A stretch of 64,000 nucleotides of DNA from Bdellovibrionales bacterium (GTDB lineage Bacteria; Myxococcota; XYA12-FULL-58-9; SYDY01). The position numbers were made by a program, and so were the translations under genes. The stretch is taken from positions 1 through 64,000 of the forward strand of contig SYDY01000063.1 of assembly GCA_005801425.1 (NCBI GenBank). The letters are read 5' to 3'. Shown here one piece after another: positions 1 to 64,000 of this stretch (position 1 is its first letter; each line of letters starts with the position of its first letter). The notes under the pieces were generated by a model. It searched no databases. It worked only from the letters and a program-made list of their open reading frames with translations, and was not told the origin of the DNA.

Positions 1-234
1 CAGGAATTTGCCGCGATTTCGTTTGTCTCTGACCAAGGCTGTGACTTTCACGTGACTTTCACAGGGGGTGTTGCTGCCTATCCAGAGGATGGAACATCGA
101 TTGGAACTCTGATTCGTTGTGCAGACGAACGCCTCTACAAAGGCAAAAACAATGGGCGAAATCAGATTTTAAGATCGGACCATAGGCCAGAAAGAAGCCT
201 TTATTACAACCAAGGTGCAATAGAGCAAAATTAG
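1..234 (+). CDS. GGDEF domain protein, C-terminal fragment (diguanylate cyclase family)
   Basis: The reading frame is open from base 1 and ends at a TAG at 232-234, so only the last 77 residues are in the window. The visible part is the end of a GGDEF domain: a beta strand ending in FTGGVAAYP, then DG, then ADERLYKGKNNGRNQI, which is the family's AD-x-x-LY-x-(A/G)K-x-x-GRN signature. Such domains make cyclic di-GMP from two GTP. The catalytic GGDEF loop lies upstream of the window, so activity cannot be judged. The gene converges on the zinc-ribbon gene with a 3-base gap, too little for a separate terminator. Confidence 0.85.
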   Translation, partial: QEFAAISFVSDQGCDFHVTFTGGVAAYPEDGTSIGTLIRCADERLYKGKNNGRNQILRSDHRPERSLYYNQGAIEQN

Positions 235-237
235 AAC

Positions 238-468
238 TCACTCCGATTTTGATCCCGAATCAGAACTTGACCCACTGTCGCTGGATTTTTTACCGGCGTA
301 ATCGGTCGCATACCAGCCGGTGCCTTTAAGCACAAATGACGTATTGCTTATTTGGCGGACCATTTCTTCAGCACCACACTTTTTACAGTGAGGTGCAGGA
401 TCTGACATTTTCTGAATAATTTCAGTCACGACACCGCATTTTTCGCAGCGAAATTCATAAATCGGCAT
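238..468 (-). CDS. FmdB-family zinc ribbon protein
   Basis: A 76-residue protein starting MPIYEFRCEKCG, the usual FmdB-type start. Two CxxC pairs (CEKC near residue 8 and CKKC near residue 28) form a predicted zinc ribbon. A Ser/Lys/Gly-rich low-complexity tail follows, as is common in the family. Members are putative regulatory proteins of unknown exact role, once linked to formamidase and amidase operons. It stands alone and is convergent with the GGDEF gene. The family is secure; the function is not known. Confidence 0.9.
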   Translation of the reverse strand: MPIYEFRCEKCGVVTEIIQKMSDPAPHCKKCGAEEMVRQISNTSFVLKGTGWYATDYAGKKSSDSGSSSDSGSKSE

Positions 469-565
469 GGGCAGAGTTCCTTCGCGAGAGGCGGGAATTT
501 AAGCTTTGAGGGCCATGGGGTCAAGGGTGTTCTAGATGGAATACATCAGCAACAAGAGGGGTAAA

Positions 566-1684
566 TCATATAACAGCAGAAAATTGGCCCTGCTCAATCT
601 TCAAACGCTGACGAAGAAGCCAGTCGGCACGTACGAGATCTTCTTCCGTATCAATATCAATATAATCGTTCCATGGTGTGATCACCGGTGTGCACTTTTT
701 ACCGAAAAGCGAGCTCTGATCGGTAATAACACTCGCCCGTGTCGCATATGCAACCGCACTAAAAACATACATCGGCACTTGCTGGTGTCCCCGACTGCTG
801 GGGGCAATGGTCTCTCGGTTGTAACCCTGGAGCCCACCATGTTGGATACTTAAGATCTCTGCGGGGTGAAACACATGAGGCATTTGACACACCGATGCCG
901 AAGAATCGGCACCAGAATCCAAGAGCGCTTCAATCACTTGATCAACCACCGCAGGGGATCGCAATGCACACGTGGGTTCAAGCAACACACAAATAGAAAT
1001 TTCGGGTGATGATGCTTTGTTCAGCGTTTGGATGGCGTGCTCAAGGACATCAAGTGTTGCTGATTCAGATGCAGCAAGATGAGAGGGTCGCATGAACGGT
1101 ACTTGCGCACCATATTGACGTGCAATACGCGCAATTTCTTCATCATCCGTAGAAACCACCACATCATCAATCCAACGTGACGCAAGACCCGCTTCGATGG
1201 CCCAGGCAATCAGTGGCTTCCCTGCAACTTCACGAATATTCTTGCGTGGGACACGCCGAGAACCACCGCGGGCAGGAATAATCGCCGTGATGCGGAGATC
1301 TGAATTGTGTGGAATAGGCTCGTTTGCACTTGAAGATCCTTCGCGTACCACGAGCTGATCCGGAACAATGAACAGCGCTGTCGGAACACCTGCAGCATCA
1401 AGAATCGGGACCCCCGCAAATTGCCCAGAAGCTGCCGTTTTTTTCGCGTCATCAATATTTGTAACAGTGACTGGGTTGAGGTTGGCGACGGTCGAAACAG
1501 GCGCATCTTTGCGCACGCCCGCAAGAAAGGCGCGACAGGCATCGCCACTGGTAAGCACACCCATCAACCGACCTTGCTCACTGCACACAAGGCACATCCC
1601 AAACCGATTGCGACTCATCGTGTTCAGTGCTTCAGCCAGTGAAGCATGCTTAGAAACAATGAGATCCTCGAGTCTTTTTTTCAT
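566..1684 (-). CDS. neuA: CBS-domain fused CMP-nonulosonate (sialic/legionaminic type) cytidylyltransferase
   Basis: A 372-residue protein. Residues about 1-120 form a CBS-domain pair (LEDLIVSKHASLAEAL; GVPILDAAGVPTALFIV). Residues about 130-372 are a NeuA-type nucleotidyltransferase with the motif IIPARGGSRRVPRKNI near the domain start and a VVSTDDEEIA strand. It should couple CTP to a nine-carbon sugar acid, giving a CMP-sugar donor. Its ATG overlaps the stop of neuC by one base (TGATG), so the two are translationally coupled. Whether the sugar is neuraminate or legionaminate cannot be told. A CBS pair is known on the guanylyltransferase PtmE of the legionaminate pathway; on a CMP-synthetase it is unusual. 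Confidence 0.88.
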   Translation of the reverse strand: MKKRLEDLIVSKHASLAEALNTMSRNRFGMCLVCSEQGRLMGVLTSGDACRAFLAGVRKDAPVSTVANLNPVTVTNIDDAKKTAASGQFAGVPILDAAGVPTALFIVPDQLVVREGSSSANEPIPHNSDLRITAIIPARGGSRRVPRKNIREVAGKPLIAWAIEAGLASRWIDDVVVSTDDEEIARIARQYGAQVPFMRPSHLAASESATLDVLEHAIQTLNKASSPEISICVLLEPTCALRSPAVVDQVIEALLDSGADSSASVCQMPHVFHPAEILSIQHGGLQGYNRETIAPSSRGHQQVPMYVFSAVAYATRASVITDQSSLFGKKCTPVITPWNDYIDIDTEEDLVRADWLLRQRLKIEQGQFSAVI

Positions 1685-2850
1685 CAGTAAGCCATTTTTT
1701 TGTTAAGGAGACGGTCGTCGATCACAACAGATTGCAAACATTGAACAATCGCTTCGGATGCAGTTCCTGTACCGTAAGGATTGATTGCTTGGGCTGCATG
1801 TTGTTGAAAGGCATCGGATGCTGCTTCACGCATGGCCGCAACAATTTTTTCTGTTTCATACTCTGCATTGATCACGTTCTTTGATTGCGTTCGCCCTGCC
1901 TGGCGGCGTCCAAGATTAACCACCGCTGTGCCAAACGTCGGAGCCTCCATAATACCGCTGGATGAATTGCCCACCATAATATGCGCATTTTTCACAAGCC
2001 CAAGATAATCGGACCGTGGGAGATTGCGAAAAATTCGAATATTCGTGGGTGCATGCGCATCGATGGCTGCACGAACATCGGCAGATCCTGCATCCGCATT
2101 GGGATAAACCAAAATCGTCGGGGCACCATATTGAGCAATGGCTTCAAGCACAGCACGTGTATGCATCGTGGCATTTTTTTCTTCTTCGGTTACAGGATGC
2201 TGCACGCACAATACATAATTTTCGCGAACATCAATGCCGATGCGCGTGTGCAATTCTTCGGGTGTTGAAAAACCACTCATCAGCATTTCATCGACCAAGG
2301 GAGCACCGGTCACATGAATGCGCCATGGATCTTCGCCCATTTTTTGAACACGTTCGGCGAAATCATCGTTGGCTGCGAAGTGGATATGTGCAAGCTTGGT
2401 AATCGCATGCCGAACAATGCCATCCACGTTGCCTGACAACTCACCTGCTTGGATATGCGCAACGGCAATTCCCATATGAATGGCCGCCAATGCGCCAGCA
2501 AGTTGCTCCCCACGATCGCCCGCAAGAAGAAGTATATCAGGTGCAATGCGTTTGAGCGCACCAGGCAACTCCGTCAGTAAAATTCCGAGGGATTTAACCA
2601 TGGTTTCACCAGTATAACCGTCGAGGGTCATGTAAAGCCGCTCGGCAATATCAAAACCATCACGCAAAATTTCGTTTTCGCTTTGCCCAAATTCAGGGAG
2701 CAAATGCATGTTGGTCACAAGCAGTGCGTAATCCAGTTCGGGTTGTGTGATGAGCTTACGTATGATGGGTCGAATGTAACCCCATTCACCCCGAGAGCCA
2801 GTAAGAAACGCTATCTTTCGTGGTCGAGATCTCAAACTGCTCTCCAACAA
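1684..2850 (-). CDS. neuC: UDP-N-acetylglucosamine 2-epimerase, hydrolysing
   Basis: A 388-residue protein of the NeuC/LegG family. It begins with a TGSRGEWGYIRPIIRKL segment, the counterpart of the family's TGTRADYG motif, and later has GNSSSGIMEAPTFGT near residue 295, typical of the nucleotide site of the GT-B fold. The reaction releases UDP and gives the 2-epimerised ManNAc-type sugar used by the adjacent neuB. It is the middle gene of the leftward neuB-neuC-neuA set. About 320 bases holding a long inverted repeat separate it from neuB, so it may have partly separate control. Confidence 0.92.
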   Translation of the reverse strand: MLESSLRSRPRKIAFLTGSRGEWGYIRPIIRKLITQPELDYALLVTNMHLLPEFGQSENEILRDGFDIAERLYMTLDGYTGETMVKSLGILLTELPGALKRIAPDILLLAGDRGEQLAGALAAIHMGIAVAHIQAGELSGNVDGIVRHAITKLAHIHFAANDDFAERVQKMGEDPWRIHVTGAPLVDEMLMSGFSTPEELHTRIGIDVRENYVLCVQHPVTEEEKNATMHTRAVLEAIAQYGAPTILVYPNADAGSADVRAAIDAHAPTNIRIFRNLPRSDYLGLVKNAHIMVGNSSSGIMEAPTFGTAVVNLGRRQAGRTQSKNVINAEYETEKIVAAMREAASDAFQQHAAQAINPYGTGTASEAIVQCLQSVVIDDRLLNKKMAY

Positions 2851-2974
2851 CCTAGTTATGTTGGGCAGCCTGCCATACGCATTCGCGGCTCACAAATTTA
2901 CGAACTTACCTTACGCGGTCAGACATCAAACATGCTGCATATTCATCATGAAAATTGAATCGATTAGCATTCTT

Positions 2975-3112
2975 TCGCCATTGCGTGTGCAGTTTCCTCC
3001 CGACTCCCACAAAAGCGTTGCGACGCGATCAAAAAAGACAATCAAATCCCAAACATCATGCGCGTCACGTGGCTTTTGTGGAAGGCGGGAGGAAACTGCA
3101 CACGGATGGCGA
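2975..3112. repeat. Long imperfect inverted repeat (about 52-base arms, 33-base loop)
   Basis: The left arm at 2975-3027 and right arm at 3061-3112 are reverse complements over about 52 bases with roughly eight mismatches or gaps. The best block is a 19-base perfect match (CGTGTGCAGTTTCCTCCCG against its complement), followed by a 10-base perfect match around CCACAAAAGC. The loop at 3028-3060 is A-rich. It sits in the 321-base gap between neuB and neuC (2851-3171), where I see no convincing gene. It could be a MITE/REP-like element or a structured leader or attenuator of neuC. Confidence 0.85.
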
Positions 3113-3171
3113 GGCAGAGAGACACAGCGTGACAAACCAGTCCCCCGTGTAACATCAGTTACGAACACCGA

Positions 3172-4218
3172 TTAAGCCGCAGGCTCGTTTTTGAGTTGCT
3201 CCCACGAAAGCAAAGTATTGACAGGGATCTCTTCGTTGGCGACGCAACCAATCACCGATGTCATTTCCACGGCGGGAATGCCAGTGCCTGGACGCTTGGT
3301 CCAAACCATGTCTGCCGTAATACGTGTGCCTTTTGCGATGGTTTTGATGGAAACCACACTGCGTCGCGCCCAGCTTCGAATGGGGGCTTCCGATTGATGC
3401 ACCGATTTGTTGGCACTTCCTACGGCAAGCTCAATGCGTCTGATGGATGTGACAAGATTGTACAATTCAAACGCATCGATAGATACGGCCTGATCAGGTC
3501 CTGCAAGGCGTTTATCGACTGTAAAGTGCTTTTCAATCAACGATGCACCAAAACCGATGGCACCAATGGCCGTTGCGATGTCAGCGGTATGATCGGAATG
3601 ACCAATCACAACATCATATCGTTTTTTCATCTCAGGGATCGCGCTGAGATGAACATCTTTGGGGTCCGTTGGATATGCCGATGTACAATGGAAAAGCGCA
3701 AATTGGGCTTTGAGTCTTTTAAGAAGATTGGCCGTTGTATCAATTTCATCCCACGATGACATGCCTGTTGAAAGAAGCATGGGCTTTTTAAATTGTGCGA
3801 TGGCTTCAAGGGTTGGGGTATCGGTAAGCTCACCCGATCCTATTTTGTACGCTGCAACACCCAAGGTTTCGAGCTCACGCGCCGCGGCAAAGCTGAATGG
3901 TGTGCAAAGATACTGAATACCAACCTCTTCGCAATGTTGTTTGATCTTTGCATGCTGCTCAAGGGTAAGTGCATTGCGAATTAAAAAATCGTAAAGATGT
4001 TCATCAAAATTAGATGACATCGTCACGCCATCACGCAACATTTCTTCGTCCGGAAGGTGATGCTGAAACTTGATGGCGTCTGCACCCGCCAAACGTGCAA
4101 GTTTGATCATCTCAAAGGCACGGTCCATACTGCCAAAGTGGTTGTCGCAGGCTTCTGCGATAATATAGCAAGGTTCACCCGGTCCTATTTTTCGTCCAGC
4201 GATGGTGATGGTGTTCAT
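3172..4218 (-). CDS. neuB: N-acetylneuraminate synthase-type condensing enzyme
   Basis: A 348-residue protein. The N-terminal TIM barrel starts GPGEPCYIIAEACDNHFGSM and has AGADAIKFQHH and GSGELTDTPTLEAI. The C-terminal SAF/antifreeze-like domain (about 285-345) carries GTRITADMVWTKRPGTGI. NeuB enzymes condense PEP with a ManNAc-type sugar to give a nonulosonic acid. I chose the ATG at 4218 because a GGGGG Shine-Dalgarno lies 9 bases upstream and the protein then starts as family members do. A GTG at 4254 would add 12 residues. First gene of the leftward nonulosonate set. Confidence 0.93.
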   Translation of the reverse strand: MNTITIAGRKIGPGEPCYIIAEACDNHFGSMDRAFEMIKLARLAGADAIKFQHHLPDEEMLRDGVTMSSNFDEHLYDFLIRNALTLEQHAKIKQHCEEVGIQYLCTPFSFAAARELETLGVAAYKIGSGELTDTPTLEAIAQFKKPMLLSTGMSSWDEIDTTANLLKRLKAQFALFHCTSAYPTDPKDVHLSAIPEMKKRYDVVIGHSDHTADIATAIGAIGFGASLIEKHFTVDKRLAGPDQAVSIDAFELYNLVTSIRRIELAVGSANKSVHQSEAPIRSWARRSVVSIKTIAKGTRITADMVWTKRPGTGIPAVEMTSVIGCVANEEIPVNTLLSWEQLKNEPAA

Positions 4219-4275
4219 ACGTATTTGCCCCCAAGGGGCTTGATAGAATGCCACCGACGGGGCTGCAACTTCTTG

Positions 4276-5688
4276 TTAAGCGGTTTTGCGTGGTTTTGGG
4301 GCTTGCTTGATGCCCATTTCCCCCACAATCCTTAGCGCCTGCTTAAGCGTACTGACGCCAATCAGTGGGATCGCAGGATCAGCACCACGCCATCGATCGA
4401 GTTCAATTTGAGGCACAATGCAGCGATTGAATCCGAGACTTGCCACTTCATGGATGCGATCGTTGATGCGTGCAATCGCGCGAACTTCGCCGGTAAGACC
4501 AATTTCACCAATGGCGACCATGTCGGTGGGCAATTCGTGGTTGGATGCCGAAGATGCGAGCGCAAGCGCCACACCCAAATCAGCCGCAGGCTCATTGAGT
4601 CGAACACCACCGACAACATTCACGTAAACATCGAGCGATGCGAGATCCATGTCGGCCCGTGCAGCCAATACGGCACATAGCATAGCAACGCGCTGGGGAT
4701 CGAAGCCACTGGTTGTACGCCGTGGTGTGCCCAAATGGCTGTGGGTCGCAAGGGCCTGTACTTCCAAGAGAAGAGGACGGGAACCCTCAAGGGACGTCAC
4801 CACTGTCGCACCAGGGCCATTGGCACGTTGCGAAAGAAAAAGTTCGGAAGGATTGCTCACAGGGTGCAAACCTTCTTGCCGCATCTCAAAGACACCTATT
4901 TCTTGGATGGATCCAAAACGATTTTTGTGGGCACGAAGAATGCGGTAAGGCCCTGTGCGTTCACCCTCAAAATAGAGCACCGTATCGACCATATGCTCCA
5001 TGACCTTGGGGCCTGCAATCGTGCCTTCCTTGGTCACGTGACCAACCACAAAAATCGTAACACCTTCTTTTTTGGACACTTCCATCAAATGTTGGGTCAC
5101 CGCACGGATCTGCGAGACTGATCCTATGGCGCTTTCCAATTCGTCGATACCTACCGTTTGAATGGAATCCACCACCATGACCGTGGGATTGACCTCGGCC
5201 CGTGCACTGCGAATGGCATTCAAATTTGTGTGAGGCAGCAAATATAAATTTTCACTTTTAACATCCATACGATCAGCCCGCATTTTCACTTGCGATGCCG
5301 ATTCTTCGCCGGTTACATACAAAACGCGTTCGCCATTTTGGGCCAGATTGCCAAGCGCTTGCAGCAGGAGTGTTGATTTACCGATCCCAGGATCGCCACC
5401 CACCAACGTGAGTCCACCCGGTACAAGCCCCCCTCCGAGGACACGATCAAATTCAGGAATGCCTGTGGTGATGCGTTTGCAATCATCGGCACTCACATCG
5501 GAAAGTCGCACAGGAGATGCGCTTCCTGAAAGACTTAAACCCGATCCCGACGAAGATCGCTCATGGATCTCTTCGACAAAGCTGTTCCATACGCCACATC
5601 CTGGGCATTTTCCCAACCATTTGGTTTCTTGATGCCCACAGCTTTGACAAACGAATAAATGCTTTGACTTGTTTTTTTTGATGGCCAT
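4276..5688 (-). CDS. radA: DNA repair protein RadA/Sms
   Basis: A 470-residue protein with all RadA hallmarks in order: a C4 zinc finger (CQSCGHQETKWLGKCPGC, residues about 15-32), a RecA-like ATPase with Walker A GGDPGIGKSTL near residue 97, the RadA-specific KNRFG motif near 256, and a C-terminal Lon-protease-like domain (about 330-450, VNVVGGVRLNEPAADLGVA). It is a hexameric branch-migration helicase used in recombinational repair. Length is normal. The next upstream gene, an acyl-CoA dehydrogenase, ends only 5 bases before this start, so the two are probably cotranscribed. Confidence 0.97.
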   Translation of the reverse strand: MAIKKNKSKHLFVCQSCGHQETKWLGKCPGCGVWNSFVEEIHERSSSGSGLSLSGSASPVRLSDVSADDCKRITTGIPEFDRVLGGGLVPGGLTLVGGDPGIGKSTLLLQALGNLAQNGERVLYVTGEESASQVKMRADRMDVKSENLYLLPHTNLNAIRSARAEVNPTVMVVDSIQTVGIDELESAIGSVSQIRAVTQHLMEVSKKEGVTIFVVGHVTKEGTIAGPKVMEHMVDTVLYFEGERTGPYRILRAHKNRFGSIQEIGVFEMRQEGLHPVSNPSELFLSQRANGPGATVVTSLEGSRPLLLEVQALATHSHLGTPRRTTSGFDPQRVAMLCAVLAARADMDLASLDVYVNVVGGVRLNEPAADLGVALALASSASNHELPTDMVAIGEIGLTGEVRAIARINDRIHEVASLGFNRCIVPQIELDRWRGADPAIPLIGVSTLKQALRIVGEMGIKQAPKPRKTA

Positions 5689-5693
5689 GTTTT

Positions 5694-6851
5694 TTAGTGT
5701 TGCAAGGCGCGTACCATGTCACGTGCAATGACCATGCGCTGAATTTGCGACGTTCCTTCGTAGATCTGTAACAATTTGGCATCCCGCATGAGTTTTTCGA
5801 CAACAAACTCGTTGGTGTATCCGTAGCCACCGAAGATCTGAACCGCATCGGTGGTCACTTTCATGGCAGCATCGGCGCTGTAGGCCTTGGCGCATGCCGA
5901 GTGCGTCCCACGAAAATTGCCTTTGTCGATTTCAGCTGCAGCATTATGGCAAAGCAAACGCGAAGCTTCGTAGGCAATTTGCATATCGGCCAGCATGTGC
6001 TGAATCATCTGATGCTGAATGATCGGCACACCAAATGTTTTGCGTTCCATCGCGTAACGCAAGGATTCGTCTTTCGCACGGCGGATCACGCCTGAAGCCG
6101 CAGCAGCAATCCATGGACGCGACCTGTCGAACGTTCGCATGGCGAGCACAAAGCCTTTTTCGGGACCTGCGAGCATATTGCTCACTGGCACTTCGGCGTC
6201 TTCAAACAACACGTCGCATGTGTGCGAGGCACGCTGTCCCATTTTGTGCACCAGACTGTCCCAACGTACCCCCGGATATGCAGCTTCGACCACAAACGCC
6301 GCAACGCCCTGATGGCCTTTGGTGCCTTCTTCGCGGGCAAACACCACATACCAGTCGGCCACATCGCCATTGGTGATCCAGCGTTTTTGGCCATTGAGAA
6401 TATATTTGTCGCCTTGCTTCCGGTACTTGGTGGTTAGGGCGGCAACATCGGAACCTGCGTCAGGCTCAGAGCAGCAATAGGCTGCATAGAGAGGATCATT
6501 GACGAGCCTGCTCAGGTATTTTTTGGTGAGCTCTGGATGATTTGCGATGATCAAAGGCATGGCCGCAAGGCTGTTGCCCATGACCGATGTACTGATGCCG
6601 AGGCAGCCGTAATGGATTTCTTCTTGGATCAACACATCATCAACACATGAGAGCTCGGCCCCACCCACGGACTCGGGAAACTCAAGATTAACCAACCCGT
6701 TTTCCCACAGGGTTTTATACACCGCGTGGGGAAATTCGCCGCTTCGATCAAGCGCCATATCTACCCGAGGTTCGATAATGATCTCGCGGACCATCTTGCG
6801 AGCAGAATCGACCATCATTTTTTGTTCATCGGTGAGGGAATTTTCAAACAC
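5694..6851 (-). CDS. Acyl-CoA dehydrogenase
   Basis: A 385-residue FAD enzyme of acyl-CoA beta-oxidation or a related pathway. Visible are YCCSEPDAGSDVAAL (FAD and substrate region), KRWITNGDVADWYVV, and the C-terminal QIFGGYGYTNEFVVEKLMRD followed by YEGTSQIQRMVIARDM, the family signature with the catalytic Glu. The start is a GTG at 6851 with GGAGG six bases upstream. The frame stays open further, to 7055, but that extension has no family similarity and overlaps the next gene. Substrate not assignable. It precedes radA in the same direction. Confidence 0.93.
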   Translation of the reverse strand: MFENSLTDEQKMMVDSARKMVREIIIEPRVDMALDRSGEFPHAVYKTLWENGLVNLEFPESVGGAELSCVDDVLIQEEIHYGCLGISTSVMGNSLAAMPLIIANHPELTKKYLSRLVNDPLYAAYCCSEPDAGSDVAALTTKYRKQGDKYILNGQKRWITNGDVADWYVVFAREEGTKGHQGVAAFVVEAAYPGVRWDSLVHKMGQRASHTCDVLFEDAEVPVSNMLAGPEKGFVLAMRTFDRSRPWIAAAASGVIRRAKDESLRYAMERKTFGVPIIQHQMIQHMLADMQIAYEASRLLCHNAAAEIDKGNFRGTHSACAKAYSADAAMKVTTDAVQIFGGYGYTNEFVVEKLMRDAKLLQIYEGTSQIQRMVIARDMVRALQH

Positions 6852-6931
6852 GTGAAGCCTCCAGGCATGAAGAACCCTGGGAGTTATAGCGCACTTTGGG
6901 AGTGAATGTCTTGTGTGTGGCAAACGAGATT

Positions 6932-7345
6932 TTAGAATTGCCACGCACTGATACGTTGGCGCGCTTGCTCTAAGGTGATTGTCCCAGCACATAGCTGCCG
7001 ATGCAACCTGCGTTCCACCACATCTTTGGCATGGGCACCGTTTGGCCCCGCCCATGGTTGTGGATAAAGGTTTTCGATATCTTTAGGATGTCCGCCAAGC
7101 GAAAGACTTATGATGTGGTCTTCTTGGTAATCGAGGGTGGTTCCTGGAAGCCCCAATTCTTTCATTTGAAGCTTTTTGATTCTGTTGGTGTAGCTCCAGG
7201 AGGGGCGGATGGTATCTGTCCAATTTGGGACACAAACGGTGGTGTGTATATTGGATTGCCTTACGTTGCGATTGATCGTCCCCTGTGGGTAGGCGAAAGA
7301 AGCAGTCGGAAGAATAATAGCAATAAGCACGACAAACAGTTTCAT
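6932..7345 (-). CDS. Secreted HNH-type nuclease-like protein
   Basis: A 137-residue protein with a clear signal peptide (MKLFVVLIAIILPTASFA, then YPQG). The C-terminal half has an HNH-like layout: EDHIISLSLGGHPKD, then ENLYPQPW, then AHAKDVVERRLH. This is typical of a widespread family of small DH-x-x-(S/P)-L-x-LGG proteins annotated as HNH-like. It may be an exported DNase, but nuclease activity is inference. I chose ATG 7345 because it starts at the signal peptide and has a GGGGGG run four bases upstream; that run can pair with an upstream CCCCCC (see the 7350-7391 entry). Confidence 0.75.
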   Translation of the reverse strand: MKLFVVLIAIILPTASFAYPQGTINRNVRQSNIHTTVCVPNWTDTIRPSWSYTNRIKKLQMKELGLPGTTLDYQEDHIISLSLGGHPKDIENLYPQPWAGPNGAHAKDVVERRLHRQLCAGTITLEQARQRISAWQF

Positions 7346-7349
7346 GGGA

Positions 7350-7391
7350 CCCCCCGTTTCTATCTCCAAATCAATGCTCTAAATCGGGGGG
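7350..7391 (-). promoter_or_regulatory. Leader hairpin that can mask the Shine-Dalgarno of the secreted HNH gene
   Basis: Read on the minus strand, CCCCCCG (7391-7385) is followed by a 28-base loop and CGGGGGG (7356-7350), a perfect 7-bp stem. It can be extended by three A-T pairs with a one-base bulge. The second arm is the only plausible ribosome-binding site of the gene starting at 7345. A TATAAT-like hexamer at 7416-7421 lies just upstream, without a good -35. Translational control is inference. Confidence 0.5.
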
Positions 7392-7426
7392 CATAATCAA
7401 TAATAGATAATTAACATTATAATAAC

Positions 7427-8971
7427 TTATGATTCTATCGTGAGCGTTTCGTTGATCTCAACCTTGGCTGCTTTGCGCAAGGATTTGATCCATTCTTCGG
7501 TCACTTGACGGCGCTTGTTCCACAAAGCGCGATCACGCAAGGTTTCAAGATCTTTCTTGAAATCGGCCTCAATGGGATGCTCACGATCTTTGCGAACGAC
7601 CACGAACAAAGAACGGCCATATTTTTCAACCTTGGGGAGTATGGATTCGCCATCAGGCAGAGCGAACAAAGCATCACGCACAGCTGGCGCTTTTCCCAAA
7701 GGGCCAACAGTTTCGTCGCCACGGTGAATCGATGGGACTTCTGTACGAATAGGGCGTTTATGCGCAGGCTCTTGAGCTGCTTCGGCATCGGTAGCCGTTA
7801 ATGTCTCAAGTGCTTGTCCCGATTTGAGGGCCGCAAGCAGGGATTCAGCTTTTTTGTGAGCCGCAACCTCACGAATTTCTTGGGTAATCATTTCTGAAGC
7901 AATCTCACGTTTCGACTCATCATATTCCCGTTGACGTGGCTGAACGATTTTATCCACACGCAACAGGTGAAGACCCATACGCGTTTTGACGAGAGCCGAA
8001 AGTTCACCTTCTTTAAGTGAAGCGACAGCAGCATCAAGGGCTGGGACCATCTCACCAGGCTTGAACGTTCCCAAAACACCGCCATTTTCTTTGGTTGCGG
8101 TGTCATCGGAATCCGTTTTTGCCAGATCTGCAAACTTTGCTCCGGCTTCAATTTTAATTTTAATTTCCACAAGAGATTTTTCTGCGGCTTTAAACGCTTC
8201 TTCAGGCGCATCGGCTGCGACACTTTTGAGGATCTGGCTCACCGTGACTGTTTTGGGAATACGGTACTTGAGTTTGTCAGCATCAAAGGTTTCTTTGATG
8301 CGCTTTTCGTGGGTGGTTAAAAAAGCGGTGATAGCAGCCTCATCTGGCCTCCCCGCTTCTTCGTCGGCTGGATCAAAGCGAACCACATTGGCCGATACAC
8401 GGTCATGATCATAATTGTACTGATCGTGGATCTCGGCCTCGGTAATGGCAATGGGATCGGAAACCACACGACGCATTTTATCGGCGAGAAGTTGTTGGCG
8501 AACGGAATTTTCAAACTGTGCCACGTCTGTTTGGAACGTACGTTGGACCCATCGGCGATACACTTCAAACTCGACGCTGTCGACTTTGTAGCTCGCTTTA
8601 AGGTGCTTAAGCAGTTCTTCGTTGCTGACTTCCAGACCCCGCTTGGCGGCTTCTTCGGCCAATACTTTTTCATTGACCAGTTGGTCCATGATTTGCTCAC
8701 GCAATTTCATGGTTTTTAACAATTCTGGAGTGAGCTCAATGCCTGAAGATTGGGCACTGCGGCGCATATACTCAAGCCGTTGACGGTATTCGGCCGTAAA
8801 CAACTGCTGGGGAATGGCCTCACCATTCACCCGCGCCGCCCAGGTATGGGCTGGCCCCTCGCAATTGGTACCCGAGCCCGGCCCAAAGTTCACCGCGAAC
8901 ACAAAAATAATGGCCCCAAACATGAGGTACACGAGATACGACTGCGATTGCTTGCGCATGAAGTCCAGCAT
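7427..8971 (-). CDS. Membrane-anchored peptidyl-prolyl isomerase, PpiD/SurA type
   Basis: A 514-residue protein. A short cytoplasmic start (MLDFMRKQSQ) leads into one membrane segment (about residues 11-30). A SurA_N/trigger-factor-like helical region (about 40-180) is followed by one parvulin rotamase domain (about 235-345), with KTVTVSQILKS and GGVLGTFKPGEMVPALDAAV as typical strands. It should act as a periplasmic chaperone for envelope proteins. The start at 8971 is chosen because the membrane segment follows directly; the frame continues to 9025 without family support. Probable promoter side faces rfbF. Confidence 0.88.
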   Translation of the reverse strand: MLDFMRKQSQSYLVYLMFGAIIFVFAVNFGPGSGTNCEGPAHTWAARVNGEAIPQQLFTAEYRQRLEYMRRSAQSSGIELTPELLKTMKLREQIMDQLVNEKVLAEEAAKRGLEVSNEELLKHLKASYKVDSVEFEVYRRWVQRTFQTDVAQFENSVRQQLLADKMRRVVSDPIAITEAEIHDQYNYDHDRVSANVVRFDPADEEAGRPDEAAITAFLTTHEKRIKETFDADKLKYRIPKTVTVSQILKSVAADAPEEAFKAAEKSLVEIKIKIEAGAKFADLAKTDSDDTATKENGGVLGTFKPGEMVPALDAAVASLKEGELSALVKTRMGLHLLRVDKIVQPRQREYDESKREIASEMITQEIREVAAHKKAESLLAALKSGQALETLTATDAEAAQEPAHKRPIRTEVPSIHRGDETVGPLGKAPAVRDALFALPDGESILPKVEKYGRSLFVVVRKDREHPIEADFKKDLETLRDRALWNKRRQVTEEWIKSLRKAAKVEINETLTIES

Positions 8972-9085
8972 AGGGGGCGTATATCGCGCTGGGAGGTGTC
9001 CGGCAATGTGTTGTAAACAGGGCATAAAATGCGCTCGTTATCGCACTGTCATTTATCACAATTGATTGATTGTTGCAGATTTTGG

Positions 9086-9170
9086 CTCACATACCTCAGT
9101 GGCTGCATTAAGCCGTTTTTCAAGCCCGGCCGGACCCATTTCAATATTTTCCAGCATGGGTGTGATGTGC
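9086..9170 (-). pseudogene. C-terminal remnant of a paralogue of the membrane protein at 19723-21768
   Basis: The minus strand reads ITPMLENIEMGPAGLEKRLN, then AATEVCE. The membrane protein at 19723-21768 ends GTPMLQNIEMGAEGLEKRLN, then SAIEVCE and a stop. The DNA is also clearly alike (for example AGCCGTTTTTCAAG at 9111-9124 and 19751-19764). Here the stop is lost, and a TAA interrupts the frame shortly upstream, so only a fragment remains. It lies in the 9026-9225 gap between the chaperone gene and rfbF, which holds no other gene. Confidence 0.8.
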
Positions 9171-9211
9171 AACTTTCTTTACGCATCCCCAAAAATCAAA
9201 TTAGAAGACGT

Positions 9212-9220
9212 GGGGGGGGG
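9212..9220 (+). promoter_or_regulatory. G9 homopolymer serving as the ribosome-binding site of rfbF
   Basis: A run of nine G residues ends five bases before the rfbF ATG and is the only Shine-Dalgarno candidate. Runs of this length are prone to slipped-strand changes, which here would alter RBS length or spacing rather than the reading frame. Confidence 0.6.
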
Positions 9221-9225
9221 ATATC

Positions 9226-10005
9226 ATGAAGGCCGTAATTCTCTGTGGTGGTATGGGAACGCGAATCAAAGAAGTTGACGAAAATCTTCCCAAGCCTCTC
9301 CTCGACATTGGGGGAAACCCCATTTTGCTGCATATTATGAAATCATACGCAGCACATGGGATTACTGATTTTGTGCTATGCCTCGGATACAAAGGGCACG
9401 TGGTTCGAAATTATTTTCTGAACTATCGTTCGTTCAATCGCGACTGCACTATTTCGCTCAAAGAAGGAAATGTCCGTTTTCATGGACACGATGCCATTGA
9501 GGACTGGAACGTAACCCTTGCCGACACGGGAGAATCAACCCAAACGGGTGGTCGCATCTTTAAGATCCGAGACTATGTGGGGGATGAGACATTCCATCTC
9601 ACTTATGGTGATGCAGTGTCAGATGTAGACATCAAAGCGCTTGGAAAACATCATGCCCAATCAGGTGCCATCGCAACAGTGACGGCGGTGAAGTCGGTAG
9701 GACGATTTGGCGAGCTGACCTGTCGACCTGATGGCATCGTTCAAACATTCTGTGAAAAACCAGCAGCATCCGCCGGCCGCATCAGTGGCGGTTTTTTTGT
9801 ACTCGATGGCCAACGTTTGTGGTCGTATTTCGATAACAATCCCGATCTCGTGTTTGAATCAGGACCGCTGACAAAACTGGCGATGGATAGCAAGCTAACC
9901 GCTTATGCACATGATGGTTTTTGGCAATGCATGGACACCCCGCGTGAACACGAACTGCTCAATAAGCTTTGGAAAGAAAAGAAAGCACCATGGAAAACAT
10001 GGTAA
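9226..10005 (+). CDS. rfbF: Glucose-1-phosphate cytidylyltransferase
   Basis: A 259-residue protein of normal family length. It has the nucleotidyltransferase start KAVILCGGMGTRI, then LPKPLLDIGGNPILLHIMK, and the family-typical YGDAVSDVDIKAL. It makes CDP-glucose from CTP and glucose-1-phosphate, the entry step to CDP-linked 6-deoxysugars of O-antigens. It overlaps the next gene, rfbG. Translation should start at ATG 9226, five bases after a G9 run. It is the first of three rightward genes on the left side of the glycan locus. Confidence 0.96.
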   Translation: MKAVILCGGMGTRIKEVDENLPKPLLDIGGNPILLHIMKSYAAHGITDFVLCLGYKGHVVRNYFLNYRSFNRDCTISLKEGNVRFHGHDAIEDWNVTLADTGESTQTGGRIFKIRDYVGDETFHLTYGDAVSDVDIKALGKHHAQSGAIATVTAVKSVGRFGELTCRPDGIVQTFCEKPAASAGRISGGFFVLDGQRLWSYFDNNPDLVFESGPLTKLAMDSKLTAYAHDGFWQCMDTPREHELLNKLWKEKKAPWKTW

Positions 10006-11117
10006 ATACAACGAATAGGGATCCTCTTCAGGCTTTGTCCGGCCGTCGTTGCCTTGTTACAGGTCACACAGGCTTTAAGGGAAGCTGGCTTACGCTCTGC
10101 CTGCAACGACTGGGCGCTCAGGTATTTGGCTATGCATTAGAGCCGCCCACAATACCCAGTTTATTTTATGCTGCGCGGATCATCGATCGTTGTGCAGGGC
10201 ATACCATTGGCGACATCCGGGACAAAGAAGCACTGCGAATGGCTGTAGAGATTGCACGGCCTGAAGTCGTGTTTCACCTTGCTGCACAAAGCCTCGTCGG
10301 TCATGGGTTAGCACATCCTAACGAAACGTTTGATGTCAACCTAATGGGGACCGTGACACTTTTAGATGCGCTCCGAAACTCTCCGGATCTTAAAGCCCTG
10401 GTGGTAATAACAACGGACAAGTGCTACCGACCGAATGGCGGCGAATATGCTTTTAGAGAGAGTGATCCACTTGGCGGCGAGGACCCTTATTCAGCAAGCA
10501 AAGCATGTACGGAGATTGCGGTAGAAGCATATCGCGCGTCCTATTTTCGTGAATCAGCGGCATCGATTACGACGGTGAGGGCTGGTAATGTGATCGGGGG
10601 CGGCGACTGGGCCACACATCGCCTGGTGCCGGACATGATCCGTTTTTTATCAGGAATTGATGCACACTTTAGTGTGCGCAATCCTGACGCGATTCGTCCA
10701 TGGCAGCATGTATTGGATCCGCTCTATGGCTACATGCAACTAGCAAGTCAGATGCTGGAAGGAAATCCAAAGGCTGAGGGAGCATTTAACTTTGGTCCAG
10801 ATCTGTTGTCGCATGTTGCAGTCAGAAATCTTGTTACTTCCGTGTTTTCACATTGGGGTCGAACGGATGCGAACACCTGGTTGGAAGACGCAGCAGCCAG
10901 TTTTAAAGAAACACAGATACTTCGGCTTGCTTCTCATAAAGTAAATTCGACCATCGGGTGGGTACCACGATGGGATCTGAAGCAAATGATAAGAAGAACA
11001 TCAGATTGGTATCAATCCCATGCACAAGGGATGGATGCTACACTACTTTGTGAGGCAGATATTGCGGCGTATTTTGCAACGCATCCAGCTGCGTGTGAAT
11101 TCAAAACAGCGGCCTAA
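9990..11117 (+). CDS. rfbG: CDP-glucose 4,6-dehydratase
   Basis: About 375 residues, an extended SDR. It has the Rossmann motif GHTGFKGSWL, FHLAAQSLVGHGLAHPNETF, VVITTDKCYRPNGG, and the YSASK active-site Tyr-Lys pair. It converts CDP-glucose to CDP-4-keto-6-deoxyglucose. It overlaps the end of rfbF by 16 bases if the ATG at 9990 is used; ATG 9999 is also possible, and an in-frame TTG at 9969 is less likely. The usual next enzyme for 3,6-dideoxysugars (the RfbH-type dehydrase) is absent from this window. Confidence 0.95.
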   Translation: MENMVNTTNRDPLQALSGRRCLVTGHTGFKGSWLTLCLQRLGAQVFGYALEPPTIPSLFYAARIIDRCAGHTIGDIRDKEALRMAVEIARPEVVFHLAAQSLVGHGLAHPNETFDVNLMGTVTLLDALRNSPDLKALVVITTDKCYRPNGGEYAFRESDPLGGEDPYSASKACTEIAVEAYRASYFRESAASITTVRAGNVIGGGDWATHRLVPDMIRFLSGIDAHFSVRNPDAIRPWQHVLDPLYGYMQLASQMLEGNPKAEGAFNFGPDLLSHVAVRNLVTSVFSHWGRTDANTWLEDAAASFKETQILRLASHKVNSTIGWVPRWDLKQMIRRTSDWYQSHAQGMDATLLCEADIAAYFATHPAACEFKTAA

Positions 11118-11205
11118 AGCGTTAGTTTTTTATTTTGATTAGAAGTCAGCTTCATTCGCATACTATTGAACTTTTATTTCCTATTCCGAAATATGTGGAA
11201 CCATC

Positions 11206-13023
11206 ATGAAAATATTTGGCCACTTGAAATCAGATTTTTCCTATCCAATTTCCCTTCTCGGCATAGTCGCTCTTTACAATTTGACATTTTTCAGATCCTA
11301 CGTCCCCCTCACTGAAGGATGGTTTAGCTCCTATGCTTGGTGGCTTAACGAAGGACACCCTATTTACTCAGGATTTCACTTTTTTTTAACTCCTCTTTAC
11401 CCTGTTTTACTTGCGATCTTCACTCGAATTTTTGGGTATGAATTTATTTATTTAAGAATATTGGGAATTGCCATTATATGCATTTTCTCTCTTGGAATTT
11501 TTAAGGTCTTTTCTCTCTACTTTTCAAAAAGAATCAGTTTATTTGCTGCTATTGCAACCACTTTTTATTACCAATCAGGGGGCGCACATCTCACTTACGA
11601 CTTTATACAAGTCATGAGTGCCTTTCGTATTTGGTGCCTCTACTTTCTGATTCGTTCTCTGGGTGAAACATCCCATCATGTAAAATCCTATTTCTCCCCT
11701 TCTTCAGGTTTCATGATTGCCGGTATACTTTCTGCGCTTGCGTTTTTGACAAAGCAAAGCAATGGCACGGTTTTATTTGGGTCAGATCTAGTTTTGATTT
11801 GCTTAGGATTTTTACTGTATAGGCGCGAGAACCCCTTAAAGCCGCTCATGTGGTACCTAGGTGGCTTCTCACTCATTGTGGGAATATGTCTTATTGTTAT
11901 TGCCTGGAAATCGTCTATTCCCTACTTTATTAGAGACGCATTTCAGGCAGCTGCCCAAGCAAAAGGGACCTCATTAAAATTAATCCTTTTTCGTGGGCTC
12001 AGAACATTACTCTTCAATTCAATGACCCCAATTTTTTTAGGGTGGTGGTTAGTCTACTGTGGATCATGCGGATATATCGTCATGGAAGGCATGAAATCCC
12101 GTTTTCCAAGTTTATATAATAAGCTACATCCTGCTCTAAGTATCCCTCTTCCAAGCCCCACACTGATCGTTCTTTCTTTTATCGCGGTCATTTTTTTTCC
12201 AAATATAATTCCTATGCCTGTACTTATTAACCATCACGGCTTAATGATTATTTGCTTTTTCGTATCAGCTCTGGCTGCCATTCCCATTCAAAGCAATTCG
12301 AAGAATCAAATAACGCTTTTCCTTATCGCCCTTGGAAGTCTAGCATTTATGGCGGGCACAGGGACGTCCGCAGGTGTCTCGGAGGCTGGGGCATTTTTAG
12401 GATTTGGACTGACTATCTGTCTTTTAATGTATTTGAGTTCCTGGTTTTATATTGGCCAGGCAGTGACCATTATTTTCGTTTTTATTGCTTCTCTTCAGTT
12501 TGTTGAACTCAAGTTGAAAAGACCCTATTCTTGGTGGAATATTGAGGTGCCCGACTTAAGAAAAGGACATTATATCCAATCACAAGAACCTCTTCTTAAG
12601 GGTCTAAGAGTAGATTCTGAGACCGAAAAAATAATCTCACAAATAACCAGGATCATCAGAACCCATACACAACAGAATGACATCATTGTAGGTTTTCCAA
12701 ATATTCCCATTTTTAATATCTTGACAGGCAGGCCATTTTTAGATCGCGCCATTGTTCATTGGTTTGATTTCCTACCAGATTCCTTAGCATTAGAAGAAGC
12801 ACAGAGTATCCTTACATTAAAGCCCAAGGTATTTATTTATTATGATACCGGCGATGCCGTTTGGACTCGACATGAATCCCTTTTTCGAGGTGGACAACCT
12901 TCTGGACAGAGAAAAATTCTTTCAAATGCATTGCTTCTTTTTAAACAAGAAAACTATCAGAAAGAAATAATTCCTTACGGGGAACAGGCTAATTTTCATG
13001 TTTGGTACCGAACTGAATTCTAG
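11206..13023 (+). CDS. Polytopic membrane protein, GT-C glycosyltransferase-like
   Basis: A 605-residue protein with roughly ten to twelve predicted membrane segments over residues 1-430 and a soluble C-terminal part (about 450-605). The first loop has acidic residues after the first membrane segment (LTEGWFSSYAWWLNEGHPIY), as in GT-C transferases such as the ArnT/PMT group, so it may use a polyprenyl-linked sugar in the periplasm. No close family is recognised. It is conspicuously AT-rich compared with rfbF/rfbG, a sign of separate origin. It ends at the border of the IS3-family remnant. Confidence 0.7.
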   Translation: MKIFGHLKSDFSYPISLLGIVALYNLTFFRSYVPLTEGWFSSYAWWLNEGHPIYSGFHFFLTPLYPVLLAIFTRIFGYEFIYLRILGIAIICIFSLGIFKVFSLYFSKRISLFAAIATTFYYQSGGAHLTYDFIQVMSAFRIWCLYFLIRSLGETSHHVKSYFSPSSGFMIAGILSALAFLTKQSNGTVLFGSDLVLICLGFLLYRRENPLKPLMWYLGGFSLIVGICLIVIAWKSSIPYFIRDAFQAAAQAKGTSLKLILFRGLRTLLFNSMTPIFLGWWLVYCGSCGYIVMEGMKSRFPSLYNKLHPALSIPLPSPTLIVLSFIAVIFFPNIIPMPVLINHHGLMIICFFVSALAAIPIQSNSKNQITLFLIALGSLAFMAGTGTSAGVSEAGAFLGFGLTICLLMYLSSWFYIGQAVTIIFVFIASLQFVELKLKRPYSWWNIEVPDLRKGHYIQSQEPLLKGLRVDSETEKIISQITRIIRTHTQQNDIIVGFPNIPIFNILTGRPFLDRAIVHWFDFLPDSLALEEAQSILTLKPKVFIYYDTGDAVWTRHESLFRGGQPSGQRKILSNALLLFKQENYQKEIIPYGEQANFHVWYRTEF

Positions 13024-13060
13024 ACCGATTTCAGATCGACAAGATCCTGTTTTCGTGATC

Positions 13061-13205
13061 TGACCCTGCGCTGTTTTTTAGTTGACACCTACGCTGCTAT
13101 TTTCATCTGTGCCTGTACTTTTTGTTGTTGCCAATAGTTTTCTTCAAATTCCATCGGTGACAAATCTGACATGCCTGGTTTCTTCGGTCCAAGAATTCCT
13201 AGAAA
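13061..13205 (-). mobile_element. 3' end remnant of an IS3-family element (first component)
   Basis: On the minus strand a short frame reads PGMSDLSPMEFEENYWQQQ, then KVQAQMKIAA and a stop. This matches the usual C-terminus of IS3-family OrfB (SP-x-EFE-x-x-YW). It is followed by a TGACCCTGCGC end at 13061, when read inwards. The rest of this element is missing: its OrfB tail does not continue the transposase just upstream, so it belonged to a different subgroup. Confidence 0.65.
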
Positions 13206-13246
13206 ATGGCCTCTATGTTTAATGTCTTTGCCCCTTGCCGTTTAAA

Positions 13247-14060
13247 TTAATGAGGCGTCAAGTATTTTAAGCTCGAATGTGGTCGAATAACATTATAATG
13301 TTGACGCCACTGCTCAATAACTGCCGCTGCTTCAACACGATTTCTGAAGCATTCTAAATTCAAGCACTCATCACGAAATTTCCCGTTGAAGCTTTCGTCC
13401 GCACCATTTTGCCATGGCTTGCCGGGCGCGATGTGCGCTGTTTCAATTCCGACCTGCGTAAGCCAGCGCAAGATGGCATTCGAAACAAATTCAGGTCCAT
13501 TGTCTGAACGTAAATGCTTGGGGGCGCGATGAATACTGACGAGTCTTCCAAGCACATCGATAACCCTTGATGAGCGAATGCTACCCCCAACGTCAATGGC
13601 CAATGCTTCACGCGTCCATTCGTCTATGACTGTGAGGCACTTGATTTGCTGGCCAGTGGCGCATGTTTCGTAAACAAAATCGTATGCCCAGACATGATTA
13701 CGAGCCATCGGTGGACTTGGGCGCGGTCGTTTTGCTGCAGCCCGGCGCCGCGGTCTTTTACGCGGCACCTGAAGGCCTGCCAAACGCTAAAGACGATGCG
13801 CTCGATTCGCACTCATAGACCACCCATCGCGCGCTAAAAACACTCGAATGCGCCGATAGCCGTAACGTGGGTACTGCGCCCGCAAGCGGGCGCATACGCT
13901 CCAACACAGCTATATCACGTGTGTGACGTGTCGGTGTGTAGTGCAGCGCTGAACGAGCGACATTGAACAAGCCACATGCGCGCCGCATCGATATGCCGCG
14001 AGACCGCGCGTATGCCACCTGCTTCCGCCGGGCGCACGCGCTCACCATTTTTTTGCGGCT
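13247..14060 (-). pseudogene. IS3-family (IS407-like) transposase OrfB, broken
   Basis: Two frames together make one OrfB. The N-terminal part (14048 leftwards; YARSRGISMRRACGLFNVAR) loses frame near 13885. The true frame then continues in the next phase (QYPRYGYRRIRVF) and meets an in-frame TAG at 13787-13789, where a Trp codon is expected. After that the intact catalytic core follows, with the DDE residues in YDFVYETC, RSDNGPEFVS and NGADESFNGKFRDECLN. It stops early at SSLKYLTPH. With one frameshift and one nonsense codon it cannot make a full transposase without repair. Confidence 0.85.
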
Positions 14061-14067
14061 ATCTCCT

Positions 14068-14307
14068 TCATATCACCTCAATTTCGAGATCACGATCCAC
14101 CAAGAGCTTCTTGAGTCGCTGATTCTCGATTTCAAGTGATTTCAGTCGCCGCGTTTCGTCAGCCGCCATGTTGCCGAAGCGCTGACGCCACGCATACAGG
14201 GTTGCTTCGCTGATGCTGTACTTTTTGGCGACCGATGACACATGGGTCTGCTCGACCTCTCGAAGCATTAGCACCATTTGCTCTTCGCTGAATCGACCCT
14301 TACGCAT
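14068..14307 (-). CDS. IS3-family transposase OrfA (helix-turn-helix)
   Basis: A 79-residue protein: MRKGRFSEEQMVLMLREVE, then an HTH (SVAKKYSISEATLYAWRQ) and a leucine-zipper-like EIENQRLKKLLVDRDLEIEV. This is the DNA-binding partner of OrfB in the IS407 group. The start at 14307 has GGAGAGG two bases upstream. The frame ends early at ATATGA; the expected continuation MKEIAAKKW is visible in another phase, so a small insertion probably truncated its end. Confidence 0.85.
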   Translation of the reverse strand: MRKGRFSEEQMVLMLREVEQTHVSSVAKKYSISEATLYAWRQRFGNMAADETRRLKSLEIENQRLKKLLVDRDLEIEVI

Positions 14308-14441
14308 AACCTCTCCTTGCCCTTGGAAAGGCCATTTCTCAAGATTCACATGGTCCGAATTTTCCGGGGCAGGTCAGAGCCACAAGAGAGTGGAATGCCA
14401 GCGACTCGCTTCTTGAGACAAAGATCGTTTTATACGTATTC

Positions 14442-15386
14442 CTATTTTTCAAAATTTATTCTCTCACTCTCCACAACCACCGGCCTTCGCTGAAGATACG
14501 TATGAATTGAACCAATATATTCCCCAAGAATGCCCATGAATAAAAAGAGCATCCCGAAAATAAAAAACATGCTGATGATCAAGGGTGCCATTCCGAATGG
14601 AAAATAATCCCAGTAAATCATTTTCAACACAAAAAACACCATCGCAGCAATGATGCTTAAAAAACCTATGGCATAACCCGCAAAGGCGGCCAACCGAATT
14701 GGCACTTTGGAGTGACTCACAATTCCCAGCATTGCGATATCATACAATGTGTAGAAATTATTTTTTGAAATGCCACGCAATCGCCTGGGCTGTTCAAAAG
14801 GAATCGTTTTAATCTCATAGCCCAACTCACAAATCAGGCCACGCAAAAAAGGGTAGGGGTCGTCTATCTTCCTTAGGTGAGAAAGAACTTCTCGGTCGTA
14901 TAGGCCAAAACCTGTTGCATCCTTAACAAGTGAGATGTCTGAGATCCCATCGAGAAAGCGATAATAGGTTTTGCGTAGGGCATGTACCCAAGCAACCCCT
15001 TGGCTAACAGGCTTGGTCGCCATGACCAGTTTGTAACCCTCTTCCCAGTACTGAATAAACTGGGGGATCATCTCCGGCGGATCTTGTAAATCAGATGCCA
15101 AGTAAATCGTTGCAGATCCGGACGATTGCAGGATCCCATAATAAGGCGAACGAATGTGGCCAAAATTGCGGGTGTTAATAATCACTTTAACCGTAGGATC
15201 TATCGCAGCCAGATGTTTCAATTTGGCCACCGTACTATCCTGCGAGTGGTTATCAATAAAAATTAACTCAAATTTGTATTTTGTTAGGTCGGCAATGGTT
15301 GCCTTGATCCGAGCATAGAGTTCGTCGATGTTATCTTCCTCGTTGTAGCAAGGCGTGACGATACTTAGAAGTAAGCGTTCTGACAT
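14442..15386 (-). CDS. GtrB/DPM1-like polyprenyl-phosphate glycosyltransferase (GT2)
   Basis: A 314-residue protein. The GT2 catalytic domain (about 1-230) starts LSIVTPCYNEEDNIDELYAR and has FIDNHSQDST and the DxD-like SDLQDPPEM. Two C-terminal membrane segments (about 232-255 and 268-292) end in the GEYIGSIHTYLQRRP motif seen in GtrB/ArnC-type enzymes. It should load a sugar onto a polyprenyl phosphate at the inner membrane face. Its ATG overlaps the stop of the methyltransferase gene by one base. Last gene of the long leftward glycan operon. Confidence 0.9.
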   Translation of the reverse strand: MSERLLLSIVTPCYNEEDNIDELYARIKATIADLTKYKFELIFIDNHSQDSTVAKLKHLAAIDPTVKVIINTRNFGHIRSPYYGILQSSGSATIYLASDLQDPPEMIPQFIQYWEEGYKLVMATKPVSQGVAWVHALRKTYYRFLDGISDISLVKDATGFGLYDREVLSHLRKIDDPYPFLRGLICELGYEIKTIPFEQPRRLRGISKNNFYTLYDIAMLGIVSHSKVPIRLAAFAGYAIGFLSIIAAMVFFVLKMIYWDYFPFGMAPLIISMFFIFGMLFLFMGILGEYIGSIHTYLQRRPVVVESERINFEK

Positions 15387-16318
15387 TATTTTGCGCCGTT
15401 TTTAGGAGTTGCGATCGTCAACATGTTGCCCAGTTTAAGGCCCAGTGTGATCTGACCGAAACTCGGCACAGATTTGACTTTCAAGCCAAAAGCCCAAAGC
15501 AAGTGCTTAAGAAGAAAACTCGCCTGAAAATAATTGACCGTTTTTTTCTGCTGAACAACTTCAAATCCTGCCGCTTCCAGCACCACACGCATGCTTTTCT
15601 TGTTATAGAGTTGCGGATGCTGAAGGCAGAATGCTGGCCACCTCCACCCAATGAGACGCCGTAAAAGAGAAGATTCGTCATGAGTTACCAGCAGCAACTT
15701 AGCACCGGGCTGAAGCTTCTGCCTAAGTTCACGCAAGGTGGCTATAGGATCGAGGAGGTGATCTAAAACATGAATAAGCACTGCCGCCGATGCCGAATGA
15801 TCAGGGACATGAGAGAATCCGAACATATCATGGATGATGTGAAATTTCCGCCCCTCAACGATTTTACTGAGCGCTGGCCCCACGTCACGGTTCGGCTCAA
15901 AGAGCCAGTATTCATTGTATGAGCCTTCACGTACGCAATTCTCGGTGAACAGACCAATATCCGGCCCCACCTCGATGAATCCACCTTCGAGACTGGAGCA
16001 TTTTTTCAATGCATCGAAATAACCACGCTGCGTTCGGCGAAGTGCTTCCAATGGCACTTCCGCCATATTCGGTGGCATTTGGCCGTAGAGATGCTCCAAC
16101 TGAGAAGCGTTGAAAAATGTCGGTGCGTAAAGAAGTCTGCAACCACGACAGCGTGTATAGGAGAAAAACACCTTGTCTTTAAAAAAACCGTTCCAATAAG
16201 GAACCAAGGTATCGAATTCAAGAGACTCTGCCGTCATTTCGGAATGCACAGTGTCTTGTGAAGCCGATTTTACGTCGCATACCGGACAGGCACGGTTGGA
16301 GAAACTGATTTCATTCAT
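15386..16318 (-). CDS. SAM-dependent methyltransferase with N-terminal zinc-binding cysteines
   Basis: A 310-residue class I methyltransferase. CPVC near residue 10 and CRGC near residue 50 look like a structural zinc site. EVGPDIGLFTENCV is the SAM-binding glycine-rich region in a degenerate form, and LIHVLDHLLDPIATLRELRQ with KPGAKLLLVTHDE-like strands matches the sugar/lipid C-methyltransferase group. I chose ATG 16318, which forms an ATGA overlap with the flippase stop. It may methylate a sugar of the polymer, given its place between GtrA- and GtrB-like genes. Substrate unknown. Confidence 0.82.
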   Translation of the reverse strand: MNEISFSNRACPVCDVKSASQDTVHSEMTAESLEFDTLVPYWNGFFKDKVFFSYTRCRGCRLLYAPTFFNASQLEHLYGQMPPNMAEVPLEALRRTQRGYFDALKKCSSLEGGFIEVGPDIGLFTENCVREGSYNEYWLFEPNRDVGPALSKIVEGRKFHIIHDMFGFSHVPDHSASAAVLIHVLDHLLDPIATLRELRQKLQPGAKLLLVTHDESSLLRRLIGWRWPAFCLQHPQLYNKKSMRVVLEAAGFEVVQQKKTVNYFQASFLLKHLLWAFGLKVKSVPSFGQITLGLKLGNMLTIATPKNGAK

Positions 16319-16764
16319 GAGCATGTCACTTTTGATGAAGAAAATGTAATACGACTGTGCCAAAAATAGCTGGTCACGATGACTAGAACGGCAAACAACG
16401 TCTGTGCCAAAACGGGATTCATACCTGCAAACTCCACGAGGGCCGGTAGTGCTGCAAGATTCACGAGGAAATACAGCACGTGAAACGTAAGAAACCCCCC
16501 GGACTCTCGTAGATAATTCCCTGAAGTTCTAAACACCAAAAATTTGTTGGTTAAAAAAGAGAATGCCACACAGAGCACTTGGCTGAGGACCAAGATTGTT
16601 AGGTAATGAAGCTTCAAGGGTTTCGTAAAAAAATAAAGTACAGGATAGGTTGTTAAACCTATGGCCGTGTTAAGCGCACCCGCCAAGAGAAATCTTATTT
16701 TTGTTTGATGCTCGCTTGCAAAATGTCTACAAACGCCCATGAAATTTCGCCATCGCCCCATCAC
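16315..16764 (-). CDS. GtrA-like small flippase family protein
   Basis: A 149-residue protein with four predicted membrane helices. It starts with a basic segment, followed by RFLLAGALNTAIGLTTYPVL, and contains TNKFLVFR, the GtrA-family N-K-x-x-x-F-R motif. GtrA proteins are thought to flip polyprenyl-phosphate sugars to the periplasm for side-chain glycosylation. It lies between the TPP enzyme and the methyltransferase with tight overlaps, and its usual partner GtrB is two genes on. Confidence 0.9.
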   Translation of the reverse strand: MMGRWRNFMGVCRHFASEHQTKIRFLLAGALNTAIGLTTYPVLYFFTKPLKLHYLTILVLSQVLCVAFSFLTNKFLVFRTSGNYLRESGGFLTFHVLYFLVNLAALPALVEFAGMNPVLAQTLFAVLVIVTSYFWHSRITFSSSKVTCS

Positions 16765-18566
16765 TAATCCTCGATCATGTCTATCAGCATGTTCTCTCGC
16801 AACTCTTCCCGAGAAAGAAATGGTGACAAATCTTCAAGGGGTGGGGAAGTAATGCGTCCATCCGGCCACTGCTTGGCCCCAAGCTTCGGTGCAAAGGACA
16901 GATTTTCGTCCAACATCACTTCACATACTGCCGGACCACTCACCGCCAGGGTGCCAGCAATGGCCTGAGCCATGTCTTCATGATTCGCACAACGACGGAA
17001 AGGCAAACCGAAACCTTCACTGAGGCGAGCAAAGTCAGGGAACGTCACGCCGCTCTTGGGGCCACCGCCCACTTCTACACCGCCAAAGAAATTGCGATGT
17101 GTCTGAAAAATGGAAACGTAACCACTGTTATTGAGAATGAAGATCTTAATCGGCAGATGGTTACCCACGATGGTTTGAAGTTCCTGAAGATTCATCATGA
17201 TGCTGCCATCACCGGCAAGACAAACGATAGGCTTATTGCCCGAACCCTTGCATGCACCAATCGCTCCCGGCAGATCATATCCCATGGTTGCACATCCGGA
17301 ATTTGTCCATAGGCGCTGGCCATGTTTTATTTCAGCCGTCTGAAAACTGACGACACACGCGGAGCCATTCGCCGATACAACGATTTGATCTTCTTCGAGT
17401 TGCCCAAACAGAGTTTTCATAAAGCAGTAAGGATTAACCCGATCATTGTTCCAATACTCTGGTAAAACCACCGGAAATCGACGCTGCCGTTCTTTGCACC
17501 ATGCCATCCATGATTGTTGATCCTGCGTAGGACCATCATAGGCCTGATTCGCAAGTACTGGCAGGAGATCGGCAAGATTTGCGAGTACAGGCATATCCGC
17601 CTTGACGGTGGGCTTGCGCATTTCGTTCTCGTCGATATCCACCCAGATCTTGTAGGCTTCACGTGCGAACGATTTCCAATTGTAGCTTACTTGACGAATG
17701 TTAAGTCGGCTGCCCAGGATAAGCAGAAGATCAGCATTTTGCACGGTAAAGTTACCAGCGCGATCCCCTATGGTGCCAGGACGCCCTGCATAGTTTGGGT
17801 GTGCATCCCAAAGCACGTCATGGGCATTCCAACCCGTAACAACCGGTATACCAAGCTTGTCCACCAAACGAATAAAGGCTTCGTGCTGGCCACTCAGGCG
17901 CACGCCACCGCCAGCGAATATAACGGGGCGTTTGGCTGTCGCTACTTTATCGAGAATAGCAGCGCTCGTTGCAGAGAGATCAGTGCGCTTCCAAGGCTCT
18001 TCAAGCTCTGCAGGATCGAACCCAGGCAAAGACTCAGGATCGATCTGTGCACCTTGGACATTCAATGGAATATCCAACCAACAAGGACCTGGACGTCCCG
18101 ACGTAGCCAGATACATGGCTTTTTCCAAGTGGTAACGAATGGTTTGAGGATCGGTCACCATGACGCAGTATTTCGTGATCGGACGCACCAATTCTTCGAT
18201 GTCGAGTTCCTGATCACCATACTGACGAAGAGGAAGACCGGTGCTGCGTACCGTTGTTTCCCATTTTACTTGACCAGACAGCACCAACATTCCAATCGAA
18301 TCAACAAAAGCACCGTAAACCCCGGTGATGGCATTGGTGCCGCCTGGTCCGGAAGTAATATTGACCACGGGCAAGCGGTTGGTGAGGCGATAGTAAGCTT
18401 CTGCTGCAATAGAACACGCCTGCTCATGATGGTTGAATATGCACTCAAGTTCTTTGTGGGTGCCAAGGGAGTGATTGAGGTGCATCGCACCACCACCGGT
18501 CACCATGAACACATGGCGGATCCCGTGTTCAACAACTTTTTGAGCAACATAGTCTGACAACTTCAT
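16764..18566 (-). CDS. Thiamine-pyrophosphate enzyme, acetolactate-synthase-like
   Basis: A 600-residue protein with the three domains of the ALS/pyruvate-decarboxylase family. The N-terminal Pyr domain has the activating Glu at HHEQ (Glu48). The central domain has VIFAGGGVRLSGQ. The C-terminal PP domain has LAGDGSIMMNLQELQT and ends the metal motif with NN. In O-antigen loci such enzymes can add a two-carbon unit to a keto-sugar, as YerE does in yersiniose synthesis. With CDP-glucose 4,6-dehydratase nearby this is plausible but inferred. The start at 18566 overlaps the epimerase stop as ATGA. Confidence 0.85.
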   Translation of the reverse strand: MKLSDYVAQKVVEHGIRHVFMVTGGGAMHLNHSLGTHKELECIFNHHEQACSIAAEAYYRLTNRLPVVNITSGPGGTNAITGVYGAFVDSIGMLVLSGQVKWETTVRSTGLPLRQYGDQELDIEELVRPITKYCVMVTDPQTIRYHLEKAMYLATSGRPGPCWLDIPLNVQGAQIDPESLPGFDPAELEEPWKRTDLSATSAAILDKVATAKRPVIFAGGGVRLSGQHEAFIRLVDKLGIPVVTGWNAHDVLWDAHPNYAGRPGTIGDRAGNFTVQNADLLLILGSRLNIRQVSYNWKSFAREAYKIWVDIDENEMRKPTVKADMPVLANLADLLPVLANQAYDGPTQDQQSWMAWCKERQRRFPVVLPEYWNNDRVNPYCFMKTLFGQLEEDQIVVSANGSACVVSFQTAEIKHGQRLWTNSGCATMGYDLPGAIGACKGSGNKPIVCLAGDGSIMMNLQELQTIVGNHLPIKIFILNNSGYVSIFQTHRNFFGGVEVGGGPKSGVTFPDFARLSEGFGLPFRRCANHEDMAQAIAGTLAVSGPAVCEVMLDENLSFAPKLGAKQWPDGRITSPPLEDLSPFLSREELRENMLIDMIED

Positions 18567-19660
18567 GTTTTTTTCCCCATCCAACCATTCCACATTGCCG
18601 TTCTGGATATTGCATCGTCTAAGGAAACGGTTTTGTGCAATCCAAGATCTTTACCGATAAGAGAAGTATCCGGTACGTACCGACCAGGATTCCAGCCCGT
18701 ATCTTGGGCGCCTAAAACTTGGTGATCCCCATTTCCAAGCACATGAGAAATTTTTTGGGCCAAATCACGAATAGAGATCGATTGATCAGATCCCACATTG
18801 TAAGGCTTGCCTGATTGCGCCCTCACCAGCATATGCCAAAGCCAAACCGTCAGATCAGATGCGTAAAGATAAGATCGACAGGGCAGGCCATTGCCATTCA
18901 CGATCACAGGCTCGCCTTGCATGGCGTTGCGAATAAAATTTCCTGCCGCAAAATGAATGTCCAAAGATAAATACGGACCAAGCAAGGCAAAAATACGGGC
19001 AATCGCAATCTGAGTACCAAACTGTTTGGCATAAATCGCACACAACATTTCAGCCGCACGCTTGCCCTCTGCGTAGGCCGCACGTGGATCGGTACAACTG
19101 GGGGCACCTATCCAGTCCTCTGCGACCCGCTCCATTTCCCAGGGCTGCTGACCATACACTGCACCAGAACTTAAGAAGAGCGTACGATCCACTTTTTTTT
19201 CCACAGCGAAATCCAAAGCCATACGCGTCCCTTGGATGACAGTGTCGAACATGCGTCGTGGATTTGTTTCATTGAGGTGGGCACTCGCATCCGTGGCGGC
19301 ATGAATAAGATGCGTAAACTCACCCTTCGGCATCTCAAAATTACAAACATCACCTGCGATAAAATGGAACCCGGGATAATCGGCCAGGTGGGGCGCCTTA
19401 CAACGAAATACTTGGGGATCCCGTGTCAGGATGGTGGCATGCACACCAAGGTCAAGACGATTGTTAACATAGCGCAAACTTTCCAGAAGCCAACAACCGA
19501 TAAAACCAGTACCTCCCGTAATAAACAGGCGCGCTCCACGCAATGCCGGCCAAAGAGAAGCCGTCTTCTCAAACACATCGTTAAGATCGTTGCTAAAGGA
19601 CCAATATGCCGCATGAGAGCTTTCACCGCGTAATGGCTGGATAGACTCTTCCTGGAGCAT
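18563..19660 (-). CDS. NAD-dependent nucleotide-sugar epimerase/dehydratase/reductase (extended SDR)
   Basis: A 365-residue protein with an unusual 40-residue N-terminal extension before the Rossmann motif FITGGTGFIGCWLLE. The active site is visible as FLSSGAVYG and AYAEGKRAAE (Tyr-x-x-x-Lys). YNVGSDQSISIRDLAQKI is the C-terminal nucleotide-sugar region. It is coupled to the TPP enzyme by a 4-base ATGA overlap, so it probably acts on the same sugar nucleotide, perhaps reducing or epimerising the branched product. Exact reaction unknown. Confidence 0.87.
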   Translation of the reverse strand: MLQEESIQPLRGESSHAAYWSFSNDLNDVFEKTASLWPALRGARLFITGGTGFIGCWLLESLRYVNNRLDLGVHATILTRDPQVFRCKAPHLADYPGFHFIAGDVCNFEMPKGEFTHLIHAATDASAHLNETNPRRMFDTVIQGTRMALDFAVEKKVDRTLFLSSGAVYGQQPWEMERVAEDWIGAPSCTDPRAAYAEGKRAAEMLCAIYAKQFGTQIAIARIFALLGPYLSLDIHFAAGNFIRNAMQGEPVIVNGNGLPCRSYLYASDLTVWLWHMLVRAQSGKPYNVGSDQSISIRDLAQKISHVLGNGDHQVLGAQDTGWNPGRYVPDTSLIGKDLGLHKTVSLDDAISRTAMWNGWMGKKT

Positions 19661-19722
19661 TGATTCGCTTATTACTCGAACGTGTCATACATTACCAAAA
19701 TCGTGCGAATGCAAAATATCGC

Positions 19723-21768
19723 TCATTCACAGACTTCGATTGCGCTATTGAGCCGTTTTTCAAGACCTTCTGCACCCATTTCAATATTCTGTAACATGGG
19801 CGTTCCAAATGCATACATTGCAAACAAAGATGATTCGCTCAATTTCGGTAGCGGAATATCCCTTGAATGTGGGTATTCTTTGCGCACCAAATAGTGTGTC
19901 CATCCCAGTTGTTTTGCGTAGCACAAGATAGAATCGTCCCAAAGTGTGGCACCTAGTACTCTTTCTTGAAGTGCGACAGCATGATCAACCGCCGGAGAGT
20001 TACCCGTCGCGTTACTTGCAAACATGGCATGCCCATAGATGCTGGTAGGCTCTTCAAAAGATAACTTGCGCTTGGTCTTGTATGGCCTTTGGAGACTGTT
20101 GGATACTATAAGGCTTCCCTCGTATGGGATCACAGAAAGTACCGTTGCCAGTTTTGTTTCGAAACGAAATAGGGTTGTTCTCAATGGTTTTTGTGATGCG
20201 TATACACGGAAATGTGCTCGCAAGGACAATACAGCCATACATATCGCCAGTATTTTGAACAAGCCGATAGCGTAAGGTTGCAATCTATTCTTGGATAGTG
20301 TGAGACGTTCGATGCATAATGCAACATAAAGCGGCCACCCAATACGAAAGGCCGGAAGTGATGCTTGCAAGATATTGTAATCAGAGATCGGGATCTCAGC
20401 GCCATAATCCATGAAAATGAACATGTTAGGGAAAAGCATAGGAAATGCCAGGAGGCTGAGAATTAACGCACGCTGGGATTCTTTCGTGCGCCAGCGCTTG
20501 ATGACCAAATCCAGCACGACAACGCCTAAGAAAGCGTAGCTGACCATCAAAGCCAATATGCGTGGCGAGGTAAACGGCGCAAAGGATCGCAGATGGTATC
20601 CTAAATACAGTTCTAGGTGTATGTCACCTCTTTGACTTGAGGATGTGAGCCATATTGTCGCAATCGCGGTCCCGATCGACACCATGAGAGGCCATGCACT
20701 CGCAAAGCGTGGTATCGTGGTTGAATACCTTTTGCTATACCAATAAAGAAGCGACCAAGCTCCAACAGCAGCACCCATCCCAGGAAATTGAGGCTGTTTC
20801 GCCAGTGCAATTCCAAAAAGAAAAAAAGATAAACGGCCCAGGCACACCCATTGTTCACGTGCTTTCTTTTCCGTTTGAAAACAATCAATGGTGAGAACAA
20901 CCACCATACAAAGAAACAAACCATACATAGTGACAGGTGCATGATACTGGACCCACAATGGAGATATTGTCGGTCCGAAGGCATCGTGATTGGAACTAAA
21001 CAAATCGATGACTACATTTTTAATTTCGCTCAATCTTTCCATCGGGAGTAGCCACCCGATGAGAGGTACACACCATCGCATGCGATCACTTATTTTCCAG
21101 CGCTCCAGAATGACATAGAGAACAGCGGCTGATGCAAATATGGTAGTATACACAGAGGTCATCAAATACACCGTTCGAGGTGCTGCCTGAGTCATTTGTG
21201 CAATCGTGACTGCCCAAATTTGAACCAAGAAATGTCCCTCATTAAGAAACCCCTGATTGACGAGGGACTTGGGCGGGTAACCTGTGTTGTGTAAGAAAGA
21301 CAGCCCTTGTTGGAGATGCGTGATATTGTCTCCCGTTTTAAGCGGATAGTGGGTAAGCGCTGGAGCACCTTCCATGGATGCGTAAATATATCCCGCGAAC
21401 GCGACCAAACACGTGAACGCATACAATGCATCCCATGGCGTAATATTGATCCGGTTCGTTATGTTAAACGGACGAGATAAAGCGAGAGCCACACCTACGA
21501 CAGTCAGTGCTGTCGCTGCGTGGCCTATTTCAATGCCAAACTTTGCGCATACAATAGCCAGCCCGCCCATGGGCAAAACGCCAAGGCCGAGAGAGACCAT
21601 CGCTTTTACGAAGCTTAGGTCTTCCTGCCAACCCATGAACCAAGCACTCGGCACCAGCATACCAAACATCATGACCAGGAAAAGTTTGCAAGCGACGAGA
21701 ACGCCTGTACCTGATGCAATGGATGTCGACCCGGCAAGAAATAAAACCACTGCGATTGCCATGGTCAT
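19723..21768 (-). CDS. Large polytopic membrane protein of the glycan locus (polymerase or GT-C-like)
   Basis: A 681-residue protein with about twelve predicted membrane segments over residues 1-540 and a soluble C-terminal tail of about 140 residues. The periplasmic-side stretch TGDNITHLQQGLSFL and the layout suggest a GT-C transferase or an O-antigen polymerase, but no signature is decisive. Its C-terminal 27 residues are duplicated as a remnant at 9086-9170. It follows the SGNH gene in the same direction after a 62-base gap, which contains a weak TAGCAA/TTGCTA hairpin at 21792-21808. Confidence 0.7.
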   Translation of the reverse strand: MTMAIAVVLFLAGSTSIASGTGVLVACKLFLVMMFGMLVPSAWFMGWQEDLSFVKAMVSLGLGVLPMGGLAIVCAKFGIEIGHAATALTVVGVALALSRPFNITNRINITPWDALYAFTCLVAFAGYIYASMEGAPALTHYPLKTGDNITHLQQGLSFLHNTGYPPKSLVNQGFLNEGHFLVQIWAVTIAQMTQAAPRTVYLMTSVYTTIFASAAVLYVILERWKISDRMRWCVPLIGWLLPMERLSEIKNVVIDLFSSNHDAFGPTISPLWVQYHAPVTMYGLFLCMVVVLTIDCFQTEKKAREQWVCLGRLSFFLFGIALAKQPQFPGMGAAVGAWSLLYWYSKRYSTTIPRFASAWPLMVSIGTAIATIWLTSSSQRGDIHLELYLGYHLRSFAPFTSPRILALMVSYAFLGVVVLDLVIKRWRTKESQRALILSLLAFPMLFPNMFIFMDYGAEIPISDYNILQASLPAFRIGWPLYVALCIERLTLSKNRLQPYAIGLFKILAICMAVLSLRAHFRVYASQKPLRTTLFRFETKLATVLSVIPYEGSLIVSNSLQRPYKTKRKLSFEEPTSIYGHAMFASNATGNSPAVDHAVALQERVLGATLWDDSILCYAKQLGWTHYLVRKEYPHSRDIPLPKLSESSLFAMYAFGTPMLQNIEMGAEGLEKRLNSAIEVCE

Positions 21769-21830
21769 GACTGCGTTCTAAATGCGCAGCATAGCAAAAA
21801 AATTGCTAAAAATTGCTCCTTCAAATTTTT

Positions 21831-22832
21831 TTATTTTTGGCTGAAAAATGAGGATGATTCGAGAGAATCAAAACGCTTAAAGGTTGGTTTGACGATGTCA
21901 CTATTGAGTATCGTGCTAAATTTAGAAGCCCCGATGGCATTGAGATGATCGACCATATATGTGAAGTCTTCAAGGGCAAATCGCGGATCATCGGAATAAT
22001 CGTGAAACTCAATCTGATGTTTTTCAGCGAAATCACCCAATGATTTTTTAAATAGAGCATAAAGATCTGGATTTAAATTTTCGCGATAAGAGCCATGAGT
22101 CGGCATCTCGATTATGATTGGCATAATCCCACGTGCTTTTGTGGCGACGATAATCTTTTTCCAGTATTCGAGATTCTTTGTATAGAGATTGCTTTGCGTC
22201 ATACTGTGTGCCTTGGCTGCATCCGGCCCCACATTCGCTTTAAGTGATCCGAATTCACGCCCGCCATCAAACCAGCCACTGGGTTGTGGCTCATTATCTA
22301 CCTTGGTGTTAAAACGATCCAGGACATATCGGTAGACGTTGTCGCCAAAGAGAGCGATCTTGCTGAAATTCTTGGCGTCGAAGAGATATCCCCAATGCAT
22401 CAACTGCTCAGCGGATGGCTCAAGACGAAGTCCATAATACTGGCTGTAAAAATACATTCGAAAATCTTGTGATGAGGTGGGTCCAAGTTCGGTGCCCATC
22501 GTATAGAAAATGGCTGGAAGAATGATGATCTTTAGGTTCGGCATTCGTGGCATATATTTCATCGCCAATGCTTGGTCGTAATACATGCTCTGGGCGAGGT
22601 TTGCGAGATTGTAACCTTTTCTTTCGAAGCGATCGGGATTGATTCCATAGTATGCATTTGAAGAACCAAGGGTCAGAATTTCAATTTCAGAAAGTTGATT
22701 TTCTAAAGCAATTCGCTTGGTAAAATAACTTGTGTTCATCGAATATAGATGGAATTCAAGAATGCCAAGTATGACTGCGGCTGGCAGTAACAATAATACG
22801 ATTTTGTAAACAAGTGCTCTTTGCATGGTCAT
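21831..22832 (-). CDS. Membrane-anchored SGNH-hydrolase-like protein (AlgX/DltD-like partner of MBOAT)
   Basis: A 333-residue protein with one N-terminal membrane anchor (about 8-28). An SGNH-like fold is suggested by ILTLGSSNAYYGINP (block I Ser57/58) near residue 52 and DHLNAIGASKFS near residue 300 (block V His). Proteins of this kind work with MBOAT acyltransferases to move acyl groups onto extracellular glycans. The MBOAT gene ends 9 bases upstream of this start, in the same direction. The catalytic assignment is inference from motifs. Confidence 0.75.
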   Translation of the reverse strand: MTMQRALVYKIVLLLLPAAVILGILEFHLYSMNTSYFTKRIALENQLSEIEILTLGSSNAYYGINPDRFERKGYNLANLAQSMYYDQALAMKYMPRMPNLKIIILPAIFYTMGTELGPTSSQDFRMYFYSQYYGLRLEPSAEQLMHWGYLFDAKNFSKIALFGDNVYRYVLDRFNTKVDNEPQPSGWFDGGREFGSLKANVGPDAAKAHSMTQSNLYTKNLEYWKKIIVATKARGIMPIIIEMPTHGSYRENLNPDLYALFKKSLGDFAEKHQIEFHDYSDDPRFALEDFTYMVDHLNAIGASKFSTILNSDIVKPTFKRFDSLESSSFFSQK

Positions 22833-22841
22833 CCGGTTCCG

Positions 22842-24308
22842 TTAAAATTGAAAGTAGATGAAGTCTTGCTTCTTGAACCAAATCCCGAAGAGCACGAGTG
22901 CAAATACCGACCCCTGATAGATTGGCCAGCGGACCCACCACGGACGATCTGCAATGATGACATCGAAGTTGAGCCGTGGTTTGAGCATCATGAAAAACTC
23001 AAGCCCCAAAAGCGCAGACATTAGGCCAAGGCAAAAATAGAAGTCAGTTCTTGCGCTTAAAAATTCATGGGCCTTACGTAGAGACAAAAATTGATAGGCA
23101 TTTTGATTGGGTTTAAATAGATGCGTAAGAATGTAGGACGCATCGCCCAAGGTTTTCGCGCGAAAAAAAATATAAGTGAGGCTCACAAAGCAAAACGTGA
23201 ATGCGATGCTTAAGCCGTCAAAGAGTGCGGATGGTAGGACCTTTGCCAATTTTTTCCGAGGCTTGGCCCAGAGCATCTCGAGCGAGAGAGCCGTACCATG
23301 CAAGAGACCCCAAAATACAAAATTCCAACTTGCGCCGTGCCACAGGCCGCTGATGAGAAAAGTCGTCATCAGTGCGACAATGATCCCTGTCTTCCCCCAA
23401 TCGCGCAAATGCAGCGAAATAGGCTCGTAGATATAATCACGCAACCAGGTTGAGAGAGATATATGCCAACGCTTCCAGAACTCGGCGAGAGTTTTGGAAG
23501 TGTAAGGTCGGTCGAAATTTTTCATGAGTGTAAAACCCATGGTTCGGGCTGTGCCAATCGCGATGTCAGAATAGCCTGAGAAATCACAATAGATTTGCAC
23601 TGTAAAAAATGCTGTTGCTAACAAAAGTGGTAGACCGGCAAAAGTTCCCGGTTTATCGAAAATGGGATTCACAAATTGTGCCAGACGATCGGCGATCACA
23701 ACCTTCTTGAAAAGTCCCCAAGCGATGAGTCTGAGGCCGCTCGTGAACATCTGGTAATTAAAATCGTGCTTTTCATGAAACTGATGCAAAAGATTTTGAG
23801 GTCTTTCAATCGGTCCGGCAACAAGCTGTGGATAGAACATCACATAGAGTGCGTAGATACCGAAATGTCGTTCAGGCTTAAAATTCCCGCGATAGACTTC
23901 AATGACGTAGCTCAAGCTCTGGAAGGTATGAAATGAAAGCCCAATGGGAAGAATAATTTCGAGTACTGGGAGGGAGTAGTTCCAATGCAGAAGCTTGGCC
24001 ACGTCATTAACGTTTAAAACAAAGAAATTAAAATACTTGAAGAAAAAGAGAATCAAACACGTAACAACAATGCTGACGAAGAAAAGCAACTGACGCACGC
24101 GTCCATGAGTTTTAACGATCCACAGGGCTGCAAAGTAATCAACGATTATGGTGGCAGCCAGAATCAAAATGTATTTCGGCACGAACGACATATAAAAAAA
24201 GCAACTCGCACTGAGCAGGATCGGCCAACGAAAGCGATGCGGTACCGCAAAGTAAAGTATCGTGACGATGGGAAAAAAAACGCAGAACGCCCAGGAATTA
24301 AATAACAT
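22842..24308 (-). CDS. MBOAT-family O-acyltransferase (AlgI-like)
   Basis: A 488-residue polytopic membrane protein of normal length for the family. Visible are LPIGLSFHTFQSLSYVIEVY, MFYPQLVAGPIERP, YCDFSGYSDIAIG, EFWKRWHISLSTWLRDY and the catalytic-His motif SGLWHGASWNF. AlgI-type proteins bring an acyl group across the inner membrane for O-acylation of polysaccharides. The start overlaps the end of the SDR gene by 11 bases, a sign of translational coupling. The upstream FkbH, ACP and MaoC genes may supply an unusual acyl-ACP donor. Confidence 0.95.
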   Translation of the reverse strand: MLFNSWAFCVFFPIVTILYFAVPHRFRWPILLSASCFFYMSFVPKYILILAATIIVDYFAALWIVKTHGRVRQLLFFVSIVVTCLILFFFKYFNFFVLNVNDVAKLLHWNYSLPVLEIILPIGLSFHTFQSLSYVIEVYRGNFKPERHFGIYALYVMFYPQLVAGPIERPQNLLHQFHEKHDFNYQMFTSGLRLIAWGLFKKVVIADRLAQFVNPIFDKPGTFAGLPLLLATAFFTVQIYCDFSGYSDIAIGTARTMGFTLMKNFDRPYTSKTLAEFWKRWHISLSTWLRDYIYEPISLHLRDWGKTGIIVALMTTFLISGLWHGASWNFVFWGLLHGTALSLEMLWAKPRKKLAKVLPSALFDGLSIAFTFCFVSLTYIFFRAKTLGDASYILTHLFKPNQNAYQFLSLRKAHEFLSARTDFYFCLGLMSALLGLEFFMMLKPRLNFDVIIADRPWWVRWPIYQGSVFALVLFGIWFKKQDFIYFQF

Positions 24309-25026
24309 CAGCGCCTCCGTTCATGATGATGTTGGCGCCATTGATGTGTGGACTTGCACGAACTAGAAATTCGATCGTGTCGGCCACCTCTTGTGGGGTG
24401 ATCAGGGCTTTTAAGGGATGCGCTTCGATCATCTCGGCGATGACTCGTTCGTCGACATCAGATGTCAGCTGAGTTTGCATTAAAGAAGGGGATACGCAGC
24501 ATGAGGTGATATTGTGGCGCGCATTCTCCACGCACCAAGATTTACTCATTGAGGCCAAATAGGCCTTGTTGGCGACGTACTCGGCAAGACCCGTCGGTGG
24601 TCGGTTAATCAAGTAAGACGTCAGCACGTTGATTATTTTTCCTGATTTTTTCTTACGAAAAGCCAAAATGGCCTGCTGCGTGATCTGCACTGTCGGCAGA
24701 ACATTATGAACAAAGCTGGTTTGAAATGCGGCAGGTTCAGTTTTGTGAAAATGCTTGGTTATCAAGCCTGTCCACGCATTATTGATCAGTACATCAAGTC
24801 CTAGATCGGGGATCTGCATAAGGAGAAGATGGAGACTTTCTGGGTCTGTAAAGTCACAGTGCAAAGCTTTGGCTTGAGGGAACTCATGTTCAATTCGTGT
24901 CGCAGCTTCAAGGGAACGATTGTAGGTGAAAAATACCCGGTTGTCAGATGAGCGCACGAGACTTCTCGTGATCGCTTCACCAAGACTGGAAGCTCCCCCA
25001 GTAATGAGTATTCTTCTCGAGTACAT
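24298..25026 (-). CDS. Short-chain dehydrogenase/reductase (3-oxoacyl-ACP reductase-like)
   Basis: A 242-residue SDR. The cofactor motif is ITGGASSLGEAI, with LINNAWTG as the NNAG counterpart. The catalytic Ser, Tyr and Lys are present (VLTSYLIN and EYVANKAYL). It overlaps the MaoC gene stop by one base (TAATG). Between an ACP/MaoC pair and MBOAT it probably reduces a beta-keto or aldehyde group of an acyl-ACP, but this is inference from position. Confidence 0.88.
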   Translation of the reverse strand: MYSRRILITGGASSLGEAITRSLVRSSDNRVFFTYNRSLEAATRIEHEFPQAKALHCDFTDPESLHLLLMQIPDLGLDVLINNAWTGLITKHFHKTEPAAFQTSFVHNVLPTVQITQQAILAFRKKKSGKIINVLTSYLINRPPTGLAEYVANKAYLASMSKSWCVENARHNITSCCVSPSLMQTQLTSDVDERVIAEMIEAHPLKALITPQEVADTIEFLVRASPHINGANIIMNGGADVI

Positions 25027-25418
25027 TATGAAAGAACTCCCACTTGCAGTCGCCCTTTGGCAACGTTGGTTCCGCTTTCATTTTGAAATTGAAATTTAAA
25101 CTCCAGTGCACCGACAGAATCGAAGATACCTGAAATTTCGGCTTGTAGCTTCAGCCGGTCGCCCATGTAGACCGGTTTTGCAAATTTGATTTCTTGTGAA
25201 TGGATAATAACATTGCGGATCGGAAGGCATTCTCCGACGAAATAGGACAGGAAACCGTTGAGAATATTTCCATGCATGACTTCGCTTTGAAATCCCTTGG
25301 CTCTTGCGAACGCGCCATCCGTGTGAAGTTCATTGCGATCGCGGAATATTTCGATAAAGCCGTGATAGACGACTTTGGTGATTTCGAAGTCCTGCGTAAA
25401 TCGATCACCTAGCTTCAT
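25026..25418 (-). CDS. MaoC-like hotdog-fold dehydratase
   Basis: A 130-residue single hotdog domain. The central helix region FARAKGFQSEVMHGNILNGFLSYFVGE resembles R-specific enoyl-CoA/ACP hydratases, with a His in VMHG at the catalytic position. I chose ATG 25418, which lies 13 bases after the ACP stop. It would hydrate or dehydrate an acyl group carried by the adjacent ACP. Catalytic Asp/His geometry cannot be proven from sequence alone. Confidence 0.82.
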   Translation of the reverse strand: MKLGDRFTQDFEITKVVYHGFIEIFRDRNELHTDGAFARAKGFQSEVMHGNILNGFLSYFVGECLPIRNVIIHSQEIKFAKPVYMGDRLKLQAEISGIFDSVGALEFKFQFQNESGTNVAKGRLQVGVLS

Positions 25419-25431
25419 TTTCGTCGTCCAG

Positions 25432-25686
25432 TCATGCGCTGATCGCTCTGAGCGAATTTGCGAGTGCATCGCACATTTCACCGACATTTTTCCAAGATCG
25501 GATCTCTTGTGAAGTAAATTTCACTTTGAAATGTTTCTCAATTCCAACCACAAGCTGAATGTGATTGAGTGAGTCCCAATCCTCAACGTCTGCTGCGGTT
25601 GTCTCGCGTGATAATACGATGGCCTCATTGTCGAGGACATCAATGAAAATTTTGTTCACGTCCTGCATCACTTGTTCGCTATTCAT
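25432..25686 (-). CDS. Acyl carrier protein
   Basis: An 84-residue ACP with the phosphopantetheine attachment Ser39 in EDWDSLNHIQLVVGIE, the canonical DSL motif. It is acidic and of normal size. Its ATG overlaps the FkbH stop by one base (TAATG), so the two are almost certainly made together. FkbH-type enzymes load a glyceryl unit onto a cognate ACP, making this the likely carrier of the module. Confidence 0.95.
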   Translation of the reverse strand: MNSEQVMQDVNKIFIDVLDNEAIVLSRETTAADVEDWDSLNHIQLVVGIEKHFKVKFTSQEIRSWKNVGEMCDALANSLRAISA

Positions 25687-27416
25687 TAGAGACTCCCAGA
25701 ATATTCGATAAAGGTAGCACGGGCCTGGCTTTGCGGCACATCAAGAATCCATCTTCCATCTGCCATGGGGGTAAAGTCGAGCTTGAGGTAGTGATCTTTC
25801 ACCAAAGCATTTTTTGGCGTTGGAAGATATTCTCCGATGATTTCGTTGAACCCAATCTCTTTCGCTGCCTGTATTATTTTATTGAGCACCAGACATTCAA
25901 CGCCGCGCTTAAGAACTCGGCAGCTCATGATCCAAGTATCAATAAAAAGACTTTTCTCAATTTTTTTGAGAATTACGGCGCTGATCAATCCATGGTCGCC
26001 AAACTTGTCTTTGAGGCTAAACGATCCATGGAAATACTCATTTGATTTAGCCACTTTCCTGACTTCGTCTTCTGAATACCTGACCGTACGCAAATTGAAT
26101 TGGTTAGATCTTTGAATCAGTTGAGCGACACGTGGAATATCAAAATCAAGAAATGGCTTGATTGTGCAGGTCATGTTGAGACTTTTTAAAAAATCATTTT
26201 CGTTCGTAAACGACTTTTGAAGTACAACACGTTTGGCTTCTTCGTGAAATTGTCGGGTCCGATGTTCATCCTCATCAGTGAATGATGCCGTTTCAAAGAG
26301 GTTGAGACTTCGGAGAAACGGCATGTATTCAGCCGGATCTTCGGGGAGCTCGGGCACAGTGACGTCAGGCAGGTGTTCCCGAACGACGTTTCTTTCAAAT
26401 GGATTGTCGTCGACAAAGACCATCGAATCATAGCCGATGTTGAGAAAATTTTTGATAGAGTTGATATTGTCAACTTTGCTGTCCCAGTTGGCCACGAAGA
26501 TGGATATATCCTCTAAGCGCAAAACCATATCGGGATGTTTTTCAAACGGTTCTTTGGCGATTTCTTCATTGTTCTTGCTGCAGACGGCGAGCAGGATGCC
26601 GCGTTCTTTGAGTTGCTTGGCCCAGGCTTGAAGTTCAGAAAAGGCTTTGCCCATGCCGAGATCGCCAATTTCAATGGATTGGATCCCATCATCACCAATG
26701 ATTCCACCCCAAATCGTATTGTCCAGATCGAGAATCAGACATTTTTTAAAGACGCCGCTATTGGCCAGCATGATATCGAGAATGCTTTTGGCAAGGGAAG
26801 GGATGAAATCCAGGCTAAAAACCATATCAGCTTCGATATAATTTCTCATATCAAAAACGTGATTTATTCCGAAGCGGTTTTGAAGAAGCGAGACATCGCA
26901 AATAAAGAGATTCTTCGTTTCGCGGGCCAGCTCCATGAGCTCAAAATTGAGTTTACGCAATTGATAGATGAATGATGTCGAAGTCTTGTTTGAGAAATTC
27001 CCAAAAACCGAGTCGTCCAGTTCTGGAAAGTTAAAGCAAATAACTTTTGCTCGTAAACCCTTGTCGCGCATGATTTCGAGCCAGTCAGAAACTTTATTTT
27101 TCTGATTCTCGGCGAAACTCGTCTTCCCTGCCTTATCCTCTTGGTAGAATGATTTTAAAAGTTTGGTTGTACTTTGAAATAAGACCAAAAATTCCGGGTC
27201 AAACTGATAGAGCTCAGAAGAGTTATCGGTGATCTGCTGTTCTATCTGATTGTAATCGGCCTCAAAAATTTCAAGGTTCTGACCCACTTCATAGCCATAG
27301 CCGCGCAGCGCTTGATTAAGAAACTGCGTTGAACTATCACCCAAGAGAGCAACGCGTGTTTTCTTGAGGCCAGAAAAATCTTTTTTGAGATTTTTTTTAA
27401 GCTCAAAGAATCGCAT
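25686..27416 (-). CDS. FkbH-like HAD-IIIC enzyme (glyceryl-ACP forming type)
   Basis: A 576-residue three-part protein. The N-terminal SGNH-like region has LLGDSSTQFL (about 24-34). The HAD domain has LDLDNTIWGGIIGDDG (motif I, Asp230/Asp232) and FVDDNPFERN. The C-terminal GNAT-like region has QRSNQFNLRTVRYSEDEV. FkbH proteins take a three-carbon unit from 1,3-bisphosphoglycerate and place it on an ACP; close relatives occur in O-antigen loci. Together with ACP, MaoC, SDR and MBOAT it forms a compact acyl-making module. Confidence 0.93.
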   Translation of the reverse strand: MRFFELKKNLKKDFSGLKKTRVALLGDSSTQFLNQALRGYGYEVGQNLEIFEADYNQIEQQITDNSSELYQFDPEFLVLFQSTTKLLKSFYQEDKAGKTSFAENQKNKVSDWLEIMRDKGLRAKVICFNFPELDDSVFGNFSNKTSTSFIYQLRKLNFELMELARETKNLFICDVSLLQNRFGINHVFDMRNYIEADMVFSLDFIPSLAKSILDIMLANSGVFKKCLILDLDNTIWGGIIGDDGIQSIEIGDLGMGKAFSELQAWAKQLKERGILLAVCSKNNEEIAKEPFEKHPDMVLRLEDISIFVANWDSKVDNINSIKNFLNIGYDSMVFVDDNPFERNVVREHLPDVTVPELPEDPAEYMPFLRSLNLFETASFTDEDEHRTRQFHEEAKRVVLQKSFTNENDFLKSLNMTCTIKPFLDFDIPRVAQLIQRSNQFNLRTVRYSEDEVRKVAKSNEYFHGSFSLKDKFGDHGLISAVILKKIEKSLFIDTWIMSCRVLKRGVECLVLNKIIQAAKEIGFNEIIGEYLPTPKNALVKDHYLKLDFTPMADGRWILDVPQSQARATFIEYSGSL

Positions 27417-27455
27417 GTCTATTAACTACCCAGTTGATAATTTCTTGGCCGATTG

Positions 27456-28274
27456 CTAAGCAACATGCCGCGTAACATTGGTTTTCAATAAATTCCAACG
27501 GGCTTCAAGCATCTCAATTCGTTTATTATCCTCCCGCTCGATCAACCCATAGTACTCACGTTTATTCAAAAGCCACAAAAGTTCGAAGTGCACAGCAAGC
27601 AGGAGTCCTTGCTCTAAATTTTTGATATCGAGCGCGTTGCTTGAAAAAATCACTTTGCGTGTCTCGAAGCGGGTGAGATGAACACTCTCCATTTTTCGAA
27701 GTGCAGGGAGCGCATCAATTCCCACGCCTCCGCCCACAACATAATCAAAGTTCTTTGCCTTGCATGCCTTCGCCACATTTAACACATAATTGGTAATAGG
27801 ATCCGTATTGATTGCTTCACGTGTCAAATTATGGGAGAGCGAAAAATCCACACGACCAAAGACCACACCATCCACGCCATCTGGACGTGAAGCTTCTGCC
27901 ATCAACGCATCCAATTGATTGTAGGCATTAATCGTTTCTAGATTAAAGAGGAACTGGGTATCCTCCCGCTCCTCAGCCGAGTAAACTTTATTTTTTGCAT
28001 CAATAAATTTTGATAGTGCGTAGGGAGATTCAATCATAGGCGCGATAATGTATTCGACACCAAGCTGCTTGCTTTCGAGCAAATCACGAACAGCCTCGCA
28101 TCCCCCGATTTTCAGGCCAACATTAAGCCCTGCTTTTCTCGAAATTTCATTTAAGCGAAGAAATTCTTCAATGCGCGTTCCTTCTGCTTCAAACTCAGCC
28201 TTAACCCCATCATAGCCGTATTCTTCTTTGCCTCTTCGAAGAATATTCAGCATGTCTCTTTCATATTTGTTCAC
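27456..28274 (-). CDS. HpcH/HpaI (CitE-like) aldolase/lyase family protein
   Basis: A 272-residue TIM-barrel protein of the HpcH/HpaI and citrate-lyase-beta superfamily. Seen are [11 protein letters not shown] (substrate Arg region), [38 protein letters not shown] (metal-binding Glu) and FGRVDFSLS (metal-binding Asp). It starts with a GTG at 28274, preceded by a GGGGGGG run at a six-base spacing. It lies between the DHQS-like gene and FkbH. The family joins or cleaves pyruvate-type units, so it may make a keto-acid precursor, but the substrate is not known. Confidence 0.85.
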
Positions 28275-28279
28275 AGCAA

Positions 28280-28286
28280 CCCCCCC
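28280..28286 (-). promoter_or_regulatory. G7 ribosome-binding site of the aldolase gene
   Basis: A run of seven G (C7 on the plus strand) lies six bases upstream of the GTG start at 28274. No other Shine-Dalgarno candidate is present, which supports that start. Confidence 0.6.
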
Positions 28287-28330
28287 ATAATACAGTGTCC
28301 AGTCTGTTTTAGGAGAAAGAGCGGAAAAGT

Positions 28331-29446
28331 CTATTTTATCGCCAGATAATTTTTTATTAAGGTAGGGTCGGCAAGCCGATGAATAGCGGCACGGAAAGCC
28401 GCTTTAATCGCTGAGCGTCCTTCTTCGGTACGCGCAATTGACACAAGCTCAAGGGAACCATCACCTTTAGGTATTACGATACGATATTGATCTGCGTGGT
28501 GCTTTTTGTCGTTGTCGAATTTTTCCATAAAGACGTCAATATCCAATCTACGCAATTCTTCGGCAAGCGGTGGCAACTCTCTCAGCAGTTGTTCTATATG
28601 AGTAGTAAGTTGCAGAACACATTCGGATCCCGTGGCAGTTAGAAATCCACGTTGTTTGGCATACTCATGCGCCACCACCATACCTACGCCAACAGCAACG
28701 CCATGGGTAATTCTGAATTCTGTTGCAGACTCAATCGCATGGCCAAAAGTATGACCAAAATTGAGCAATAAACGTTCCTTTTTGTCAAACTCGTCAATCT
28801 CAATAAACCACTGCTTGGCTTTAATACTACGAACGATAATTCGCTCGGCTTGAAGTGCTGACATCTTAATGGCAGGCGATTCAGCCAAATAAAGATCATA
28901 CTCGTGAGAAGAACGTGCATAGCAAATTTTGGCTGCCTCACAAAGACCGCCAACGATCTGTTCTGCGTTAAGGCTACGCAAGAAATCCAGATCAATCATC
29001 ACTTCGGCAGGCGGGTAAAAATTGCCGACCAGATTTTTATAACTGTACACATTGATTGATGATTTACCGCCCACGCATGAGTCAACCATACTAAGCAGCG
29101 TTGTCGGAAAATAGGTCCAAGCAATGCCACGCATGTAAATAGAGGCAACGAAGGTCGCAATATCTTGGATAACTCCACCGCCAAGAGCCAGAAGATGCGT
29201 GCGGCGATGTGCACCCAATTCACGAAGTTTTGCAATGATTGGCGCGATTTGCTCAAGCGACTTGCTGCCCTCAAGCGCAGGGACAGCAATCACCTTTCCA
29301 ATACCTGTTGGCAATATGCCCGAAAAATACGCATCCGTTAAAATGACCACGTCTTCACGTGCCCGCAATGCTTCAGTCAGAAGACCTCTTCCAGTAGACA
29401 CGCGGTAGCAACCTGAAGAAGTGCTAATGTCAAAGGATTCGGGCAT
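28331..29446 (-). CDS. 3-dehydroquinate synthase-like sugar phosphate cyclase
   Basis: A 371-residue protein of the DHQS superfamily. It has [24 protein letters not shown] (NAD region), [41 protein letters not shown] and DNDKKHHA, so the metal ligands and the lysines used by true AroB are kept. A second, ordinary AroB domain exists in the aroKB fusion at 42521-44149, so this copy is probably specialised for the glycan locus. The ATG at 29446 has TAGAGG at eight bases and overlaps the upstream SDR by 17 bases. Confidence 0.88.
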
Positions 29447-30143
29447 AGGAAAAACCTCTATCGGCAGCAATGAATTGACCTGTAATGCCTGTGTTCTCCG
29501 CAGAACACAGAAATCCAACCATGTTACTTACATCTTCAAGTGTGGGCAGCTTCCCCAGTGGCGTAAGCGCCTCCAGATTAGACACCTGTTCCATGCTCAG
29601 ATTTGCATGCGTCATAGGCGTATCCAGTGCGCCAGGAAGAACGGCATTCACCAAATGTCCTTCCCTGCCAAGATCAATGGCAAGCGACTGAACCAGGCCT
29701 TGTAAAGCAGACTTGCTCACGGTGTATGAGAGTTTGTTTTGACGGGCAATATTTTGCCAGATGGAACTGATGACACAAAGTCGAGATGGCGCGGCTAGCG
29801 AGCCATGTGCAAGTAATGCGTGCAGTGTCTTCATAATATACACCACATTGACACGATAAATGTCTTCGTGTGATGCCACATCAAACGTATGAATGTTATC
29901 ATTTAAATTTTGGCCTTGTGCCCATACGATGGCATTGAACGGCTGACATATTTCATTGGGTATTCCTTTATTTTCCGAAAAAGGATCCCACGATATCCAG
30001 TCCCCCCCCGATTTGGCATCCATCGGAGAAATAGATCGGGCAATCGCCGTGACTTCCCAATCGTGAACAAGAAACCACTTGGCAAGTGCTTTGCCTATTG
30101 ATCCAGATGCACCAAATATAAGTGATCTTTTCTTTCCGTTCAT
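29430..30143 (-). CDS. Short-chain dehydrogenase/reductase
   Basis: A 237-residue SDR with cofactor motif IFGASGSIGKALAKW, VWAQGQNLND in place of the usual NNAG, catalytic Ser in VISSIW, and LSYTVSKSAL (Tyr and Lys). It is the first gene of the long leftward glycan operon and is divergent from the ABC transporter operon. A G8 run (plus-strand C8 at 30002-30009) lies within the coding region at Ser-Gly-Gly-Asp and could make the gene slip. Probably acts with the DHQS-like enzyme. Confidence 0.88.
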   Translation of the reverse strand: MNGKKRSLIFGASGSIGKALAKWFLVHDWEVTAIARSISPMDAKSGGDWISWDPFSENKGIPNEICQPFNAIVWAQGQNLNDNIHTFDVASHEDIYRVNVVYIMKTLHALLAHGSLAAPSRLCVISSIWQNIARQNKLSYTVSKSALQGLVQSLAIDLGREGHLVNAVLPGALDTPMTHANLSMEQVSNLEALTPLGKLPTLEDVSNMVGFLCSAENTGITGQFIAADRGFSYARIL

Positions 30144-30249
30144 TCAAATACCATAACCGTCAATCTATTGCTGACACCTGCTCACTGCAAACAAATCTCG
30201 CCCGCGTACAGTATGGCTTCCTGATTGTCATGATGTCCTCCTGTGTGAG
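30144..30249. promoter_or_regulatory. Divergent intergenic region between the glycan operon and the ABC operon
   Basis: These 106 bases separate two divergently oriented operons, so at least two promoters should lie here. I cannot pick a convincing -35/-10 pair by eye. No small gene is evident. Confidence 0.4.
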
Positions 30250-31182
30250 ATGCGTAGATCAATGATTGACGTCATGTGTTTGGGGAAGTCATACGACGGA
30301 ACACCGGCGCTTACAGACGTAAGTTTTAGTTTGCGTCCGGGCGAGCGTGTTGGGCTTGTAGGGGTCAACGGCGCAGGGAAGACAACGCTGCTACGTATAC
30401 TTGCGGGCGCAAGCATGCCCACGTCAGGAAGCGTCACCGTCTTTGGTGCGGATATCTCGCGCGATAGAGAACACGTTGCAGGCATGGTGGGTTTTTTGCC
30501 TGAAGTACCTCCCCTGTACCCTGATTTAACCGTTCGTGAATTTCTTCAATACGTGCTTGCGCTTCGTGGGATCGAAACCACAGGGACACTCATTGATGTG
30601 GCACTTCATGCCGTTGATATGATACCCGCATCCAACAAACGCATCGGTACACTCTCCTTGGGACAACGAAAACGCGTCGGCATTGCACAAGCTTTTGTGC
30701 ATCGTCCCAAATTGCTTTTGCTTGATGAACCGGGTTCAGGGCTTGATCCTATTCAGCTCGACCATTTGCGCACGATGTTACGACGATTGCATGGCATCAC
30801 TATGCTCATATCGAGCCATTTGCTCGGCGAGGTCCAAGAAACCTGCGATCGTGTTTTACTGCTCCACGAAGGACGCCTGGTTGAAGATATTTCATTGCAT
30901 GATATGCGTCAGCGGTGTCTGATGATGCTGGATGTTGTCTCGTCCTGCGATGCAGCCATCGACGTGTTGCGCGCAATCCCTGAATGCCATGTGCTGTCGA
31001 TCATGAACAAATCGCGTGCTACATCTGAAATACGGATTGTGATCCCCAAAAAAATGCGCACAGCATTGTTGCAACATTTGATAACATCCGGTGTTGTTTT
31101 AGAAGGCTATCGTGCCGATCCCACCGAATTGGGGGACCGTTTGCGCGATGTCGCCAAGGGGAGAATGCCTGCATGCGCGTAG
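30250..31182 (+). CDS. ABC transporter ATP-binding protein (GldA/CcmA-like)
   Basis: A 310-residue ATPase. It has Walker A VNGAGKTTLLR, the Q-loop replaced by GFLPEVPPLYPDLTVREF, signature LSLGQRKRVGIAQAF, Walker B LLLLDEPGSGLDP and the H-loop in ISSHLLGEV. An extra C-terminal domain of about 90 residues follows. ATG 30262 (MIDV) may be the true start, as most homologues begin there. It overlaps the permease gene by 10 bases. With the next three genes it forms a GldA-F-G-like export or gliding-type ABC set. Confidence 0.9.
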   Translation: MRRSMIDVMCLGKSYDGTPALTDVSFSLRPGERVGLVGVNGAGKTTLLRILAGASMPTSGSVTVFGADISRDREHVAGMVGFLPEVPPLYPDLTVREFLQYVLALRGIETTGTLIDVALHAVDMIPASNKRIGTLSLGQRKRVGIAQAFVHRPKLLLLDEPGSGLDPIQLDHLRTMLRRLHGITMLISSHLLGEVQETCDRVLLLHEGRLVEDISLHDMRQRCLMMLDVVSSCDAAIDVLRAIPECHVLSIMNKSRATSEIRIVIPKKMRTALLQHLITSGVVLEGYRADPTELGDRLRDVAKGRMPACA

Positions 31183-31892
31183 TTCGTGCGATTTGTGAAC
31201 GTGAACTCTGGGGTTACCTGCGCACGCCCATGGGATATGGGGTGATGCTGACGGTCCTTTTGATAGACGGTATTTTATTCAATGTTTGGGCCATTGGTGA
31301 TGGGCATCGGCGATCGGCAGAAGCACTCGAAGTCTTTTTCTTTGTGGCCAGCGGCCCCACAGTTGTTGCCTCCGTGCTTTTGGCCATGCATTTGATCGCC
31401 GATGAGCGTCAGCGCGGTACCCTTATTATTTTAGAAACCGCCCCACTTTCAGGATGGCAAATTGTGGGTGGTAAATTCCTCGCAGCGTTAACCATATTGG
31501 GAATTATTCATTTGCTCTCCATCACGATGCCAGCGCTTATCTATGCGTATGGCCGTGTATCCATCATGCATATCGTCATGGGCTATCTTGGACTTACGCT
31601 GCTAGGCGCTGCCACTTTGGCCATTGCGCTTTGCGCTTCGGCATTTGCACAAACATCCTTGATTGCAGCCATTACCGGTGGCGCACTCGTGGTGGTCCTT
31701 GTCTGTTTGCATGGCGTGGCACAACTTGCATCGCCACCTATGGATAGTGTGTTGTCGTATCTTTCGCTGATCCATGAACATTATAGGCCGTTCATGCGTG
31801 GTGTTTTAAGCATACGTGCGATGGCATTTTACATTTCACTGACGCTGCTTGCGCTTTTGGTTGCGGCACGACGCATGGAGTGGCGAACGTGA
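31173..31892 (+). CDS. ABC-2 type permease (GldF-like)
   Basis: A 239-residue protein with about six membrane segments. The N-terminal ICERELWGYLRTPMGY and ADERQRGTLIILETAPLSGWQIVGGKF are the typical ABC-2/GldF coupling stretch. It overlaps the ATPase gene on the left and the next gene on the right (GTGA), so all are cotranslated. Substrate unknown. Confidence 0.88.
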   Translation: MRVVRAICERELWGYLRTPMGYGVMLTVLLIDGILFNVWAIGDGHRRSAEALEVFFFVASGPTVVASVLLAMHLIADERQRGTLIILETAPLSGWQIVGGKFLAALTILGIIHLLSITMPALIYAYGRVSIMHIVMGYLGLTLLGAATLAIALCASAFAQTSLIAAITGGALVVVLVCLHGVAQLASPPMDSVLSYLSLIHEHYRPFMRGVLSIRAMAFYISLTLLALLVAARRMEWRT

Positions 31893-33616
31893 AACATGGT
31901 CATTGGATTTTTCCTCTTGTACTCACTGGATTGCTAACATGGCTCCTGGGTGGCCGAATATTCAACGAAGCGCCATGGTCGGATGGGCTCGTTGATGTTG
32001 GGGGTGTGATTCTTCTTGTGGCTGCGCTGGCCAGCACATGGCGAGCCACGCTCTTGCGCGGCCCAGTTCAAGGATTTGCGGCTGCCGTTTCTGGATTGTT
32101 GTGGGTGTGTGGCAGTGCGTGGATAGCAAGTGAGTTACTTTATCGCTCACCCGAAACATGGTCACCTGCTGTTCTTGTTGCGTTGCAATGGATATGGCCT
32201 GCGTTGCTGATGATCGGCCTCATCCCATTTTGTATCGGCGAAGTACTATTACAGCGGTTGTTACGGCACACCGAACCCGATGTTGGGATGTCCTTGCGTG
32301 CGCTTGCATCGGCCATGGCAATCACCATGGGCATCATCACATTTGGCGGAATCAACCGCGTGGCCGATCTGTGGGATCACCAATGGGATCTAAGTGGCCA
32401 GGGTTCTTCGCTTCCAAGTGAATCAACCATGACGTTGGTGCATGCGCTGGATACCCCCGTCGTTTTTCACGGATTTTTTCCGCCAAGTCATGCGCTCTTG
32501 CGTCCCTTGCAGTCTTATTTTGAGGCACTGCAACAAGCGTCGTCACGCGCCAAGTGGCGTGTTTTGGACAGCGCCCTTGAGCCTTCAGAAGCGCGCACGC
32601 TCGATGTACATCACAATGGCGTCATTGCCGTGACCTACGGCAAACGTACCGAGCGTATAAGCTTAAGTTTAAATCCAGAAGACATGCGACAGGTGCTGCG
32701 CGAATTGGACGCAAGGGTACAAACGGCGGTGCTTTCAGTGAGCAGGCCTACGCGCGTATTGTATGTTACAGCAGGTCATGGTGAGCGCACATGGGCCCCA
32801 AATCCAGAAGGTCAAGAGTCGGGCCTGGTGTTGTTGCGACGCATTGCAGAGCGATCTGGCATGGAAACAAAACAGCTTACCTTGCTTGATGGAGCGTCAT
32901 CCACGATCCCATCCGATGCGACGATTGTTGCTATTATCGGTGCAACGGCTGCACCACTGCCTGCGGAGATCCTTGCGTTGCAACGTTTTCGTGCACAAGG
33001 CGGTTCGATCATCTTGGCACTCGAACAAGAGGGATGGCATGGTGAGGAACTTTTAGAACCCATGGGCCTCACCCTCCAACCGGGTTTTATTGCCAACGAT
33101 CGTTACCAAGTCACATTGCCTGGCGGAGGCGGAAGCCCTTATGTCTGGGGCAGTTCACGCACCGCGCTGCATCCATCCACACGCGCCATTGGACGAAGTG
33201 ATGGCCGTTTGGCGATGATAGCAGGCAACGCTGCACCGTTTGCAATGCGCGATGATGCAACGCTTGCACCTATTGTATATCCAATGCCAGGATCGGTTGT
33301 GGATAATGTGGTATATGAGGGTGGATGGATTTTTGCAGGTGACACCCCTTCACGCACCATGGTGCTAGGCGACGCAGATCTCTTGGGCAACATGTGGATG
33401 CGCAATCCAGGCAACGAAGCGTTTGCGCATGATGCATTTGCGTGGCTTTCCCATGACGATCAACCTTCAGGATCAGCGGACATATCAGACGATGTGGCGA
33501 TGATCTCTCGAACAGGCACACGAAGGAGATGGTTTTACGGAACAACCTTTGGATTGCCCTTTGCGGCATGCTTTCTCGGTCTCTTCTACGTGCGCCAAAC
33601 ACGAGGCTTCGGATGA
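31889..33616 (+). CDS. GldG-like auxiliary protein of an ABC transporter
   Basis: A 575-residue protein. Five predicted membrane helices (to about residue 160) are followed by a large periplasmic domain (about 170-545) of the ABC_transp_aux type: VVFHGFFPPSHALLRPLQSY, RVLYVTAGHGERTW, GGSIILALEQEG and MVLGDADLLGN. One C-terminal membrane helix closes it. I chose the GTG at 31889, with GGAG at eight bases and GTGA overlap with the permease; GTG 31880 is also in frame. In Bacteroidetes GldG works with GldA/GldF in gliding; in other phyla the role is open. Confidence 0.83.
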   Translation: MKHGHWIFPLVLTGLLTWLLGGRIFNEAPWSDGLVDVGGVILLVAALASTWRATLLRGPVQGFAAAVSGLLWVCGSAWIASELLYRSPETWSPAVLVALQWIWPALLMIGLIPFCIGEVLLQRLLRHTEPDVGMSLRALASAMAITMGIITFGGINRVADLWDHQWDLSGQGSSLPSESTMTLVHALDTPVVFHGFFPPSHALLRPLQSYFEALQQASSRAKWRVLDSALEPSEARTLDVHHNGVIAVTYGKRTERISLSLNPEDMRQVLRELDARVQTAVLSVSRPTRVLYVTAGHGERTWAPNPEGQESGLVLLRRIAERSGMETKQLTLLDGASSTIPSDATIVAIIGATAAPLPAEILALQRFRAQGGSIILALEQEGWHGEELLEPMGLTLQPGFIANDRYQVTLPGGGGSPYVWGSSRTALHPSTRAIGRSDGRLAMIAGNAAPFAMRDDATLAPIVYPMPGSVVDNVVYEGGWIFAGDTPSRTMVLGDADLLGNMWMRNPGNEAFAHDAFAWLSHDDQPSGSADISDDVAMISRTGTRRRWFYGTTFGLPFAACFLGLFYVRQTRGFG

Positions 33617-34494
33617 AAAAAAATCTTTATTTTCACGCACTTTTTATGTTCTTAGTTGTGGGTTTGGCCGTTGTTGCGCAACGTATTTCGTTGGCCCCTA
33701 AAGATCCTCAAAAAATATTTGTGATGCATATTGAGCTGTCAGAGATCACATCACTGGCTTATGCAGAAGGCACTTCTCGTGTGGTCATAGAACGGGTAAA
33801 CACGGGCTGGCGCGTGAGATTGCGCGATGTGTTTCCTGCATCCCAGGTTGCAACCACGTTGCTGGAAGACTTGGCACATCTGCCAGCAGTTCGTGATCTT
33901 GGCGTGCTTTCTGATGCCAAAACATTGGCCGAAATGGGACTTGCTCCTGCAAAGGGTTTACTACACATCAAACATGGGCAACACACCACGGTTTTTTCAC
34001 TCGGCGACGTGGACGGATCAGGACGCACACAATACATGCAAAATGCGCAAGGACAGGTATTTACCGTCTTGGCGCGCTATTTGATGCCGCTCAAGCATAG
34101 TGTGAACGAATTGCAAGATCGCCGTGTGGCGTGGCTTGCACGCGATCACTTACGTCAAGTGGATATTGCATATCGAGGCCAAACATTCAGCGTACTTAAC
34201 CATGACGATGCATTGACGACTTCTCCAGGAAATCCGCCGGAGATCATGCCATGGGTGGAGTCGATATTTCGTATTCAGGTGGAGTCCATGGCCGACGACG
34301 TTGTGTTTCCTCCCTCCGATGACATTATTGAACTGTCGTTTCAAGGCGATATGCAGCCTGCAAAAGTACGCTTTTGGCATAGGGATGATGGTCGTGTGTT
34401 GGTTGAATCGTCACGAAGTCTTGAGCCTATGTGGCTATCAGTGCAGGCCTCAGAAAAAGTGTGGGAAGTAACATCTCTGTTTACTCGCTCTTAG
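33613..34494 (+). CDS. DUF4340-like membrane-anchored protein
   Basis: A 293-residue protein with one N-terminal membrane helix (about 5-25). The rest is periplasmic and has the DUF4340 pattern: LAEMGLAPAKGLLHIKHG, FSLGDVDGSGRTQYM and GQVFTVLARYLM. Genes of this family regularly follow GldG-like genes. The ATG at 33613 makes an ATGA overlap with the upstream stop. The 3' end overlaps the convergent orn gene by 14 bases. Function unknown. Confidence 0.82.
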   Translation: MKKNLYFHALFMFLVVGLAVVAQRISLAPKDPQKIFVMHIELSEITSLAYAEGTSRVVIERVNTGWRVRLRDVFPASQVATTLLEDLAHLPAVRDLGVLSDAKTLAEMGLAPAKGLLHIKHGQHTTVFSLGDVDGSGRTQYMQNAQGQVFTVLARYLMPLKHSVNELQDRRVAWLARDHLRQVDIAYRGQTFSVLNHDDALTTSPGNPPEIMPWVESIFRIQVESMADDVVFPPSDDIIELSFQGDMQPAKVRFWHRDDGRVLVESSRSLEPMWLSVQASEKVWEVTSLFTRS

Positions 34495-35086
34495 CGGGGG
34501 CGATCACAGGCGCATCGACGGGATCCTGACGCATGATGTGACGTCGGTAATAACGCAACTCTTCGATGGATTGCTGCACATCATGCAATGCGGTGTGTTG
34601 ACCTTCGCTTGGTTTGCGAAATTTAAGACCGTACCACCACTCGGCAAGTTCTTTGAGAGACGACACATCGATCTGTCGATAATGCAAATAGCGTTCAAAG
34701 GTCGGCATGTACTCAATCAGGAAACGTCGATCTTGTCCGATCGAATTTCCGCACAACCGTGCGGTGTGATATGCACAATGCGAAGAAACCAGCTCCAGTG
34801 CTTTCTTTTCAGCATCCGCAACCGACGTTCGTGATCTGCGAACCTGCTCTAGAAGCCCCGATTTCTCATGCATGTTTCGAACATAAGGGCTCATGGTTTC
34901 AAGAACCGATTCGGGCTGCCAAATGCTGATTTCCAGGGGCTCAGCCACGGGATTCAGCTGAACATCCGTAAGAATAATGGCAAGCTGCACGATGGCACAG
35001 CTGTTGGGTTCGAGGCCTGTCATTTCAAGATCGAGCCAAACCAACGTTCGTGCATCTTTCGCCACGCTTGTCTCCTTAGGGGCCAT
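34481..35086 (-). CDS. orn: Oligoribonuclease
   Basis: A 201-residue DEDDh exonuclease of normal length. It has WLDLEMTGLEP (first Asp/Glu pair), NSIGQDRRFLIEYMP (Asp) and HTALHDVQQSIEEL (His/Asp). Orn degrades two- to five-base RNA fragments including pGpG, and so also ends the cyclic di-GMP cycle. The gene is convergent with and overlaps the DUF4340-like gene. Its C-terminal tail of about 15 residues beyond RHIMRQDP is longer than usual. Its start is 43 bases from the divergent ThiF-like gene. Confidence 0.96.
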   Translation of the reverse strand: MAPKETSVAKDARTLVWLDLEMTGLEPNSCAIVQLAIILTDVQLNPVAEPLEISIWQPESVLETMSPYVRNMHEKSGLLEQVRRSRTSVADAEKKALELVSSHCAYHTARLCGNSIGQDRRFLIEYMPTFERYLHYRQIDVSSLKELAEWWYGLKFRKPSEGQHTALHDVQQSIEELRYYRRHIMRQDPVDAPVIAPAKSE

Positions 35087-35129
35087 AGGTATACGTCATC
35101 CAGTACGGGTGGGGGGTCGGAAAGTACAC

Positions 35130-35939
35130 ATGACTACGAGGGATCGATACAATCGACAAACCATTCTCCCCGAAGTGGGCGAGGTTGGTCAAGTGCGATT
35201 GCGGAATACGTCAGCACTTCTGGTGGGTGCCGGTGGTCTTGGCTGTCCGGCCTCTCTGTATTTGATTGCGGCGGGTTTGGGCCGGCTTGTTATTGTGGAT
35301 CCTGATCGTGTGGAGCGCAGCAATTTACAACGCCAGGTGGGCTATACCGATGCAGATGTAGGGTTACCCAAGGCAGCGTGTCTTGCATTACGTCTTATGG
35401 CTCTTAATCCGGAGTCCGACGTGCAGGCGGTGACGGAACGATTTGATGAACGCAATGCGTCGTCGCTTCTCTCAGATATCGATGTGGTGATCGACGGCAC
35501 CGACAATTTTATCTCCCACTTTTTGATCGGTGATGCAGCCTGGCGCGCATGCAAACCGTTGTTCACGGCAAGCGTGCATCGTTTTCAAGGACAGTATGCT
35601 GCATTTATTCCAGGGCAAGGTCCATGCCATCGATGCTTGTTTGGCGAGCCCCCTCCGACCCATCGTGCCCCAAATTGTGCTGATGCGGGGGTCCTTGGGG
35701 TCTTGCCGGGCATTATTGGCGTGCTTCAGGCCACCCAAGTACTCAAATTTATACTCGGCTTGGGTGCATCCGACATGAATCAGCTCACGATGTACAACGC
35801 ACTTCAGGGTGGCTTTCGAACGGTGCGTATGACGCAAGATCCCAATTGCCCCCTGTGTGCCCCTCATGCATCGTGCCAATGCCCTTCGCATCCCCAGAAC
35901 AAAACGGGCATTTTGTTTTCGGAAGGCTATAGCAGTTGA
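35130..35939 (+). CDS. ThiF/MoeB/HesA-family adenylyltransferase (E1-like)
   Basis: A 269-residue protein. Start RYNRQTILPEVGEVGQ is typical of MoeB/ThiF. The ATP site is ALLVGAGGLGCPASLYL, then DPDRVERSNLQRQ (Arg finger region). Two CxxC pairs (GPCHRC and NCPLC) form the zinc site. It activates the C-terminus of a ubiquitin-like sulfur carrier (ThiS or MoaD), for thiamine or molybdopterin synthesis. No carrier gene is near, so the pathway cannot be fixed. The frame opens earlier, but ATG 35130 matches family starts. Confidence 0.93.
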   Translation: MTTRDRYNRQTILPEVGEVGQVRLRNTSALLVGAGGLGCPASLYLIAAGLGRLVIVDPDRVERSNLQRQVGYTDADVGLPKAACLALRLMALNPESDVQAVTERFDERNASSLLSDIDVVIDGTDNFISHFLIGDAAWRACKPLFTASVHRFQGQYAAFIPGQGPCHRCLFGEPPPTHRAPNCADAGVLGVLPGIIGVLQATQVLKFILGLGASDMNQLTMYNALQGGFRTVRMTQDPNCPLCAPHASCQCPSHPQNKTGILFSEGYSS

Positions 35940-35972
35940 TGTTGTCGCGCCTGCAGGATACGGATCCCTCCC

Positions 35973-36509
35973 ATGTCTGAACTGTGGTGTGCACGCAATA
36001 TCGATACTTTATTTAGCGCAACGCAAATCCAAGAACGGGTACGCGAATTGGGCCGTCAAATCACCCAGGATCATGCTGGGCGTGAGCTTGTGGTGGTCTG
36101 TGTGCTGCGAGGTGCTTTCGTTTTTATGGCAGATCTCGTACGTTCCATCGATCTCCCCATCACATGCGAATTCATCGGCATTTCAAGCTATGGCAATGAC
36201 ACCGAATCCTCAGGCGTGGTGCGCGTAACCCACGATCTTGCACATTCGATCGAAGGCAAGGATGTATTGGTTATTGAAGACATTATAGATACAGGATTAT
36301 CGATAGATTATCTCTTGCGTAACCTGAGGTTGCGTGGTCCACGAAGCGTACGCACCTGCTCGCTTTTAGACAAGCAGGGACGCAGACAGGTAAACTGCCC
36401 TGTCGATTACGTAGGGTTCACGATCCCCGACCATTTCGTGGTAGGCTACGGGCTCGACGTCGCACAAAAATTTAGAAATCTTCCGTTCATTGGAATTTAC
36501 CATGCTTGA
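35973..36509 (+). CDS. hpt: Hypoxanthine phosphoribosyltransferase
   Basis: A 178-residue type I PRTase. The PRPP-binding loop is [18 protein letters not shown]; the purine site includes the flexible-loop region [12 protein letters not shown] and [19 protein letters not shown]. It salvages hypoxanthine and guanine to IMP and GMP in the cytoplasm. Length is normal. The end overlaps the next, unrelated-looking gene by eight bases. Confidence 0.97.
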
Positions 36510-37155
36510 ACAATCAGAACGCCCCAATAAAACGATGTTGACCCTCTTCGCTGTGGCGGGTGTTGTTGCCATCTTGGCAGTGGGTTTTTATTTTTTAAGT
36601 TTACGCAATCACAATATCTATCGTTTGGTCGTCGCCGAAGGGGAATTGCATGTTGAGCGTGGACGCATGCTCCCATCTGGTTTTGAACCCTATCAACCAG
36701 CGGATTCGGCTTTAAGACTCGCTTATGATCCTATCCCTGTTCATTCTGATGCTAAAATCATGCGCGAGGAATACAACGACCGTTTGACGTTAGACAAAGC
36801 GCTCTTTATGCAGCTGACCGGCTGGCTACGCCAAGCGACCGAGGGCGATACAGCTGTATCCAGCGAGGATGGCCAACGCTACTTATTGCGTGCACGGCGT
36901 ATCCCATCGCTTGTGGATGAACAGCTGCGTGAACTTCAGCGTTTGGAAGCAGATATGGAATATCGCAAAGGTAAATCGATCATCGCGCAAATAGAGAAAA
37001 TGCGCCAAGAGGCTCAGCTCTCCTTTAAGCGTGCCATTGATATGGGAACGCGTTTCCGCATGGAAGCTGAGCAAAGTATGATGTTGCTTAATGCCGCCGC
37101 GCAACAACCGGTGATCATTCCTGCACCGATTGTCGTTGCTCCCCCAGAACCTTGA
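36502..37155 (+). CDS. Hypothetical single-pass membrane protein with coiled coil
   Basis: A 217-residue protein. One membrane helix at about 12-32 is followed by a periplasmic part. Residues about 135-185 ([17 protein letters not shown] and onwards) are strongly helical and likely coiled coil. The tail is Pro/Val-rich. I do not recognise a family. It overlaps hpt by eight bases and should be cotranslated with it. Its 3' end overlaps the convergent gene at 37115-37681 by 41 bases. Confidence 0.7.
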
Positions 37156-37681
37156 TCTCTCGCGGTATGTATTGGCCTATCTCCGCGGGTGGCTTGCCTA
37201 TTTGTTTTGCCATCCATTGCGCATAATCGAACACCAGCGATGCAATGCGCGGCCACGCGTTGAGATCCGCATGGACGGTTTTAAAAACCTCCACAACATT
37301 CCATACATCCTCAGGATAAAGAAAAAACTCACGAAGGCCTTGATGGGCTTCCGCCAATGCATCGGGATTGTGATCCGAGACGATGGCCAAAAACAAACGC
37401 GTCAATGCTTGATATCCTCTCGCCACAGGGACGCGGTGCTTAAGGGGTTCAAGTGCCGCAATCAATGCACGGGCTTGGCTTGTGTCACTATGGGACCCAA
37501 TACGAAAGCCATAATCCAAATCGTAGGAAGGCATATCGGCGGCAGTGCCAAGAAATGCATCAATAGCTCCCATACATCGAAAACGATCTTCGCCAAGCTC
37601 ACCGGTATGCCCTGGCGGCCAGTAGGCGATGCGATCGTCATTTAAATCATCGTAGGGAGCTTCCGGGAAATTCTCAGCCAT
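37115..37681 (-). CDS. Hypothetical cytoplasmic protein
   Basis: A 188-residue protein without signal or membrane segment, acidic at the N-terminus (EAPYDDLNDDRIAYWPPGH) and otherwise helical. I do not recognise a family. Start at 37681 is chosen over 37699 because it avoids an atypical start peptide. It is divergent from pilM, with a 75-base intergenic region that must carry the pil promoter, and convergent with the preceding gene with a 41-base overlap. Confidence 0.65.
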   Translation of the reverse strand: MAENFPEAPYDDLNDDRIAYWPPGHTGELGEDRFRCMGAIDAFLGTAADMPSYDLDYGFRIGSHSDTSQARALIAALEPLKHRVPVARGYQALTRLFLAIVSDHNPDALAEAHQGLREFFLYPEDVWNVVEVFKTVHADLNAWPRIASLVFDYAQWMAKQIGKPPAEIGQYIPREIKVLGEQRQSVQE

Positions 37682-37756
37682 GAATTTCTTTTGGCACAAT
37701 ATATGCGGATTGGCCTATTTCTTGCTTCAATAGGTCACATCAATAGAGGTTCTGAT

Positions 37757-38800
37757 ATGGCCCGCGAGAAACTATGTTTGGGTATCGACATCGGATCTTC
37801 GTCGATCAAGATGTGTGTGCTCAAAGGCGGCGGTGGGATCTATACACTTCGCCATGTAGGCCGTATCGAATTGCCTTCCGATGCCATTGTTGATGGTTCA
37901 ATCATGAATGCAGTGCAGATTTCCGAGAGTATGACCGAATTGGCCCGCTCCCTTGGAATTAAAAACAAAGACGCCGCCATCGCCATTTCAGGTCACTCGG
38001 TGATCATTAAAAAAATATCATTTCCACGCATGTCAGCCCAGGAGCTTGAAAGGGCGGTCATCGGTGAAGCTGAACAGTACATCCCTTTCGATATTCAAGA
38101 TGTGTACATGGACGTGCAAATTGTGAACGAAAATGCATCCCAGCAAGGATATATGGATGTCGTTTTGGTGGCAGCAAAGAAAGATGTGGTGAACGAATAC
38201 ACCCAGGTGGTTCGTGATGCCGGGTTTGAGCCCGTGATTTGTGACGTCGATCCCTTTGCCATGGAAACTGCTTTTTTACAGAATTATGCCGTTTCGCCAT
38301 CAACCTCGATGGCATTGATCGACATGGGAGCAGCCAAAACAAGCATCAACGTCGTTTCACGAGGCGTGTCATGCTTTACCCGTGATCTGCCATGGGGAGG
38401 CAACCATGTCACCGAAGAAATCCAGAAAAGAACAGGCATTAGCCGTTCCGATGCGGAACAGATCAAACGTGGTCTTCGCTTGGCGGATGATCCCGATGCC
38501 GTTGTTTTTGCCATGAATGCCGCATGTGAAACGGTCGCGGACGAAATCCAACGTACTTTTGACTTTTTTTCAGCAACAGCGACAGACCCCCCCCCCTCCG
38601 TCATTTATTTATTTGGAGGAGGTGCAAACCTTTCAGCCTTGCAGAAGGCCCTTGCAACCCATTCACGCCTTCCTGTTGAGATCGCAGATCCTTTCCATCG
38701 CATCACGATCCCCCAGAACAATATGAATGCCGTGGCAGAACTCGGCCCCGCAGCCACAACCGCTGTAGGGTTGGCGTTGCGGTATCCAGGAGACAGCTAA
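37757..38800 (+). CDS. pilM: Type IV pilus inner-membrane assembly protein PilM
   Basis: A 347-residue actin-like ATPase. It starts GIDIGSSSIKMCVLKG (phosphate 1 motif) and has AIAISGHSVIIKKISFP, AEQYIPFDIQDVYMDVQI, LIDMGAAKTSINVV (phosphate 2) and LFGGGANLSALQ (adenosine motif). PilM binds the N-terminal peptide of PilN on the cytoplasmic side. ATG 37757 has AGAGGT six bases upstream. A C10 run at 38587-38596 codes Asp277-Pro278-Pro-Pro280 and could frameshift. First gene of pilMNOPQ. Confidence 0.96.
   Translation: MAREKLCLGIDIGSSSIKMCVLKGGGGIYTLRHVGRIELPSDAIVDGSIMNAVQISESMTELARSLGIKNKDAAIAISGHSVIIKKISFPRMSAQELERAVIGEAEQYIPFDIQDVYMDVQIVNENASQQGYMDVVLVAAKKDVVNEYTQVVRDAGFEPVICDVDPFAMETAFLQNYAVSPSTSMALIDMGAAKTSINVVSRGVSCFTRDLPWGGNHVTEEIQKRTGISRSDAEQIKRGLRLADDPDAVVFAMNAACETVADEIQRTFDFFSATATDPPPSVIYLFGGGANLSALQKALATHSRLPVEIADPFHRITIPQNNMNAVAELGPAATTAVGLALRYPGDS
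38587..38596 (+). repeat. C10 homopolymer inside pilM
   Basis: Ten C residues cover the last base of an Asp codon and three Pro codons (residues 277-280 of PilM). A change of one base would put the last 67 codons of pilM out of frame, so the tract could act as a contingency switch for the pilus. Confidence 0.7.
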
Positions 38801-38804
38801 AAAT

Positions 38805-39362
38805 ATGCCGCGCATCAATCTCCTGCCTGTAAAGGCCTCACGCAAACTCGAAAAAATTCAACGAGAATTTCTTGCACTCTCACTCGGAGTCCTTGGACTT
38901 GTGATTGCTCTTGGCGTGGGACATTTTGTTCAACGTTCCAAGATCGTGGCACAGCAAGCGACCATTCAAACACGACTTGTCCATGCGCAAAATCTAGCCA
39001 AAGAGGTACGCCGTGTTGAAGATTTTCGTGAACGTGCCAAATATTTAGAAAGTCGCCTGGATGTGATTGCTGCCCTTCAAAAAAAACAGCAAGGCCCTAC
39101 GCGTATGCTTGACGCCATTGCGACCATTCTTTCAGAACGCGAACAGGTGTGGCTCACATCGCTTCGTCAAGTGGGCGATAAATTGGTGCTTGAAGGTGAA
39201 ACCATGAGCCATGCTGATTTATCGAATTTTCAAATTGCGCTGGATGGAGGATCTAAAATTTTCTCTATGGTGGCCCTGGATTTTGCAAAAACAATCGCTG
39301 GCCGAGACAATAGCGTTTTACAATGGAAAATTTCGTGCATGGTGGACCTGAATGCAAGTTGA
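38805..39362 (+). CDS. pilN: Type IV pilus assembly protein PilN
   Basis: A 185-residue bitopic protein. It starts with PRINLLPVKASRK, the conserved cytoplasmic INLLP peptide that binds PilM, then one membrane helix (about 25-45), a coiled coil and a small periplasmic ferredoxin-like domain with EQVWLTSLRQVGDKLVLEGE. The ATG is four bases after the pilM stop, and its end overlaps pilO by 11 bases. It forms the inner-membrane alignment complex with PilO and PilP. Confidence 0.95.
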   Translation: MPRINLLPVKASRKLEKIQREFLALSLGVLGLVIALGVGHFVQRSKIVAQQATIQTRLVHAQNLAKEVRRVEDFRERAKYLESRLDVIAALQKKQQGPTRMLDAIATILSEREQVWLTSLRQVGDKLVLEGETMSHADLSNFQIALDGGSKIFSMVALDFAKTIAGRDNSVLQWKISCMVDLNAS

Positions 39363-39960
39363 CATTTTATTGAGCAAATACGCTTCGTTTCCACCCAAGA
39401 TTCGCTATGGCAGCGTGGCGGGTATTTTCGTACTCCTGATTGTCGCATTTTATTTTTTATCGATAGAGCCCAATTGGCTTGAGTCAAAAGATCTTGATAA
39501 AAAATTGGCAAATTTAAAAGCACTCATCACGCAGCGAGAAATCTATCTCGCCAATCTTGCCCATTACGAGGAACGCATCAAGGAGCTCCAAAAAAGCCTC
39601 GATCTTGCCCGCGATATGCTTCCGAACACCGACAATGTACCCCAATTTCTCGCACAGCTCGGTGAGAAAGCAGAAGAAACCAATGTACTGATCGATGAAT
39701 TCACGCCACTTGCTGCTGAAGTCAAAGACAACGTTTCGGCAAAACGCTACCACATCAAAGCACAAGGTTCGTATCATGAAACAGCGTCATTTATTGATGC
39801 TGTTGTCCATTTAAATCGCATTGTGAACGTCGGTGACATCACACTTTTAGACCCCCGGATCAAAAACAAAAAAGTGATATTAAGAAGCGATTTTACACTC
39901 ACCACGTATCGCTACGTTCCGCCCTCCCCAGAGCCCATGGCTGAGGAGGAAAAGAAGTGA
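39352..39960 (+). CDS. pilO: Type IV pilus assembly protein PilO
   Basis: A 202-residue bitopic protein with a membrane helix at about 22-42, a long coiled coil (about 45-95, including YEERIKELQKSLD), and a C-terminal periplasmic domain with NVLIDEFTPLAAEV and YHIKAQGSYHETASFIDAV, which is the PilO fold. It pairs with PilN. The end overlaps pilP by four bases. Length is normal. Confidence 0.95.
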   Translation: MQVDILLSKYASFPPKIRYGSVAGIFVLLIVAFYFLSIEPNWLESKDLDKKLANLKALITQREIYLANLAHYEERIKELQKSLDLARDMLPNTDNVPQFLAQLGEKAEETNVLIDEFTPLAAEVKDNVSAKRYHIKAQGSYHETASFIDAVVHLNRIVNVGDITLLDPRIKNKKVILRSDFTLTTYRYVPPSPEPMAEEEKK

Positions 39961-40493
39961 GTAAAACACGAATTGCTGGATTGATGCTATTTGCAGGATT
40001 GGCGTGCAACAAAACACAACCTGCTCCTCCAGCAGTGATCCCTACGCCGGGGTCGTCTTCTAAAGTACTGGAAGAAAGTGCACAGAAATCCATCGAAGCC
40101 AAAGAGGCCGCCATTGTATTAGAACAACAAGATTTTCAATACTCACCGATAGGCAAGCGTGACCCATTTCGATCTTATCTGACGGCTGTCGCAGCAAGGC
40201 GTGAAGAAGAAGATCAAAGCCGAAAAAAACAACCGACCGAACGTTTCGAAATGGATCAATACCGGCTGACAGGTTTGCTCACAGGGACAGGTCAACCGAG
40301 CGCATTGGTCGAAGATCCTGAAGGCAAAGGCCATACGCTTACCGTTGGAAATCGGCTTGGTCGCAATGGTGGCCGTGTGACGCGTATCACGTCGGACAAA
40401 ATCGTTGTCGTCGAAGAATTTCGGGGCCCAAAAGGCGCAATCGTCAGAGTGCCCGTGGATATTAAGTTGAGACGAGAAGAAAATCGGCGTTAA
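39957..40493 (+). CDS. pilP: Type IV pilus lipoprotein PilP
   Basis: A 178-residue lipoprotein with lipobox FAGLAC (Cys17). A disordered linker is followed by the PilP beta-domain: RDPFRSYL, EMDQYRLTGLLTGTGQPSALVEDPEGKGHTL begins the conserved part (about 95-130), then VGNRLGRNGGRVTRI. PilP links PilN/PilO to the secretin PilQ across the periplasm. It overlaps pilO by four bases (ATGA-like GTGA). Confidence 0.92.
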   Translation: MSKTRIAGLMLFAGLACNKTQPAPPAVIPTPGSSSKVLEESAQKSIEAKEAAIVLEQQDFQYSPIGKRDPFRSYLTAVAARREEEDQSRKKQPTERFEMDQYRLTGLLTGTGQPSALVEDPEGKGHTLTVGNRLGRNGGRVTRITSDKIVVVEEFRGPKGAIVRVPVDIKLRREENRR

Positions 40494-40505
40494 GTGGAGC
40501 TGTAG

Positions 40506-42509
40506 ATGATGGGTTTGAAAATTATACCAACGATGCAAGCGATCGCTGTGGTTGCGGTTGTGATCACATATTCTGCATGGGTTGATGCTGCTCCGACATC
40601 ACGTCTTTTTGACATCTTTCAAGATGTTGCTGGCGCCATGCATCTGGAGATCCAAGGAAAACCGACCAAAGAGGTCGCGCGTTTAAACGATCCACCACGT
40701 CTTGTGGTCGATTTGACAAATACGAAACGTGACATTCCATGGAAAGTCCGTTCATTTGATTCCCATGGTGTGTTGCGTGTTCGGTTGGGTGATCATCAAG
40801 GTAAAACCCGGGTGGTCTTTGATTTGGAATCCTCCGAATGGATGCATGACATCAAAGAGACAGATCGTGGATTAACAATCGCATTTGCAAAGGCAGCACC
40901 GCCGGTCACTCTTCCTGAAGTGCCTAAATATGAGGAAACATCACTTCGTGACGAGTCACTGATCCAAACTCCTTCGATGCCCTCGGGTGACAGCATCGTA
41001 CAAACGCCCGCGACGCCCTCCGATGACAACCCCGTGCAAGCCCTTTTTCCGCTTCCCAATGATCCCACAACACAAGTTCCTCCGCCGATCCCTGATGAAC
41101 CCATAGCGCAACCTCCCACGCCCGAACCTCCCACTCCGCAACCCCCGCCTAAAAAAGTAAGTGTGCAATATGTTCAGGACAGTGCTGAAGCGGAAGAGGT
41201 GCATGGCAAGCAGATCAAACCCATGTCACTCGATTATCAAGACGCAGATATTCGTGGTGTGATCCGTATGATTGCCGATCATACGGGAAGAAATATTATC
41301 ACGAGCGAAGACGTCAAAGGGACAGTGAATATTAAGCTCCTGCATGTGCCTTGGTATGTTGCACTCGACACGATTTTGCGCAGCAAGGGATACGATCGCG
41401 TGACCCGAAACGGCATTATTCGTGTGGCCCCCGCCGAAGTGCTTCGCAAAGAAGCCGAAGTTGAAGTGGCGAAACGTGAAGCACAAAAACAGGTGGAAGC
41501 AACGGCCATCAAAATTATCAATATCAACTATGCTGAAGCCAAAGAAATTTTGCTTCAACTCAAGCCGCTTCTTTCATCACGCGGCACCATACAACCTGAT
41601 GAGCGCACCAACACATTGATTGTGGAAGATATCGAATCCAACATAGGTAAAATCGTGCATCTTGCGCAACGCTTGGACCGTCAAACACCCCAAGTATTGA
41701 TCGAAGCGCGCATCGTAGAAGCCAACAGCAGTTTTCGCCATGAATTTGGTATTCAATGGGGTGGTCAGTCGCTCATGACATCGGCCGAAGGAAATCCCAC
41801 GGGCCTTGTATTTCCAGGCGACGTGTCGATTGCCGGCGGTGCCGACGATGCAGCCACGCCACTTCGCGGCACGAGCAATCCTGGACGATTTGCAGTCAAT
41901 CTTCCGGTGGGCGTAGGAACAGGCGCAGGCGGTGCATTGGGATTTCAATTTGGATCAGCGGGTGGGAGTCACTTGCTCAATTTGCGTTTGTCGGCCATGG
42001 AAGAAAGCGGCGAAGGACGCATTATCAGTTCTCCCCGCGTCACCACGCTCGACAATCGAACAGCGCGTATCTCTCAAGGCATTGATATTCCCATTTCGGT
42101 TGTTTCGGCCTTGGGTGCCAATACGATTTTTGTGTCCGCAAATCTTGAACTCGAAGTCACCCCGCATGTCACCAACGATGGCAGTGTGTTGATGAAAATC
42201 AAAGCACAAAAATCCGAGCCGGATTTTGCGAACACTGGCGCTCGTGGCGATCCCACCATTGCGCGAAAATTAGCACAAACCGAAGTGTTGGTTCAGGACT
42301 CAAGCACCACCGTGATCGGCGGTATCTACACGCGCAACACGTCAAAACGAAGATCCGGTATTCCATTCCTTGCCGGTATTCCTATTTTGGGATACTTATT
42401 TCGTAATAACCGAAGCAATGACAACCGTGCTGAATTGCTGGTGTTCATCACACCACAAATCGTCAATCGCGATAAAGCGCTGGTGGCGGCTTCCACCGAC
42501 ATGCCTTAG
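40506..42509 (+). CDS. pilQ: Type IV pilus secretin PilQ
   Basis: A 667-residue outer-membrane secretin. Signal peptide to about residue 28, one AMIN domain (about 35-120), a Pro-rich linker (about 150-215, with repeated P/Q/E-rich segments), an STN/secretin-N region (about 240-300, MSLDYQDADIRGVIRMIADH), a second N domain (about 320-390) and the secretin barrel (about 430-655), ending FLAGIPILGYLFR and ELLVFITPQIV. It is the pilus exit pore. Only one AMIN domain is seen; many PilQ have two. Confidence 0.96.
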   Translation: MMGLKIIPTMQAIAVVAVVITYSAWVDAAPTSRLFDIFQDVAGAMHLEIQGKPTKEVARLNDPPRLVVDLTNTKRDIPWKVRSFDSHGVLRVRLGDHQGKTRVVFDLESSEWMHDIKETDRGLTIAFAKAAPPVTLPEVPKYEETSLRDESLIQTPSMPSGDSIVQTPATPSDDNPVQALFPLPNDPTTQVPPPIPDEPIAQPPTPEPPTPQPPPKKVSVQYVQDSAEAEEVHGKQIKPMSLDYQDADIRGVIRMIADHTGRNIITSEDVKGTVNIKLLHVPWYVALDTILRSKGYDRVTRNGIIRVAPAEVLRKEAEVEVAKREAQKQVEATAIKIININYAEAKEILLQLKPLLSSRGTIQPDERTNTLIVEDIESNIGKIVHLAQRLDRQTPQVLIEARIVEANSSFRHEFGIQWGGQSLMTSAEGNPTGLVFPGDVSIAGGADDAATPLRGTSNPGRFAVNLPVGVGTGAGGALGFQFGSAGGSHLLNLRLSAMEESGEGRIISSPRVTTLDNRTARISQGIDIPISVVSALGANTIFVSANLELEVTPHVTNDGSVLMKIKAQKSEPDFANTGARGDPTIARKLAQTEVLVQDSSTTVIGGIYTRNTSKRRSGIPFLAGIPILGYLFRNNRSNDNRAELLVFITPQIVNRDKALVAASTDMP

Positions 42510-42520
42510 CGAGATGTACA

Positions 42521-44149
42521 ATGCATAAAACGATACGTTTTGGCGATTTTTCACCTCACATCGCACTTGTTGGCCCCATGGGTGCGGGGAAATCTCGCGT
42601 GGGCGTGATGCTCGCCCAAAACCTTCATATCCCTTTTGTCGATCTTGATTCGCAGATTGAGATCCGATTGGGTCAACAGATTGCCGCATACTTTTTAAAA
42701 CATGGTGAAGAAAATTTTCGTGATATCGAAGAAATGTGTTTACGCGACATACTGCGTACACAAACACCGCACGTGATCGCCTGTGGCGGCGGGGTGGTTT
42801 TGCGTGAAAACAATCGCATCCGTTTGCATGAGCGCGCTGTGAGTATTTATTTGCGCACAACCGTCCACGTCTTGGTGGAACGCTTATCAGCACAAAGCGA
42901 GAGGGACAAACGACCTTTGTTACATGATGGAGATCTTCATACATCGATTGAACGTATTCTTGCTGATCGTGCCGATTTGTATACGCAAGCCAACTTTACC
43001 GTAGATACCGACGATCATCATACGTCGCATAGTGTTGAAAACATCCTGGCCACGATGGACACCTCACCTGCGATGCATGCGTGTGTGAACGTTGACGTTG
43101 GCGCTGGATACGATGTGCTGCTCCGCGAGACAGCTGGCGCGTGGATTGCTGATGCCATCAAACTTCGCCACCCAGGACGGCGCTTGGCGGTGATCACCGA
43201 CACAACCGTCAACGCGCACTATGGCGATGCCTTGTTGACGATCCTACATGATGCGGGATTTTCAGTGACCCGGTATATTGTGGAACCGGGGGAAGTATCC
43301 AAACAATGGCATATCGCCGGTGACTTGCTTGATGCATTGATTGCAGAAGAATGGACCCGTGACGACGCTTTAATCGCATTTGGCGGTGGGGTAGTGGGCG
43401 ATCTAACCGGATTTGTTGCATCGGTTCTTTTGCGTGGGATTCCATTTTTTCAAATCCCCACCACAACGCTTGCCTGTGTGGATTCAAGTGTTGGCGGAAA
43501 AACAGGGGTCAACAGCCCCCATGGCAAAAATCTCATCGGATCTTTTTATCAGCCAAAGGGCGTATTGATCGCATTGTCGTATTTACACACGCAAGAAAAA
43601 ATCGCCCATGCGGCTGGTCTTGCTGAGGCGTTAAAAATAGCGTTTACCCTTGATGAAAATCTATTTTTGGACATCGAGAAATCCGCACCTCAATTATTAA
43701 CTTATGATAGTGCTTCTATTTTATCGGTATTGATCCGAGCCATCGCATTAAAGGCTGATATCGTCCGCAATGATGAGCGCGAACAAGGGCGCCGAGCCAT
43801 TTTAAATTATGGACACACGATAGGACATGCCATTGAAAGCGGACAACATTTTCGCTTGCTGCATGGTGTAGCGGTAGCCTTAGGTATGGTCGCGGAAGCT
43901 GAGTGGGCCAAAAAACAAAGCGGAGGGGATGCGCCCTATTCGGCACTTTGCAAAGCATTGCGCGCATTGGATCTTCCGATCGATTGGCGATCTTACGATT
44001 TAGATCTCAACGCCTTGAATATGGATAAAAAACGTTCTGGAAAAACGGTGCGAATGCCCGTGGTCACATCGTTAGGATCATGTGTGTTACAATCTGTTGC
44101 ACTCGATGATGTACGAACTTTTGTACAACAGGAGCATGGCAAAATATGA
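42521..44149 (+). CDS. aroKB: Shikimate kinase / 3-dehydroquinate synthase fusion
   Basis: A 542-residue fusion. Residues about 10-180 are shikimate kinase: Walker A GPMGAGKSRVG, FVDLDSQIE, FRDIEEMCL, ACGGGVVLR and KRPLL. Residues about 185-540 are DHQ synthase: DALIAFGGGVVGDLTGFVA, SSVGGKTGVNSPHGKNLIG, GLAEALKIAF and ILNYGHTIGHAIE. It supplies two steps of the shikimate pathway from one polypeptide. The order pilQ-aroK-aroB is an old conserved arrangement in proteobacteria; here the last two are fused. Confidence 0.96.
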   Translation: MHKTIRFGDFSPHIALVGPMGAGKSRVGVMLAQNLHIPFVDLDSQIEIRLGQQIAAYFLKHGEENFRDIEEMCLRDILRTQTPHVIACGGGVVLRENNRIRLHERAVSIYLRTTVHVLVERLSAQSERDKRPLLHDGDLHTSIERILADRADLYTQANFTVDTDDHHTSHSVENILATMDTSPAMHACVNVDVGAGYDVLLRETAGAWIADAIKLRHPGRRLAVITDTTVNAHYGDALLTILHDAGFSVTRYIVEPGEVSKQWHIAGDLLDALIAEEWTRDDALIAFGGGVVGDLTGFVASVLLRGIPFFQIPTTTLACVDSSVGGKTGVNSPHGKNLIGSFYQPKGVLIALSYLHTQEKIAHAAGLAEALKIAFTLDENLFLDIEKSAPQLLTYDSASILSVLIRAIALKADIVRNDEREQGRRAILNYGHTIGHAIESGQHFRLLHGVAVALGMVAEAEWAKKQSGGDAPYSALCKALRALDLPIDWRSYDLDLNALNMDKKRSGKTVRMPVVTSLGSCVLQSVALDDVRTFVQQEHGKI

Positions 44150-45171
44150 CACGATCATCGGTTGGCATACTTTGTCTTGTCCTCATGCAAACTGCGTGCT
44201 TGGCCAACAATGGCATCAGCATTGAAATGACCCGTCTTGTCTCGCCAACCAATACATGTACATTTGAAGTATCCAACACATCGCTACCCTCACTGACTTA
44301 CGATCCCGCATTTGCATTGCGTGCCAAGCGGGCATTGATGGTGCCCATCGCCACCATTAACAATTTATCAACGAACACCTCAGATCCTATTCGTAATCCG
44401 GCAGGGCAAAATGTTCGTCCCAAAACCCACGATGTGACCATTTCAGGCGCAAGAGTTTGCTTTTACCGTCAATTGGCACCACCAAGCCCTGCCGATGGTG
44501 CTCAAATCCAATGCAGTGATTTACCCCCCGGTCAAACGGATGTGGTGCCTGTCTCTGGCTATATTCCAGTCAGCGGATCGTCGGTGGTGCTGATAGACGG
44601 TGTTCTTACGCTTCCCGGCTTGCAAGCGCTGTATGGTGCAGATTTTAAGCCCGATGAGATCCCAATCATTGGCCGTACTGATCTTGGATTTTTAACACAT
44701 TTGAGTTCGGCCCAAGGATCGGCCCGTCATCCTGCTTGGGGAAATTTTCCTGAGAGCGGTGTCGATGTGGTGGTGATACAAGTTCGTCTTGTGGGGCAAA
44801 CACAAGGTGATGTTTCAATCGAATCAAGTTGGTTTTCATTTCCCGTGCGCATAGAACCTGGGCTTGTCAATACAGCCTGCACTGCTGCATCCTATCGTGC
44901 GTGCTCTGCCGATAACGCCTGCACAGGCACCAATGATTTTTGTATTGATCCCTGCAATTCCGCATCAAGCTCAGATCTTTGCAGCATGGACACAGGAAAT
45001 TGTATTGTAAGCGGCCTTGCCTGCACACCCAGCCGCTGCAGCGTTTCCACCCAAGTCACCTGCTTGCCCTTTCGCGAAGATCATGACGCTTTGACCATTG
45101 AGACCACATGTCGGCCCGACAGTGGCCTTGGGACAACGAAGTGTACGGTAGCGCGCGAGGCGTGCAAGTAA
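44146..45171 (+). CDS. Hypothetical lipoprotein with cysteine-rich C-terminus
   Basis: A 341-residue exported protein. The lipobox is LMQTAC (Cys18). Residues about 20-240 are beta-rich without a recognised family. Residues about 240-341 are Cys-rich (about 17 Cys, for example DNACTGTNDFCIDPC), as is common in myxobacterial surface proteins. Its ATG overlaps the aroKB stop as ATGA, so it belongs to the pil-aro operon. Function unknown; it might be an outer-membrane or surface lipoprotein. Confidence 0.78.
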   Translation: MTRSSVGILCLVLMQTACLANNGISIEMTRLVSPTNTCTFEVSNTSLPSLTYDPAFALRAKRALMVPIATINNLSTNTSDPIRNPAGQNVRPKTHDVTISGARVCFYRQLAPPSPADGAQIQCSDLPPGQTDVVPVSGYIPVSGSSVVLIDGVLTLPGLQALYGADFKPDEIPIIGRTDLGFLTHLSSAQGSARHPAWGNFPESGVDVVVIQVRLVGQTQGDVSIESSWFSFPVRIEPGLVNTACTAASYRACSADNACTGTNDFCIDPCNSASSSDLCSMDTGNCIVSGLACTPSRCSVSTQVTCLPFREDHDALTIETTCRPDSGLGTTKCTVAREACK

Positions 45172-45237
45172 GGAACGATTTATTATCAGGGAGTTCCTAA
45201 ACTTGACGCCCCCTGCCCAAACGCATAGCCCCCACAT

Positions 45238-45789
45238 ATGACAGCAGTACTCTGGGAAACCGCAACCATGGCGGATCTTCTGGCACAGCAAGGACAGGTA
45301 GATCAGGCTCGGGCCATTTATCAGCGTTTGTTGGATCGCAATGCGAACGATCTGCGTGCAGCACAAGGGTTGCGTAAGCTTGATGAAGCCTTGCATGGCG
45401 ATACGCGCTTGCAATCTATCAAAGCCGCGTTGCTCTCAGTGCTTTCCCATATAGGCGGTGAAGCAGCTGCGTTGTTTTTTGGCCATGATGGGACGTTGAT
45501 CGCATTATCCTGCCGTGATGCACCCTCTGAGCGCACTGAAAAGCTATTGCGTGCTGCTGTGCGTGGTACGGCATGGCATGGGTTATTGGCCGAAGACATG
45601 GGCGTTATACCAGGGCCTATGTCCCTTGAGACACGTACACCACCTGGAACCATCGTACTCTGGCCGATGGATCAGGCGGGGATTTTGGCGATATGGTGCA
45701 ATCCCCACGAACCCCAGGGTAAAGTGCGTTACGCATGCCGTGTAGAACAACATCAGTGGCTTGCGTTAAAAACGGAGATCTCCCCATGA
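45238..45789 (+). CDS. Small protein with an N-terminal TPR and possible roadblock-like domain
   Basis: A 183-residue protein. Residues about 8-50 form a TPR-like pair ([20 protein letters not shown]). The rest, beginning [14 protein letters not shown], has the alternating strand pattern of a roadblock/LC7 or profilin-like domain, but this is weak. An ATG at 45268 is an alternative start. It overlaps aroQ by four bases (ATGA), so it is translated with it. Confidence 0.65.
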
Positions 45790-46214
45790 CACCCATGATC
45801 GATATTTTGCATGGACCCAATCTCAATATGCTGGGTACCCGGCAACCCGAAGTATATGGCCACGATACCCTTGAAGATATCAACGAGCAGTTGATTGCCC
45901 TTGGCAGCGAATTGGGTGCAGTGGTCCGCTGTTTTCAAAGCAATCACGAGGGTCACTTGATCGACAAAATCCAACAACTGCGGGGTGCCAGCGACGGTAT
46001 TGTGATCAATGCTGCGGCATTAACCCACATCTCGATCGGCATTCGAGATGCATTGTTGGCTGCCGAAGTGCCTTTTGTGGAGGTTCACCTATCCAACGTC
46101 TATGCAAGAGAACCCTTTCGGCACCATTCCTATTTGTCGGATATCGCCATGGGCGTTATTTCTGGCTTTGGCCCGACTTCATATGAGCTAGCCCTTCGGG
46201 CGCTTTTGGGCTAA
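45786..46214 (+). CDS. aroQ: 3-dehydroquinate dehydratase, type II
   Basis: A 142-residue protein of normal length. It has [19 protein letters not shown] (catalytic Tyr), [30 protein letters not shown] and [18 protein letters not shown] (catalytic His and Arg). It converts 3-dehydroquinate to 3-dehydroshikimate, the step between the two activities of the nearby aroKB. The start at 45786 forms an ATGA overlap with the TPR gene and has GGAG at a good distance. Confidence 0.97.
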
Positions 46215-46225
46215 GAAAAGGCCGT

Positions 46226-46783
46226 ATGTATTCTACCGCTGAATTCCGAAATGGCCTCAAGATCGAATTTGAAGGGGTTCCCTACGTCATTGTAGAGTTC
46301 CAGCACGTCAAGCCCGGCAAGGGTGGTGCCTTCGTTCGTACCAAAATCAAAAACCTGATCACCGGTCGCGTGCTCGATCCGACCTTTAAATCGGGTGATA
46401 AAGTTGGACGTCCTAATATGGACGAGCTCCAAATGCAGTACCTCTACCATGAGGGTGAGCACTACACCTTCATGGATACGGCCACTTACGATCAAGTGGT
46501 TATTGAACGCGATGCCCTAGGCGACCAAGCCCAATGGTTATCAGAAAGCTGCCCATGTTCCATTTTATTTTGGAACGGCAAAGCCATCGGCATTCAACTC
46601 CCCAATTTTGTGACGCTTAAAATTGTGATGTGTGAGCCTGGTGTGCGCGGCAACACCGCAACAGGGACAATGAAACCTGCGACGCTTGAAACCGGCGCCA
46701 TTGTGAACGTGCCGCTTTTCGTCAATCAAGATGAAAGCATCAAAATAGATACCCGTACCGGCGAGTATGCCGAGCGCGCTTAG
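46226..46783 (+). CDS. efp: Translation elongation factor P
   Basis: A 185-residue three-domain protein. The N-terminal KOW-like domain contains the loop KPGKGGAFVRTK, whose Lys is the modification site (EpmA type). OB domains follow, with GIQLPNFVTLKIV and the C-terminal signature region NVPLFVNQDESIKIDTRTGEY. EF-P rescues ribosomes stalled at proline runs; the many Pro-rich proteins here fit its need. Close downstream of aroQ (11 bases). Confidence 0.97.
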   Translation: MYSTAEFRNGLKIEFEGVPYVIVEFQHVKPGKGGAFVRTKIKNLITGRVLDPTFKSGDKVGRPNMDELQMQYLYHEGEHYTFMDTATYDQVVIERDALGDQAQWLSESCPCSILFWNGKAIGIQLPNFVTLKIVMCEPGVRGNTATGTMKPATLETGAIVNVPLFVNQDESIKIDTRTGEYAERA

Positions 46784-46856
46784 ACCCCTACAATTCATCC
46801 AAAATATCGCAGAAACAATGCTATCCTGAAGGTGTATAAATCCGACGGGCAGTAGC

Positions 46857-48821
46857 ATGGCATTGGATCGCGATAAAATATGGGAAGCCGCGCAGGGTTT
46901 TATTCAGCGCGGCATGCTCGACAAAGCCGTGCGAGAACTTGAGCGCATTGCCAAGGACGATCCCAACGATATCCGAAGTTTATTGAAACTTGCGGAGCTT
47001 GAAGGCAAAAAAAGCGACCCATCCAAATCAATCCCGTATTTTCTTAGAGCAGCACAGGTGTATGTGGACCAAGGCTTTGGATTAAAAGCGGTGTCCATTT
47101 ACAAGCAGATCCTTGCCGCAGATCCCAATGCTTTCGATGTCGCAGAAAAACTGGCCGGCCTTTACGAATCGCAGGGACTTTTGTCCGACGCATGCACACA
47201 ATACGACGCATTGCTGTCGGCTTTTCACGAACGTGGAAACCAATCCGACATTTTGCGCATTCTTGAAAAACTTGTGGCCATTGCGCCCGATGAGCCTGAT
47301 TACCAGCTGCGGCTTGCAACCCGCTATCAGCACAGTAATCAAATCACGCAAGCCAAAGATTCGTTTTTGAAGGCATCACAACAGTTGTTTGCAAGAGGTC
47401 GAATCGAAGCATTCACCCAAGTTGCTGAAACGACCTTGCGTATTGACCCAAGCCTTGTGGATTTATCCAAGCAACTCGCACATATTTACATTCAAAGTCG
47501 AAAGTTCAAAGAGGCTTTGATTTGCCTGCGTGCGCCTTTTAGGGCTGAGCCACACGATCCCGAAACATTGCTCATGCTGTCTGATATTTTCGTAGGTTTA
47601 GACAAAAAAGCCAAGGCACTTCTTGTCTTGCATGAGCTTGGCGCAAAGTATCTGCGCGAAGAAAATTTACCAGGCTATCGTGATACGCGACGTTTAATAG
47701 GACGTATTGAACCGAGTGACCCCGAATTTCAGCAAACTGTCCGTGAATGGGGTTCGGAACTTGAAAGTAATCAAGAGACTGTTAATTCAAACGATAGAAT
47801 ACAAAATAAGAATTCTTTTTCCGAAGATGACATCGACACATGGATGGCCGAAGCAGAGATTTACGCAAAATATCGTTTGTATGACAAAGCAGCGGAAAAA
47901 CTCGAATACATTGTTTCGGTTCATCCAAGCCATATCCCAGCAATCATTCGTTTAAAAGAAATTTATATTTCACAAGATAACACAGAAAAAGCCATTGAGA
48001 TCTTGTGGCAGCTTGTACAAATTGCGCATCGCTCTGGACGATCCGCCACCACCAAAGACACGTTGCGTGAATTGCTCAGTATTCATCCCAGCCATGCGGA
48101 AGCAAAAGAGTTACTACAACGCCTGGAGCCTCAAGAACCACTTGTGGAGCCAATGACGGAAATTGATGGCCTCACATTTGATATTGATTTCACGCAAGAA
48201 CAGGCAGTACAAAGTACAACCACGCCCGTCTTCCAGGCGTTGGAAGAACAGATAGGACCGATCGTCGAGCCTATGCCTGAAGTGCTTCAATCTACCGCAC
48301 TTCCCGAAGATCATCCCATGGTTCCTGTGCCTGGCGAACATTTGTTTGATGATGCACGCACACGCCTTGTTGCAAAATTTGGCGATACAAATCCACTGGT
48401 GAATTACCATCTTGGCATCGCTTATTATGGGGTTGGGCAATACGATGCAGCGCTTGAGGCATTGGCTTTGGCCGTTTCCCATGCACCGTTAGAATTAAGT
48501 GCACGCACGGCACGTGCATTGTGTTTTCTAGCACAATATGATGCACAGAAAGCACTTGAAGAATTATTTGAAGCACTACTCATTCCAACAATAAGTGGAT
48601 TACAAATGCTTGCGCTGCGTTTTGAAATCGCATGCACGTACGAATCGATGAAGCAGTGGGACCTGGCCCATCGGTATTTTGATCAAGTGGCACAAGTGCG
48701 ACCTGAATACCGCGATGTTCAAAATCGTTTGGAAAAAAGCCAAGCCCTGCGCTATGGCGTCGACGTGAATATGCCCCAAGGCGAGCAAGCACACGTCAGT
48801 GCGCGAATTGTGTATTTGTAA
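46857..48821 (+). CDS. Large TPR-repeat protein
   Basis: A 654-residue protein without signal peptide. N-terminal TPR units (about 5-300: GMLDKAVRELERIAKDDPND; SIPYFLRAAQVYVDQG; KAVSIYKQILAADPNAFD) are followed by a short linker, more TPRs (about 325-420), an acidic linker (about 425-500) and C-terminal TPRs (about 505-640). Such proteins are common downstream of efp or pil genes in myxobacteria and may scaffold assembly complexes. The 3' end abuts the convergent acyl-CoA dehydrogenase gene with no gap. Confidence 0.85.
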   Translation: MALDRDKIWEAAQGFIQRGMLDKAVRELERIAKDDPNDIRSLLKLAELEGKKSDPSKSIPYFLRAAQVYVDQGFGLKAVSIYKQILAADPNAFDVAEKLAGLYESQGLLSDACTQYDALLSAFHERGNQSDILRILEKLVAIAPDEPDYQLRLATRYQHSNQITQAKDSFLKASQQLFARGRIEAFTQVAETTLRIDPSLVDLSKQLAHIYIQSRKFKEALICLRAPFRAEPHDPETLLMLSDIFVGLDKKAKALLVLHELGAKYLREENLPGYRDTRRLIGRIEPSDPEFQQTVREWGSELESNQETVNSNDRIQNKNSFSEDDIDTWMAEAEIYAKYRLYDKAAEKLEYIVSVHPSHIPAIIRLKEIYISQDNTEKAIEILWQLVQIAHRSGRSATTKDTLRELLSIHPSHAEAKELLQRLEPQEPLVEPMTEIDGLTFDIDFTQEQAVQSTTTPVFQALEEQIGPIVEPMPEVLQSTALPEDHPMVPVPGEHLFDDARTRLVAKFGDTNPLVNYHLGIAYYGVGQYDAALEALALAVSHAPLELSARTARALCFLAQYDAQKALEELFEALLIPTISGLQMLALRFEIACTYESMKQWDLAHRYFDQVAQVRPEYRDVQNRLEKSQALRYGVDVNMPQGEQAHVSARIVYL

Positions 48822-50009
48822 TTATTGCAATTCAATATTCGGCATCAGCGGCTTAGTCGCCAATGTTTTAAGCACAAAATTACTGCCTTCGCCCACACGG
48901 CATACAAACAAATCCCGATGATGCTGAATCAGTCCGAATTCATCGAGACAAGCAACACCACCACAAATTTCCATGGCCAGGGTAAGCAGATCAGAGGCGC
49001 GCCGTGTGCATTCGATCTTTATTTTTGCTGCGAGTTCACGGGGCATTGTTCCAGCCTCATACAATGCAAGACCATGCCAAAGCCATGCAAGGCCTTGGTG
49101 GAGTGCAATATCCATATCAAGGATCACATCCTGTACACGCTGAAAACGTCCAATGGGCTTGTCTGAAAATTGGGTGCGTTCTTGGGCATAATTGCGACAA
49201 AGATCAAGCGCACGCGCAAGCGACGACAATGCCAATGCAGCAATCAGCAAACGGCCGCCGTTGAGTGTATTAAGCATCACACGAAAACCTTGATTCACTT
49301 CACCCAACACGGCGTCTTCACCCACAACAACACCGTCAAAACGAATGCTTCCTGTGGATGAAAGAGGCCATACCTGTTTGCCGCCCATTTCTTGTACAGT
49401 CACCGCAGAATGTTGGGTAGGAACAATGAAACATGTTGTACGTTGTCCGTTGGCACCTTGCGGATTTGTTAACGCATGAACCACCACATGACTTGCCCAA
49501 TGGGCATTGGTGGACCAACATTTTTCGCCGGTAATTTTCCAACCTTCGGCAACACGTTCTGCTTTGACTTCTGGATTGCCAGCATCCGATCCACGTCCTG
49601 GTTCCGATAATCCAAAAGCAAACATACGCTTTCCAGCTGCTAAATCAGGCAAATGTGCTTTTTTTTGTGCGCTGGTTCCTGCAATTTGTACAGGCTTGGT
49701 ACCGAGACTGCTTGCAGCCCCTGTGGTGATGGCCACACTCTGGCTGTAATAACCCAGTGCAAGTCCGGCCAAAACCAATTCGGTGATTGATCCACCTTGT
49801 CCGCCGTATTCTTCAGAAACAGTCAACCCAAACAAACCCAGATGCGCCATTTTCGCAATGACAGCATCAGGCAAAAGCTTGTGTGCACGCTCCCAGGCCA
49901 CCACATGCGGTGCAATTTCCCGATCGGCGAATTGGCACAAGGTTTTGTAAAAAGCGAAACGATCGGGGTCAACGAGATGAGCAAGATGCTGATCGATGTA
50001 ACGTTCCAC
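48822..50009 (-). CDS. Acyl-CoA dehydrogenase family protein
   Basis: A 395-residue FAD enzyme. It has GLFGLTVSEEYGGQGGS, FGLSEPGRGSDAGNPEVKA, EKCWSTNAHWASHVVVHA and QFSDKPIGRFQRVQDVI. The C-terminal segment EICGGVACLDEFGLIQHHRDLFVCRVGEGSN differs from the classical YEGT motif, so substrate and the catalytic base position are uncertain. No beta-oxidation partner is next to it. Start at 50009 is followed by a normal N-terminus. Confidence 0.9.
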   Translation of the reverse strand: MERYIDQHLAHLVDPDRFAFYKTLCQFADREIAPHVVAWERAHKLLPDAVIAKMAHLGLFGLTVSEEYGGQGGSITELVLAGLALGYYSQSVAITTGAASSLGTKPVQIAGTSAQKKAHLPDLAAGKRMFAFGLSEPGRGSDAGNPEVKAERVAEGWKITGEKCWSTNAHWASHVVVHALTNPQGANGQRTTCFIVPTQHSAVTVQEMGGKQVWPLSSTGSIRFDGVVVGEDAVLGEVNQGFRVMLNTLNGGRLLIAALALSSLARALDLCRNYAQERTQFSDKPIGRFQRVQDVILDMDIALHQGLAWLWHGLALYEAGTMPRELAAKIKIECTRRASDLLTLAMEICGGVACLDEFGLIQHHRDLFVCRVGEGSNFVLKTLATKPLMPNIELQ

Positions 50010-50021
50010 GGGTACTCTCCG

Positions 50022-50807
50022 TTAGTGGTGGTGTTCGGGTTCCATGGTATGATCTTCTACATCAATTCCATGGTGGAGATGCAATGCTGTGCCCACACGG
50101 GTCGCAAGGGCGTGGCTTTGCTCGCTACTGTCAAAGGCAAGTCCATTGAGCCATTGCGAATAATTCATACCAATCACAACACTGTGATTTTGCCCATCGG
50201 CTTGAATATTGATGGGTGCATCAAACGCAAGATCCTGGACATAGCGTGACGCCAATCCCACAGCGGCGATTGTAAAATCACCTGCTGACGTCGTTCCTTG
50301 GAGATACACGCTTTTGCCCACCATATTCACATCGGCAGGAAGATTGCTTGTGTCGAAATCGGCCGGTCCTATGGTGACACGCAGCGCGCAATAATTGCCA
50401 GGAGGGGGTTCAATAGAACCAAGCAAACGTGCGCTTAAATCGGCTGAGAAAATATTTTCAACAGAAGGTTCGCTTATTTTTGTGGGCGATGCCTCGCTGT
50501 GCGCAAACGCGTGCCCAACGAACAAACTCATTGGCAAACGGTGCATAAATTTCTGCCATGCGGTCTGTGGGCATGCCATAAGTTCCACGGATTCAAATAC
50601 CGCGTAGGCTTTGGTTAGCGTCACAGAAGTACCGCCCTCTGTTGTGAATGTTCGCGCTTCATTGGCTGCATGCGCAGGATAATTGCCCGCAAGATCTTTA
50701 CTCATGTGATGTGTGCTGTGGACTGCAAATTGTGTGCCTGCATGATCGGAACTGTTGCCAGAGCATGCTGCAAGTACTGCCGTGAGAGAAATGACGGTCC
50801 ATCTCAT
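50022..50807 (-). CDS. Hypothetical lipoprotein with His-rich C-terminus
   Basis: A 261-residue exported protein. Lipobox AVLAAC (Cys15). The middle has SVTLTKAYAVFESVELMACPQ and PPPGNYCALRVTIGPADFD, which resembles the beta-sandwich of DUF4382-type or related lipoproteins. The C-terminus has LHLHHGIDVEDH and ends EPEHHH, suggesting metal binding. It directly follows a beta-barrel gene that carries a CAIC motif, with a 13-base gap, so the pair may act on a metal. Function unknown. Confidence 0.75.
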   Translation of the reverse strand: MRWTVISLTAVLAACSGNSSDHAGTQFAVHSTHHMSKDLAGNYPAHAANEARTFTTEGGTSVTLTKAYAVFESVELMACPQTAWQKFMHRLPMSLFVGHAFAHSEASPTKISEPSVENIFSADLSARLLGSIEPPPGNYCALRVTIGPADFDTSNLPADVNMVGKSVYLQGTTSAGDFTIAAVGLASRYVQDLAFDAPINIQADGQNHSVVIGMNYSQWLNGLAFDSSEQSHALATRVGTALHLHHGIDVEDHTMEPEHHH

Positions 50808-50820
50808 GTTGAAAATCCTC

Positions 50821-51711
50821 TTAGAGCGCCCAATCGTAGGCCATCGAAATATGGTACACAACGCTTTCGCTTTGGGTTCCGTTGTATGCGGACCAAACGG
50901 GCGCGCGCACCATAAATCGCACAAAGAAATCCGTGATTGGCATCAATGCGACCCCAGGTCCTAAAAACAACGCAATACCACCCGAGTTTGGAATATTCCC
51001 TGCATAATCAACCGCGGATGTGACATAACGAAAATCTGCACTGGCCTGCAATGCAATCCAAGTCCATGGCTGAAATTGCCCCATGGTGGTTGCAAACATA
51101 CCCAAACCATCACGTTCATCGTATTTTGAATGGACCGGAAAATCAGATCGCAGGGTGGTAAACATCGACAATTTTCCTCGAAAATAGGCGTACTGCAATC
51201 CTAGCGTTGGGGTCCATGTTCCTGTACCGGGTTGGATCTCATGAGGTGCAACATGCCCATTGGGTAATTTCAATTCGGGGCCCGTGGGGAATCGAAGGCC
51301 GCCGGAGAAACTCACGATGTGGCTTGAACTCCGATTATCTTGTTGCCAGAGAACAAACCGTGCCGCGAGCCAGAGATCGCCCAGGCCTGTGGCGGACTGC
51401 GTACGCTCACTTACGGTGGTGAGTTTTTTGTGGACAACGGGCAGCATGAGGGTAAATGCCCAGCGCCTGTGGGGGACGTAGCTCAAACCCAGATCCGTCC
51501 GAATTTCATCAACGCTTTGTCGATCAACCGCATTAACACCTTGGGAATAATTACGAAATTCAACAATGCTTGATGCGCGCAATCGGCCTTGAAACAAACG
51601 TTCTACGCCGATGGACGTAAGCGTTGGATCACCTGCAGAGCAAATGGCACATGCGAAAACGTCGCGTCCTATGAAAGACGCCAAAACCCCCAAAAGTAGC
51701 CATAAACGCAC
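50821..51711 (-). CDS. Outer-membrane beta-barrel-like protein with an N-terminal CxxC motif
   Basis: A 296-residue protein. Signal peptide to about residue 20, then CAICSAGDPTLTSIG with a CxxC pair at the mature N-terminus. The rest shows many alternating beta strands (YVPHRRWAFTLMLPVVHK; FPTGPELKLPNGHVAPHEI) and ends in an aromatic-rich strand, consistent with an outer-membrane barrel or transporter-like protein. It is translated together with the His-rich lipoprotein that follows. Confidence 0.75.
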   Translation of the reverse strand: MRLWLLLGVLASFIGRDVFACAICSAGDPTLTSIGVERLFQGRLRASSIVEFRNYSQGVNAVDRQSVDEIRTDLGLSYVPHRRWAFTLMLPVVHKKLTTVSERTQSATGLGDLWLAARFVLWQQDNRSSSHIVSFSGGLRFPTGPELKLPNGHVAPHEIQPGTGTWTPTLGLQYAYFRGKLSMFTTLRSDFPVHSKYDERDGLGMFATTMGQFQPWTWIALQASADFRYVTSAVDYAGNIPNSGGIALFLGPGVALMPITDFFVRFMVRAPVWSAYNGTQSESVVYHISMAYDWAL

Positions 51712-51881
51712 GGGCGGGGTTTATCGTAGGGATTGCGAATCGTCTATCCTATTCTTGGGAAGTTATAGATGAGGCAAGAACGCGTGGGCATTTTATAGAT
51801 AAATGCAATAAATGTTTTAGTGTGGCATGGCAAAAACTTTTGTTGCTAGAGTCAATGAAACACCCAACGAAAAGAATAAAT

Positions 51882-52832
51882 ATGACAAATATTGAAATGC
51901 AAAATCTCCGACCCACTTCGCGTGAAGCATCGTTGTATGCCCAGTTTCGTCAACAATTTATAACACACTTCGTAGAAAGTGAGTCCACGAAGATTTTTGA
52001 TATATCACCACGTGATGAAAATAGTTTCACCGCGCAGGTGAAGGTTTCTACAATGTTCACTGGGGATTCAGTCATCGTCACAGGGCCTTACCCCATGTTG
52101 CTGCCGGGAACGGATCGGCCTATCCGCGCACCAGGGCTCCAAGAGCGCGAAGACTTTATTGCGGCCTTTCAAGATTTTGCTTTGTGCAATCGTCGTTTCC
52201 AATATCGATGGATTGAGTGGCCTGTGGTTAAACCGAGCGATGGGGCGGTCATTGCAGTTCGCAATGCGGTGTGGGTCTTGTGGGATCGTACATCAAACCG
52301 TGGGTACAGCGCATCACCCGGGTACACATGGGACAGCCAGATCGATTCCTGGGAGCGTGAGGATGGGTGTTGTGGCGTTTCCGTGCCACAAACACGATGG
52401 GTGGAGGATCATGGTTTTCCAGGATCATACGAGTCAAAGATTTTGCAAACAGAAGTGGAACGCGGTGATGTCAAATATGCTTTGAGCGCGAAGTTGACCG
52501 TGGGCCCGCGATTAACTGTCGATATAACGCGAGACATTGGACAAGAACTTTCTAGTGAAGAGCGCAATCCCTCGTGTCTTGATTATCTCTGTTGTGGCTT
52601 TTTGTTCACGTCTTATAGCAAGAGGATCACGCTCGGCGGTGAGGGCTTGGCGATCGGTGTGGATTCTGGCGTGTTAGACGCTCCTTATGCAGAGGGCGCT
52701 GCCAACCAGCTGTGGATCGGCGAAGCCATCAACATGGCCTATGAACAATACGGAAAAGATCTACCCTATTGGATGCCTGGTGTTCCGGTCACAGAGGCAC
52801 AAATCACCCTCCAAACGCGTTCAACCCCGTAA
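51882..52832 (+). CDS. Hypothetical protein
   Basis: About 316 residues from ATG 51882; a GTG at 51822 and ATG at 51855 are in frame and equally possible. No signal peptide is clear. It has several Cys pairs (DGCCGVSV; LDYLCCGF) and an aromatic-rich middle. I recognise no family. It is isolated, and its end overlaps the convergent glutaryl-CoA dehydrogenase-like gene by 29 bases. The preceding 170 bases hold no gene. Confidence 0.7.
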   Translation: MTNIEMQNLRPTSREASLYAQFRQQFITHFVESESTKIFDISPRDENSFTAQVKVSTMFTGDSVIVTGPYPMLLPGTDRPIRAPGLQEREDFIAAFQDFALCNRRFQYRWIEWPVVKPSDGAVIAVRNAVWVLWDRTSNRGYSASPGYTWDSQIDSWEREDGCCGVSVPQTRWVEDHGFPGSYESKILQTEVERGDVKYALSAKLTVGPRLTVDITRDIGQELSSEERNPSCLDYLCCGFLFTSYSKRITLGGEGLAIGVDSGVLDAPYAEGAANQLWIGEAINMAYEQYGKDLPYWMPGVPVTEAQITLQTRSTP

Positions 52833-53985
52833 GTGCACGCCCCACGGCCAGGGTATGGATTTCGTGGGTGCCTTCATAGGTGTACACGCTTTCAAGATTC
52901 ATCATGTGGCGGATCACAGGATAGGCATCGGTGATCCCAATGCCACCGAGCATCCCGCGCGCCATGGAGGCGATTTCTCGGGCTGCGCGCACGTTGTTGC
53001 GTTTCATGAGGCTCACTTGGACAGGCGTAATTTTACCGTCGTCTTTGAGACGCCCATAGTGCAAGTTCATCAATTGCCCATGAACAATCTGATTCGCTAT
53101 CTCGGTAAGTTGCTGCTGATACAATTGAAATTGCGCAATGGGTTTTCCAAAGGCGATCCGCTGAATACCATAATCCAACACAGTGTCGAAACAATCCATG
53201 GCCGCACCGATCACCCCCCAAGCAATTCCGTAGCGTGCTTGCGTAAGACACGACAACGGGCTTTTGAGTCCACCCGACTGTGGCAATAAATTTTCTGCAG
53301 GAATGCGACATTCATTGAGATGGATTTCACCGGTGGGCGATGCACGCAGTGAAAATTTGCCTTCGATTTCTGGCGTTTCAAAACCGGGCGTTCCGCGTTC
53401 GACCACAAAGCCACGAATGTGATCATCTTCATTCGTTACTTTGGCCCAAACAACCGCAAGATGGGCCACAGGCGATGAGGTAATCCACGCCTTCATGCCA
53501 TCAAGAACATAATGGGACCCATCTTTGACCGCCGTCGTTTTCATGGCGGAAGGATCAGACCCTGCGCTCGGCTCTGTAAGCCCAAAGCATCCAATCATAC
53601 GACCGGATGCAAGTTCAGGCAGCCACTTTTTGCGCTGTATTTCGTTGCCAAAGGCAAGAATGGGATACATGACAAGCGATCCTTGAACACTGCACATGGA
53701 TCGCAATCCCGAATCGCCGCGCTCAAGTTCCTGCATCACGAGGCCGTAGCCCACGTTGCTCATGCCTGCACAGCCGTAACCATCGATATTGGATCCAAAC
53801 ACGCCAAGCTCTGCAAGTTCAGGGATCACTTCCGCTGGAAATGTTCCTTGGCGATGGGCTTCGGTCAGCAGGGGCAAATAACGTGTTTTAACCCACTGCT
53901 GCACAGCATCGCGCGCGGCGCGCTCATCGTCATGAAGAAGATGTTCGATATTCAGAAGAGAATCTAGCGAAAGACGATCAGACAT
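52804..53985 (-). CDS. Glutaryl-CoA dehydrogenase-like acyl-CoA dehydrogenase
   Basis: A 393-residue protein. It matches the GcdH branch closely: GSNIDGYGCAGMSNVGYGLV, ERGDSGLRSMCSVQGSLVM, GLTEPSAGSDPSAM, MARGMLGGIGITDAYPVIRH and YEGTHEIHTLAVGRALTG, with the catalytic Glu in the last motif. It would oxidise and decarboxylate glutaryl-CoA to crotonyl-CoA in Lys/Trp breakdown. The start at 53985 (MSDRL) is preferred over 54048, which adds an unlikely peptide. No other lysine catabolism gene is adjacent. Confidence 0.9.
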   Translation of the reverse strand: MSDRLSLDSLLNIEHLLHDDERAARDAVQQWVKTRYLPLLTEAHRQGTFPAEVIPELAELGVFGSNIDGYGCAGMSNVGYGLVMQELERGDSGLRSMCSVQGSLVMYPILAFGNEIQRKKWLPELASGRMIGCFGLTEPSAGSDPSAMKTTAVKDGSHYVLDGMKAWITSSPVAHLAVVWAKVTNEDDHIRGFVVERGTPGFETPEIEGKFSLRASPTGEIHLNECRIPAENLLPQSGGLKSPLSCLTQARYGIAWGVIGAAMDCFDTVLDYGIQRIAFGKPIAQFQLYQQQLTEIANQIVHGQLMNLHYGRLKDDGKITPVQVSLMKRNNVRAAREIASMARGMLGGIGITDAYPVIRHMMNLESVYTYEGTHEIHTLAVGRALTGLNAFGG

Positions 53986-54063
53986 ACGCACGCATCTAAT
54001 CGGTATGGTGTGGAGAGTACAAGGGCTGTCAATGCATGCGATCCACAAGCATGGCTTCTCATC

Positions 54064-54837
54064 TCAAGCACTTACGGAAACGGTCGCATATCGAGGAACA
54101 ATCACTGTATCGCCGGTGTAGTCCAGGTAACTTCGATCGACCGCACTGCGCAACGCACGACACGCGGAAATAGTGAGCGAATCGACACCAAAACGTGCCA
54201 GCTCAACAACAACATCGCTGAGATAAATGGATGGACCGTGTCTTGGTGCATTGAGAATCGCCACACACCCATGCGGCCCCCAAGAAGCACTCACAAGAGC
54301 ACTGAGATCCCTCTTATCCAGTTGAGCGAGCTGTAAGTTTTGAACCCAATCACCTCGCTCACGAATATCCCTCGGCTCGTTTATTTTTCCGCGACACGTA
54401 AAGGATTCGTACAAAGCCTCATCTTCGCCGCTGAGGATAAGCTTTGTGCCCAGTGGCGCTAAAAATTGGAGGCGAATGGGTGTTCGAAAACATGGCATAC
54501 CTTCAATTTCCGTGCCATGCGCATCAAGCAAAGCATGAGACGATTTGATGGGATGCGAGAGTACGATGCAATATCTTCCGACATGGGCCGAAAGTTGAGA
54601 ATAAGGCACAGGCATATGGAGAGGAAATGCCTGTCTGAGTGCACGTGGTGGATACTGTGGTGCAGGGGGCACAGCGGCATTTTTTGTTGGCGAGGGCCAT
54701 AAGGGGTGCGATGGATAAAGCGCATGATACGTAACAGGGGCACTTTCAGCACATGGCAAAGGCCCTTGCGTAGGATGAGGTATTTCTTGTGTATGTTTAT
54801 TCGCGCCCGAAGCAATAGGGGCAATCTCGTTGTGCAT
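54064..54837 (-). CDS. Hypothetical protein, paralogue A, possible caspase-type His/Cys dyad
   Basis: A 257-residue protein, Pro-rich to about residue 80. The conserved part (about 88-230) has SHALLDAHGTEIEGMP, with His107 after a hydrophobic strand, and VELARFGVDSLTISACRA, with Cys226 ending another strand. This resembles the HG / SAC pair of clan CD (CHAT, C80) peptidases. The 119-residue His-Cys distance is longer than usual, so this is tentative. It is clearly homologous to the next gene upstream. A TATAAT lies about 10-15 bases before the start codon region. Confidence 0.7.
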   Translation of the reverse strand: MHNEIAPIASGANKHTQEIPHPTQGPLPCAESAPVTYHALYPSHPLWPSPTKNAAVPPAPQYPPRALRQAFPLHMPVPYSQLSAHVGRYCIVLSHPIKSSHALLDAHGTEIEGMPCFRTPIRLQFLAPLGTKLILSGEDEALYESFTCRGKINEPRDIRERGDWVQNLQLAQLDKRDLSALVSASWGPHGCVAILNAPRHGPSIYLSDVVVELARFGVDSLTISACRALRSAVDRSYLDYTGDTVIVPRYATVSVSA

Positions 54838-54846
54838 GGTACGTCA

Positions 54847-54852
54847 TATTAT
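54847..54852 (-). promoter_or_regulatory. Possible -10 element of paralogue A
   Basis: A perfect TATAAT on the minus strand lies within the 93-base gap between the two paralogues, inside a short CGTC/GACG palindrome. No convincing -35 is found at the right spacing, and the distance to the ATG is only about 10 bases, so a leader would be very short. Confidence 0.3.
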
Positions 54853-54930
54853 ACGACGAATCTCATGGATTTCTTGTTGAAAAAATTCGTCTTCGTTTTC
54901 GAGAAATAAATAACGAATATGGAACAAGCA

Positions 54931-55686
54931 TCAGTGCCAGTATACTGGAGGCGCTGGCATAGGCACCCTTTCTGACCAACTGTTCGGAAAGATATCAAGA
55001 TCTCCGAGATCCTTGATCGTATGGCTGGTATCTCCGTCTATGTGGGGTCTGCATGCTGAGATGGTCAGTGACGTAACGCCATCAGCAGCCAACTCCCGAA
55101 CAACATTGCTGAGAAATATGTGCTCGTTCTCATCGCTCGTATTGAGCACAACCATGCGTCCTTCATAACCAAAAGATGATGTGCAGATCTCTGTTTGGTT
55201 TACGCGACTGAGTTGGGACAAACACAGATTGTGAGCCCAATATCCCGGGGGTGTAATTTCCTGGGATTCAGGTGTGTATCTATGTTGTGTGAACTCCTCA
55301 TAGAACCAGTGGGCCATTCCCGTGTCATCGGCATTGATATTCAGGCTATAGCCTGAAAGGGTGAGAAATCGCAGCTCAATCGGCGTTTTAAATGGCGGTA
55401 CGCCCTCAATTTCAGAACCATGGGCATCGACCATAGCAAAAGGTGCTTTGGCTGGATGGGAAAGCTGAAGACTGTACTTTCCAACCCCCACCTGGAGATG
55501 GGGCTGGTGGATGTGCACATCACAAAGAAAATCGGTATTTTCAATCCATGGTGTGACGATTGATGGTTCGCTCACCGGATGCGCCAACCAAGCAATTGGC
55601 AAGATTGGCGCATCAGCACCATCTGCTGGATAGGCAGAAGCAGGCTTGAAATGATCGGCATCAAATCGGGTACAAACGGGCAACAT
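54931..55686 (-). CDS. Hypothetical protein, paralogue B, possible caspase-type His/Cys dyad
   Basis: A 251-residue protein homologous to the one at 54064-54837. Shared blocks are APFAMVDAHGSEIEGVPPFK (His89), TPIELRFL, and VRELAADGVTSLTISACRP (Cys212), compared with DAHGTEIEGMP and LTISACRA in the other copy. No signal peptide is seen. The pair arose by tandem duplication and has diverged mostly in the N-terminal and linker parts. Caspase-like fold is inference. Confidence 0.72.
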   Translation of the reverse strand: MLPVCTRFDADHFKPASAYPADGADAPILPIAWLAHPVSEPSIVTPWIENTDFLCDVHIHQPHLQVGVGKYSLQLSHPAKAPFAMVDAHGSEIEGVPPFKTPIELRFLTLSGYSLNINADDTGMAHWFYEEFTQHRYTPESQEITPPGYWAHNLCLSQLSRVNQTEICTSSFGYEGRMVVLNTSDENEHIFLSNVVRELAADGVTSLTISACRPHIDGDTSHTIKDLGDLDIFPNSWSERVPMPAPPVYWH

Positions 55687-55737
55687 GAGAGCAGTTGTAT
55701 CTACGAAAAGTCATATCACCTGGACTTTTATCAGGAA

Positions 55738-57549
55738 CTACGCCCGCACCGCATCAGCCGGTAAGGTCTCCGCTGCACGCAATGCAGGATAAAGTGTTGC
55801 AAGGTGAGATATTGCCAACGTAGCAACGACCGTCGCCATCACTTCCCATGGATTGATCACAATACGAAGACTGTCGATCATGTACACATTGGCTGCAAGG
55901 CCGATGTGGACTTGCGCGAGAACCCATGACGTCACAAGGCCTAAGATCACCCCCAAGATGGCCCCCATGCCACCGGCCATCCAGCCTTGATAAACAAAAA
56001 TACGCATCACACGGGCATCGTCGGCACCGATGGCTTTGAGGATCCCTATTTCTTGGGTGCGATCAATCACGTTCATGAAAAGTGTCGATGCAATGTTAAA
56101 TGCAGCGACGATGACGATGCACAGAAGAACCAAAAACATCACTATTTTTTGCAGTTTGAGTGCGGTAAAAATGCTCGCATTAAGCTTACGCCAATCAAGC
56201 GCACGGTAGGGATAACCCCCCACGCTTTGCGCGAGCGATTCGCCAATCACAAGAGCGCGTGCTGGATTTTTGAGTTTGATTTCAATGCCAGTGACGCTTC
56301 CGTCAAGTCCGAGCAATTGCTGTGCGGCAGGCAACGCCATGTACAACAGGCGCGAATCAAATTCATACATGCCAGATGCAAATACACCCCCGATTCGAAA
56401 GTTCATGCGTTTGGGTGCGTTGTTCGATTTTCCCGACATGCCCACTGGAGTAATCAATGAAAACACACTGCCGATGGGTTTGCCGAGTTTGCGAAATAAT
56501 TCGATGCCAACGATGGTGCTTGGGATCCCATCCTGATCGGCTATATAAGCAACTACGGCCTTTTTCCCGTCTTCTGGACGTGCAAAATGCTTACAAGTAT
56601 TTTCCACCATACGCTCGCACATATGCAAAGCCACAGAGGTGACATTGGGTGACGCATTGGGAACGATGCCTTTGATCAATACGCGCAAGCCATCGGCGGC
56701 GCCTGCAAGCATCGCTTCGCTGAACACAAAAGGTGCAGTCGCAGCAACTTCTGGATGTTGGTCAAGCGCTCCCGTAATGGCAGGATATTCGACAAAATCA
56801 ACACCATATTTTTGCAACACAACGTGCGCATTGGTGCCAAGAAGTTTGTCTTCAACTTCACGTTGATAACCGCTCATCACCGATGTCACGGCGATAAGTG
56901 ATGCAACACCAAGGGCAATGCCTGAAACCGTAACGACCGATTGTACAGACCAAAGTCCGCCATCATTTCCAATCAAATAACGCTTGGCCATATTCCATTC
57001 GAGTTGATCGTTGTTATTTTTCCCCGCAAACAAATACGACAACGAGCTTCCAATAAGACCAGCAAAAATGGCACACAATGCCCAGAGGATCACAAGCCGG
57101 TCCCACATCGGGCCTAAGGTTTGTAATCCCCACGTCAGATCAATATATGTTTTTGCAGATTCATCGCGAAACAAGGCATTAAGGCCATAAGCACCGTGAA
57201 TAAAAATTGAGATGCCGGTAAAAATTGCCAACGAATAGGATTCCCATACAGCCAAGCTTTGGGAGATCTTGCCCATGATGGCGCCTGCGCCCGCAACAAT
57301 GAAAAGTCCTGCGACAAACAAAATCAAAGGTCTGTCATCGGATGCGAGATAGGGCACACATAGCCATTCAAGCACAATACAGCCTGCAGCGGTAAATCCC
57401 ATTCCAGCGAACCACGCATGCCAAGAAAAACGGCGGCGCCATAGACTCGTGATGAGACCAATCACCGTAATATAGCCAAAGCCAACCACAAGACGCAGGA
57501 TCTGCGAAACAAACCAACGTCCGAAAGAAAAGGAACCACCTGTGCTCAT
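55738..57549 (-). CDS. LolC/LolE-like (FtsX-type) permease with an N-terminal membrane extension
   Basis: A 603-residue protein. Residues about 10-175 hold five or so extra membrane helices not found in LolC/E. From about 190 the normal pattern starts (AKRYLIGNDGGLWSVQSVVTV; VASLIAVTSVMSGYQREVED), then a periplasmic MacB-like domain (about 240-445) and three C-terminal helices with IDRTQEIGILKAIGADDARVM, the FtsX signature. It likely belongs to a lipoprotein-release ABC system whose ATPase is elsewhere. It starts three bases after ccmE. Confidence 0.9.
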   Translation of the reverse strand: MSTGGSFSFGRWFVSQILRLVVGFGYITVIGLITSLWRRRFSWHAWFAGMGFTAAGCIVLEWLCVPYLASDDRPLILFVAGLFIVAGAGAIMGKISQSLAVWESYSLAIFTGISIFIHGAYGLNALFRDESAKTYIDLTWGLQTLGPMWDRLVILWALCAIFAGLIGSSLSYLFAGKNNNDQLEWNMAKRYLIGNDGGLWSVQSVVTVSGIALGVASLIAVTSVMSGYQREVEDKLLGTNAHVVLQKYGVDFVEYPAITGALDQHPEVAATAPFVFSEAMLAGAADGLRVLIKGIVPNASPNVTSVALHMCERMVENTCKHFARPEDGKKAVVAYIADQDGIPSTIVGIELFRKLGKPIGSVFSLITPVGMSGKSNNAPKRMNFRIGGVFASGMYEFDSRLLYMALPAAQQLLGLDGSVTGIEIKLKNPARALVIGESLAQSVGGYPYRALDWRKLNASIFTALKLQKIVMFLVLLCIVIVAAFNIASTLFMNVIDRTQEIGILKAIGADDARVMRIFVYQGWMAGGMGAILGVILGLVTSWVLAQVHIGLAANVYMIDSLRIVINPWEVMATVVATLAISHLATLYPALRAAETLPADAVRA

Positions 57550-57552
57550 AAA

Positions 57553-58014
57553 TTAATCTTGATCTTTTGCGAGTGTTTTATAGAGATCTTGCGGGCGTTG
57601 TCCGTCCACGGGCGCGCGGTATTCATTGGAGTGCTTTACCATAACGCGACTCGCAGCAAAAATCTCGCCGTTGAAACTGCCTTCCACCACCACACCCATG
57701 CCTTCTTGAAACATTTGAGGCGGTGTTCCATGGGACTGCACACGCACATGGGGCACATCGCCTTCTGCTGCATTCCCCATTGAAAATGCGAGATTTAAAG
57801 TTTCAGGCTGCCACACCACGCTGCCTTTGCGAACCAATCCACCCAAACGAACGACAGCGCCTTTCCCAGCATCACCGTGTGCGAGAAGCTCTGGAACATC
57901 CCAGTAATACACCAGATTTTTTTCAACATCACCGAGAAGGAGATAGGCCAAGAGTGCGCTTGCGGTGCCCAAAGCGCACAATGCTGCAATCCGACTGTAC
58001 TTGCGTGTACTCAT
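57553..58014 (-). CDS. ccmE: Cytochrome c maturation protein CcmE
   Basis: A 153-residue heme chaperone. One N-terminal membrane helix (about 8-27), then the OB-fold domain: GAVVRLGGLVRKGSV, GTPPQMFQEGMGVVVEG and ASRVMVKHSNEY, in which the His binds heme covalently and the Tyr is the axial ligand. The start at 58014 overlaps the ccmD stop as ATGA. Heme handed over by CcmC is carried to apocytochromes in the periplasm. Confidence 0.95.
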   Translation of the reverse strand: MSTRKYSRIAALCALGTASALLAYLLLGDVEKNLVYYWDVPELLAHGDAGKGAVVRLGGLVRKGSVVWQPETLNLAFSMGNAAEGDVPHVRVQSHGTPPQMFQEGMGVVVEGSFNGEIFAASRVMVKHSNEYRAPVDGQRPQDLYKTLAKDQD

Positions 58015-58139
58015 GGCAGTTTCTCTTGATTGGGGCGCGATTGTTTCCACGCGAATATGCCGTACGAAATCAATACAAACCAAACGATGCTGTAGGCTGC
58101 GTTGACGTAGTCCCATCCACCGTTGATCAGGCCGTTCAT
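58011..58139 (-). CDS. ccmD: Small membrane protein CcmD
   Basis: A 42-codon gene between ccmC and ccmE. It starts MNGLINGGWDYVNAAYS, has one membrane helix (about 16-32) and a basic C-terminal stretch (WKQSRPNQEK). It overlaps ccmC by four bases and ccmE by four bases, both ATGA. This position, size and layout fit CcmD, which is needed to release holo-CcmE from CcmABC. SD GGAG lies seven to eight bases upstream. Confidence 0.88.
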   Translation of the reverse strand: MNGLINGGWDYVNAAYSIVWFVLISYGIFAWKQSRPNQEKLP

Positions 58140-58810
58140 CGTGGATCTCCTTCGTTCATCATCAAAATATCATTCTGTGCGCGCAATCGCAGGGCAACAA
58201 CACGGCGCCGTACGAGCCATAGAAATGCAAAAAGAAACGCAAAAGCGCCAATACGCAAAGGTGTCACCATGGCAGGATCCATGGTTTTGGGACTCGATTG
58301 CAGTTGATGCAAGCTGTTCCACATTTTCACGGAAAACCAGACGATTGGAATATCGGCATAGATAATGATCCCAACCACCGCGCACCAGGTGGAACGTCGC
58401 CTGTCATCATCGATAGCACCACGCAAGGCGAGATAACCCGCATAGGCAAAAAACATGATAGCCGCAGTGGTAAGACGTGGATCCCATGTCCACCAAACGC
58501 CCCATGTAGGGCGTCCCCAAAGGGATCCAGTGATCAATAAAAGAGCGTTAAACACAAGTCCAACTTCCGCGCTTGCCGCGGCCACATGATCTGCACCCGA
58601 TTTACCTGAAAATAAATAAATCACGCTGGCAACAAGACATGTAGTGTATGCCATGAGTGCGGCCCAAGCCGAGGGCACATGCACAAACATAATGCGATAT
58701 ACATCACCCATCATGGCTTCAGGGGGGGCAATCCAAAGGCCCCAAATAGAACCCAAAAGAAGCAATCCTGATGCGATAATAAACAAACCCAAATCCAAAA
58801 AACGTCCCAT
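58136..58810 (-). CDS. ccmC: Heme exporter/handling protein CcmC
   Basis: A 224-residue protein with six membrane helices. It has the tryptophan-rich WGVWWTWDPRLTTAAIMF motif and conserved periplasmic His residues in FVHVPSAW and SLHQLQSS. CcmC loads heme onto CcmE. Gap to ccmB is three bases. A C7 stretch codes part of APPEAM near residue 30. Confidence 0.96.
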   Translation of the reverse strand: MGRFLDLGLFIIASGLLLLGSIWGLWIAPPEAMMGDVYRIMFVHVPSAWAALMAYTTCLVASVIYLFSGKSGADHVAAASAEVGLVFNALLLITGSLWGRPTWGVWWTWDPRLTTAAIMFFAYAGYLALRGAIDDDRRRSTWCAVVGIIIYADIPIVWFSVKMWNSLHQLQSSPKTMDPAMVTPLRIGAFAFLFAFLWLVRRRVVALRLRAQNDILMMNEGDPR

Positions 58811-58813
58811 GGA

Positions 58814-59491
58814 TTATTCCTCTACGATCCGCTCAAACAAGACGATACCGAGAATGCTGTATACAAAGGCAAAGATCACAAGCACCGACATCCAACCGCC
58901 AAATTCATGCATGGGATCGCCAAACAATACCAGAGATGTCGCTTTCACCGAGGCAACCAACGCGGGCACCAAAACAGGAAATAGCAGCATGGGAAATAAG
59001 ATATCCCGCGCTTTAAGTTGTGTGGCCATGGTGGCGTAAATCGTTCCAGGTGCGCTGATGGCCATGCTGCCTGAAAGTACAACACCGGCAAGGCGTGCAA
59101 ACCCCAAAGTAGGTTTTACTTCAAACAATGCAAATGACATGGGAAAAAGGATCAGTGCGATGCAACAAAGAAACAATGCATTGGACACAAGTTTTCCAAG
59201 AAAAAATCCGCGCATGTCGACAGGCAGCAGTCGCAAACCTTCAAGCGCTCTGTCGTCCATTTCAACGCGCATGGACTCGCTGAGGCTTAGGGTGCTTGTG
59301 AGTAAAATCGCGAGCCATACATAACCAGGTGCATGGCGCCCCAAAGTGACTGCATCGGGCCCTGCTGCAAATGAGAAAAGTAACAAAACCAGCGTCGCAA
59401 AACACAACGCACCTTGGGCACGCGCACGACCGCGCCATTCGATACGCATATCTTTTTGCAGCGTGGCCCATCCTGAACGTAGGAAATTCAT
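58814..59491 (-). CDS. ccmB: Heme exporter permease CcmB
   Basis: A 225-residue protein with six membrane helices. Start LQKDMRIEWRGRARAQGALCF and SESMRVEMDDRALEGLRLLP are typical of CcmB, and SAPGTIYATMATQLKARDIL is the conserved central loop. It forms the membrane part of the CcmAB ABC transporter. It overlaps ccmA by four bases. Confidence 0.95.
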   Translation of the reverse strand: MNFLRSGWATLQKDMRIEWRGRARAQGALCFATLVLLLFSFAAGPDAVTLGRHAPGYVWLAILLTSTLSLSESMRVEMDDRALEGLRLLPVDMRGFFLGKLVSNALFLCCIALILFPMSFALFEVKPTLGFARLAGVVLSGSMAISAPGTIYATMATQLKARDILFPMLLFPVLVPALVASVKATSLVLFGDPMHEFGGWMSVLVIFAFVYSILGIVLFERIVEE

Positions 59492-60129
59492 GGGGTTGCT
59501 CCCCTCAGAATGCCGCCATCAAGCCACAATTCACGATCGCACAATGCATAACCTCGGTCGTGATCGTGGGTGGACATGATGATGGTCACGCCCCGTTGTT
59601 TAAAATCGGTAATGATCTCTTCTTGAAGCTGTACGCCATCCACATCCAACTGCCCAAAGGGTTCGTCGAGCAGTACCAGTTCGGGTTTTTGAAGAAGCAT
59701 GCGCGCAAGACCCAAGCGTCGTCGCATTCCGGCTGAAAATTCAGAGACAGGGCGATGGGCATGTTTCTTTAAATTGACGCGTGCCAGTGCGCTTTGCAGT
59801 TCCTGGGTGGACAGGATAAGCCCGTAATTTTTAAGTAACACAAGATTTTCGTGGGCAGTAAGTGCTTCGTAAAGATGTGTGTGATGGGTGATCAAGGCCA
59901 GGCGCTGTCTTATTTCATGATAGTGCGTTTGGGCATCAAGCCCGAAAAGACAAAGTGTGCCTTGGCTTGGTTGTAATGCTGTGGACAACACACGCAAAAG
60001 TGTTGTTTTTCCTGCACCATTGGCACCTCGCAAAAAAACGGACTCACCCCGCTGAATGGTCAACGAGATCCCACGAAGGGCCCAATGACGACCATATCGT
60101 CGTGCCAAGTGATGGGCCTGAATGGACAT
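59488..60129 (-). CDS. ccmA: Cytochrome c biogenesis ABC ATPase CcmA
   Basis: A 213-residue ATPase. Walker A is FLRGANGAGKTTLLRVLS, signature EFSAGMRRRLGLARMLL, Walker B LVLLDEPFGQLD and H-loop STHDHDRG. First gene of the leftward ccmABCDE-lolC/E-like operon. CcmF, CcmG and CcmH are not present in this window. Confidence 0.95.
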   Translation of the reverse strand: MSIQAHHLARRYGRHWALRGISLTIQRGESVFLRGANGAGKTTLLRVLSTALQPSQGTLCLFGLDAQTHYHEIRQRLALITHHTHLYEALTAHENLVLLKNYGLILSTQELQSALARVNLKKHAHRPVSEFSAGMRRRLGLARMLLQKPELVLLDEPFGQLDVDGVQLQEEIITDFKQRGVTIIMSTHDHDRGYALCDRELWLDGGILRGATP

Positions 60130-60217
60130 GGGGCTTTAATAGCGCGTTAGAACCAAATCGTCATCCCCGTGCCAAGTGGGGTCATGTGTTTACTGTTAAC
60201 ACTGCACTGCGTTATAT

Positions 60218-61534
60218 TTATACGTATTTTCGTCGCAATCGCATGCCCATGAAACCCACCGAAACAAGCCACGCCAAGGCCGATGGTGCGAAGCCTGTTG
60301 TATTGCATCCACCACCGCCGCCATCACTGTGACCGCAATCAGTATCGCAGCTGCAGGAGGCCTCGCATGTGTGGGATGTATCGCATGCACATGAGTTGCT
60401 GTGCGGTACGACAGGGGGTGTTGAACACTCCCGATCGCATGCGCAGCTTACGTCACAACTGAATGACACATCACATGCACAGGTGGGCGCAGGAGGAACC
60501 GGCGGAGCAGGAGGTGTGGGTGGCGCAGGGGGCGTGGGCGGCGTGACACCACCAGGGGTTCCTCCTCCACCAAACAAACTATCCGAGAGACATGCACCAC
60601 CAGGCGCATTCGAAAAGCCAAGACAACGAAAGCCACTTGGGCAACTGGCCGTAATATTGGGATCGCATGTTTTTGAGCAAAAACCACCCGCACTGGTGCC
60701 TTGGCAAAACATGTCATTGGCACAGTCCCTCTCGCTCGTGCACGTTTCGCCCAGTTGTTTCGTGCCTTGTGGCAATTGTTCAACCCCACCGCAGACATTC
60801 GCATTGGTGCAGGTCAATTGACCTGAATAGAATTCTTCACCGTTGTTACTTTGGTCAATAATTTTGGGACAAGGTGTCGCTTGGCTACAGGTAAATGAAG
60901 CCGCGGACGGATAAAGAAAGCATGCGCCCAATTCATCGTCGCGGGTGAGATCGCGGGAACGAAGCCATGGATCCACAGCAGGAGACATGGTGGGTGGATC
61001 GCTCATGGAATTGCCTTCAAGCACATGGTTAAGGCCAAACATGTGTCCCATTTCGTGGATCACCACACTACGCACATCAATCGCATGTCGACTGCCTGCT
61101 GTGGACCACGTGTTTCCATAACCATTGAGCGCGATATCGGCTTCAGCAATTCGACCGTAACCATCAAAGACAGGCTGCGTAACACCGAGTACGTAATCAC
61201 CAAATTGCCATCGATTGTCTTCAACCCATACGATGCGATTAACACCGTCAGAACGATTGCTGGTCAGCGACGTTTCGCTCAGAGTCGTGGTCCCTGATTC
61301 TACGATATTCAAACCGCTGCAATCGACAGCATTCCATGCCTGTTGTGATGCACGCACTTGCGCCACATCACTTCCATCGGTGATGCTGCCTACGCCATCA
61401 CTATCAAGCTGATAGCTGAATGATTTCGTGGGCCATTTGACCGCGTAATTATTTTGGAGACTGACCGAATAAGCACCTGCGACAGAAGCAAACAGTACCG
61501 AAGCAAGACATGCAAACCACGGGGTCATTTTCAT
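60218..61534 (-). CDS. Matrixin-family metalloprotease with Cys-rich repeats and MYXO-CTERM-like tail
   Basis: A 438-residue exported protein. Signal peptide ends near residue 21. The catalytic domain (about 25-215) has HEMGHMFGLNH (zinc ligands His160, His164, His170). Further on, a Cys-rich part (about 216-320), a Pro/Thr linker, two copies of a CACDxSxxCxxxCxCDxxC module (about 350-405), then Gly-rich, CNTTG, a membrane helix and RLRRKYV. The tail resembles the Myxococcota sorting signal MYXO-CTERM. It likely acts at the cell surface. It overlaps the next upstream gene by four bases. Confidence 0.88.
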   Translation of the reverse strand: MKMTPWFACLASVLFASVAGAYSVSLQNNYAVKWPTKSFSYQLDSDGVGSITDGSDVAQVRASQQAWNAVDCSGLNIVESGTTTLSETSLTSNRSDGVNRIVWVEDNRWQFGDYVLGVTQPVFDGYGRIAEADIALNGYGNTWSTAGSRHAIDVRSVVIHEMGHMFGLNHVLEGNSMSDPPTMSPAVDPWLRSRDLTRDDELGACFLYPSAASFTCSQATPCPKIIDQSNNGEEFYSGQLTCTNANVCGGVEQLPQGTKQLGETCTSERDCANDMFCQGTSAGGFCSKTCDPNITASCPSGFRCLGFSNAPGGACLSDSLFGGGGTPGGVTPPTPPAPPTPPAPPVPPAPTCACDVSFSCDVSCACDRECSTPPVVPHSNSCACDTSHTCEASCSCDTDCGHSDGGGGGCNTTGFAPSALAWLVSVGFMGMRLRRKYV

Positions 61535-62094
61535 TGGCGTGCTCCTTCCTTGGCGAATTGTCGCAATGTGGAAAGCAGCTGAGCGATGCTTTTAGGCATC
61601 ACATCTTCAAACGGTTTTTCTTCCCCATGGGGATCTTTCACAAAATGCAAACTGCCCATGTTGCGATGTACTGTGCGTTCACCATTTTTATTTTCAATAC
61701 GAAACACACCTTGCTCAAGACCTATCGGGATGAAACGACCTTCCCCCGTGGATTCCAGCAACACCACCACTTCTTCACCCATTTTAAATTGTGGCATGCC
61801 AGGAATACGCGCGATGCGTTCCCCAGATCGACCACCAGGGAAAACCACGCTAAGTTTGCTTCGGTCGGCTTGAGGACCTCGTAACACTTCAATGATATTA
61901 AAGTTAACGCGGGTTAAGAACGGCCCTGAAGCATCCGTAGACAAATCATCGTCAACGGCTCCCACCGTTGCATGAATCACCCAGGTTGACGCTTGGGTCA
62001 GTTCGCGAAGCGGTGCATGGCGTACCACGGTCGCATACGCTTCACTTGAAAGTGTTAAAAAGAGGTGACAGGCAAGTACGATGGAGTAACGCAT
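61531..62094 (-). CDS. Secreted protein coupled to the matrixin protease
   Basis: A 187-residue protein with a signal peptide (to about residue 22). A beta-rich domain follows (THVVHATVGAVDDD-like start, then FNIIEVLRGPQADRS and FKMGEEVVVLLES), seen elsewhere next to matrixins in myxobacterial genomes. The gene overlaps the protease by four bases (ATGA), so it may be an inhibitor, chaperone or partner. A G7 run four bases upstream of the ATG is the ribosome-binding site (plus-strand C7 at 62099-62105). Confidence 0.78.
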   Translation of the reverse strand: MRYSIVLACHLFLTLSSEAYATVVRHAPLRELTQASTWVIHATVGAVDDDLSTDASGPFLTRVNFNIIEVLRGPQADRSKLSVVFPGGRSGERIARIPGMPQFKMGEEVVVLLESTGEGRFIPIGLEQGVFRIENKNGERTVHRNMGSLHFVKDPHGEEKPFEDVMPKSIAQLLSTLRQFAKEGARQ

Positions 62095-62098
62095 GGAT

Positions 62099-62105
62099 CC
62101 CCCCC
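62099..62105 (-). promoter_or_regulatory. G7 ribosome-binding site
   Basis: The minus strand reads GGGGGGGATCCATG: a G7 run four bases before the start at 62094. It is the only Shine-Dalgarno for the secreted protein gene. Confidence 0.55.
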
Positions 62106-62165
62106 GCGTGCAGTTCCGTCGTTAGAGTGCTAAGTAATCACACTTTGTGTCAAGCGAGGAGCACA

Positions 62166-63827
62166 ATGCAGATCGAAGAAATTGTTGAAGAATGGTTAGC
62201 GCACGACCCCGATCCCAACACGCGATTTGCGTTGAAGCGCTTGTTGGACGCCCATGATCTCAATACATTGCGTGCGCTTTTTGCAGGGCGTTTGTCCTTT
62301 GGCACTGCGGGTTTACGTGCAGAAGTAGGCCCAGGACCACTTCGCATGAATTGTTTGGTGGTTAGACAAACAACTGCAGGGCTCGCACAATATCTTGCCA
62401 AAACGGTGCCTGATGCTGAAAAACGCGGCATTGTGGTTGGTTGTGATGCGCGCATTGATTCAACACGTTTTGCATCCGAAGCTGTCGCTATTCTTTTAGA
62501 ACATGGCTTTATTGTGCATCATTTCCAAACGCCTATGCCCACGCCCGTTTTGGCCTTTGCTGTACGCGATCTTGGTGCATCAGCGGGTATTGTAATAACG
62601 GCGAGCCATAATCCAAGCACCGACAATGGCATCAAAGTGTATTGGGGCGATGGAGCACAAGTCATTCCACCCCATGATACAGGCATTGCCTATGCCATTA
62701 CCGCAGGGGCGCAACTTGCTGCGCCATCCCTCAATAGGGCCCAGCAAGCTACACACATACGGTATGACGAAGACAGTGTCGTCGAACGTGCCTATATTGC
62801 AACGATCTTAGGAAAGACCCATACAACGCACGTTCAGCCATCCATCGCCTATTCGCCACTCCATGGCGTAGGAGGCCGTATTGCGCAGCTCGTGTTGCAA
62901 CGCGCGGGATTTTCACAGGTTCATGTCGTTGCCTCACAAATAAAACCCAATGGTCGCTTCCCCGGCATCCCTTATCCCAACCCTGAATATCCAGAAGCAT
63001 TTCATGAAGTGGTCACATTGGCGGATCAGGTCGGTGCAGATCTCGCTTTGGCGAACGACCCCGATGCGGATCGTCTTGCCGTCGGGGTACGCGATGATGA
63101 TGGCAATTTACGCGTTTTAACAGGAAATCAAATCGGTGTGTTGCTCGCCGATTATGTTTTGGGCGGCCATACGAATCATTGTGCAGTAGGAACAACGATC
63201 GTGTCATCGCGTATGCTATCGCGCATGGCAGAGCATGAAGGTGCAGATTACTTTGAAACCCTGACTGGCTTTAAGTGGCTCGCTGCCCATGCTGCTATTT
63301 TAGAAAAATCAGAAACACGTTGGCTTTTTGCTTATGAAGAGGCGCTTGGATACGGACTTCATTCTGAGATCCGAGATAAAGACGGCATCAGTGCTTTGCT
63401 CGCATTTGCTCAACTGACGGCACGCTGTATGGAAAACAGCACCTCCCCATGGAAACGCTTGGGTGAACTGTATCTGCTTTATGGTATGCATATCACAACA
63501 CAGATCACCATGCGTTTGGAGAGATCGGGCGGTGAGATAATGCAAGAACTTCGCACGCGAACGGGCACGTCTGATTTTCCATTGCTCTATGATTATCGCA
63601 ATGCCATCAAAGGCCTTCCTACAACAGATCTGTTGGAGTTTTGTGCTGGCGATACACGTATTTTGATCCGTCCTTCAGGCACAGAACCTATTCTTAAATG
63701 CTACGCCGAACGCGTGGTGCCTCTTGCATCGGATGATTTTTGGTTTACCGCCTATGCTGAATATGAAATCCAACTGAAACAAACAGTACAAGCCTTCATG
63801 TCTAAATTGGTACATGTTTCTGCATGA
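62166..63827 (+). CDS. Phosphohexomutase (PGM2/phosphoglucomutase family)
   Basis: A 553-residue protein of the alpha-D-phosphohexomutase superfamily. The active Ser is in VITASHNPSTDNGIKVYWG; the metal loop is ANDPDADRLAVGVRD; the sugar loop is FAYEEALGYG; and the phosphate loop is IRPSGTEPILKCYAE. The N-terminal FGTAGLRAEVGPGPLRMN is typical of the PGM2/phosphopentomutase-like branch. It should interconvert hexose-1- and 6-phosphates and could feed glucose-1-phosphate to rfbF. ATG 62166 has AGGAG at a four-base spacing; the longer frame from 61968 is a shadow. Confidence 0.93.
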   Translation: MQIEEIVEEWLAHDPDPNTRFALKRLLDAHDLNTLRALFAGRLSFGTAGLRAEVGPGPLRMNCLVVRQTTAGLAQYLAKTVPDAEKRGIVVGCDARIDSTRFASEAVAILLEHGFIVHHFQTPMPTPVLAFAVRDLGASAGIVITASHNPSTDNGIKVYWGDGAQVIPPHDTGIAYAITAGAQLAAPSLNRAQQATHIRYDEDSVVERAYIATILGKTHTTHVQPSIAYSPLHGVGGRIAQLVLQRAGFSQVHVVASQIKPNGRFPGIPYPNPEYPEAFHEVVTLADQVGADLALANDPDADRLAVGVRDDDGNLRVLTGNQIGVLLADYVLGGHTNHCAVGTTIVSSRMLSRMAEHEGADYFETLTGFKWLAAHAAILEKSETRWLFAYEEALGYGLHSEIRDKDGISALLAFAQLTARCMENSTSPWKRLGELYLLYGMHITTQITMRLERSGGEIMQELRTRTGTSDFPLLYDYRNAIKGLPTTDLLEFCAGDTRILIRPSGTEPILKCYAERVVPLASDDFWFTAYAEYEIQLKQTVQAFMSKLVHVSA

Positions 63828-63906
63828 AAAAATCCACGCTTGCTATGGTCTCCCCATGCTTGTAAGAAAATACATGAGATGGGGCAGGGATGACCATGAA
63901 CGATAA

Positions 63907-63939
63907 ATACTGTGCGCGGGTAAGATTTGCGCACAGTAT
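63907..63939. repeat. Perfect 11-base inverted repeat (hairpin or operator)
   Basis: ATACTGTGCGC (63907-63917) and GCGCACAGTAT (63929-63939) are exact reverse complements with an 11-base loop. No T-run follows on either strand, so a plain intrinsic terminator is not supported. It lies 80 bases after the mutase stop, in the otherwise empty 63828-64000. Confidence 0.7.
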
Positions 63940-64000
63940 CTGCTGCAGGATATTCGTATTCGGACTTCCCAATGCCTCTCGGTGCGAACATATGCGAGCC

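Follow-up and report, generated by a model that had tools for sequence, protein, structure and literature searches.

The question raised by this locus is what a run of six genes, encoding an FkbH-type protein, an acyl carrier protein (ACP), a MaoC-type protein, a short-chain dehydrogenase/reductase (SDR), an MBOAT protein, and an SGNH protein, does within a surface-glycan locus of the 64,000-nucleotide stretch analysed here (the window). Our analysis indicates that the six genes very probably form a glycan O-acylation module. The fuller reading, to which we give a slight preference, is a self-contained, Dlt-like O-acylation system for the surface glycan in which the carrier would be charged by FkbH instead of DltA.

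Gene order and products of the cassette

The FkbH, ACP, MaoC, SDR, MBOAT, and SGNH genes all lie on the minus strand and follow one another head to tail; neighbours are separated by at most 13 bases or overlap by at most 11. FkbH and ACP overlap by 1 base, as do MaoC and SDR, while SDR and MBOAT overlap by 11 bases and MBOAT and SGNH are separated by 9 bases. The earliest in-frame start codon of the MaoC open reading frame, at position 25487, is premature, as homologues start at the ATG at 25418; moving the start accordingly leaves a 13-base gap between ACP and MaoC instead of a 56-base overlap. The sequence-only reading had described six consecutive, near-touching or overlapping genes of these families, and all of them were found, with junctions from −11 to +13 bases; its range of 24298–27416 holds for FkbH to SDR, while MBOAT and SGNH lie at 21831–24308.

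The first gene (25686–27416) encodes a putative glyceryl-ACP synthase of 576 amino acids composed of an FkbH_N domain, a HAD-IIIC domain, and a GNAT-like C-terminal part (Pfam, NCBIfam). It scored 241 bits against FkbH_N and 309.6 bits against TIGR01686 (cut-off 146.65), and its closest solved chain was 3SLR, the BF1531 protein of Bacteroides fragilis. Each of the catalytic residues Asp230 and Asp232 (HAD) and Cys499 (SCR) is shared by at least 95% of the 81 close relatives; among distant relatives, some of which lie within NRPS proteins, they occur in 29/30, 29/30, and 30/30, respectively. The protein therefore bears the marks of its family, namely a HAD-IIIC/FkbH domain above the curated cut-off, invariant residues, and a dedicated ACP alongside. 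This ACP (25432–25686; 84 amino acids) matched PF00550 above the cut-off and carries its phosphopantetheine serine, Ser39, in a WDSL motif; the residue is kept in all 78 relatives. Given this family membership and the kept catalytic residues, FkbH probably loads a glyceryl unit derived from 1,3-bisphosphoglycerate.

The third gene (25026–25418; PF01575) encodes a putative MaoC-type hot-dog thioester dehydratase of 130 amino acids. Its D-x-N-x-x-H motif is present, the proline of D-x-N-P-x-H being replaced by glutamate in the window protein only, and the D and H of the dyad (D50/H55 in the numbering of the 153-amino-acid open reading frame) are kept in 37/37 sequences. The structure model (pLDDT 96) had an (R)-hydratase, 1IQ6, as its top fold match (TM 0.86–0.88); hydratases led the ranking, and the first thioesterase appeared at rank 47. 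A thioesterase function was rejected because the protein matches hydratases in both fold and sequence and its D/H dyad does not vary among the relatives. The gene that follows (24298–25026; PF13561/PF00106) encodes a FabG-like SDR of 242 amino acids with Y150 and K154, both kept in 35/35 relatives; the window SDR also has the catalytic Ser137, in whose place 9 of these relatives have Ala, Glu, or Asp.

Regarding the export half, the fifth gene (22842–24308) encodes a DltB-like MBOAT of 488 amino acids that matched PF03062 and reached 176 bits against TIGR04091, which is under the equivalog cut-off of 375. Its catalytic His324 occurs in 69/69 non-gap alignment rows. The last gene (21831–22832) encodes an SGNH/DltD-like protein of 333 amino acids with an N-terminal membrane helix. 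The Pfam scan gave no match for this protein, which was assigned by its GxS and H motifs and its likeness to DltD/GDSL proteins; Ser58 and His296 are kept in 60/60 sequences, and profile matches were GDSL acylhydrolases and DltD. The solved structures closest to the MBOAT were DltB (6BUG, 8JEM), and the top Foldseek matches of the SGNH protein were DltD, though with a low whole-chain TM of about 0.4, with PatB also among its fold matches. On account of these closest relatives, the export half resembles D-alanylation, and the likeness to AlgI/AlgX suggested earlier proved less close than that to DltB/DltD.

Recurrence and interchange across genomes

For comparison, the 80 closest FkbH loci, mostly from Bacteroidota, were collected, and counts rest on the 65 of them with at least 4.5 kb of downstream sequence. 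ACP was found near FkbH in 64/65 loci, MBOAT in 55/65, and SGNH in 51/65; 10/65 lacked a same-strand MBOAT within reach. The gap between SDR and the following MBOAT has a median of 5 bases, and the 12 unbroken loci contain no additional genes between FkbH and SGNH. Dozens of genomes share this order, and its median gaps range from −4 to +5 bases, which argues against a chance arrangement and disposes of the concern that the genes might always be separated elsewhere. The six-gene set is thus a mobile cassette widespread over several bacterial phyla and no local accident, and the acylation module is not peculiar to the window locus; Flavobacterium and Mucilaginibacter are among its carriers.

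MaoC and SDR behave as a unit: both were present in 28 of the 65 loci, neither in 34, and only one in 3 (Fisher p 6e-15). In four distant loci (L148, L149, L150, and L117), one of them in another phylum, they form a single fused polypeptide beside FkbH-ACP. A reciprocal search showed that every close MaoC homologue adjoins FkbH, including the single one (L142) found in 396 evenly sampled genomes. It is likely that MaoC and SDR work in sequence on the ACP-bound acyl loaded by FkbH. The fusion loci L148 and L149 have different neighbouring genes; together with the 10 loci without MBOAT, this indicates that the acyl-ACP is not coupled to MBOAT everywhere.

When mapped on the FkbH tree, MaoC presence required 25 changes, at least 13 of them forced by supported branches, and its clustering did not exceed that of shuffled labels; on the MBOAT tree, 19 changes were required, at least 12 of them forced. 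Such repeated gain and loss on both trees points to a single core with exchangeable tailoring. L099 and L112, and likewise L111 and L115, are pairs whose FkbH proteins are almost identical and of which one has MaoC-SDR and the other lacks it. In other loci, the MaoC-SDR pair is replaced by VOC (epimerase-like) or methyltransferase genes, both of which are compatible with a glyceryl thioester. VOC genes occurred in 0/29 loci with MaoC and in 13/36 without it (p 2.6e-4). No sorting of the MBOAT tree by tailoring type was seen, and hence there is no sign of acyl selectivity in MBOAT; reading such selectivity off the tree was rejected, its groups not following the tailoring.

Proposed acyl route and competing explanations

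In the proposed route, FkbH would transfer the glyceryl unit of 1,3-bisphosphoglycerate onto the 4'-phosphopantetheine arm of the ACP. MaoC would then remove the C3 hydroxyl of glyceryl-ACP to give 2-hydroxyacryloyl-ACP, i.e., pyruvyl-ACP in its keto form, and the SDR would reduce the keto group to yield lactyl-ACP; this step is suggested by a near-obligate pair that is sometimes fused and is swapped within an otherwise unchanged core. Judging from the structural relatives, the DltB-like MBOAT may accept the acyl from the ACP and move it over the inner membrane, where the DltD/PatB-like SGNH protein would esterify a hydroxyl of the glycan built by the surrounding genes. We put the chance that the end acyl is lactyl at about even. 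The sequence-only reading had proposed that a custom glycerate- or lactate-derived, ACP-bound acyl decorates the glycan. The constancy of the core, the pairing and fusions of MaoC-SDR, the kept residues, and the DltB/DltD-like pair speak for this proposal, in which the FkbH substrate, the acyl product, and the acceptor glycan are those that we infer from sequence.

The same system could carry another glycerate-derived acyl (pyruvyl, 3-hydroxypropionyl, or glyceryl with an altered C2 configuration), which appears rather unlikely. The MaoC-SDR pair might act on any group loaded by FkbH, the position at which MaoC would dehydrate a 2,3-dihydroxyacyl thioester being a prediction, and the VOC protein, whose fold is common to methylmalonyl-CoA epimerase, takes the MaoC slot without ever accompanying MaoC, so that this slot could concern C2 stereochemistry. 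However, MaoC/(R)-hydratases take off the beta-hydroxyl together with the alpha proton, which would lead to enol-pyruvyl, and the dedicated, nearly always present SDR speaks against pyruvyl as the end product.

Two further explanations separate the FkbH chemistry from parts of the cassette, and both seem improbable. If MaoC and SDR served a fatty-acid-like cycle producing 3-hydroxybutyryl or crotonyl on the ACP, with FkbH acting elsewhere, MaoC plus a beta-ketoacyl reductase would be the usual set for such acyls, and Ilyobacter indeed has both within a thiolase/acyl-CoA dehydrogenase operon. Such a cycle predicts an optional FkbH beside a constant MaoC-SDR, whereas the reverse was observed; moreover, the window cassette has no ketosynthase or thiolase, and the 12 unbroken loci leave no room for one between FkbH and SGNH. 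Alternatively, the acyl-ACP might supply a cytoplasmic acyltransferase that modifies a nucleotide sugar, the nearby MBOAT-SGNH pair performing ordinary O-acetylation. Consistent with this, the gene after ACP was judged from its sequence to be GNAT-like in L039 and acyltransferase-3-like in L095, WcbI occurs in L117, and tandem MBOAT-SGNH pairs occur in L055 and L070. The window operon, however, has no match to another acyltransferase family, and the MBOAT follows the SDR closely (median gap 5 bases) and is present in 55/65 loci.

Returning to the FkbH-charged module, we tentatively suggest, at somewhat less than even likelihood, that a constant FkbH-ACP-MBOAT-SGNH core and its swappable inserts set the surface-glycan ester as glyceryl, lactyl, epimerised glyceryl, or O-methylglyceryl. 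The inserts would be MaoC-SDR, VOC, or one or two methyltransferases, and 1,3-bisphosphoglycerate from glycolysis would supply activated glyceryl across phyla without CoA or AMP activation. If true, the acyl ester could be predicted from the genes that lie between FkbH and MBOAT, a testable genetic code.

Relation to known systems and origin of the cassette

Like Dlt D-alanylation (DltA-DltC-DltB-DltD), the cassette combines a dedicated carrier protein, a DltB-like MBOAT, and a DltD-like SGNH protein in a single operon. It differs in that DltA charges the Dlt carrier, while here FkbH would do so and the operon has no AMP-binding gene, and in that the acceptor is teichoic acid in Dlt, while here the genes stand in a glycan locus with an additional MaoC-SDR step on the carrier. 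Scanning the proteins encoded between 11206 and 33616 gave no AMP-binding (DltA-type) match, and the scanned window proteins included no ketosynthase. The AlgI/AlgJ/AlgX and PatA/PatB O-acetylation systems likewise join MBOAT and SGNH for an extracellular glycan acceptor, with an acetyl donor and no FkbH-ACP. In the bryostatin BryA loading module, FkbH, DH, and KR produce D-lactyl. This module also places FkbH, a dehydratase, and a ketoreductase on a single carrier; in the window, the set meets as separate genes outside any polyketide synthase, with a MaoC-type rather than a PKS-type dehydratase.

Glyceryl-ACP synthesis by FkbH and ACP belongs to tetronate and methoxymalonyl polyketide pathways (PMC7489565), which share the discrete ACP and the invariant HAD and SCR residues; here, in contrast, there is no polyketide synthase, the product would pass to MBOAT/SGNH, and the closest solved relative is BF1531. 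The Campylobacter jejuni flagellar glycan locus contains an FkbH-domain gene, cj1302, and yields di-O-methylglyceryl pseudaminic acid, according to the portion of the article consulted (PMC7099621), and thus also has FkbH in a surface-glycan locus with sugars bearing a glycerate derivative. It differs in that the sugar is on flagellin and the gene proven necessary there is cj1295, and that portion does not describe a MaoC-SDR-MBOAT set. Within the open-access literature, subscription papers lying outside it, we found no FkbH joined with MBOAT or O-antigen and no description of the six-gene operon, and a link of FkbH with capsular polysaccharide appeared only in a paper on Campylobacter flagella and in a review of cyanobacterial natural products. 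If true, the reading would join FkbH glyceryl-ACP chemistry, known from polyketide biosynthesis, with DltB/DltD-like acyl export, so far handled separately, in a single route to varied surface glycans. BF1531, a protein of solved structure that is still called uncharacterized, would likewise gain a possible role, as would many genes whose only annotation is HAD-IIIC family phosphatase.

The genes around the cassette are also on the minus strand. Directly upstream is an HpcH/HpaI aldolase-like protein (27456–28274; PF03328), of which phmmer found no homologue in the 80 loci, placing it outside the recurring cassette. Further upstream, on the glycan side, lie an AroB-like putative sugar-phosphate cyclase (28331–29518; TIGR04425 292.6 bits, under the cut-off of 400) and, at the head of the run, a second SDR (29430–30143; PF13561). 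Downstream glycan genes (14442–21768; Pfam, NCBIfam) encode a large membrane protein, an NAD epimerase, a TPP enzyme, GtrA, a methyltransferase, and a GT2. The cassette has a GC content of 44% compared with 50% in its flanks, almost the lowest of window stretches of equal length. Relatives from its own phylum reach at most 36% over the full length (42% in a partial match), compared with up to 62% in Bacteroidota and others, and this difference, along with the low GC content, disfavours vertical inheritance inside the window's own phylum.

Organization of the cassette and its flanks

In the window, the cassette occupies positions 21831-27416 of the minus strand in the order FkbH, ACP, MaoC, SDR, MBOAT, and an SGNH-like gene, with close-packed junctions (overlaps of 1, 1, and 11 bases; gaps of 13 and 9 bases). 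A sequence-only reading had described a six-gene acyl module; all six genes are present in the order proposed, while its range of 24298-27416 leaves out MBOAT and SGNH. Comparison with homologues shifted the MaoC start from 25487 to 25418. Glycan genes on the same strand border the cassette on both sides, namely an AroB-like sugar-phosphate cyclase (TIGR04425; 28331-29518), an HpcH-like aldolase (27456-28274), and an SDR upstream, and a large membrane protein, an epimerase, an acetolactate-synthase-like TPP enzyme (16764-18593), GtrA, a methyltransferase, and a GT2 downstream. Genes encoding glucose-1-phosphate cytidylyltransferase and CDP-glucose 4,6-dehydratase, both exceeding the cut-off, were located at 9226-11117. 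Together with the AroB-like, HpcH-like, and TPP genes, they possibly provide an unusual branched or cyclised sugar of the same glycan. A nonulosonic-acid (legionaminic-like) gene set at 566-4254 comprises consecutive CBS-domain nucleotidyltransferase, UDP-GlcNAc 2-epimerase-like, and NeuB genes, adjoined by a radA-like gene, and a divergent Gld-like ABC transporter (ABC-2 permease and DUF4340 protein; 30250-34494) adjoins the operon.

A recurring cassette

When the window FkbH was used to scan a set of 84,980 species genomes once, 338 relatives were confirmed, and the best 80 (54-62% identity) were retained. These loci were picked on FkbH similarity only, so gene order played no part in the choice. 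Among the 65 loci with at least 4.5 kb downstream of FkbH, ACP was found nearby in 64, MBOAT in 55, SGNH in 51, MaoC in 29, and SDR in 30. An uninterrupted six-gene order was seen in 12 loci, an uninterrupted FkbH-ACP-MBOAT-SGNH order in 13, and canonical-order loci had median intergenic gaps of -4 to +5 bases. The locus sequences, 1.45 Mb in total, contained 36 MaoC homologues, every one within 4.5 kb of FkbH. The reverse search from MaoC agrees with this survey, since homologues with 45-59% identity adjoin FkbH, among them the sole non-central match (L142) in 396 evenly drawn genomes of the phylum of locus L084; remoter MaoC proteins, e.g., L122 and L125-L129, were not beside FkbH. The six-gene set is thus a recurring cassette.

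The core is present in Alphaproteobacteria as well, as ACP-FkbH-MBOAT-SGNH-VOC in Rhodobacteraceae SC52 and, on Sinorhizobium meliloti pSymB, as MBOAT, an ORF in the place of SGNH, ACP, and FkbH. In strain 1021 the pSymB FkbH match (L116, 6626-8733) is broken across two overlapping frames; other strains listed beside it have a single unbroken match. Flavobacterium paronense (L084, L087; genome G198) carries three near-identical MaoC-type cassettes. Locus L055 (875-8496) has three MBOAT genes, separated by SGNH genes, upstream of a single FkbH cassette, and one acyl-ACP may be common to several acyl transfers there.

MaoC-SDR and other inserts in the tailoring slot

The MaoC-SDR pair is exchangeable: both genes occurred in 28 of the 65 loci, neither in 34, and a single one in 3. 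On the FkbH tree, MaoC presence changed 25 times (at least 13 forced by well-supported branches) against 25.5 with shuffled labels, and is therefore essentially independent of FkbH ancestry. The MBOAT tree was concordant, with 19 changes (at least 12 forced), and showed no co-variation of MBOAT with tailoring type. Close neighbours on the FkbH tree differ in MaoC-SDR (L099 and L112; L111 and L115). In four loci whose FkbH is only 31-38% identical, MaoC-SDR forms a single polypeptide adjoining FkbH-ACP: L148, L149, and L150, from the phylum of the window, and L117 (Niveispirillum), where a WcbI gene intervenes.

Elsewhere, the slot is taken by a VOC protein (Glyoxalase_4), as in L086 (7543-7941), L051 (12892-13299), and L118 (10359-10787), which are candidate C2 epimerases of glyceryl-ACP. 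VOC never accompanied MaoC (0/29 loci with MaoC versus 13/36 without; p = 2.6e-4). In other loci the slot contains methyltransferases (Methyltransf_23; TylF-type in L061 and L092), either one or two per locus. The pairs in L061 (7632-9198) and L092 (11734-13322), with one TylF-like member and FkbH and ACP on either side, are candidate makers of a di-O-methylglyceryl group, known from Campylobacter flagellar sugars (PMC7099621). We infer that FkbH supplies a common ACP-bound acyl that the inserts then tailor.

Proposed acyl chemistry, export, and origin

FkbH enzymes convert 1,3-bisphosphoglycerate to glyceryl on ACP (as used in PMC7489565). The window FkbH exceeds the family cut-off and retains residues invariant in distant FkbH proteins, including D230, D232, and the SCR cysteine C499. 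The MaoC model (pLDDT 96) best matched the (R)-hydratases 1IQ6 and 5CPG, with D50 and H55 retained. By family chemistry, MaoC would remove the beta-hydroxyl from the 2,3-dihydroxypropionyl thioester, giving enol-pyruvyl and then pyruvyl, and the FabG-like SDR would reduce pyruvyl to lactyl. The predicted lactyl end product is the least secure part of this scheme. Such dehydration-then-reduction to lactyl is reportedly carried out by the BryA loading module of bryostatin synthesis.

The closest solved relatives of the MBOAT are DltB, and the SGNH model matched DltD first, followed by GDSL acylhydrolases and, lower, PatB, with low whole-chain TM; its family profile also matches GDSL acylhydrolases and DltD. 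The export half would consequently operate in the fashion of the D-alanylation (Dlt) system, with FkbH substituting for DltA. The cassette is not a Dlt system, since DltA, the enzyme that charges the carrier, is absent from the operon.

The window FkbH shares 62% identity with its best relatives, mostly Bacteroidota, versus at most 36% over full length with those found in its own phylum, and the GC content is 44% in the cassette versus 50% in the flanks, which suggests that the cassette was gained by transfer. Where the glycan locus ends, an rve transposase-core ORF accompanied by a short stretch resembling an IS3-type partner (13247-14300) is in keeping with horizontal acquisition.
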